64,000 bases of DNA from assembly GCA_029747015.1 (NCBI GenBank), contig JAKOGI010000081.1, positions 806,001 through 870,000 on the forward strand, in the 5' to 3' direction. The position numbers and the translations under genes are program-made. The notes beneath the pieces are model-generated. The model saw nothing but the letters and a program-made list of their open reading frames with translations. It had not been told where the DNA came from and made no database searches. The first letter of the stretch is position 1. Each line of letters starts with the position of its first letter. Shown here piece by piece: positions 1-64,000 of this stretch. This DNA comes from Carnegiea gigantea (Eukaryota; Streptophyta; Magnoliopsida; Caryophyllales; Cactaceae).

Positions 1-1026
1 ATAATAGTTTAATAACACAAGTAATTAAAGACGCATAATGTTTTTTTCAAAAAAACATAGGAGTCTGAATTTAAAAGAAAATTACACATGCCTGAATGTA
101 AGAATAACACCCATAAATTCCACCACTAAATATATTTAATTAATTTTATTCTTTTTATTATTTGTATGAATAAGTTATGAAAAGAAATTTGTAAATTTTG
201 TAAAAATTCAATAATTAATTTAAAATGACAAAATTGCAAAAAATATTAACATAATACTAATTAATTAAAAAATTGCAGGCAAAAAAAGGTAGAAAAACAT
301 GCAGTGCGTTTATATATTTTCAATTCAGAGTAGCTGGCAGTGTACCAGAAACTAGTAAAAAGCAGCTACAATACCCTCTCTCCCCTCCACTCTTCTCTCA
401 TCCCCTTCAACACCATACTGTTCATCTTCTTCTTCTCCATCCCCATCTCTACTTTCTCTTTTCCTTTATTTCTGCTCCATTTTTCCACCTTGCTTCCCAG
501 AATCCCAACCCAACCTTTTGTTTTCTACCCACAAAAAAGAAGGAAAACAAAAAGAAAGCAAAAGAAAGAAAGGCAAAAGCTGGAAAAGCGAGAAGGCGAG
601 CAACCCGTGTCTCTGAGCCGCTCAACAAGCCACGAGCCTTGAGCGTCCTGCTGTGCGTCCACAAGCGGCTCGCCCGCCCGCCAACTCCTTTTCCTCGCCC
701 GTGAGCCATGCGTTGTGCGTGGTCTTAGAGTAGAGATGAAAAAGTTTGATTGACACGATAAAATGACACAAATTTAATTCAAAGCGAAAAATACGAACCC
801 GACCTGAATCGTGTTAATTTCGATCCGAAATTTACAAGATTTGACTGTTTAGCTTGAGAACATATTATTTTTCAATTTTAAGTAAATCTAAACTACTTTT
901 AAGGCCAACGCAAAATTGAACTATTTATTAAATGAGTCGATACGATCCAATTTTCCAGCTCTACATTGGAGCAGTGAGAGGCGATGCGATGTTTTTTCTC
1001 ACTCCTTTTCTATTTCTAACTTCTAA
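1..1026. other. No gene recognised; pyrimidine-rich then purine-rich tract
   Basis: AT-rich DNA without a recognisable coding exon. Around 363-535 the plus strand is strongly pyrimidine-rich (CTC, CTT, TTC runs), followed at about 535-600 by a purine-rich AAG/AAA tract and a GC-richer stretch to about 715. A TATATATTT-like string near 310 precedes the pyrimidine tract, so this could be a promoter with a CT-rich leader, but no ORF with family similarity follows. If the pectate lyase gene starts left of the window, this lies in one of its introns. Confidence 0.3.
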
Positions 1027-1239
1027 GGGCCTGTTCTTTTCGTTGGTAAATTCCAATCTATCAATTTCAACCAACTTTAATTCTTTTCAATTCACTTCAT
1101 TAGTTTCAATAAAAAAATTTTAACTTCAACCAATTTTAACAAAAAAATACAATTTTAATTCATTTTAACTTATTTTTATTAATCTAAATTAAATTCACTC
1201 ATTCCTCAATTTTTATTTTTTAACAAAAAGAACATACCT
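1027..1239. mobile_element. MITE candidate (Tourist/PIF-Harbinger-like)
   Basis: About 213 bp, AT-rich, with imperfect terminal inverted repeats: the left end begins GGGCCTGTTCTTTTCGTT and the reverse complement of the right end begins AGGTATGTTCTTTTTGTTA. It is flanked by TAA at 1024-1026 and TAA at 1240-1242, the 3-bp target duplication usual for PIF/Harbinger MITEs. No coding capacity. It would lie in an upstream intron of the pectate lyase gene. Confidence 0.55.
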
Positions 1240-1881
1240 TAAGTATAGTCCTTATTTGCACCACTGTGGGTGGGGTATTGCATCTTTGGTGCATTGGTGC
1301 CTGACAGCAGATTTGACTATTTGAGAATCTTTTCTCTGGCTTTTTGGATTTTTTTATTTTATTAATATCCTTTTCAAACATCCTCGTCACGGGCAGCTCA
1401 GATATTGAACACTTGAAAAAAACAGGAGTTCTAAGCCAATGACAGTGAGCTTTTGGGTCACTAACATTATTGGACCCTAGCAAGTTAGGAGGTCGAGATA
1501 TGTAGAAAATATACAATGAATCATATAAATATGTTATCATTAAAAATGTCGAATTTTTTACACTAATATAATATGATATAATTAAGTAAAAATATCACTA
1601 TATAAATAAGCATAAATAAAATATTAAAATAGTCAATTATAATATATTTGTGTACTTTTTAGTCCACTCTTTGAATATAATTCCTCAATTTAAAATAAGG
1701 AATCACTTATAATTTTTCAAAATAAATTTATTAATTTCATTCTAAGCTCTATAAAAACTGTCCGCTCAGATGTAATCACCAAATACACATTTATAGTTTA
1801 ATATTTTTACTTGATTAAGATGCTAAATGTTACTTCACATATTATCACATGAGATGATGTTAGCTAGTATCAAATATTAAA

Positions 1882-2060
1882 AAAGGGCAGTCTACTGCAC
1901 AAACATTCTGCGTTTACACAGGGGTCCGGAATTTCAAGGGTAAATTGTAGGCAGCCTAACCTAACTTTGTCAGACTTGTCAGTGACTGATTCTACGATTC
2001 GAACCCGTGACATTTTGATCACACAAAGACAACCTTACCGTTGTTCCAAGACTCTCATTC
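1882..2060 (-). mobile_element. Au SINE, full length, with 17-bp target-site duplication
   Basis: Read on the minus strand, this begins with a tRNA-like head (TCTTGGAACAACGGTAAGG A-box region), has a Pol III B-box (GGGTTCGAATC), a middle part with a GGTTAGGCTGCC string, and ends GTAAACGCAG...GACTGCCC followed by a short T tract. This is the layout of the Au SINE family of angiosperms. The element is bracketed by a perfect direct repeat, TAGTATCAAATATTAAA, at 1865-1881 and 2061-2077, so the insertion boundaries are certain. It lies upstream of the first visible pectate lyase exon, presumably in an intron. Confidence 0.9.
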
Positions 2061-2274
2061 TAGTATCAAATATTAAAGTTTTCGAAATAAATTTGTATGC
2101 ATAATACATCCTCGTGTAGTTCTACACAGAGGAGGTTTTGGAGACATCTAATAAAATTAGAACGAAACACGTTATGCGCCCAGAATTTGGCTTCATTTTA
2201 CTTCCTATTTATTGAGTTGTTTATTTTGTGTGAATGAAAATATTGAGCTGAAATATTGCTAACTAAATTTTCAG

Positions 2275-5200
2275 GTGACTAAGCGGGTTGAGACGGATGA
2301 TAAGGATTGGGCGGATTGGAACTGGAGGACAGAAGGGGACATAATGGTAAATGGAGCCTTCTTTGTTCCTTCAGGGCAGGGCCTTAGTGCTGAGTATGCT
2401 AAGGCATGGAGTATTGAACCCAAATCTGCTCAGCAAATTGACCACCTTACCCTCAATGCCGGTGTTTTTGGCGATCCTAGGTAACCTGTCATAACTCTCT
2501 TCACAAACTGTTTTTATTAGCTGTTAGTTGATTACTTGCAGTAACATTGCTCAAAACTTGGTGAACAATGCTATATTGCACACATTAGTCACTTGCGAAA
2601 ATACTATGGGATTTGGGATTGATAGATCAGTGGGAAATACATGGTTAATTTTATTTGGGTCTTCCGACCTTTATTTAACTAGGTCAAACTACTCGTGGTC
2701 CGTGTAAGGATAGAACTCTTATAAGTTATATCACATATTTTTCTCTATTTATAAGACTTAAATCAAAAAATTTGTTTTTTAAAGAGAACTACATAATGTG
2801 ACATAACGAGATTTCAATAAATATTCTTTTTTAGGCTCTGTTCTTGTTTGCTTTAAGGAGGGCAAAGTTTGCTTTAGAAGGGTTAATGTTAGAGTTTTTG
2901 GTTCTTATAGCTCCGTATAGCTTTTTGTAACTTTAATTCTTAGATCGTCCTACTACTCCTTATATCTATCTCACAACAACTTGATCGGTTTTTATAACTT
3001 TTTACAGTTTTTACAGTTTCTCATAGTTTTATATAGTGTACAGTTTAACCTTATAACTAAAAAGAATAGGGTCGTACCGTGAGCTTCATTTTAACATAGG
3101 TCTTGAAAAAATTTAGATATAGATAAATTTATTATTATAAGTGGAGAAATTTGTTGTAAAAAATAACGTAATTATCAAAAGAAGCAAGTCAATGACTGAA
3201 TACACAATGATGCCCGAGATGAGCAAAGCCATTGGTGCCTGGTGTCGGTGCGGGGAGGGGGAGAGGGACAGAGAGGGTTCAAGTTTGAAGCTGGATTCTC
3301 TGAGGCTCATCAAGTGGTACGTTTACATCTGCTATGATATGATTAGATTTGTTGCTTCTTTTAAAGTTAACTACTTCTTAAAAAAATCTGCTTTCTGGAA
3401 AAGCTTTTATCGGACGCTGTAAAGGTTTGAAATTTTTCTTACTTGCTGTGGCACCAACGGTTGGATTTTCTTACCCAGCCATGTGATAGTTTCTGGAGCA
3501 TTCAGAATCTAGGCGTCTTTTTTTAATTATCATTATTTTATATAAATGGACCGCTCATTTCATGGAAATATTTTTGTTTAATTATATTCATAAGATCAAT
3601 TGCCCTATGTTCAAAAACAAACTTGTGTTCTCTTGGAAGGGAGAAAAAAAGAAAAAAGAAAAAAAAAGCGTTCAGAGTACTTGGAGTAGTTGTATTTTCA
3701 TTCGAATTGTACTTATTATGCCCTTACATGTCTGACATGTTACATGTCGTATTTAGCATCTTATAATGAAAAAAAAAAAAAAAAAGAAGAGGGGATACAA
3801 CTTTTTTTCTTTTTGGTTTTTTTGGGGGTTGTTGGGATCATTAAGGCCCTGTTTGGCAAACAGCTGTTAGCTGTTTGAGTTAGCTATTTGTATTAGCTGT
3901 TTGTATTGGCTGTTTGTTGAAAAACTGTTTGGTAAAATTAGCTGTTTCTGATAAAGTTGTGAGACAAAAAGCTAATTCTTCAAAAAGTTCTGCCAAAAAG
4001 CTAATGGAATTAGCCTTTTCAAATTAGCTTTTTGGATCCAAAAAGCTCTTTTAAAAAGCTCTTTTACCAAACACCCAAATTAGCTTTTTCATTTGGTCAA
4101 AAAGCTAATTTTGGTCAAAAAAACTCTTTTTGGGCAAACATATCTTCAAAAAGCTATTTGCCAAACAGGGTCGAAGTCATTTTGGCGGGACATGAGAGAA
4201 GGGCTACTTGCGAAAAATCGTTCCTGATTATCTGAATTTGTTCCGCCTGAAAAAATCGAGTATTGTCACAAATTTTTTTTCTAAATTTAAAACTAGGATA
4301 ATTGGTCATGTCTGAAGTTAAATCCAGGCTGGTGTCGGGTTTGGGCTGTCTAGATTTTTATACTATTTCGGCTTTGGATGAATTCATACAATTGAACAAC
4401 CAGGTTCGAACATCAGACAACTAGATTTATGTGTAATTTTGGTATAAATTCTCCAGGAAAATTTATAAAAGCAATTTTGGAGAATCGAGTCTGGACGTTA
4501 AAAAATCTGGTACAAAATTTCGGTCATAATGTCCAAAAGTCATATCACAAATTCAGAAACCGGGTCCAGGTCTAGTCAGAGGGTCCAATTTATAATTCGA
4601 ACAGGGTGCGGGTATGAAATTTTTGTCCGAATGTCCAACATCAACCCAGACCTGTATTTTTGTCACCCCTGCACATGAGAGACAGAGAGTAAAAAAGAAA
4701 GAGGACATTTTTTTCTAATAATTTTAATTAATGGTGTTTGAATTTAAATATTTTTAATAACAATTGGAGTAAATTCTTTTAAATTATTGTTTTGATGGTT
4801 CTTATTTAACCTCTAATTAAGATAGTTCTATTTTTTATTTTTTATAAAAAATAATAGGTAACTTGAATTTCTTTTTCCATCATATGGGGCTCGATCAAAG
4901 TTTAAGTTCCATCATTTAATCCAATTTCTACACGCATTTGTTCCCCCGGAAAGAAGTCATTGGGCATCGTCACAGATAGGTCCGGCAAAAAAATCCTTAT
5001 CCGCCTAGAACTCACAAAATTCATCCCAATAGTTATGAGTATGGGTGGTGAAAATGAAAAAAAAAAGGGTATGGGGCGGGTATTGTTAAATGGGTACAGG
5101 TACGGATACGGGTATGAGTATGTGTATAGGTATAGGTCCTACCTGCCCCACCCATTTTATCAATATGCGCCCCATACCCACCCCATATAAAACCCTGTAC

Positions 5201-7203
5201 CCGTTTGTTTAAAGTTCTAATTTGTTGTTTGTACTTAAATATTTTGCTAGTTACTTTGAGTTATATGATATTCATGACTTCGGTGGGACATTTTATTAGA
5301 AACTGTAATTGTCAAGTGCTAATTTATTTTGATTGACAAACTTTTAGTTATATTCGACGTGATGTGATATATTGCTAGAAGTTTGGTGTTAATGTGACAT
5401 ATTGGCTATTTGATGTCGATTTTGAGTACAAAACGGGTTTAATTCTTTTTGGCCTATATGTACTCGAATAAAATTCGCATATCCGCTGTACTCAGTGGGT
5501 ATGGTTATGGGTATAGTTTTACAACACTCGATGAGTATGGATATTAATTTTGAAAATGAGTATGAATGAAGGTACAACTAAACCCGCCCCCTACCCACCC
5601 ATTGCTACCCCCAGGGACAGAGCCTGGTGGAAATCTTTGCTTCAAACTAATTAATCGTATCTTATGAAGAAATAAAGATTGGAACTGTTTTTTTAGCTAC
5701 CCGGTGGTTAAAAAAACACAAACAAATAAAACAAACTATAACAATTGAGGGGCGGGTGGGCTCATTTTTTTGCATTAGTAAAAGCAAAATGTCACTGTCT
5801 CATGTGGTGTCCAACCTGACTTTTGTGGAAATCTTATGTCGGCCCACATGGGCAGTATACATTTCTATAAATGTAATTGTATGGCATTGGTAAGAACTAA
5901 GAAGAAAAGATATGTGATATTCATCACACTAATAATTAATATAAATTGATTTGCATAATTTGATTTTCTTTAAAAAAATTTAAAATTTGAATCTTGTGAA
6001 CAAAAAAATAGTAACGTGAGAGCTATATATATATATTTTTTATGAGTAAACGATGGCTCGGCTGTAGTAACAAAGGTTCAAAGACTTCACAGGGAAGAAA
6101 GAAAGAAAAAGAAACCCATCCTACTAATATGAGAGTTTGTTGTCATTATAGAATTTATCTTAATTTTAACAAAAATAAAAGTCATTTCAAATTACAACTG
6201 GTAGCTTAACCAGTCACATGGATGATGATATAGGTCGGTCCATTTTTTTAATTTATTTGTCTTTTTAGTGGTCATTCATTGAAGGACTCTCCAACTTGGT
6301 CTCTCTGCGACAAACCTGGCTGGCTCATCCTTTCACCGCCCTTTGTTGTCTCCTTCCTTACTTGAATTTGGTTGTTGTAAACATCGCTCCTATCATTCTT
6401 TTTTTTTTTTTTTTTAAGTGCGGTATAATTTTGTCTGACTTTGTTCAGTTTACATTATCGAAATTAATAGGTAAAGGACAAGAAAAATTGTATAAATTTT
6501 GATTTGGATGTAATAATTTTCATTATTATCATTACAGATGTCTCGTGTCAGTCTTACTTTAATGAGGTGGAAGAGATCCTGATGTAGGTAACCTTATTCC
6601 TGTAATCATTAGAATTTTTGGTAATCGTCGATTATGACAAACTAAGTAAAAATATAAATCACAAAGTACTAGTACGAAACTGATTGACAATATGTGAAGT
6701 AACTAACTTAGTAACTTATGTATATGCTGAAAACCTCTCATTCTATTAATATAGGATAGCTCGATTTTCATGTGTTCCAACATATACATTCCCTGATTGT
6801 TAGAATTCAATTAAGCTAGCTGAACCGAAATTTTGACGACTTTAGATCTTTAACAACACTTACATGTAGTCTTTTGCATTCCATTCTCCCTAACATAATG
6901 CAATTTGCTCTAAAACTTCCTCTTTTTTTCATGTGACATAGGGACAGCATAAGCGTGGGATACGGTGCAGGAACCAGCACCACGAGCAGCAGCAGCGGCG
7001 GGGGAGGGTCAGGGTCAGACGGTGATGGCGACTTGTTTGGGATGATCTTTGGTGGCGGCAGTGGTGGCAGTGGCACGGGCGGCACAGCTTCACTAGCATT
7101 GTCTACGCCCTCATTCATGGTTATTCTTGTTATTGTTTCAGTTATATACACCATCACCAACACCAATGATTTATTGTCCTCGACATTCTCATCATCAAAT
7201 TAA
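2275..7203 (+). CDS. Pectate lyase-like protein, C-terminal two exons (partial)
   Basis: Exons 2275-2480 and 6942-7203; the intron (2481-6941) runs GTAACC to CATAG, and the junction AG+G restores an Arg codon. The visible 155 residues start VTKRVETDDKDW and contain WNWRTEGDIMVNGAFFVPSG, a segment typical of plant pectate lyases (PL1), which cleave de-esterified homogalacturonan in the wall. The catalytic parallel beta-helix and signal peptide must be encoded by exons left of the window; no N-terminal exon was found in 1-2274. The last exon adds a Ser/Gly-rich linker (residues about 75-122) and a hydrophobic run (FMVILVIVSVIY) about 20-30 residues before the stop. That recalls pectate lyases with a GPI-anchor-like tail such as PMR6, but the polar residues after it make this uncertain. 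The start at 2275 is a splice acceptor (TTTTCAG), not an initiation codon. Confidence 0.85.
2834..3072. mobile_element. Possible MITE (weak inverted ends)
   Basis: The left end reads GGCTCTGTTCTTGTTT and the reverse complement of the right end reads GACCCTATTCTTTT, similar in style to the 1027-1239 element. About 240 bp, non-coding. No clear target duplication was seen, so boundaries are approximate. Confidence 0.35.
3845..4172. mobile_element. MITE with CCCTGTTTGGCAAA terminal inverted repeats
   Basis: About 328 bp. The left terminus GGCCCTGTTTGGCAAACAGC pairs with the right terminus, whose reverse complement is GACCCTGTTTGGCAAATAGC. The interior is built of repeated TTAGCTGTTTG and AAAAAGCTAATT words, giving a fold-back. 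No coding capacity. The superfamily is undecided because I could not identify a clean target duplication. Confidence 0.65.
5030..5616. repeat. Degenerate GGGTA-rich repeat stretch
   Basis: Contains reiterated GGGTAYGGGTATGAGTAT-like words near 5090-5135, and their complements (CCCCACCC, CCCATACCC) at 5150-5210 and 5490-5616. The whole is a loose inverted arrangement ending CCCATTGCTACCCCC. It looks like a decayed transposable-element fragment; no family is assigned. Confidence 0.35.
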
Positions 7204-8076
7204 AAACGCATGGTGTCAAGCATGCAAGGAATTTTCTGTAGATCTCTATGAGTGTAATTCTTAGCTAGTGTTTCGGGCTCAATGGTGGTGTACCATGTAT
7301 GTATTATTGTCTTTCGCAAAATCAACAGCGCGAATGAAGGATGCTTCTCTAACCAATCTTCGAAATTACCCATCAATTTTAGTGGTGGAAGTATGGAACT
7401 TGCTCTAATGGTCTTTGACTACCTATAACATATTCGTAAAAGACGTATTGTCACTATGAAATTGTTCGTGTTCCCATGGATTGTACATGTGTCAGTGAGA
7501 GTATGTACTCCTCGGGATATATACAAACCTACATAGATCCTTCACTCTGTACCTAGTCATGGCTAATGTTGGCTTTATCAAATGCTAGCTTTAAGTGCGT
7601 TTTTTGATTCTTAATTTTTTCTAAATACGGGTTAATGGAGCCAACCCACTAAGCGCTTACCTAAGGACAATTTTATGGGATTGTCTAGGTCGAAGGGGAG
7701 GGGCGATACATTGATCCAAGCCGAAAGGCTTGTTGGCCGCTACTCAATGGTACCACTAGACCAAGAGGTTCATGGCTAAGCTCTAAGCTCTTAAGAAGCT
7801 GGGAATATGTATTCCTACATGTTTTTCCACGAATAGATGCTGAAGCCTCAATTGACGGGCAGTTAGGGATCACATGTGTTCGATAGCTTCAAAAACTTTC
7901 TTTTTCTATCAAGCCTCCCGTCGGAGAAAAAAAAAACCCGTTGCATTCAAGGGATGTTATTATTAGTAATGTAACTATTGGAGCAATGTTCCTGACATTA
8001 TTACCCAAAAAAAAAGAAACTATGGGAAGATATTGATGATGGGAATTTGCAAGGTATTTCTGTCCGTATGATGTAA
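7204..8076. other. Intergenic; pectate lyase 3' region, nothing else recognised
   Basis: Presumably holds the 3' UTR of the pectate lyase-like gene immediately after the TAA at 7201-7203. No further exon, RNA gene or bounded repeat was recognised. Confidence 0.4.
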
Positions 8077-8240
8077 GGATTCAAAATGTATTTTCGGTTA
8101 CGATTGCGGTTTTGGTCGTAATATGGAAAAATCGCTCCAATGCGGAAATCGCGTTCTATATCGCGGTCAAAATGCGATTCAACCAACTCAAACCTTTCCA
8201 ATACGGCTATTTCATCGCAGATCGACCACATTTTGAATCC
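8077..8240. mobile_element. Small MITE candidate with 13-bp perfect inverted ends
   Basis: GGATTCAAAATGT at 8077-8089 is exactly inverted as ACATTTTGAATCC at 8228-8240. The 164-bp interior is rich in CG-containing words (GCGGTTTT, ATCGCGG), unlike its AT-rich surroundings. No target duplication is obvious. Confidence 0.45.
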
Positions 8241-8630
8241 ATGCTATGGTGAATTCCGCATACATTGATGGATTTTCAACTTCTTGAAATAAAAGAGGTC
8301 TAGTAAAAGCCTAAACGAAGTCCTCCGTTACTATGAAAATTAAGATTGGGGGGGAGGGGGGGAGCAAGAATATTAAAATTAAGATGCCCACTCATATATA
8401 TCTTTAAAATTCGAATTTGAATTAACAGGAATCCGAGTCCAAGCAGTGTCGCTTATTGCCCAATCAGGGCTTACGTCACCGTCAATGCACCGGACTTTGA
8501 CGACTCCATCATCATTGATCAATAGTTGTTGAAGTTTTTGCCTCAGTCTAGGGCACTGAAGGTGTTGACCCCTTGGTGTCAGTTGAACTCTTTCCAGATA
8601 ACTCTAATGGGATAAATCAGATATGAAATT

Positions 8631-8879
8631 TACATGGAAAAATATGGGCATTCATATAATTGCAAACCAGGTGTCTAAAAAGGCTAACATGGCGGCAGAT
8701 TGGCTTTCCAAATTCGGACATTCGATTACTAACTGTTTTTCTCTTGATTTATGCTTCTCACCTACACTTCGAGCAATTCCGGCAGATGATGTAGTTGGAC
8801 GTACTCTTGTAAGAAGAGGCGTCTAAGCTTATTATTGTTTCCTGCTTACCTTCGTAAAAAAAAAAAAAAAAAAAAAAAG
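8631..8879 (+). mobile_element. 5'-truncated LINE insertion with RNase H fragment, poly(A) and 13-bp TSD
   Basis: The plus-strand reading frame across 8623-8826 gives a C-terminal RNase H-like segment with ANQVSKKANMAADWLSKFGH, resembling the RVT_3/RNase H tail of plant LINE ORF2 (typically ...N.AAD.LAK.G). It is followed by a stop, a short 3' UTR and an A-run of about 23 nt (8856-8878). The direct repeat CAGATATGAAATT at 8618-8630 and 8880-8892 brackets it, which is the signature of target-primed reverse transcription of a severely 5'-truncated copy. Confidence 0.85.
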
Positions 8880-8892
8880 CAGATATGAAATT

Positions 8893-9299
8893 GAATGTAA
8901 GTTGAATTGCCACAATGGTTCTAGTGGAGAACAATCGTATTGAACCCAAAGTGGCATTTATGTAATTTTCACGGAAGAATAACAGAGACACATCTCAATA
9001 TCTTGTAAAAAAAGGGCTTTACCACAATCACAGGGGACCAAGATGCCTTGCACGGTGGTTGTTTCCTAACCAGTACCCAAATCAATAAACATCCAACAGC
9101 GTTGACACTTGCTTGGTGCAACCATCCCAGGGGGGTAAAAGAATGCTGGTTCTCTTTACTCACTGACATGTAAGAGGTTGGCACTCGCATACCATGCAAT
9201 CTATGTAAAAGAGCCAGCACAAAGCAAGCTAGGACCTAGGAGTTGATCATCACCTTGCTCCGGCTCAACATTTGGACATGGAAGGATGCAACTGCCAAA
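8893..9299 (-). other. Downstream flank / 3' UTR of peptidyl-tRNA hydrolase gene
   Basis: Lies immediately after the TAA (9300-9302) of the minus-strand hydrolase gene. No separate exon is recognised; most likely its 3' UTR and intergenic DNA between two convergent genes. Confidence 0.45.
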
Positions 9300-12200
9300 T
9301 TATGCACCTGGGTGATTCGCTTCACCTTCTACCTTGATTATGGTGGTCTGAATATGTTTGTATTTTTGCTCTCGGTTAAACCATCTTGCACATTCTGCCA
9401 AGCCTTCTGTTGGTATGAGCTTTAACATGTCAACCGCCTCTTTCAAAGCCGCATCAATCTAGTTCCAGAAAAGCATATATGGTATCTAACATTAGACCGT
9501 TAAAAAAGCATAAGGAAAACGAAGAAATTTTAGAGTTTCATGGTCATTTACTAAGATGCGCATTAAACTACACTACACAAACCTCATGCCACCATCCCCA
9601 AATTTCCAGACCCACTACTAAACCATAAATCTTGAAACATCTTAGTTTCAGAATAAATCCTGGGAACTCAAGAAGAGGAGGGCAATTTAAGTGAAGCTGA
9701 AAATGTTGAGCCTAAGCTTCATTTTTAAGAAGATAAAAGTACAATTAGCTTAGTTTTGTGGGGTACACGTATCTGCCAGTTATTGACAAAGTACAAAATG
9801 ATTCAAAATAGCATCGTAAGGCATCAAACACGAAACGTATCTGCCGGTTTGTGGGGTACACGTTCCAGACTAAGCTGAACCTAAGCAGTTCATAAAGGAA
9901 AGAAAATGGAGAAACTACATGCGTACTTACCACCTTTGAATACATTGACGACTACCCTTAGCCTAAGATAGAACAACAAAGTCCTCTCCCATGCAACCTT
10001 TAGTCAATTTTAACAAACATGAGTTTGAAATTTGTTCTCCAGATTTTAACAGATAGGAACTACTGAACCAATGAGAGGTTAAACTGACATTATATTATAG
10101 ATTTTCGAGATTGTTGTGAATATAACTAGCTTTACATTGCAGATAGCTCATATCTCATCCAAGATACGGGGCAAGGCATCCAGGATGTGCTACCATGAAG
10201 TGCAAGCGGAACATATGATTAAGTCATTCAGGTTACTTGTCCAGGACCCAATAACCGAAGCTCCAGAGAGGTCGGACTTCAATAGCTTATCAATAGGTTT
10301 TGGCCTCGATTTTCAATATTAGGCAATCTCTTTACAACTTGAAACCTCATCTGCTTTTAAACAAGGCATTTGAATTTGTGTGCCTCACAAGCAAGGAGAT
10401 CGTCAAGTTCATTTCTTAAGTCTTGCATATGTAGGACACAGGTTATTTACCAAAGGCCACTGTGACAGTAATGTACCTGGTACTAAACAAACAGTGAAGC
10501 ATGAATTCAACTTACCCGTTCTCTTGCCAAAGAATTGAACTTCTGAAGTAGAAATGCCTTGGGGTCCATTTGACCAGGAGGTCTCCCAATTCCTAATGTA
10601 GGTGAATTCAGTTAGAACACTGATCCTCATTATAAGAAATCAAGCATGAAACTTCAGCTCTTCATAAATACCAATTCTAAGGCGAGCAAATTCTCTGTTC
10701 CCTCGGAAGTGATCAATTACGCTCTTCAACCTATACACATGGAATCAAATATATCTAAAGGATTTGTAAAATCCACAGGTGAAAATGAAAATGCAAACCT
10801 TCAGCCGTCAAGAATTAGCTCAAGATCTATTTTCCATCGTACATAAGGTTCTCGCACACAGTGATTCCTATTCTTCCTTCAAGGATTACGCTGATTAGAG
10901 TTTATTTCTGAAGGAGGAATCCTTTGTCAACAATTTAATTGAATATCATCGTCATGCAAGCAATCCAACTTGTCCTATTAGCCCAATTCAGACAATGATT
11001 TTAAAAAAAGAAAAAAGAAATTGATCCCAAACAATAGAAAATGGAACATTGACCATATATAATGCTAGAGAATTTCTTGCCATTGAGCATTTAGATATTT
11101 TGTATCTTCTTATTGAATTATTTCACAAACTCAAGGTTGAGGTGAAAGCTGAAAAATCGACAGATACATCCTTTAATCCCACTTCAATATTCTAAGTTTA
11201 AGTTTTGAGGTTGAAAAAAACAACTCCAACTCTCTTCAACTTCTGGAATCTTCAAAAAAAAAAAAAAAAAGAGAGTTTCCACTACTTTTGGAATGTAGTA
11301 GAGCACTTGAATATCTACAAATAAAGCCGAAAATCTATCCTTGAAGGCAAGCAAATATATTCAAACTCACATGGAGTACCAATAGTCGACACTAGGAAGT
11401 AGTGCTGCTTAGACAACTGACGACACAATGGCCATGCAAAGGGTTATGATGCCGTTACTCTTCGAGCATAAATACAATGTGCAATCAGATGTCTCAAGCG
11501 AACAAAGCACATAATTGGAACTCTAGAGTTTAAAAAGTACCCATTATGACTTCCATGGCCTCCCTTGTGTTGAATTCGCAATACACCACATGGCAATTCC
11601 ATATCATCATGGAACTGTGCAGAAAAGAAAAGTCACAGTAAGTATCAAGCAAAAATAAAAGATGAAAAAACACAAATCCTGAGGCAAGGGGCAAAAGAAC
11701 AATAAAATATTAGTACCACCATCACCCGAGTTAGTGGCAACTTGTAGTATGCTGCCAATGGACCGGTCTGCGATCAGGAATACAAGTGCTGGTTCATTAG
11801 CTCAAGTTCTCTAAATACATTTGATCAAGTTCATCATCACAGGAAGTCCCACAAAATTTTTGCAAAAATTTGGGGGGGGGGGGGTTCTAAAATTCAGGCC
11901 ATTCTTCATATAATCTTATTTATTCTAAGTCCTTCATCATCATGAAAGCAATTGTGTTAAAAATAAAATCTCAATCACCAAATACAGCTTAGTTCAACAG
12001 AGAGTGCACTCACAGATTCGCCGGACAAGTTCATGTAGGTCTGAGGTTTTGCCAAGAATAGAGGGACATTGCCCACAAATCCTGGAAACATGTCAACAAT
12101 TATTACAAATTCAAATTTCCTCCCAGAAAATTGCGCAAACTATGAGCATAGCTGGATACTGAAAGGCAAAACCAACGCAAACCTTGACCAAATAAAGCTT

Positions 12201-12526
12201 TGCAGTGGACAGTATCGACAGAAATGCCAATAGCATCAGCAAATGCATCCACCATTTCAAAGCCCACCTACTTTGCACAAGTATTAAGCAAACCCACATA
12301 AGCAAATTACACAAATGAGACTGAATATTCATTCAAAAAATTAGGTTCTTGAAAACTCAGAGAGAGAGAGAAGCAGACAAACATTATGGCGAGTGCCCAT
12401 GAATTTCTGGCCAGGGTTGCCTAATCCCACGAACAGCCATGGCAGTGGAGGAACTGCCGAAGAAGAAGATGTAGTGCCGAAACACCGAACATGGCAGCTA
12501 TTACCTCCGATCAATCGTCTTAGCAT
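9300..12526 (-). CDS. Peptidyl-tRNA hydrolase, organelle type, complete (8 exons)
   Basis: Exons on the minus strand: 12383-12526, 12183-12267, 12014-12081, 11717-11767, 11541-11614, 10672-10730, 10516-10592, 9300-9458. Every intron is GT-AG and all phases fit, giving 238 aa. The enzyme recycles peptidyl-tRNA by hydrolysing the ester bond to free tRNA and peptide. Family motifs in order: GLGNPG (34-39), GTRHNVGF (44-51), [12 protein letters not shown] (88-99), HDDMELPCG (118-126), [12 protein letters not shown] (133-144). The catalytic/binding residues Asn37, His47, Asp119 and Asn140 are all present. The Arg/Ser-rich first 29 residues (MLRRLIGG, then [10 protein letters not shown]) look like a mitochondrial or plastid presequence. 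The start at 12526 is chosen because an in-frame TAA lies upstream (12602-12604) and no other ATG intervenes. The C-terminus (FNREQKYKH...) is typical of the family. The gene is convergent with the pectate lyase-like gene. Confidence 0.95.
9459..10515 (-). other. Intron 7 of the peptidyl-tRNA hydrolase gene
   Basis: Donor GTAAGT after codon Arg of LARER and acceptor AACTAG before IDAAL. 1,057 bp with no recognised exon. A short word (TGTGGGGTACACGT) occurs twice near 9757-9865. Confidence 0.8.
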
Positions 12527-12920
12527 CAGCCTTCTTATTGAATCTTCAGAAGGGCAAGGTCGAATGAAGAGATTCAGAATCTCAATTGTAGATAGTTTCA
12601 ATTATTCTTCCAAATTTGAATCCGGGCATTCGATCATTAGGGTTAGGAAGGACTGAGAGCTGCATATGATTGTTGAGTTGCTTGCTGGCAAAATGATCTG
12701 CTATTGCCAATTACGAATGTCAATCGGCGGCAAGCCTGGCAGCCCGTTTGAGTTTCCAGGATCTGCAAATTAGGGAGTTTAGCAACATCTCATTCTGTAT
12801 TCTTTATGATGAAAGAAATGTGATAGCTTTAAAGAGGCATCCAACAGGGAGTGAAATGCAATACTAAGCATATTAGCTAAACTAATATCAGTGTATCAAT
12901 TGTCTAGGCAGAAGCTAGTA

Positions 12921-15000
12921 TTTTTTTTTTTTTCCCCATTTCCTACTTTCCATTGAATTCCTTTCTGAAATTATTGTCGATTTTTGAGTGTACATTTCCG
13001 ATCCAAAGAATCCGATCTTCTTGGTTCTATAGAGAAAAAGATTTCATCAATCTAATATTTTGCTTACATTTGTTCCACCCATAGACTTTGGCCGTGGAAC
13101 AATGTCCAAATTAATTTGTTAAGCAAAGCACTATCTATTACTTCCATCTTCCTTAATCCAAGCCCTCCATATACCATAGGTCAACCTTCAGTGTCATTGG
13201 ATTTTTTCCCCCCAGAAGAAATCTCTACTAATCTTATCAATCTAGTGATTAGTAATCTTTAGGTAACGAGAAAGATCTGATTATATGTGCAGGCATAAAT
13301 TCAATGTTAGCCTATGTTAGTGCCACTTTTCCGCTTTGAAAATATATTTTGCTTTCCAAGTTTGCAATTTTTCAACTATTCTGTTTACCAATTTTTAAAC
13401 AGTTTCTTTAGTTGGTATACCCTTAAAACTGAGCATCCAAGATACTTGTCAAGATTATCTTGGTGCATAATGTTGAACACAAATGACCCAGACAAACTAT
13501 TTGTCATTTGTCATGGCATTACTAGAGATTGTCAGTGACGATTTATGGAAGCCAATAAGTTGATCTGAATTTTAACAGAATTTATTCAGAGTTGAACTAA
13601 GCTCCTGATAAGATTTAAGGTTAGTTCTATAGAAAAGAAGGTCAAAATCGGCAAAAAGTAAACATGGAATTCTTGAAGCCGCAGGTGAGAAAGTGCCTTT
13701 CGAAGGACACTAGTTAAAACATCCATACAGATAATGAAAAGGTAAGGAGAGAGGGGATCCCCTCGACGAATGCCTCTAGTTGCTTAACGAAACCACAAAC
13801 ATTATAGAGTAAGACATAGTTGAGATGCACTCTTTGATCCATTCTACGTATTTGGGGTGAAAGCCCAGGTTGAGTAATGTGCTAAATAGAAAGTTCCTTT
13901 CTACTCTGTTATACGTCTTTTTCATGTCAACCTTAAGCACTACCCGGGCTTTTTTTACCTTTCATGTTTTTGAACTTATTCAAGATTTCATATGTGAGGA
14001 TTATGTTGTCATGAATAGACCGTCTTGGTACAAAGACACTTTGAATAGGGTCAATTATTTTCTCTGAAATCATCCACATTTTATTGACAAAATCTTGGAT
14101 ATGATTTTGCAAAAAATGTTGAACAAACTAATTTGTTGAAATTGTCTAGTCATTGTTGGATTATTAACTTTTGGGATTAATGCGATGATTGTGTGATTAA
14201 TTTGCTCAAGCAATTTTCCTTATGTAAAGAAGGATTTAACAGCCTCACATACGTTGTTGTGAATAATGTGCCAATAGTCTTGAAAAAAAAAAAAAAAAAA
14301 AACTTGCTTCAAAACCTTCAGGGGGTGGGGCTTTATACTTATTTATTTGGAAAATAGCATCTTCAATTTCATAATCCTAAATAGGTTTTAATAACATTTC
14401 TTTATCGTCCATGGTTACTAAGTTATGTATTCCATAATCCATATCAATAATGTTGACACCTGCCTGAGAGGATTTAAATCTAGTTGTATAATCATTAATA
14501 AACATATTTTCTACTTGGGCAGGTTCATCAACCCATATTCCCATGGCATCTTTGATTTTCACAATTTGCTTCTTGCCTTCCTTGTTTTCAAGGCTTGGTT
14601 GAATTAGCGAGAGTTTTTGTCTCTATTGACAAGCCATTCTTCCCTTGCCATTTTTCTCCAATATTTCTTATTAAACGGGTGCATTTTTCGTCTTCGCTTA
14701 ATTAATCTGTGGAGCCATTTGTTGAGGAGGGCATTGTTCGGATTCTGTACCAAATTTGATTTGACATGTAGAAGCTTCTCCATGGTGTTTTCCAACTTAT
14801 GCTTAAAGTTTCTAAATGTGTTCTTACTCCAAGATTTGAGATCTGGTTTAATCTTTTTGAGTTTTTGGTTCGCTCGGTACATAAGGATACCTTGAAATCT
14901 CATTGACCAATTCTTTTTTACTATATTATATGTGTTTTGTGGTAATGCATCCAAGATTGTTGACATCTAAAAGTGGTACCTCATCTAGGCAGATCTGTCG
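12921..15000 (-). mobile_element. Decayed LINE ORF2 remnant (minus strand)
   Basis: Read on the minus strand from about 15000 downward, broken frames give the endonuclease-RT linker (RRKMHPFNKKYWRKMAREEW-like, 14604-14966), the KIKDAMGIWVDE segment (14377-14562), RT motifs LGFHPKYVEWIKECISTMS and a SRGSPLSLP (GDPLSP-like) box near 13740-13880, a DFFWGG box near 13200, GGLGLRKMEVIDSALLNKLIW near 13140, and WKVGNG near 12945. Many stops and frameshifts. A T-run at 12921-12933 (poly(A) on the element strand) directly follows the WKVGNG codons, so the zinc-finger tail and 3' UTR of a normal LINE are missing. The 5' limit is approximate. Confidence 0.8.
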
Positions 15001-17290
15001 GATTTGTATTAAGGCAGACATAAGTGTAGTCGGAACAAGTAAATGGACATTTGTGACTAAATAATTAAGGAATAATTGCGTAGAGTCATCCCTAAATATA
15101 ACTCTGTCCAGTTTGTCATAAATTAATTGGCCTAGTAAATACCTTTTCCATGTGAAAATTCAACCCTAGACAATAGAATCAATGCAACATTAGAATCATG
15201 GAACAAAGAGAGCCTCTTTCAAAGGAAGGAAGACCTCAAAGTCATGGAGCCATAGCTCGGTAAGAAGGTGTGCCGATCATGGGGAATGAATATTTGGATC
15301 ATGTAATCCAATGAATTTCTTAAATCCAGCTCAAAAGGCTAGATACATAAACTCATAGGGGCAATAACAATAGAAGGATTGGTCTCATTTTGAAAGCCTT
15401 TTGTTAGAACATCATCATAAACCCGATTCAAGTTGTAAAACTAACACCAACAAAGCCACTTGGAGACCATAGTCTCGGTATGACAAGTTGGTGTTGATTT
15501 GGAATCAAAGAGCTAAAGGGCCAAAACAGAAGGAAGCCCACCAAAAGCCTCAGCAACAGATTGTAGCGCATTCTTGGCCAACAAAATAACCAAACAAGAC
15601 AACCCTTGCGCTTGCTACCGAGGCTTACCACTCAATTGCTGGGTAGGCTCAAAAGTACTACCATCCCTCCATTTTAATACCATAACTAATTCTATATTTA
15701 GAGGATGAGCCGATGAATTTACATTATTTGTGTGTTCCAAGAAAGGTGTAGTCTAAATGAAATAAATTATGAAAATTTAATTATTTCAATAACTATTCCT
15801 CCCGTCTCGAGAGTGGTTGTAATTTTTTTAAGAATATTTACTTTTTAACATATTAAATTTTGATCCCCATGCTGCACAAGAAGCTTTTAATAAAAGAGTT
15901 TTGCACAACTTACCAGCATTTTGATTATTTTAAAAAAAAAATCGTCTGTGGTAAGATGTCAAAGACTAAGTTCATTTCGTTACAATAACAATCCACTCAA
16001 AATTTCTTAATTCACAAATACTAAATCAAAATCAAAATGACACCAAGTTGGGGGTGAAATTAAACCAATCCTATGTAAATAACAGAATTCATGGTGAATA
16101 AATATCATGATAAAATATTAGAAACCTACAACTAGGGGGAAAAGGAGAAACCATGGGCCTCACTATGGCCTTCAATAATGTCAAAAATCAAATTAGGATT
16201 TGACTATAAGGGGGCTAAAATTCTTGACCAGCAAATACAAAGATCTGGGATTGTAACATTATAAATATTTAAATGTGGACACTTGGATTGTAACATTATA
16301 AAGTTTGAATTTTAGATTTCAACAAATTTTTAACCTTTTTAATAGGCTTTTTTAAAAAAATTTTATGAAAAACCATTTATAAGCTTTTAACATGAATCAA
16401 AATTACAAATTAAAGTTCAAGTCTTGTGAATGGCGAAAATTTGTGATGGCATAACTCTACACCTTATGAGGCCGACAGTAGCTCGACTCTAGTAAAATGG
16501 AGGATCCAAGACCCAGAAAAAAGAAAAAAATATCGTCTGACAGCGTACCAATCTCTACCCTTTCATCTTCTACTCCCCACGCACCATCGCATCTTCCTTT
16601 CCACCACCCATCTATTTTCAAGGATAGATGTCCAAGTATAACTGGGGCAAAAACCTAAATTTGCCCTCAAGAAATCTAATTTCGGGTAATAACAAACTTT
16701 TAAGATTTTTGCCACCAGAGATCCCTCTTCGATAGTTTCTAATTGCATAATTCACATATGCAATTGCAAGGATTATTCAGTAATTATTGCATAATTCACA
16801 TATACAATTGCAACTCACCATAGCTTAGTGATAGTGTCTACTTGTATTAGATCTTTGGTATATTAGCAAACATCATTGGTTCTCATGTCTTCTGTTGCAT
16901 CATACAATTCATATATTGTGTCTTTAATATTAATGAGTGAAGCATTGCATTAGTTAGAGACCCTTTTTGTACCGAAATAGTATTAGAGAGTATAGCAGGA
17001 TTGTAGGAAGATGGAGTAAATAAATGGAAAGAAAGAACTAAAAAAAAAACAAGCAGCAAAATAGTAGGTACGCCACATTGTCAGTATAAGATGTTCATGG
17101 AAGGCAGCCTCAATTCTCCCCCAGTTGCTAAGGCCCACAAAATAAGAGCAAAGGTGAAAGAAAAGAGACTACGAAGATGCAAGCGCTTTTTGGTATGAAA
17201 TCCTATCACTCTTGCCCTTTTTTTTGGGTCGACAGTACTACAAATGATAGTATAATACAATTACAATATAATAAGAGAGGATGAATCGAC
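15001..17290. other. Intergenic; no gene recognised
   Basis: AT-rich DNA with short spurious frames only. The part to about 15640 may be more decayed LINE sequence continuing from the left, but I see no diagnostic motif. No RNA gene or bounded repeat was recognised. Confidence 0.4.
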
Positions 17291-17303
17291 GCTAAGACCT
17301 AAT

Positions 17304-17438
17304 ATACTCAAGACCCGTGGGTACTAGTTAGTTCAACTGGTAAAGTCTTTGAAAGTTGTTGCCAAAAACCGAGGTTCAAATCTCACCTATATCGGCATTC
17401 ACGTCTCCCTTTACGCCAATGTGTGTGTGTGTGTGTAT

Positions 17439-17471
<33 letters not shown>

Positions 17472-17503
17472 CACCCCTCCAAAACGTCAACATTAATCAC
17501 TAG
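17304..17503 (+). mobile_element. tRNA-related SINE-like copy with TG/AG microsatellite tail
   Basis: Contains an A-box-like TAGTTCAACTGGTAAAG (about 17327-17343) and a B-box-like AGGTTCAAATCTC (about 17370-17384) at tRNA-like spacing, followed by (TG)n then (AG)n at about 17421-17470. Candidate target duplications GCTAAGACCTAAT (17291-17303) and GCTAAGACTTAAT (17504-17516) differ at one position. The copy number and family are not known to me. Confidence 0.5.
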
Positions 17504-17516
17504 GCTAAGACTTAAT

Positions 17517-18140
17517 TGGCCTCTCTTGGCTAATGAAGTCCTTAAAATCTGAAGGACTAACTTCTCATAAAACTATTAAAAACAGACACAACTAAAAACA
17601 ATATCCTAAAAAATATATTGTCAGTAGATGTAGTTTGACTTTTGAATCATGTCATGGAAAAATATACATGTGACAAAATAGTAAATTATCTCTCAAAAGC
17701 CTCATTTATTTGCAGTGATCATGGCACATATTTAACTCTTTTTTTATTGAAATAAATCATTTTACTTCGTTTAAAGCCTTAGCTTTGGTCTTTGCCCACA
17801 AAAATTTGAAAACAAAAATCATAATTTGAATTAGATGTATCATCGGTAATACGTTTCATACTGTTTGTGAACCTAATAAGTGTTGGAAGTTTATATGCAG
17901 GCCATAAAAAAAAAAAAAAAGAGGAAGAAATTCCAACAAAACGTATTAATTTTTCATACCCATCAAACTGGTACCCATCAAATTAGACGTCATATAAATA
18001 AACAAACAAACAACAACAAATAATGTTTTAATTGAATAACTCAAACTCCAGCAACTCGATCAGCCAATTTAGAATGGATTGCAGTTTGCAAATAGATAAA
18101 TACTATTTTATTCTTTATTAAAAAAAATCCTTTCCTATTA
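17517..18140. other. Intergenic, AT-rich; nothing recognised
   Basis: Contains a poly(A) run near 17909-17923. No coding or bounded element is seen. Confidence 0.35.
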
Positions 18141-18149
18141 TAATTAAAG

Positions 18150-18490
18150 CCTAACTAAGGTAGGCAAGGCCTCTTTAAATCCACTGCACATCATCTTGGA
18201 CCCTTAGTGATGGTTTTACAGATCTGATTTTAACATGCTATGGTCCTTAAATCCAGGACATATGGAGTTGACACTTTTGGGACTAAAGCAATGGTGGAAG
18301 CATTGCCTTCTTTAAGCAGCTTTCCATGTTCAAAAAAAATCTAAGAAGGCTCTTATAGCATCACCCCAAGTACTTTCGAAGAATTGACCCCCGAAACCAC
18401 TAGCACCTAGGCTTTTATCTATCAGTTGAAAATATGCCTGCTTTTACATCAACTGTAGTGTAAGGTCGATTTTCAACTTCTAAATATCCT
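18150..18490 (-). mobile_element. LINE reverse-transcriptase scrap (minus strand)
   Basis: The minus strand gives broken frames matching the N-terminal RT region of plant LINEs: a SPG(A/P).GF-like stretch, then GGQFFEST(W)GDAIRAFLDFF, then a PKSVNS-like segment corresponding to the ALVPK...P..F.DFRPIS box. Short, full of stops, no flanks identifiable. Confidence 0.55.
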
Positions 18491-18689
18491 CCTAAAACTT
18501 TTTATGGGGGTCTATTGGAAATGGTCTCTCTACGAGTAGTTATGTGCGTAGAAGTAAGGTTGTCTACATTTGGGAGTATGTGTGAGTAGCACACACAGAA
18601 TAAAGAAGAGAGAGATTGAAGAAAGTAACGATTGACATTGTTCAATAGGATAAGTGGAGGCGGAGGGGATCTACTCTCTAATATAGTGC

Positions 18690-20899
18690 AATTAAACATC
18701 TTAGGGTTTTTCTCTGACTCTCTCTTATGTTCCAATGTATTTGTTTATTAAAACAAAAGTTTTAAGACTTTTTGTCAGTTAGTGTTACAAAAACGAATCG
18801 TACCCGCCGATTCGACCGATTCAATCGGGAACTGGGCAGAGGTCCAGTCCAGAGCTAGTTTTGTTAAACTGTCCGACAAACTAACAAGTCAAATCTGATC
18901 AAAAACCGATCAGACCGAATGGTTACGAGGCTTAAACCGATGGTATGAACCGAACAACCCGTTGGTTTTTTCGGCAGAGCCAAATTGACAGAGATAGAAT
19001 ATGAGCACCTAGCTTAGTACAGTGAGAAAGAGGACTGAGTAGAAGAGACGAAGGGGCTTGGGTCCCACGGTTTGGGAACTCTAGAAAGAGAAAAGCTCAT
19101 GAGAGATAGAAAGATGTGTGTGTGTGCGTGAGAGAGAGAGAGAGAGAGGGAGAACCAGTAGAAGTGAGAGACGAGAATGGAGAGGTGGAGGTGAGTAGCA
19201 GGTATCAGTAAACAACTTAGGGTTTTCCTCCCATTCTCTCTTATATTTCCATATATTTAGGTAGTGTTTGGTTGGGGGAGAATGGTTTTTCCGAAAAATG
19301 ATTTTTTAATTATCCGTTGCTTGGCACTATAAGGAATGAAAAATTATTTTCCAAGGACAATTATCTTCCCCCCATTGGAGGAAAATGATTTCCTTTTTGA
19401 GAGGATGGGAAGTTGATTTTCTTCCTTTAACTTTTTGATGATATGATTCGTTGAAATTTAGACGCAAAATTCGATTTCAACAGTTTGGATTGGAACTTAA
19501 CTATCCGATGAGAAATATTAAAACAAACTCAAATTTAAATTTTTACCTCAAATTTCTTTCATTTGATCGACATTTATCTCCACAATGACAATTTAATCGA
19601 CTTTTTTTGCCACTAAAACAATTTAGTCAACTCGCCATTAAAACAATTTCAACGGTTTAGATTGAAACTTGATCATCAGATAGAAAATATTAAAATTGGC
19701 TCAAATTCAAATTTTGAGCTTGATATTCTTTCATTTGATAAAAAAATTTTTCCAAAACGACGATTCAATTGATATTTTTCACCCTTTAAATAGTGCAGTC
19801 AATATTTTTCACCACTAGAATAATTTCAATAGTTTGGATCGAAACTTCATCATCGGATATGAAAGATTAAGATAGGCTCAAATTCAGATGTTGATCACGA
19901 CATTCCTTCATTTAGTTAACATTTTTCTCCGCCATGACAATTCAATCGACATTTTTTGCCATTTAAACAAATCAGTTGATGTTTTTGGTCACTAAAATAA
20001 TTTCAACGTTTCAAATCGAACTTGATTATCCCATAGGAAGTACTTAAAAAAACTCGAATATGAATCTTAAGCTCAAAACTACGACCATTTAGTCAACATT
20101 TTTCGTTATTTAAACAATTCAGTTGACGTTTTTCTCTTTTTTATGAAAAATGATTTATCTTGTACTAAACAATGGAAAATATGACATGAAGATCAATTTC
20201 TCTTGGAAAAGTATTTTTCATAGAAAATGATTTTTGGGGAAAACCATTTCTCTTCCAACTAAACACAACCTTAGTAAAAAAATTTAAGACTCTATTATGG
20301 GTGGGCTGGACTAGTGACTTGTCTATTGGTCCTTGTAATGGCTTTATCTCTATGAATTGATGTGAGATTGATTATGATAATTGTATTTTTGTATTTCATA
20401 CATAATATAGGTATAATAAAATTATATATATAGACTGTGAGGAATCTAATAAAAATGATGAATACAGTAAAGTTTGTATTTAAAAAAATTGTTAATTTTA
20501 AAAATTAAGATTATTTTTTAAGTCGATCTTGTCAATATTTGTCTTGGGGTTGACAGGGTCATGCCTGGTTTAATCCGATTCAATAATCAACCGAGTCAAC
20601 CGGTCCAAGCCAATCCTACTAGTCCTACTGTTTGACCCATTGATCCACTCCTCCGATCGATTTTCTTAACATTGATGGGTGGGCTGGGCTAGTGACTTGT
20701 TCATTTGGCGATTTCCATGGCTCTTTCTTAATTGGCATGGGATTGTTTGCGCTAAAATTTTAATTTTTTACTTGTATTTCATACATAATTTATTTATGTA
20801 TAACAGTATACATGAATGTGAGGAATATAATAAAAATAATGAATATGGCAACATTTACATTAAAAAATTGTTAATGGTAGAAAGACTATTTATTAAGTC
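18690..20899 (+). repeat. Diverged direct-repeat family (units at 18.7, 19.2/20.3 and 20.68 kb)
   Basis: The segment around 18690-18745 (CTTAGGGTTTTTCTCTGAC...) is repeated at about 19214-19259. The segment starting GGGTGGGCTGGACTAGTGAC near 20298 is repeated at about 20675 (GGGTGGGCTGGGCTAGTGAC). The second of these runs in parallel with the first until 20899, where the 17.7-kb viral palindrome interrupts it; the parallel resumes at 38601-38825. These are old direct duplications later used as insertion targets. Confidence 0.65.
19260..20270. mobile_element. Harbinger-like MITE, about 1 kb, with TTA target duplication
   Basis: Terminal inverted repeats GGTAGTGTTTGGTTGG (left) and GGTTGTGTTTAGTTGG (reverse complement of right). 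It is flanked by TTA at 19257-19259 and TTA at 20271-20273. The interior holds about four imperfect tandem units of about 150-190 bp, each with a TTTCAACGGTTTAGATTGAA-like word, a CTCAAATTCAAATTTTGAG-like word and TTTCATTTGATCGACATTT. No coding capacity, so non-autonomous. Confidence 0.8.
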
Positions 20900-21083
20900 T
20901 AAGGGTGGCAATTGAGTCGAGAAAGTGGCATACAGTTTTGTTTTTATTTGGTGAATTTACATATTTGTCCTTCTTTATTTATTTTAATTTAAACATTAAC
21001 TTATGATTTTGCCCTTTTCTTTTTTTTAGATTTCTTTTATTTTAATTTTAAATTACTCCTTTGCCCTTGTTGTTTTATTTTAT
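20900..21083 (-). repeat. Left terminal flank of the viral palindrome
   Basis: About 184 bp of AT-rich non-viral-looking sequence (GCAAGGGCAAAGGAG-like on the minus strand, ending at TAAGGGTGGCAAT). It recurs in inverted orientation at 38420-38600. It behaves like a long terminal inverted repeat around the viral arms. Confidence 0.75.
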
Positions 21084-21787
21084 TCAATTCTCATTGTCTG
21101 AGTAGTATGTAATTTGTGAGTCATTTATATCCATGTCTCCTTGATACTAAACAGTGTATATAAAAGTTAATTCTAATAATGCAATATTATCTTTTAATAT
21201 CTTCCTATTTCTAGATTCTATATTTTCAGGTAAAGATGATAATTGAGTTAGTCGAGATTTATAATGATTAAGCATTTGTTGACGAATACTTCCAGTTGTG
21301 CAGTCAAAAATTCTTAAAAAGTCAAATGTCTATTCTTCTGTATGATATTTTAGATTGGGTAGATAAAATCTATTTTCAGTTATATAATCTCCACATTGAT
21401 CTATTCTAGCTATAGTTTAAATTCTATGTCCGAGGTTTAAAAGATTTCTGGATGAAATCATTTTTTTAGAATTTTAACCAAGGCTGTATATAATAGAACA
21501 AGATAATCTTTTAAATATTCATTCAGTTCTTTAACCATTTGAGTATTTTTGTGGATAAGATGATTCAATAACTTATGATATTGTTTATAAGATTTGCGGT
21601 CTGAAATATCTAAAGTATTTTTAATAGTTTCATATGCTGCTAGAGAGGAACGAAGTAGGGCTTGGTGTTCTATGTTGAGTTTGTGATAGTCATTCCTTAG
21701 AGTGGGAATAGAACTAGCTATGGCAAAATGAGAGTTTCTAAGACAGTGGTTATGAAAATATGGGTGATTTGATGATAGTTCTGCCAT
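21084..21787 (-). pseudogene. Viral ORF after the primer-binding site (left copy), broken
   Basis: Begins with ATG at 21787 (MAELSSNHPYFHNH) and encodes a lysine/leucine-rich, probably helical protein (SDRKSYKQYHKLLNHLIHKN). A stop near 21458 and a frame change follow, then the reading resumes to a TGA at 21084-21086. It lies just downstream of the tRNA-Met primer site, where the first ORF of a caulimovirid is expected. I cannot assign a function; N-terminal part of the capsid/virion-associated region is one possibility. The counterpart is 35978-36655. Confidence 0.6.
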
Positions 21788-21838
21788 ATTTCTTTTAGTT
21801 TGATCAATTAGTAGGGCTCTAATTTACTAAGCTGGTAG

Positions 21839-21850
21839 GCTCTGATACCA
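21839..21850 (-). promoter_or_regulatory. Viral minus-strand primer-binding site (tRNA-Met), left copy
   Basis: The minus strand reads TGGTATCAGAGC, the 12-nt complement of the initiator tRNA-Met 3' end used by caulimovirids to prime reverse transcription. Intact here; the right copy (35914-35925) has one mismatch. Confidence 0.8.
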
Positions 21851-21923
21851 TTAAAGAGGGGGTCTGGCAACTTTTTGTAGAAAAAAGTTTAAAACTCTTT
21901 GATGAAAAGTCAATATTTGAACA

Positions 21924-22454
21924 TGTTGGGTTTATGGCCCAAATCCCTTTTACCGGCTACTTGGAATCTAAGATCATATTGTGTGTTTGAGATCTTCTAT
22001 ATTATGGAAATTATATTATTTTCATATTTTGGGTTGAAAATTTTTTTTCTTTTTGAAAAGATGAGGTTTGGTGATCAAGATACCGTGGTAGATAGGGTTT
22101 CTTCATCCTAACCTTCTTGCCCCTATATAAAGGGGACATACCTAGAATCTAAAATCACTCCAGTACTCATACATACATTGAGAAGTTAGAAGTACTTTAT
22201 GAGAGATTACAATAGAGAGGTTGTAATTCTGCTCTTAGATCAAATCACTGTGGTGATTGTGATCGTGTTGTATTCTTCCTGCTCATAGTGAATTGTTCTG
22301 GTGCTGTCGCCGTCCGTGGTTTTTCCCGCATTGGGTTTTCCACGTTAAATCTCTTGTCTTCTTATTTCTGTTTTCTGTTATTCACTTGAATTCTGAATCT
22401 CTAACTCATCCTATCGCTTCCGCTATTATTATTGCTCTAATATTATTCCTACCA
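21924..22454 (+). repeat. 5' LTR of the Copia element
   Basis: Begins TGTTGGGTTTATGGCCC and ends CCTACCA (the 3' LTR ends CCTAACA). A TATATAAAGG promoter box lies at about 22123-22132. Followed directly by the primer-binding site. Confidence 0.9.
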
Positions 22455-22480
22455 AGTGATATCAGAGCTTTGGTTATAGG

Positions 22481-23690
22481 ATGTCTTCTATCATGAAGGT
22501 AGATATTCAGAAATTCGATAGGGAGATTAGTTTTAATCTCTGGAAGGTGCAGATGAGAGCAATTCTCATTCAGCACGGGTTGTGGAAGGTTCTGAAAGGA
22601 CCTCACGTGAAACCTGAGAAGATGACAGAAGAACAGTAGGCTGAAGATGTGAAGAAGAGACGTGGGTCGTTGACGGAGGACGAATGGGAGGAACTGGAGC
22701 TGAAAGCGGTTTCAGCCATACAGTTGTGCTTGGCACCACATGTCCTGCGAGAGGTGCTTGATAAGACAACTGCGGTGGATCTTTGGGCTCGGCTGGAGGA
22801 ACTCTACATGACGAAGAGTCTCGCCAACAAGATCCGTTTGAAGAAAAGGTTGTATACCTTTCGTATAGCTGAAGGTACCCCTGTCCAAAAGCATTTGAAT
22901 GAGTTTAACTCTATTCTTGTTGACTTGCAGAGTCTAGATGTGAAAGTTGAGGATGAGGATAAGGCTATTTTGCTGATTCTGTTGAGGAATTAGTAGTAAG
23001 GGGTACAACAACTGAAAAGGGGAACGGTACTAGGAGTAAGAACCGTTCTAAGTCTAAAAATCCTCATGCTGGTAAGACCTGCAATTACTGTGGTAAATTG
23101 GGTCATATTATTGCTAACTGTTGGAAACTGCAAAAGAAGAAGGAGAAAGAAGAAGATAATTCTCCTGACCTGCTGAAACTTCGTTTGCTGAATCTGATTC
23201 TGATGGTGACGTTCTGTTTGCTACCTCTACTGAAGGGGGGAGCGATTCTGATTGGATTCTTGATTCTGAGTGTACCTATCATATGTGTCCTCACAAGGAT
23301 TGGTTTTCAACATATGATCCAGTTGACTCAACTGTTGTTCACATGGGCAATAATTCCCAATGTAATGTAACTGGAATTGGTACGGTTAAAATCAAGACTC
23401 ATGATGGTGTTGTCAGGACTGTATCGAATGTTCGTCACGTTCCTGACTTGAAGCGTAACCTCATCTCGTTGGGCACCCTTGAATCCAAAGGGTGCAAATA
23501 TTCAGCTGAAGGTGGAGTTCTGAAGGTCTCAAAGGGCAGTAGGATTCTGCTGAAGGGTTTGAGGCAAAGAGGCCTCTATGTCTTGCAGGCATCTACTGTG
23601 ACAGGTTATATAAAGGAAAGTTCATATAAGTCATCTCCCAGAGCTAAGTTCAAGCATTGCTTGGACTTAGTTGGTATTCGCAATATTTGA
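22481..23690 (+). pseudogene. Copia gag / zinc knuckle / protease-preintegrase remnant
   Basis: ATG at 22481 opens a Copia-type gag (FNLWKVQMRAIL). It has an in-frame TAG near 22636, then reads on through ELKAVSAIQLCLAPHVLREV and LWARLEELYM to stops near 22991. A shifted frame gives the CCHC knuckle CNYCGKLGHIIANC (23080-23121). A further frame gives WILDSECTYHMCPHKDWFS, where the protease DSG is now DSE, then the GAG-preintegrase segment NVRHVPDLKRNLISLG. The frame ends at a TGA at 23688-23690. Pol is absent, so the element depended on other copies to move. Confidence 0.85.
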
Positions 23691-23788
23691 GCGCCCTTCG
23701 GGGCATTGCCCCTTGGAAGGGGCGTCACCCTTCGGGGTGCGATGACGGAGTCAGAGAGTAATGTCGGATTTTGGTCCAAGGTAGAGAT

Positions 23789-24317
23789 TGTTGGGTTTAT
23801 GGCCCAAATCTCTTTTACCAGCTACTTGGAATCTAAGATCATATTGTGTGTTTGAAATCTTCTATATTATGAAAATTATATTATTTTCATATTTTGGGTT
23901 GAAGATTTTTTTTCTTTTTGGAAAGATGAGGTTTGGTGATCAAGATACCGTGGTGGCTAGGGTTTCCTCATCCTAGCCTTCCTGCCCCTATATAAAGGGG
24001 ACATACCTAGGATCTAAAATCACTCCAGTACTCATACATACATTGAGAGGTAGAAGTACTTTGTGAGAGATTACAATAGAGAGGTTGTAATTCTACTCTT
24101 AGATCAAATCACTGTGGTGATTGTGATCGTGTTGTATTCTTCCTGCTCATAGTGAATTGTTCTGTGCTGTCGCCGTCCGTGGTTTTTCCCACATTGGATT
24201 TTCCACGTTAAATCTCTTGTCTTCTTATTTCTGTTTTCTGTTATTCACTTGAATTCTGAATCTCTAACTCATCCTATCACTTCCGCTATTATTGTTGCTC
24301 TAATATTATTCCTAACA
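23789..24317 (+). repeat. 3' LTR of the Copia element
   Basis: Starts TGTTGGGTTTATGGCCC and ends CCTAACA; alignable throughout with 21924-22454. A GC-rich stem-like stretch (about 23691-23750, CGCCCTTCGGGG and CACCCTTCGGGGTGCG) and a purine tract precede it. Confidence 0.9.
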
Positions 24318-24322
24318 GAACA

Positions 24323-24970
24323 AAGAATAGATAACAATCAAATTTCTAACATGGTACTCCCAGCATAATAAATCAAACTATCAGAGTTTCAAGAAATTAT
24401 ACCTTCCCAGTTTTTAGAGTCTCTCGTTAAGATATAGAGTCTTCTGATCTACCGCCACGTCATTCTTCTCATGGGCTTTACTGGCCTTACTTCGATCTTA
24501 AATTTTCTCTCTCACTTTGAGCTTCTTTAAACAAGAGGAGATAAAATTTTAAGAATTTCTGAATAGTTCTTTTTATTAGACGGGTTTTCCAAAAGGGAAG
24601 TTTAGAACAACATCTGCAGAACGCTGATTTGAGTGATCTTTTCTTTACTCAAATTGCCTTTGCTTCTATCATCTATGTTTACATATTTATATTCTTCAGA
24701 GGGATGAAAACCATCCGGTCTCTATTATTGTTAAAGCTATATATAAGGTTTTGTCAAAAGTTTTGGGCCCGCTATTGCCTCCTTTGCGGACTTTTGCTTG
24801 CCAAAAGTTGTCAGCAATTTTGTCTTGCAATTTGGGTGCTATAATTGTTGCTTGTCATTTTGTCAAAAAGTTGTGAATAGTTGATGGTGACGGCTGTCAA
24901 CAATAGTTGCTAGTTGTCTGATAGTGTCGGTAAAATTTTGACCTTACATCTATCTTGATAGTGGCAAAAT
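24323..24970 (-). promoter_or_regulatory. Viral intergenic region with promoter and leader (left copy)
   Basis: Equivalent to 35186-35913. On the minus strand a TATAAAT box (24685-24691) and an AATAAA-like polyadenylation word near 24573 sit between the transactivator-like gene and the primer-binding site, the usual place of the single pregenomic promoter. The leader was split by the Copia insertion. Confidence 0.6.
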
Positions 24971-26128
24971 CTAAGCTGTTCTCAGTAGTGCTTGCTTTTC
25001 ATCCTCTTTTCTAAGTAATTTCGTAAATTTGCGTTTAACAATGATAGATCCTTGAAAGTTCTCAGGTTCTAGTTGCAGGAGAAATGTTAATAGTTCATCA
25101 TCATAGTTGTCTTCTTGCATTCCTTCCTTGGTAATAAGGAAATAGTCCTTTTCTCCTAATAAACATTTCAATCTAGATATATAAAGATGATCTCCATGGC
25201 ATTTAACGGCTAAAGCTTCACTAGATCTTCTGTAACTTACCCATCGTTAAATCGAATCTTTCCAAAAGTTTTTGAAGCTTCAATATTTAGTTGGAAGTTT
25301 TCTGAGATAGAGCCAACTTGTATAATACTGACTATAGGGTAAATAATACTAGTTTCTGAATCTTTTTCCACAGGAAATAGTATGAAACTTTACATAAATT
25401 GAGCCTTTTTTGAGAGTTTTCAGTGTTTGGAGTAGATTTGTAGGGAAGTGAGATAATTCTGTGAGTTTGGGACCTGGACATACAAGGTCAATATATCCGT
25501 ATTTATAGAATTGGTAGATAATGGCTGGGTTAGCTCCGGTACAGGCTATGAGTCGAGTAAATAGAGATTTTCTTCCTCCACTGTAAAAAATTTATAGAGC
25601 TTCATTTAGTTTCCAACAAACTTGCTGGGTGGAGTTGTAGTATTCTGCAAAAAATGAATCACAGATATCAAAAGAAACAAATCGTTTAGTTTGTGTAGCT
25701 GATTGTATAGTTCTTTTAGATAATAGTTTTGCCTTGAGTTCTAGCATTTCCTTCTCTTTTTCAAGAAAGGGAGAGCTCGAACTAGGCTTAGTGGAAGCTG
25801 AAGTTGTAGTTTGTATAGTTGACGAAGTTGCTGGCTTCACAGAACTAGTGGATATCAATTGTGATGTAGTTGAGGATGTGGATCTAAAAGAATTAATAGT
25901 TTTCAGAAGTTCTGAAATAACAGTCCGTCCTTGTTCAAGATCATTTCTCATATCACCAATAATTTCTATAGTTCCTTTGGCAAGTTCATTAACTTCAGTT
26001 CGAACATTTGCAACAATATTTTGGACGCCAGTTTCTAGATGTTATAGATTCATCGTAACAGTTTCTAAATATTCATTGAAATCAATCGTGATGTCTTCAA
26101 GTTCTTTGAGTTTTCCTGGAGTCGTCAT
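24971..26128 (-). pseudogene. Transactivator-like (inclusion body) viral ORF, left copy
   Basis: ATG at 26126-26128 overlaps the end of the RT-RNase H frame, and broken frames extend to a stop at 24971. The N-terminal part is a hydrophilic coiled-coil-like stretch followed by a Ser/Thr-rich linker (SSTTSQLISTSS). The C-terminal part holds a GC(T)GA.P..IYQFYKYGYID.VYP-like block that resembles the core of caulimovirid translation transactivators. Position downstream of RT and upstream of the promoter fits. Assignment by position and weak similarity only. Confidence 0.55.
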
Positions 26129-27415
26129 TGTCGAGATATTCAGCCTCTCTTGTTAAATAATCTACAAGAAAGTTGTGATTTCCCGAACCATGGTCATAAA
26201 CATTGTTAAATTGAGATAAAAAAGTTTGTCATCTATGAAGTTTTCTCATAGGAGGTCCATTATCTAATATTATTTAACACTAGTAGTTGTTGCTTTGTTA
26301 TTAGTTAAAACCTTAAACGTTTTGGATAAAAGACATAATCTCAATTTTTTAATTCCTCGTATTATAGCTAAAATTTCTTTTTCCATGGTATTATAATTTT
26401 CTTCATTTTGAGAAAAAGTTCCGCTATGATATCCACATATTTCATTAAGATCGGTTTTTAGTGTCGCTGACCAGACTTTATCGGATGCATCAGTTTGTAT
26501 TATTGAATTATCTTCTAATTCAGTAATTTTAATTGTGGTAAATTTTCACATTCTTCTTTAAGATTTTTAACTATTTGAGTATGATGGTCACTCCATCCTT
26601 TTGTATTATTTTTTCTTAATAAACTTTGTAAGTCTTTCTTTAGGGACTGGCATAATTGAGTAGGCCTAAAAATTCTTGAGTTTTTTTTTTATTTCTTAGT
26701 TCATCTGGATATTCCATTATTTTTTTTCAAATATGATTTTGTAAAGATATACGGTTATATCCTAATTCAAATCCTAAGAATTCAAATTTTTCTTGTTTTA
26801 TAGTAGTTTTTTTCACGCTTAAACATATGTCTTCTTTGATTGCAGTTTCTGCAAATTGTTGGAGATGTCCCCTTCAAGTGTTGTAGAACTTATTAATATG
26901 TCATCAACATAAACTACAAGAAGTTAAGACGTCTAAAAGTATTATCCATCCTTCTTTAAAAGATTCCTGGTGCATTTTTTAGTTCAAATGGCATGACTAT
27001 CCATTCATGGAATCCTTGTGGAGTGCCAAATTCAATGTATCTGATGCTATCTTCTTCCATTTTTATTTGCCAGAAACTTGATTTACAGTCGAATTTTGAA
27101 AAATACTTTTCATTTTTTACAAGATTAATCAGAACTTCTTTATTAGGTAAAAAGTAACTATCGATCTTGGTGAATCGATTAAGCTTTTTATAGTTTATAA
27201 CCATTCTAGCTTTATTTCATCTTTTTTCAGCTTCATTCATGACCATAAAGGCTGGTGAGGAGTAGCTCCCTTTTGACGGACGTATTAATCCTTTTTCTAA
27301 TAATTCTTTAATTTGTATTGAAAATTCTCTTATATCTTCATGGTATGAAGCATAGGTTTTTCTTTAATATAAACCTTTTGAGTTATTTCTATTTTAGCTC
27401 TTGGATGTTCTGGTT
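26129..27415 (-). pseudogene. Viral reverse transcriptase-RNase H, left copy
   Basis: The minus strand encodes RT motifs VINYKKLNRFT, FDCKSSFWQIKME, FGTPQGFHEW, YVDDILIS (about 26890-26915) and further RNase H-like sequence, interrupted by several stops and frameshifts. The order and spacing match caulimovirid RT-RH. The right-arm homologue (32806-34067) is decayed at different positions. Confidence 0.85.
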
Positions 27416-28470
27416 TTCAAAATTGTAAAGGATTTTCAGAATAAATTTGTTTTAATTTGTTAATTAAATCTTCTTTTTTAATTATATTAATTTGGAAGAT
27501 AGGTTTTTGAAGTTGTATCGAGAGTGCAATTTGTTCATATCCCTGTCCACCACACTGTGTGCGTACTCTGTAAGGGTGTTTTAGAGTTGAAATTATTAGT
27601 GTATGTCTACATTTTGTAGTGAGATAGACAGTATAAGGGGTTTGGGTAAATTTAGATAATTGTTTAAGCAAAACATTGCCTAAAAGTATATCATATTCTG
27701 AGTTATACTATAATACTAGTGGAATATTAAGAATTTTATTTCCTAAAACAATTGATACATTACTTTGTACAAGTTCTAAATATATTGTTGTGGGATGAAC
27801 ACATTTAATTCTAATTTGGTGATTAGATGGAAGTTTTTCCCAGTTGGGTAATAGAAAATCTTGAAAAAGGTTACTTCTGATCCAGTATTTATTAAGGTGG
27901 TTGCAGTGATATCTAATTTTTTTACAGTTACGTCAATGTATGTAAGGATAGGTATATGAAGTTCTTTCATGATCTGTCAAGTATTATTACATTGCTCTTA
28001 TCAACTAAATGGATTTGATTAGGTTTTATATCATAGGTATCGAAATGATTCAAAAAGCTCATTTTGAGTAAAATATGGTAATGTTCATTATTGATAAAAT
28101 GATCAATATAACATTCATATTCTAGGAGAATAGAACTAGGAGTCTTCATCATTAGTTTGGATTTTTGATTAAGTGTAGATTTCCTTCCATCATGAGGAAA
28201 AAAAGTTATATTCAGATGCTGTGATAACTGGAAGGGGTAAAGGGATACACTGACATTGTGATGACCCAGTATCAATCAAGATTTTATTTTCAATCTAAGT
28301 TTGTCCATTGAAGTATTCTAGTTTAACTTGTAGGTTTTATTATTATTTGTTATGGTTATACTTTTAGGTTGAAATCTAGGTATTCTTGTCATACTAAAGC
28401 TTCTTGGTAAAGTTGATTGATTAGTTATCTGCATTCTTTTTGTTGTATAAGAAAGTCTAGGAGCTTCATA
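27416..28470 (-). pseudogene. Two consecutive retropepsin-like domains, left copy
   Basis: First domain: ILIDTGSSQC near 28255-28285, with a closing HILLKMSFLNHFDTYDI segment (27967-28275 frame). A second ATG then opens MKELHIPILTYIDV, with INTGSEV (catalytic Asp replaced by Asn) near 27880 and a GYDILLGN-type closing segment further on. Each stretch has both halves of a retropepsin fold. Both arms show the same duplication, so it predates them. Confidence 0.7.
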
Positions 28471-28559
28471 ACTAGTGGATGCTTCATCTTCATCTACTAA
28501 TTGAAAGTCTGTTAATGCAGGTAACTATGCTTCTTGCACAGGTGGTGCGATAATGGTGC

Positions 28560-29260
28560 TTACAGTTGAGAAAATTGGGTCTATAGTTATTTTTCCTGTT
28601 TGATGTACCTCTTTTATAGGAAAATTCGTGTTAGAAAAAATGTATAATCCTCTGTAATACAAAGATAATGCATCATTTTCTGGTTATAATCCAATACCTA
28701 TTAGAAGTTTAAATTATAGATTCAGAGTATCTTCAATATTTTTACTTCATAGAGTAACTGAGTAGTTTGGATAACATTCAAGGATTAACTTCTTATAATC
28801 ACATTTTCTTGTAGGGTTCCAAGATGACTGTTTTGAATGTTATAAAATCTTTGATCATGCAATGATAAAATGACTAGTGAATTAATACTTCTTTGAAACA
28901 GCCTTTTACAACAATTTGTATTCCTTGTAGATTAACATATTTAATTAATTTTCGATCTTTCGAGGGTTTTTGACTTAAGAATTTTTCAACTATCTCTTAA
29001 GTCATTTATCTTAATCTAATATGACCTTGTAGGTGTTGAACTTTAACTGGTTGTTCTATAGTGTATAATTTGAAATATCTAATCACTTTTCTAGTAAATA
29101 AATTATCTAGTTTTTTCATAAAATTCCTTGGATCTTTAAGTGATAAATCTGTTGCTATTATTTTTGAATATAATTTTTGATTGAATGTAATTATTCCAGC
29201 ATAGTTTTCATTATTTTCTTGCTCTTGTTGTTGGCTTGTATCTGTTTCTTCAGTATTCAC
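28560..29260 (-). pseudogene. Viral movement protein-like ORF, left copy
   Basis: 29006-29260 encodes NYAGIITFNQKL...LFTRKVIRYFKLYTIE, followed in broken frames by a SLHDQRF motif, the D-R signature of 30K-type movement proteins, which enlarge plasmodesmata for virus spread. A stop after LQGHIRLR and shifts beyond it disable the frame. Confidence 0.65.
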
Positions 29261-29299
29261 CTTCTGTTTCTAAAGAATTTTCCGTTTTAGACGCTTCTG

Positions 29300-30045
29300 T
29301 TTCTTTTTCTGAGCTAATAGATTCGTAACAGCTTGAAATTATATCATATTCTTTAAAATTTATTAGATAAAGATCTTCTTGAATTTTTTCAAATTCTTCT
29401 GAAAATAATTTTACTATGTTAGCTTTTCTTTTATAACATCTATAGATTTATGTTCAATTTCTCTACAATTCCAACATTGACATGAGGTTGGTTTTTTATT
29501 TCGTTTATAATATCTATTTTCCGGGTTAAAATCTTCTTGTAATAGTTTTTCATGTCGAAAATGTTTGCTACTTTTTTGAGGTTTATTTACTCATTTTTCA
29601 GTTTTTGCTTTATCCAATTTTGTTTTCTTTGGTTTGGTAGTCTTCTTTTTAGAAAATTTTCTTTTAGAATCTTTCTTGATGGAGTTTTAGTTATATTTTT
29701 TCTTTGGAGTTCTTTCCCTTTTTGGTTTGTAGTTAGGATAATTTTCATAGCCATATTGTCCTAGTTCTTTGATATCTTCATAACATAGAGTTACTTCTTT
29801 GATGTATCTTCTTTTGCTTCCTTGTAGACAGAGCTGAATCATTTCTCTATTTATTAAAGTTTGTACTGCGGCCACTGATCTAAAGATATTTGGATGTTTA
29901 GCAAATTCTTCAAATTTTTCAAAGAAATTTTTATTCCATGGGTTAGGAAACTTACTTAATAATAATTGAAGAATCATGAAGTTCATAGTAACATTTTCTA
30001 TGGAAATTATTTAATAATAATTGAATATAAGTTTCTTGCTTTTAG
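29300..30045 (-). pseudogene. Viral coat protein region with zinc knuckle, left copy
   Basis: 29687-29986 encodes KFEEFAKHPNIFRSVAAVQT...MIQLCLQGSKRRYIKEV and a Lys/Arg-rich tail, as in caulimovirid capsid proteins. A decayed CCHC knuckle (CQCWNCREIEHK) lies near 29460-29500. About 30 bp of local duplication (TTAATAATAATTGAA) is present near 29957 and 30010, unlike the right arm. Confidence 0.65.
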
Positions 30046-30127
30046 ATCTTAATTTTATAAGTTTTATTAACCTTTTGCACTTTAGTCGCTCAATTTTTGC
30101 TTATTTGCAACCAAAGTCCCTCCTTAC
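30046..30127. other. Central spacer of the palindrome
   Basis: About 80 bp between the two arms (TAGATCTTAATTTTATAAG ... AAAGTCCCTCCTTAC), with no counterpart seen in inverted orientation. It would form the loop of any hairpin transcript. Exact limits are uncertain by about 10 bp. Confidence 0.6.
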
Positions 30128-30876
30128 TATGAACTTTATGATTCCACAGAAAATCAAGAAACTTATCTTCAATTATTATTAAATAAATTTCCTAACCAAT
30201 GGAATAAATATTTCTCTGAAAAATTTGAAGAATTTGCTAAACATCTCAATATCTTTAGATTAGTAGCCGTAGTACAAACTTTAATAAATAGAGAAATGAT
30301 TCAACTCTGTCTACATGAAAGAAGAAGAAGATAATCAAAGAAGTAAATCTATGTTGTGAAGATATTAAAGAATCAGGACAATATGGCTATGAAAATTATC
30401 CTAATTACAAACCAAAAAGAAAAGAACTCCAAAGAAAAATATAAGTAAAACTCCATCAAGAAAGATATCTAAAAGAAAATTTTCTAAAAAGAAGACTATC
30501 AAACCAAAGAAAACAAAATTGGATACAGTAAAAACTGTAAAATCAGTAAATAAACCTCAAAAAAATAGTAAATATTTTCGATATGAAAAAATATTACAAG
30601 AAGATTTTAACCTGAAAAATAGATATTATAAACGAAATAAAAAACCAACCTCATGTTAATGTTGAAATTGTGGAGAAATTGGACATAAATTTATAGACTG
30701 TTATAAAAGAAAAGCTAACATAGTAAATTTATTTTCAGAAGAATTTGAAAAAATTCAAGATGATCTTTATCTGATAAATTTTAAAGAATATGACATAATT
30801 TAAAGCTATTGCGAATCTATTAGCTTAGAAGAAGAAACAAAAACATCTGAAATGGAAAATTCTTTAGAAACAGAAG
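30128..30876 (+). pseudogene. Viral coat protein region with zinc knuckle, right copy
   Basis: The frame beginning near 30128 gives ETYLQLLLNKFPNQW then KFEEFAKHLNIFRLVAVVQT, stopping after HERRRR near 30333; a Lys/Arg-rich region follows. The knuckle at about 30655-30700 reads C-stop-C-stop-NCGEIGHKFIDC, i.e. two codons have become stops while the CCHC spacing is kept. Homologous to the left arm in opposite orientation. Confidence 0.7.
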
Positions 30877-31570
30877 ATGAATACTGAAGAAACAGATACA
30901 ATCCAACAACAAGAGCAAGAAAATACTGAAAACTATGCTGGAATAATTACATTCAATCAAAAATTATGTTCAAAAATAATAACAATAGATTTATCACCTA
31001 AAGATCCAAGGAATTTTATGAAAAAATTAGATGATTTATTTACTAGAAAATTAATTAGATATTTCAAATTATACACTATAGAACAACCGGTTAAAGTTCA
31101 ACGCCTACAAGGTAATACTAGATTAAGATTAATGGCTGAAGAGATAATTGAAAATTTCTTAAGTGAAATACCCTCAAAAGATCGAGAATTAATTAAATAT
31201 ATTCATCTACAAGGAATACAAATTGTTGTAAAAGCCTGTTTCAAAGAAGGTATTAATTCACCAATCATTTTATCATTGCATGATCAAAGATTTTAAAAAC
31301 ATTCAAAACAGTCGTCTTGGAACCCTACTAGGGTATCTAATTTGTAAGAAGTTAATCTTTGAATGTTATCCAAACTATTCAGTTACTGTATGAAGTAAAA
31401 ATATTGAAGATACTCTTAATCTACAATTTAAACTTATAACAGATATTAGATTACAAACAGAAAATAATACATTATCTTTCTATTACAGAGGATTATTACA
31501 TTTTTTCCTAACATAAATTTTCTATAAAAGAGGTACATCAAATAGGAAAAATAACTATAGACCCAATATT
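30877..31570 (+). pseudogene. Viral movement protein-like ORF, right copy
   Basis: Open for 139 codons (30877-31296): NYAGIITFNQKL, LFTRKLIRYFKLYTIEQPVK, LIKYIHLQGIQIVVKACFKEG and the 30K-type SLHDQRF motif just before a stop. The C-terminal half is scattered over frames to about 31570. CP upstream of MP is the order seen in cavemo- and solendoviruses, unlike caulimoviruses where MP comes first. Confidence 0.7.
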
Positions 31571-31601
31571 CTCAACTGTAAGCATCATTATTGCACCACC
31601 T

Positions 31602-32174
31602 GTGCCAGAAACATGGTTACCTGCATTAACAGACTTTCAATTAGTAGATGAAGATGAAGCATCTATTAGTTATGAAACTCCTAGACTCTCTTATACAGAA
31701 AAAGGAATGCAGATAGCTAATCAATCAACTTTACCAAGAAGCTTTAGTATGACAAGAATATCTAGATTTCAACCTAAAAGTATAACCATGACAAATAGTA
31801 ATAAAACTTACAAAGTTAAACTGGAATACTTCAATGGACAAACTTGGATTGAAAATAAAATCTTGATTGATACTGGATCATCACAATGTCACTGTATCCC
31901 TTTACCCCTTCTAGTTATCATTGCGTCTGAGTATAACTTTTTTACTTATGATGGGAGAAAATCTACACTTGATCAAAAGTCCGAAATAATGATGAAGACT
32001 CCTAGTTCTATTCTCCTAGAATATAAATGTTATAGTGATCATTCTATCAATAATGAATATTGCCATATTTTACTCAGAATAAACTTTTTGGATCATTTCG
32101 ATACCTATGATATAAAACCTAATCAAATCACTTTAGTTGATAAGAGCAATGTAATAATACTTGACAGATTATGA
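31602..32174 (+). pseudogene. First retropepsin-like domain, right copy
   Basis: A 190-codon frame with the active-site motif ILIDTGSSQCHCIPL near 31860-31905 and a closing hydrophobic segment CHILLRINFLDHFDTYDI near 32060-32112. Both half-sites of an aspartic protease are visible. Ends four nucleotides past the next ATG (32171). Confidence 0.7.
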
Positions 32175-32812
32175 AAGAATTTCATATACCTATCCTTACA
32201 TACATTGATGTAACTGTAAAAGAATTAGATATCACTACAACCGCCCTAATAGATACTAGATCAGAAGTAATCTTTTTTCAAGATTTTCTATTACCCAACT
32301 GGAAAAAACTTTCATCCAATCGCAAAATTAGAATTAAAGGTGTTCATCCCACAACAACATATATAGAACTTGTACAAAGCAATGTATCAATTATTTTAGG
32401 AAACAAAATTCTTAATATTCCACTGGTATTACAGTATAACTCAGGATATGATATACTTTTAGACAATGATTTCCTTAAGCAATTGGCTAAATTTACCCAA
32501 ACCCCTTATACTATCTATCTCACTACGAAATGTAGACACACACTAAAAACTCCAACTCCAAAACACCCTTATAGAGTACGCGCAAAGCGTGATGGACAAG
32601 GATATGAACAAATTACACTCTCGACACAACTTCAAAAACCTATCTTCCAAATTAATATAATTTCAAAAGAAGATTTAATTCACAAATTAAAACAAATTTA
32701 TTCTGAAAATCCTTTACAATTTTGGAAACCAGAACATCCAAGAGCTAAAATAGAATTAACTCAAGAGGTTTATATTAAAGAAAAAGCTATGCTTTATACC
32801 CCGAAGATATAA
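32171..32812 (+). pseudogene. Second retropepsin-like domain, right copy
   Basis: 213 codons opened by ATG overlapping the preceding stop (ATGA). Active-site region reads ALIDTRSEV (DTG changed to DTR), followed by a flap-like region and YNSGYDILLDNDFLKQL, the usual second-half signature (often GxDxLLGxDFL). It leads directly into the RT. Probably the canonical caulimovirid protease, with the first domain being the extra one. Confidence 0.7.
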
Positions 32813-34067
32813 AAGAATTTTCAATACAAATTAAAGAATTATTAGAAAAAGGATTAATACGACTGTCAAAAGGAAGCTATTCCTCACGAGCCTTTATGGT
32901 TATGAATGAAGCTAAAAAATGACGAAATAAAGCTAGAATGCTTATAAATTATAAAAAGCTTAATCGATTCACCAAGACCGATAATTACTTTTTACCTAAT
33001 AAAGAAGTACTGATTAATCTTGTAAAAAATAAAAAGTATTTTTCAAAATTCGACTATAAATAAGGTTTCTGGCAAATAAAAATGGAAGAAGATAGCATCT
33101 GATACATCGGATTTAGCACTCCACAAGAATTCTATGAATGGATAGTCATGTCATTTGGACTAAAAAATACACCAAGAATCTTTCAAAGAAGGATGGATAA
33201 TGTTTTTAGGCATTTAACTCTTTTCTTGTAGTTTATGTTGATGACATATTAATAAGTTCTACAACACTTGAAGAATATCGAGAACATCTCCAACAATTTG
33301 CAGAAAATGCAATCAAAGAAGGCATATGTTTAAGCGAGAAAAAGCTACTATAGAACAAGAAAAAAATTAAATTCTTAGGATTTGAATTAGGATATAACGG
33401 TATATTTTTACAAAATCATATTTCAAGAAAAATAATAGAATATCCAGATGAATTAAGAACTAAGAAACAAATTCAAGCATTTTTAGGCCTACTCAATTAT
33501 GCCAATGCCTATATCGCTGATTTAGCAAAGAAAAAGAAAGACTTACAAAGTTTATTAAGAAATAATATAAAAACGTGGAGTGACCATCATACTCGAATAG
33601 TTAAAAATCTTAAAGAAGAATGTAAAAATTTTCCACAATTAAAATTACCCGAACCAGAAGATAATTTAATAATACAAACTGATGCATTCGGTAAAGTCTG
33701 GTCAGCAGTATTAAAAACTGATCTTAATGAAATACGTGGATATCATAACGGAACTTTTTCTCAAACTGAAAAAAATTATAATACTATGAAAAAAGAAATT
33801 TTAGCCATGATACGAGGAATTAAAAAATTGAAATTATTTCTTTTACCTAAAACGTTTAAGGTTTTAACCGATAACAAAGCACCAACTACTTTTGTTAAAT
33901 AGGTATTAGATAATGGACATCATATGAGAAAATTTTATAGATGGCAAACTTTTTTATCTCAATTTAACGCTGTTTAGGAGCATGTTTCAGGAAATCACAA
34001 CTTTCTTGCAGATTATTTAACAAGAGAGGCTGAATATCTCGATAATGACGACTCCAAAAAAACCTAA
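32806..34067 (+). pseudogene. Viral reverse transcriptase-RNase H, right copy
   Basis: Frames carry LLEKGLIR.SKGSYSSRAFMV, FW(Q)IKMEEDS, YVDDILIS (about 33232-33256), FLGLLNYANAYI (connection) and the RNase H segment QTDAF...WSAVLKTD. In-frame stops occur at about 32922, 33061, 33899 and 33975, plus frameshifts near 33225 and 33360. Ends TAA at 34065-34067, overlapping the next ATG (34045). Confidence 0.85.
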
Positions 34068-35185
34068 AGAACTTGAAGACATCACGTTGATTTCAATGAA
34101 TATTTAGAAACTATTACGGTGAATCTAGAACATCTGCAAACTAGCGCCCAAAAACATTGTTGCAAATGTTTGAACTGAAATTGACGAAGTCGCTAAAGAA
34201 ACTACAGAAATTATTAGTGAAATGAGAAAGGAACTTGAACAAGGACGGACTATTATTTCAGAACTTCTAAAAACTATTAATTCTTTTAGATCCACATTCT
34301 CAACTATATCACCATTGATATCTACTAGTTTTGCGAAGCCAGCAACTTCATCAACTATACAAACTACAACTTCAACTTCCACTTAGCCTAGTTCGAGTTT
34401 TCCCTTTCTTGAAAAGAGAAGGAAATGCTGGAACTCAAGGCGAAACTATTATCTAAAAGAACTATAGAATCAACTACACAAGCTAAACGATTTGTTCCTT
34501 TTGATATCTATGATTCATTTTTTGCAAAATATTACAAGACCACCTAGCAAGTTTATTGGAAACTAAACGAAGCTCCACAAATTTTTTACAGTTGAGGAAA
34601 ATCTCGATTTGCTCGACTCACAGGCTGTACAGGAGCTGACCCAACCATCATCTACCAATTCTATAAATACGGATATATTGACCTTGTATATCCAGATTCC
34701 AAACTTATAGAATTATCTCACTTCCCTACAAATCTACTCCAAACACTAAAGACTCTCAAAAAAGGCTCAATTTATGTAAAGTTCCATACTATTCCCTCGG
34801 AAAAAGATCCAGAAACCGATATAGTTTTCCCTATAGTCAGTATTATACAAGTTCGCTATATCCCAGAAAACTTAAACTAAATATTGAAGCTTCAAAAACT
34901 TTTGAAAAGATTCGATCTGACGAATCATGGGCAAATTACAGAAGATCTAGTGGAGCTTTAGCTGTTAAATGCCATAGAGATCGTCTTCATATATCTGGAT
35001 TGAAATGTTTATTAAGAGAAAAAGACCATGTCCTTATAACCAAGGAAGGAATGCAAGAAGATAAATATGATGATGAACGGTTAACGTTTCTCCTGCAATT
35101 GGAACCTGAGAACTTTCAAGGATCTACCATTGTTAAACGCAGATTTACGGAACTACTCAGAAAGAGGACAAAAAGCAAGCACTAA
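34045..35185 (+). pseudogene. Transactivator-like (inclusion body) viral ORF, right copy
   Basis: ATG at 34045-34047 overlaps the RT frame by 23 nt. Broken frames give an acidic/lysine-rich helix (IISEMRKELEQGRTIISELL), a Ser/Thr-rich linker, a TGCTGADPTIIYQFYKYGYI block and an NFQGSTIVKRRF segment ending at 35185. Matches 24971-26128 in inverted orientation. Function inferred from position and weak resemblance to caulimovirid transactivators. Confidence 0.55.
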
Positions 35186-35913
35186 TAAGAACGGCTCAGA
35201 TTTTGCCACCATTAAGACAGATGTAAGGTCAAAATTTTACCGACACTATCAGACAAACTAGCAGGACAACCGTCACCCTCAACTATTCACAACTTTTTGA
35301 CAAAATGACAAGTAGCAATTATAGCACCCAAATTGCAAGGCAAAGTTGTCGACAACTTTTAGCAAGCAAAAGTCCGCAAAGGTGGCAACAGCGGGCGCAA
35401 AACTTTTGAGAAAACTTTATCTCTAGCTTTAACAATAATTGAGACCAGATGATTTTTATCCCTCTGAAGAATATAAATATGTAAACATAGAAGATAGAAG
35501 CAAAGGAAATTTGAGCGAAGAAAAGATCACTCAAATCAGCGTTCTGCAAATATTGTTCTAAATTTTCCTTTTGGGAAACCAGTCTAATAAACAGAACTAT
35601 TCACAAATTCTTGAGAGTTTATCGTCTCTTGTTTAAAGAAGTTCAAAGTGAGAAAGAAAATTTAAGATCGAAGTAAGACCAGTAAGGCCCGTGAGGAAAA
35701 GGGCATGGCGGCAGATCAGAAGACTCCTTATCTCAACGAGAGACTCTAAAAATTGGGAAGGTATAATTTCCTAAAACTTTGGTAGTTTGATTTATTATGG
35801 TGGGAGTACCATATTAGAAATTTGATTGTTATCTATTCTTTGTTCAAATATTGACTTCTCATCAAGGAGTTTTAAACATTTTTCTACAAAAAATTTCCAG
35901 ACCCACTCTTTAA
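35186..35913 (+). promoter_or_regulatory. Viral intergenic region: promoter and leader (right copy)
   Basis: Contains a TATAAATA box at about 35472-35479 within GAAGAATATAAATATG and an AATAAA word near 35586, about 110 nt downstream, as in pararetroviral terminally redundant transcripts. Left-arm equivalent is 24323-24970. A corresponding box in each arm points outward, away from the palindrome centre. Confidence 0.6.
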
Positions 35914-35925
35914 TGGTATCCGAGC
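35914..35925 (+). promoter_or_regulatory. Viral primer-binding site (tRNA-Met), right copy
   Basis: TGGTATCCGAGC, one mismatch from the TGGTATCAGAGC consensus kept in the left arm (21839-21850). Confidence 0.75.
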
Positions 35926-35977
35926 CTACCAACATAGTGAATTAGAGCCCTACTAACTAATCAAACTAAAAAAAAAT

Positions 35978-36655
35978 AAGGCAGAACTACTATCAAAACA
36001 CCCGTATTTTCATAACCACTCTCTTAGAAACTCTCATTTCACCATAGCTAGTTCTATTACCATTCTAAGAAATAACTATCACAAACTCAGCACAGAACAC
36101 TAAGCCCTACTTCGTTCCTCTCTAGCAGAATATGAAGCTATTAAGAATACTTTAGATATTTCAGACCGTAAATCTTATAAACAATATCATAAGTTATTGA
36201 ATCATCTTATCCACAAAAATACTCAAATGGTTAAAGAACTGGATGAATTTTTAAAAGATCATCTTGCTCCATACAGCCTCGGTTAAAATTGTGAAATTTT
36301 AAACCCCAGACATAGCTGTCAAACTACCGTTAGAATAGATCAATATGAAGATTATATAACTGAAAATAGATTTTATCTACCCAATTTAAAATATCATACA
36401 GAAGAATAGGCCTTTGACTTTTTAAGAATTTCTGACTGCACAACTAGAAGTATTCGTCAACAAGTGCTTAATCATTATAAATCTCGACTAACTCAATTAT
36501 CATCTTTACCTGAAAAAGTAGAACCTAGAAATACGAAGATATTAAAAGATAATATTGCATTATTAGAATTAACCTCTATATACACTATTTGGTATCAAGA
36601 AGACATGGATATAAATGACTCCCAAATTACATACTACTCAAACGATAAGAATTGA
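35978..36655 (+). pseudogene. Viral ORF after the primer-binding site, right copy (start lost)
   Basis: Counterpart of 21084-21787. The initiator is AAG here where the left arm has ATG. It keeps DISDRKSYKQYHKLLNHLIHKN and, in another frame, LNHYKSRLTQLSSLPEKVE...LTSIYTIWYQEDMDI before TGA at 36653-36655. Several stops interrupt the middle. Function unassigned. Confidence 0.6.
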
Positions 36656-36752
36656 CGCAATTTATTACCTACAACCTGGTGGACAATTAATTGTCCACCC
36701 GGGCCAACCACTAGCCGCAAATTATATAGAAAGTGCTCCCGTTCAATATTAA
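36645..36752 (+). pseudogene. Start of a further viral ORF, 36 codons, right copy only
   Basis: Overlaps the previous TGA by 11 nt. The frame RIDAIYYLQPGGQLIVHPG ends at TAA 36750-36752. The left arm has ATGAGAATTGA at the equivalent place, so this was an ATG-TGA overlapping gene start as is common in caulimovirids; in the right copy the ATG is ATA. Only the right arm retains this sequence, and what follows is not viral. Confidence 0.5.
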
Positions 36753-36775
36753 TTATAATCAGCAATTATAGTAGG

Positions 36776-36930
36776 AATGGATGGGTAGTGGAGTGGCAAG
36801 GATTTTTTACTCAAATTGGTGAGGTCATGGGTTCAATTCATGGTAAAAGAAAAGCCTATTTTTAAGTATTATTCTTTTCGTCCTAAAAGTCTTTTAAGCG
36901 CCTTTCAAAAAAAATTCTAATTTTTTTTAA
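36776..36930 (+). mobile_element. Possible tRNA-related SINE fragment
   Basis: GGGTAGTGGAGTGGCAAGG (A-box-like) is followed about 40 nt later by a B-box-like GGTTCAATTC and an A/T-rich tail. No target duplication found. Confidence 0.35.
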
Positions 36931-37689
36931 TTCTTCCATTGAAATATTAAGCCATACACTTGTATTTACATGGATCTGCGTTCACTATTTTTGTGTAAAA
37001 TTCCTAATTTTAAGATAAATATTAATTGAAAATTTATATATTTATTATTTGCATTTTTACTCAATAGAAGCATGTAGATTTATTATAAAAATAAACAAAA
37101 ATAAGAAAATAATTCACTATAAATTTTTATATGTATGGATACTGCATTAGTGAGCAATACTGCATATATTAGTAAGCGATATAATATATTTAATGAGCAA
37201 TACTATGTTAGTAAGAAATATTTATATTATCTTTTATTATAACATTAGCGCATTTATATTATACATATTTAGTCAGTATAATACAAATATAATCTAACTC
37301 ATAAAAGTATGTTATAGCTCAATAAATATAAGTTATAGCTTACTAAAAGACGAATGTATCATACCTTAGAATATGAACAAAAGGTATATGTGCTAACTTA
37401 GATTATGTACTATATTGTTTGTTCACTCATTTTTTATTGTGAATGATTAGTATTCCACGCTAAATCATATTGGTCACAAAATATATTTTATAGCTCACAA
37501 AATATCTATCCTCACTCACTAAATAAATAGCATAACTTATGAAAAAGAATGGTATAGATAGCCAGCAAATAATATTGCAAGTTCTTGAGTTATATTGCAA
37601 CTCAATCATTTTTTATTATGACATAAGGTGTTTGTATTATATTTTGTGAATATAATAAAAATGTAGTGAATTAATTAAATATAGTCCAA

Positions 37690-38310
37690 CTCACTAAATA
37701 TATGTTATAACTCACTAAATATATGTCATAGCTTACTAAAAAAATATACACAACTAGAATATAGTTTAATGAGTTTCAAATGCATAATAACATTTTTTTT
37801 TTTTTAGTATAATAGCACATTTTAATAAGTTATATAATATTTTTACGAAGTGAAACCTAGCGTACATAAGATGCATTTGTTTGATCTATCTGCTCACTAA
37901 AAGTATGTATTTGCTCACTAAAACTATGTCTCAGCTCACTAAATATTGTAGTGAGCTATAGATTTTCGGTGAGCTGAAATTCGATTGTACAATTACTTCT
38001 ACACAACTGATTGTATGATATAACAGCTCAGTAAATAAATATTATAGCCCACTAAAAAAATATAGACAATTAGAATATAGTTTAATGAATTTCAGATTCA
38101 CAACAATATTTTTTTAGTACAATAGCACATTTAATAAGTTATATAGTACTTTTACTAAGTAAAACCTGAGTATATAAGATACATTAGTTTCGACATATCT
38201 GCTCACTAAAACTGTATCTCAACTCACTAAAATATTTTAGTGAGCTATACATTATTTTTAGTGCGCGAAATTGGATGCACAACAACATATTTTAGTGAGC
38301 AGAAATCCAA
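37690..38310 (+). repeat. Two tandem units of about 315 bp rich in CTCACTAAA words
   Basis: The word GAATATAGTTTAATGA occurs at 37758 and 38073, with the surrounding sequence (ACTAAAAAAATATA before; TAGTATAATAGCACATTT, AAGTTATATA, GCTCACTAAAA after) parallel for a full unit. The wider zone from about 37090 is also peppered with CTCACTAAA/TTTAGTGAGC words in both orientations. Non-coding. Confidence 0.65.
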
Positions 38311-38419
38311 CAGTTTTCTTTGTTTTTTGTACATGGCACGCCAGATAAGCAATTTGTGAGTCCAGTTGTACAATTGCATTTGTACAATCAGGTGGACCAT
38401 ATGCCAACTGGAGAATTGA

Positions 38420-38600
38420 ATAAAACAAAAACAGCAAGGGCAAAAGAGCAATTTAAAATTAAAATAAAAGAAATCTAAAAAGAAAAGGGCAAAATTGTAA
38501 ATTGACACTTAAATTAAAATAAATAAAGAACAAATACGTAAACTCACCAAATAAAAACAAAATTTCATGTCGCTTTCTCGACCCGATTGCCCCCCTAAAA
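38420..38600 (+). repeat. Right terminal flank of the viral palindrome
   Basis: Inverted counterpart of 20900-21083. It ends CGATTGCCCCCCTAAAA. A 50-55 bp tandem duplication of the junction (GACCCGATTGCC...TTTAAGTCCATCTTGAC) runs on into 38601-38662. Confidence 0.7.
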
Positions 38601-38825
38601 TTTAAGTCCATCTTGACAATTGACCCGATTGCCACTCCTAAAATTTAAGTCCATCTTGACAACATATGTCATGTCATTAACCAGTGCATGTCTGGCTCAA
38701 TCCAGTTCAACATTCAACCAGGCCAACTGATCCGGACCATCCTGCCGATCTGACCATTTGACCCATTGTTCCACTTATCCAATTGGTTCGATCACCACGC
38801 CGGTTTTCTCGACATTATCTCATGG

Positions 38826-39708
38826 GACTAATTTTTTAAAATAATTTTATTCATGTAAAACGTCTAGTTTTTTTAATTTCCTGTTTTACTATTTCCGCAA
38901 ATGTCAATTATTTTTCTTTTATTTTCTTGAGCTTCAGCTACCTCTTTCAATATTAAAGCAGCTTTTAAATAAAAAAACATAAAACTTCTATGTGCACCAA
39001 CAAGCAATTGGAACAAAAAATTAAAATAGACATTTAAGGACAAAAGCACAATAAAATGGCAAATGGGACAAAATTGCAGGACATGATGGCAGTTAGAGCT
39101 CTAATATTGGAAAAAACGCATCTTGCAGCGATATTTAGAGAGCAGAGCCCAAGATGGGCATTTCGGGAAGCATTTTGCTGGTTGAGCGACCAAATTTGAA
39201 GCGAGGCAAAAATACCGATGAAGTCGTCCCTGGTACAAGAAACCCCTCTGGGGAAAACATATCTTAAGATATGTTTGAGACCAATTATACAAGAGGAGAA
39301 ACCAAAAGATCGAAAGTCGAAAATGCAAAATGGGGATGTGGTTTCCATTGATATCCGAAATGTCCACAAAGAAGAGCTGACTGAAAGAACAACCGGGCCC
39401 TCTCAAAATGGTTGCCAAGAAATTTCATCTACACAAGTCCCGGACATTAACAAAAATCTCAATGCTAAAATTGGCAACCCATTGTACCAACTGCTTTTTG
39501 TTATACGAGGGCACTCCACATCGCGGTTTGCTAGAGCTCCTTCTATTTCTGCAAAAGCAAGTGTGAACTTTGTTAGCGTGATGATGCCACCTGCCTGCGC
39601 ATAAGGCAAACACCAGAAAAGGAGATCGTACATTTACAGGGTGTACAAACAACAGGGAAATGGCCGTGCACTCCCCATTGCCTTAAGACTGCTGGGGAAG
39701 AATATGAC
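38826..39708 (-). other. 3' flank / 3' UTR of the IRE-type kinase gene
   Basis: Sequence downstream of the kinase stop (39709-39711, minus strand). No further exon with family similarity. The kinase 3' UTR must lie here, but I cannot fix its end; nothing else is recognised. Confidence 0.4.
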
Positions 39709-63187
<23,479 letters not shown>

Positions 63188-64000
63188 CTGCAGCAATCAA
63201 AAATGTTCCAAACGAAATCAAAGCCATTATCACATATACATGTGGCTAACATATGGGGCATTAGAGCTGTCCCAGCCGTGGGAACGCGTGGGGGCAAGTG
63301 GGCCCCGTGTGTCGCACGCGTGCCTGGGAAGGTCTGCCAGCATGAGGGAAACGGGAGGGGCACGCAGGCCAACACGCCTGCCCGTTCCCCCCCCCCAATT
63401 ACTTCAGTTTTTGTCCTTTTCTGATTTTTTATTTATTTTTCCTTTTTCCCTAATAAAAAAAATATTATTTATATAGTCACAAAAAAAATTATGTTATAAG
63501 ATGGGTCCATATAAAATATTTTATCATATAATTTAAGTTGGAGTTCCATTGGTTGGGAAAGTTATGGAATGCAAATTCTAGAAATGTGGAACTTTTGATG
63601 ATCTACCAGGCCTGAGTTCCAAAAATTGGAACTTAGGTTGGGAATGCTCTTAGAACATGCTAGCAATCTACAATGAAAAGAACATCAAATGTAGGTCCTA
63701 CCAATGGCCAGTATGCAGAAATAAAAATGCAAGAGACTTTTCCGTGCCAGACAAGACTAGGACATGCACTATCTTCTAAAAGACATAACATAAAGGATTG
63801 TGAAAAAGAAGTATGCTACAAGTGTTAATTAAATGGGTGATATACAAAGTCCCAGGCTTTCAGCAATTGTAGAGATAACAAGTTCATTTCATAAGAAGGC
63901 ATATGGAATTTCCAGCGATGCACAAGGTGTTCATTGATATAGACAAGGGTATGATAGAGCCCTTAGGGAGGTGGGGGCACAGGCCTACACCAAGGATTGC
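63188..64000 (-). other. Upstream kinase intron (partial), with a GC-rich block
   Basis: Follows acceptor CTGCAG of the first visible kinase exon. It contains an unusually GC-rich block (about 63260-63395, with GGGAACGCGTGGGGGCAAG and GTGTCGCACGCGTGCCTGG), probably a transposable-element fragment, and AT-rich DNA after 63420. No exon was recognised. Confidence 0.5.

Follow-up and report, generated by a model that had tools for sequence, protein, structure and literature searches.

A head-to-head palindrome of a decayed endogenous caulimovirid fragment in Carnegiea gigantea, with the potential to form hairpin RNA

Inverted-repeat siRNA loci derived from endogenous caulimovirids have already been reported, as a review of these elements recounts (PMC10377300). 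In tomato, the TSAs are rearranged inverted-repeat endogenous caulimovirids with 22-nt siRNA (Valli et al., via PMC10377300), and soybean carries inverted repeats derived from caulimovirids and TEs (Jia et al. 2020, via PMC10377300). The eBSV of banana, described as recent and replication-competent, includes duplicated viral fragments that run in opposite directions (PMC10377300). As for how such structures arise, the portions of the review that treat formation give hypotheses for integration and for arrays, none specifically for pararetrovirus inverted repeats (PMC10377300). A parallel from the transposon world is Mu killer of maize: an inverted duplication with two transposon terminal regions, for which a hairpin has been proposed to come from flanking-gene read-through (PMC3440606).

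The locus described here lies in a 64,000-nucleotide stretch of the Carnegiea gigantea genome (the window). As far as these sources describe their loci, it resembles the TSAs in being a decayed caulimovirid in an inverted repeat with a predicted hairpin transcript, the soybean loci in its inverted repeat with caulimovirid sequence, and eBSV in its oppositely oriented viral fragments; with Mu killer, where a flanking gene is the proposed source of read-through, it shares an inverted duplication with two regions resembling transposon ends. Relative to the TSAs as described, what stands out is that the palindrome as a whole is consistent with a single insertion that has ends resembling those of transposons and a probable 8-bp target duplication; unlike the recent, replication-competent eBSV, it has pol broken in both arms. 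In contrast to Mu killer, the cargo is a virus and not a transposase, the ends look hAT-like and not Mutator, and silencing is putative. A literature search on head-to-head or inverted-repeat hairpin caulimovirids gave no match.

Inverted repeats were detected by two methods between 20.9 and 38.6 kb. Each arm holds ∼6.5 kb of virus, and the arms stand head to head about a central spacer, estimated at 80-90 bp in the preliminary description and measured at 85 bp (30044-30128). The left viral arm is on the minus strand (21084-29972, interrupted at 21924-24317), the right one on the plus strand (30129-36655), and the inner end of the left arm, examined by eye and with alignments, is locally rearranged viral sequence (29973-30043, minus strand). 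The spacer is without an extended counterpart in either arm: compared with both, it gave just short weak matches, the best of 21 bp. Left 24318-29972 aligns to right 30166-35845 over 5,706 columns, and left 21084-21923 to right 35841-36655 over 841 columns; summed, they contain 565 differences at 6,443 ungapped sites and 36 indels, that is, a divergence of 8.8% (K2P 0.094). Chance is excluded as the source of a match of 5.7 kb at 90%, for which E was printed as 0.0. The same decayed viral gene set does occur twice in opposite orientations, as first described, and the head-to-head palindrome of one decayed caulimovirid fragment is confirmed as real. Divergence is 7.9% in the inner half of the arms and 9.6% in the outer half (Fisher p = 0.017), with a weak trend along the distance from the centre (rank correlation p = 0.059). 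Apart from this weakly lower divergence centrewards, the arm-to-arm alignment gave no sign of selection keeping the arms alike.

Palindromes are a recognised assembly hazard, prone to misassembly, so that an artefact or a merging of haplotypes has to be weighed. Such an origin is very improbable for this locus: the arms are ∼9% diverged, private insertions have landed in them with short duplications of their own, and the outer flanks fit a single interrupted repeat. One private insertion is a copia-type LTR element of 2,394 bp in the left arm (21924-24317, plus strand), with LTRs of 531 and 529 bp, a 5-bp duplication (GAACA) and, in the right arm, the corresponding site without the element. 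Its LTR pair has a K2P of 0.039 against 0.094 for the arms, and the element therefore inserted later than the duplication. Its sense strand points to the centre of the palindrome, with TATA-like motifs at 22124 and 23989. The other insertion, of ∼1.76 kb, lies in the right arm between virus and flank (36656-38412) with an 8-bp duplication, AGAATTGA; no convincing terminal inverted repeat was found on it.

What virus is this? The arms are supported as endogenous Caulimoviridae sequence, in agreement with the preliminary description, by Pfam matches to an A3-type protease, RT, RNase H and a movement protein. On the plus strand of the right arm are a movement-protein piece (30868-31296; MP PF01107, E 2.1e-13), whose left-arm counterpart gave no MP match in Pfam, an aspartic protease piece that ends at a frameshift common to both arms (32165-32812; Peptidase_A3, E 5.6e-12), and a piece with the RT end and RNase H, with a stop of both arms just upstream (33354-33902; RT_RNaseH_2, E 7.7e-16). 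The left arm contributes a reverse transcriptase piece (26956-27216, minus strand; RVT_1, E 3e-11). A zinc-knuckle pattern seen by eye near 30.66-30.70 kb may mark the presumed coat protein; the neighbouring pieces have no Pfam match, and the gene is assigned by eye and gene order. The viral part is a partial genome: the centre-side start of both arms falls within this presumed coat-protein gene. Ahead of the first ORF, at matching places in both arms, is a motif resembling the tRNA-Met primer-binding site (left, 21839-21850, minus strand, 12/12; right, 35914-35925, plus strand, 11/12). Only the exact match counts, because a search with 2 mismatches allowed found 6 sites against 3.55 expected. 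Three scans for relatives in IMG/VR viral contigs confirmed 0 among 20, 3 and 192 pattern-matched stretches, and the whole window yielded 0 RNA families and tRNAs.

The lesions of these genes bear on how the two arms came about. A pol frameshift near 32.80 kb is found in both arms, at a point where the relative P0004 is continuous, and arm-to-arm indels are absent from 32271 to 33213. Near 33.35 kb both arms have an in-frame stop where the relatives P0001 and P0002 each carry one residue. Secured pol lesions common to both arms number two, beside twelve stops private to one arm. Seven more shared stops in the coat and movement segments were left out of this count because their frame is unsecured or they could be where a gene naturally ends, and so was a second shared pol-frame stop near 34.07 kb, possibly also a natural gene end. 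A pair of complete viral genomes was rejected as a reading, since both arms are cut at identical points and have lesions in common.

Apart from these lesions, the arms have diverged neutrally. Between them pN/pS is 0.78 (bootstrap 0.62-1.02) versus 0.71 (0.55-0.88) for random placement, over 1,441 codons in 11 open pieces, with one overlapping left and one overlapping right piece omitted, gapped codons dropped and stop-bearing codons left out. Differences by codon position number 150/121/98, hence there is no third-position excess; the counts are uneven (p = 0.004), with an unexplained excess at the first position. C sites that have T in the other arm make up 57/305 in CG, 82/522 in CHG and 276/3,062 in CHH; C/T differences are thus commoner in CG and CHG than in CHH, as expected for methylated repeats.

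Outside the virus, the match between the arms runs on into a terminal flank, put at ∼180 bp in the preliminary description and extending over ∼190 bp: left 20893-21083 and right 38413-38605 are identical at 161 of 185 ungapped sites (87%), a few outermost bases of this alignment belonging to the target duplication. The arm-to-arm comparison thus found the homology beyond the viral genes on which the first reading of the locus depended. With this trimming, the flank, F2, occupies 20900-21083 (plus strand) and 38413-38600 (minus strand), each copy with a hAT-like terminus at its outer edge. It is non-coding and probably non-viral. In the left copy, read in the viral sense, no open stretch exceeds 26 codons, and no further strong match to the flank was found elsewhere within the window.

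Could two linear viral DNA molecules have been joined head to head at integration, with the 190-bp flank being viral or filler? Tandem arrays and multicopy rearrangements possibly arising from concatemers have been described (PMC10377300), and just two secured shared pol lesions stand beside the twelve private stops. Against such a junction are the frameshift and in-frame stop common to both arms, their identical end points, and a flank that lacks a long open frame and is 87% shared, so that this origin is unlikely. The shared pol lesions, the otherwise neutral divergence and the shared flank point instead to the inverted duplication of one truncated, already broken integrated copy, a reading that replaces the "two endogenous genomes" initially proposed.

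The host sequence around the block is informative as well. A host repeat is interrupted here, its left half lying at 20671-20899 (plus strand; 173/242 identical columns; score 200, versus a maximum of 69 in 200 mononucleotide shuffles) and its right half at 38644-38783 (plus strand; 100/141 identical columns; score 115, versus a maximum of 40 in 200 mononucleotide shuffles). Next door, at 20282-20657 (plus strand), is an uninterrupted sister copy with ∼71% identity to each flanking half. The left outer flank matches 20294-20524 of this copy and the right one 20517-20657, an overlap of 8 bp whose bases adjoin the points where arm-to-arm homology stops. The left copy of these bases, ATTAAGTC (20892-20899), ends the left half of the repeat. 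On the right, a later 43-bp tandem duplication over the junction of terminus and host (38580-38662) has produced two TTTAAGTC copies (38601-38608 and 38644-38651), and the best right-flank alignment begins at the outer one. ATTAAGTC and TTTAAGTC agree at 7/8 positions, with one mismatch, and three extra A's separate the right terminus from its 8-bp copy. The overlap is a probable target-site duplication, and the whole block, flanks included, is apparently one insertion inside the host repeat, judged against an empty site that is a 71% paralog rather than the orthologous position in a related species. The termini of the block, TAAGGGTGGCAATTG / TAGGGGGGCAATCG, resemble hAT transposon ends; the label derives from these letters and from the 8-bp duplication with its one mismatch, and a literature search for the letters as hAT ends gave no support. 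Their inverted arrangement carries no independent weight, since homologous arms would show it in any case.

How, then, might the palindrome have formed? We infer the hAT identity, the order of events, the repair mechanism, transcription and small RNAs, and consider the following scenario rather probable. A truncated caulimovirid fragment would have integrated beside or inside the end of a DNA transposon, and its polymerase gene would have stopped working. The unit "transposon end + 190-bp flank + virus" would then have been duplicated in inverted orientation around the 85-bp spacer, in an event resembling fold-back or aborted gap repair following a transposon cut. Transposase may have brought the palindrome to the host repeat, or it may have been duplicated in place with a strand switch at the terminal repeats. 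Neutral drift of the arms would have followed, as would the landing of the copia-type element and the other insertion. Finally, transcription from the inward-facing LTR or read-through of a kinase gene could yield a multi-kilobase hairpin RNA that Dicer might cleave. Under a bolder and rather unlikely reading, a hAT-type fold-back transposon has taken up the caulimovirid fragment, and the mobile unit is a palindrome of ∼13.5 kb (later insertions excluded) with virus in both arms. Were it true, antiviral hairpin loci would be spread in finished form whenever the element transposed, and nested LTRs or genes nearby would provide their promoters.

A transcript across the palindrome is expected to form a long hairpin of the kind that feeds small-RNA silencing. 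Strong pairing of a centre-crossing transcript, suggested at the outset, is also what the predictions give: the fold of the central 581 nt has z = -31.9, and among plus-strand 24-nt windows in the two arm pieces 23% are fully paired (wobble allowed) and 80% have ≤2 unpaired positions. Where could such a transcript start? The preliminary description, noting that the viral promoters point outward, placed the start outside or in the flank. A candidate outside source is a plant protein-kinase gene, presumably IRE-like, whose exons lie beyond the right arm (39709-62803, minus strand); the gene is transcribed towards the palindrome, the stop of its last coding exon is at ∼39.71 kb, and it ends ∼1.1 kb from the right end of the block. 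The preliminary account was incomplete, because the inward copia-type LTR element lies within the left arm, and the outward viral promoters were set aside as the sole internal drivers. The palindrome may also be an inert relic, silent or without regulatory effect, its mismatches and insertions marking decay only, a view that leaves the structural side of the duplication scenario intact and has only slightly less than even probability. The neutral drift between the arms and the enrichment of C/T differences in CG and CHG over CHH fit it; the pairing retained in 80% of the 24-nt windows goes against it, as do the comparable inverted-repeat loci of tomato and soybean, reported in the review to make 22-nt siRNAs (PMC10377300).

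Relative to the loci described before, three points are new: (i) the block with its flanks apparently forms one insertion in a host repeat that has its sister copy next door, with a probable 8-bp target-site duplication; (ii) the shared pol frameshift and stop suggest that an already broken copy was duplicated; and (iii) an inward copia-type LTR element sits in the left arm, while transcription of a kinase gene to the right runs towards the block. A paralogous empty site, the boundaries of the duplication, lesions both shared and private, and a later insertion that can be dated are all preserved here, and the order of events is therefore testable. If the transposon framing is right, viral hairpin loci would form, and perhaps move, via DNA-transposon repair, in parallel to Mu killer.

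The block at 20.9-38.6 kb is a mirror pair of decayed viral arms, the left on the minus strand (21084-29972) and the right on the plus strand (30129-36655), around a central spacer of 85 bp (30044-30128). The preliminary description had placed here two caulimovirid genomes head to head, with a match that continues beyond the virus. The head-to-head arrangement and the continued match are borne out: inverted alignment pairs the left pieces with the right ones (24318-29972 with 30166-35845, and 21084-21923 with 35841-36655), and the homology extends on both sides into a flank of ∼190 bp, identical at 161 of 185 sites. Over both arm pairs there are 565 differences at 6,443 ungapped sites, 415 of them transitions, and 36 indels (K2P 0.094). 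Divergence is lower near the centre, 7.9% versus 9.6% (Fisher p = 0.017; rank correlation p = 0.059), a weak trend that may denote gene conversion or chance; no evidence was found for selection keeping the hairpin. Across the arms (21084-36655), T occurs in the other arm at 57 of 305 CG and 82 of 522 CHG cytosines, and more rarely at CHH cytosines (276 of 3,062). This CG/CHG bias of the C/T differences is the pattern expected from long-term DNA methylation.

Judged by sequence, the arms belong to the Caulimoviridae. From the centre outward, the genes are a presumed coat-protein end, movement protein, an A3-type protease, reverse transcriptase, and RNase H; then come several pieces without gene assignment, a tRNA-Met primer-site motif at corresponding positions in both arms, and, outermost, a first ORF without assigned product that terminates at the flank. 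The coat-protein end has a zinc-knuckle pattern, spotted by eye, and no match in Pfam. In the protein collection, relatives were 2 of the 593 candidates for the RNase H piece (E up to 1e-10; 57-58% identity) and 2 of the 327 for the protease piece (E up to 1e-5; 64-74% identity); scans of viral contigs confirmed none. DTG and DTR, both protease-like, are found in adjacent open pieces (31512-32812), and the first of these pieces has no Pfam protease match.

How did the two arms arise? The protease piece loses its frame near 32.80 kb in both, the arms align without an indel over 32271-33213, and the related sequence P0004 is continuous at this break. A stop near 33.35 kb is also common to both arms, at a place where each of two other related sequences, P0001 and P0002, carries one residue; a further common stop, near 34.07 kb, may mark where the gene naturally ends. 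The third-position excess expected under selection on viral proteins is absent from the differences by codon position (150/121/98), which are uneven (p = 0.004). Between the arms, pN/pS is 0.78 (0.62-1.02) across the 11 open pieces compared (1,441 codons), and 0.71 (0.55-0.88) when the same changes are placed at random. The common lesions and this neutral-like pattern argue that a single integrated copy, already broken, was duplicated in inverted orientation. With polymerase frames assigned from the open pieces, 6 stops are private to the left arm and 6 to the right (one of the latter doubtful, with an adjacent indel), so most of the decay postdates the duplication.

The block sits in a host repeat, of which an uninterrupted sister copy lies alongside (20282-20657). 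The left outer flank aligns to this copy at 20294-20524 (score 200; best of 200 mononucleotide shuffles 69) and the right one at 20517-20657 (score 115; best of 200 such shuffles 40). Because the alignments share 8 bp, the block is, on this empty-site comparison, a single insertion inside one repeat copy. The case rests mainly on this comparison, with a 71% paralog as comparator, since inverted termini alone prove nothing when the arms are homologous. The block ends probably carry an 8-bp target duplication, 7/8 identical: on the left the matching bases adjoin the end of the arm-to-arm homology, and on the right they are present twice, 3 bases from the terminus and 43 bp further out, a doubling due to a later tandem duplication of the junction. 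Either a ready-made palindrome may have been transposed or the duplication may have occurred in place, with a hAT frame as a candidate: the termini resemble what we take to be hAT ends, and literature searches gave no support for the hAT-like terminus letters. Read in the viral sense, no open stretch of the flank exceeds 27 codons. Tandem repeats of ∼172-177 bp (19474-20104) adjoin the repeat unit into which the block is inserted.

Other elements arrived in the arms. The left one holds a copia-type LTR element of 2,394 bp with a 5-bp duplication, and its empty site is seen in the right arm. Its LTRs differ at 20 of 529 sites; their K2P, 0.039, is below that of the arms, so the element is younger than the palindrome, with which the lack of a right-arm copy is compatible. 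The right arm has a 1.76-kb insertion between virus and flank (36656-38412), with an 8-bp duplication; it contains internal repeats of ∼21 bp, and its type is not assigned.

What could transcribe the block? Viral promoters had been proposed to point outward. The genes do so, and the direction of the promoters follows from the usual layout, in which the promoter precedes the primer site. As a whole picture this is incomplete: the copia-type element, in + orientation with a TATA-like motif in both LTRs, faces the centre, and a start in its downstream LTR would give a transcript that runs through what remains of the left arm and then across both spacer and right arm. Read-through from a protein-kinase gene, presumably IRE-like, which ends on the minus strand at ∼39.71 kb, could enter from the right. 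Pfam Pkinase is matched by four of the five kinase pieces, one above the curated cut-off, and PKC and greatwall kinases are among the best solved matches of the first exon. The exons (39709-62803, minus strand) spread over >20 kb, and between them lie weak reverse-transcriptase matches (54122-54613 and 58565-59701). A second inverted pair of ∼640 bp and 82.6% identity (49158-49774 and 59795-60434) has its latter member adjoining an RT-like reading frame (58448-59701).

Inverted-repeat endogenous caulimovirids yield 22-nt siRNA in tomato and are described in soybean, according to the review PMC10377300; the tomato point is restated in PMC12904150. The nearest parallel is Mu killer, where an inverted duplication carries two transposon terminal regions and its hairpin is proposed to come from a neighbouring gene by read-through. 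Among papers listed from an open-access library on pararetroviruses and hAT elements and on caulimovirids and target-site duplication, no title or abstract opening named a caulimovirid palindrome framed by DNA-transposon ends. The central 581 nt are predicted to fold at -276.7 kcal/mol (mean of 100 shuffles, -98.6). Over both arm pairs, 90% of the columns would form Watson-Crick pairs and 3% wobble pairs, and 80% of 24-nt windows have ≤2 unpaired positions. RNA through the palindrome, a hypothetical transcript with equally hypothetical small RNAs, would thus pair well.
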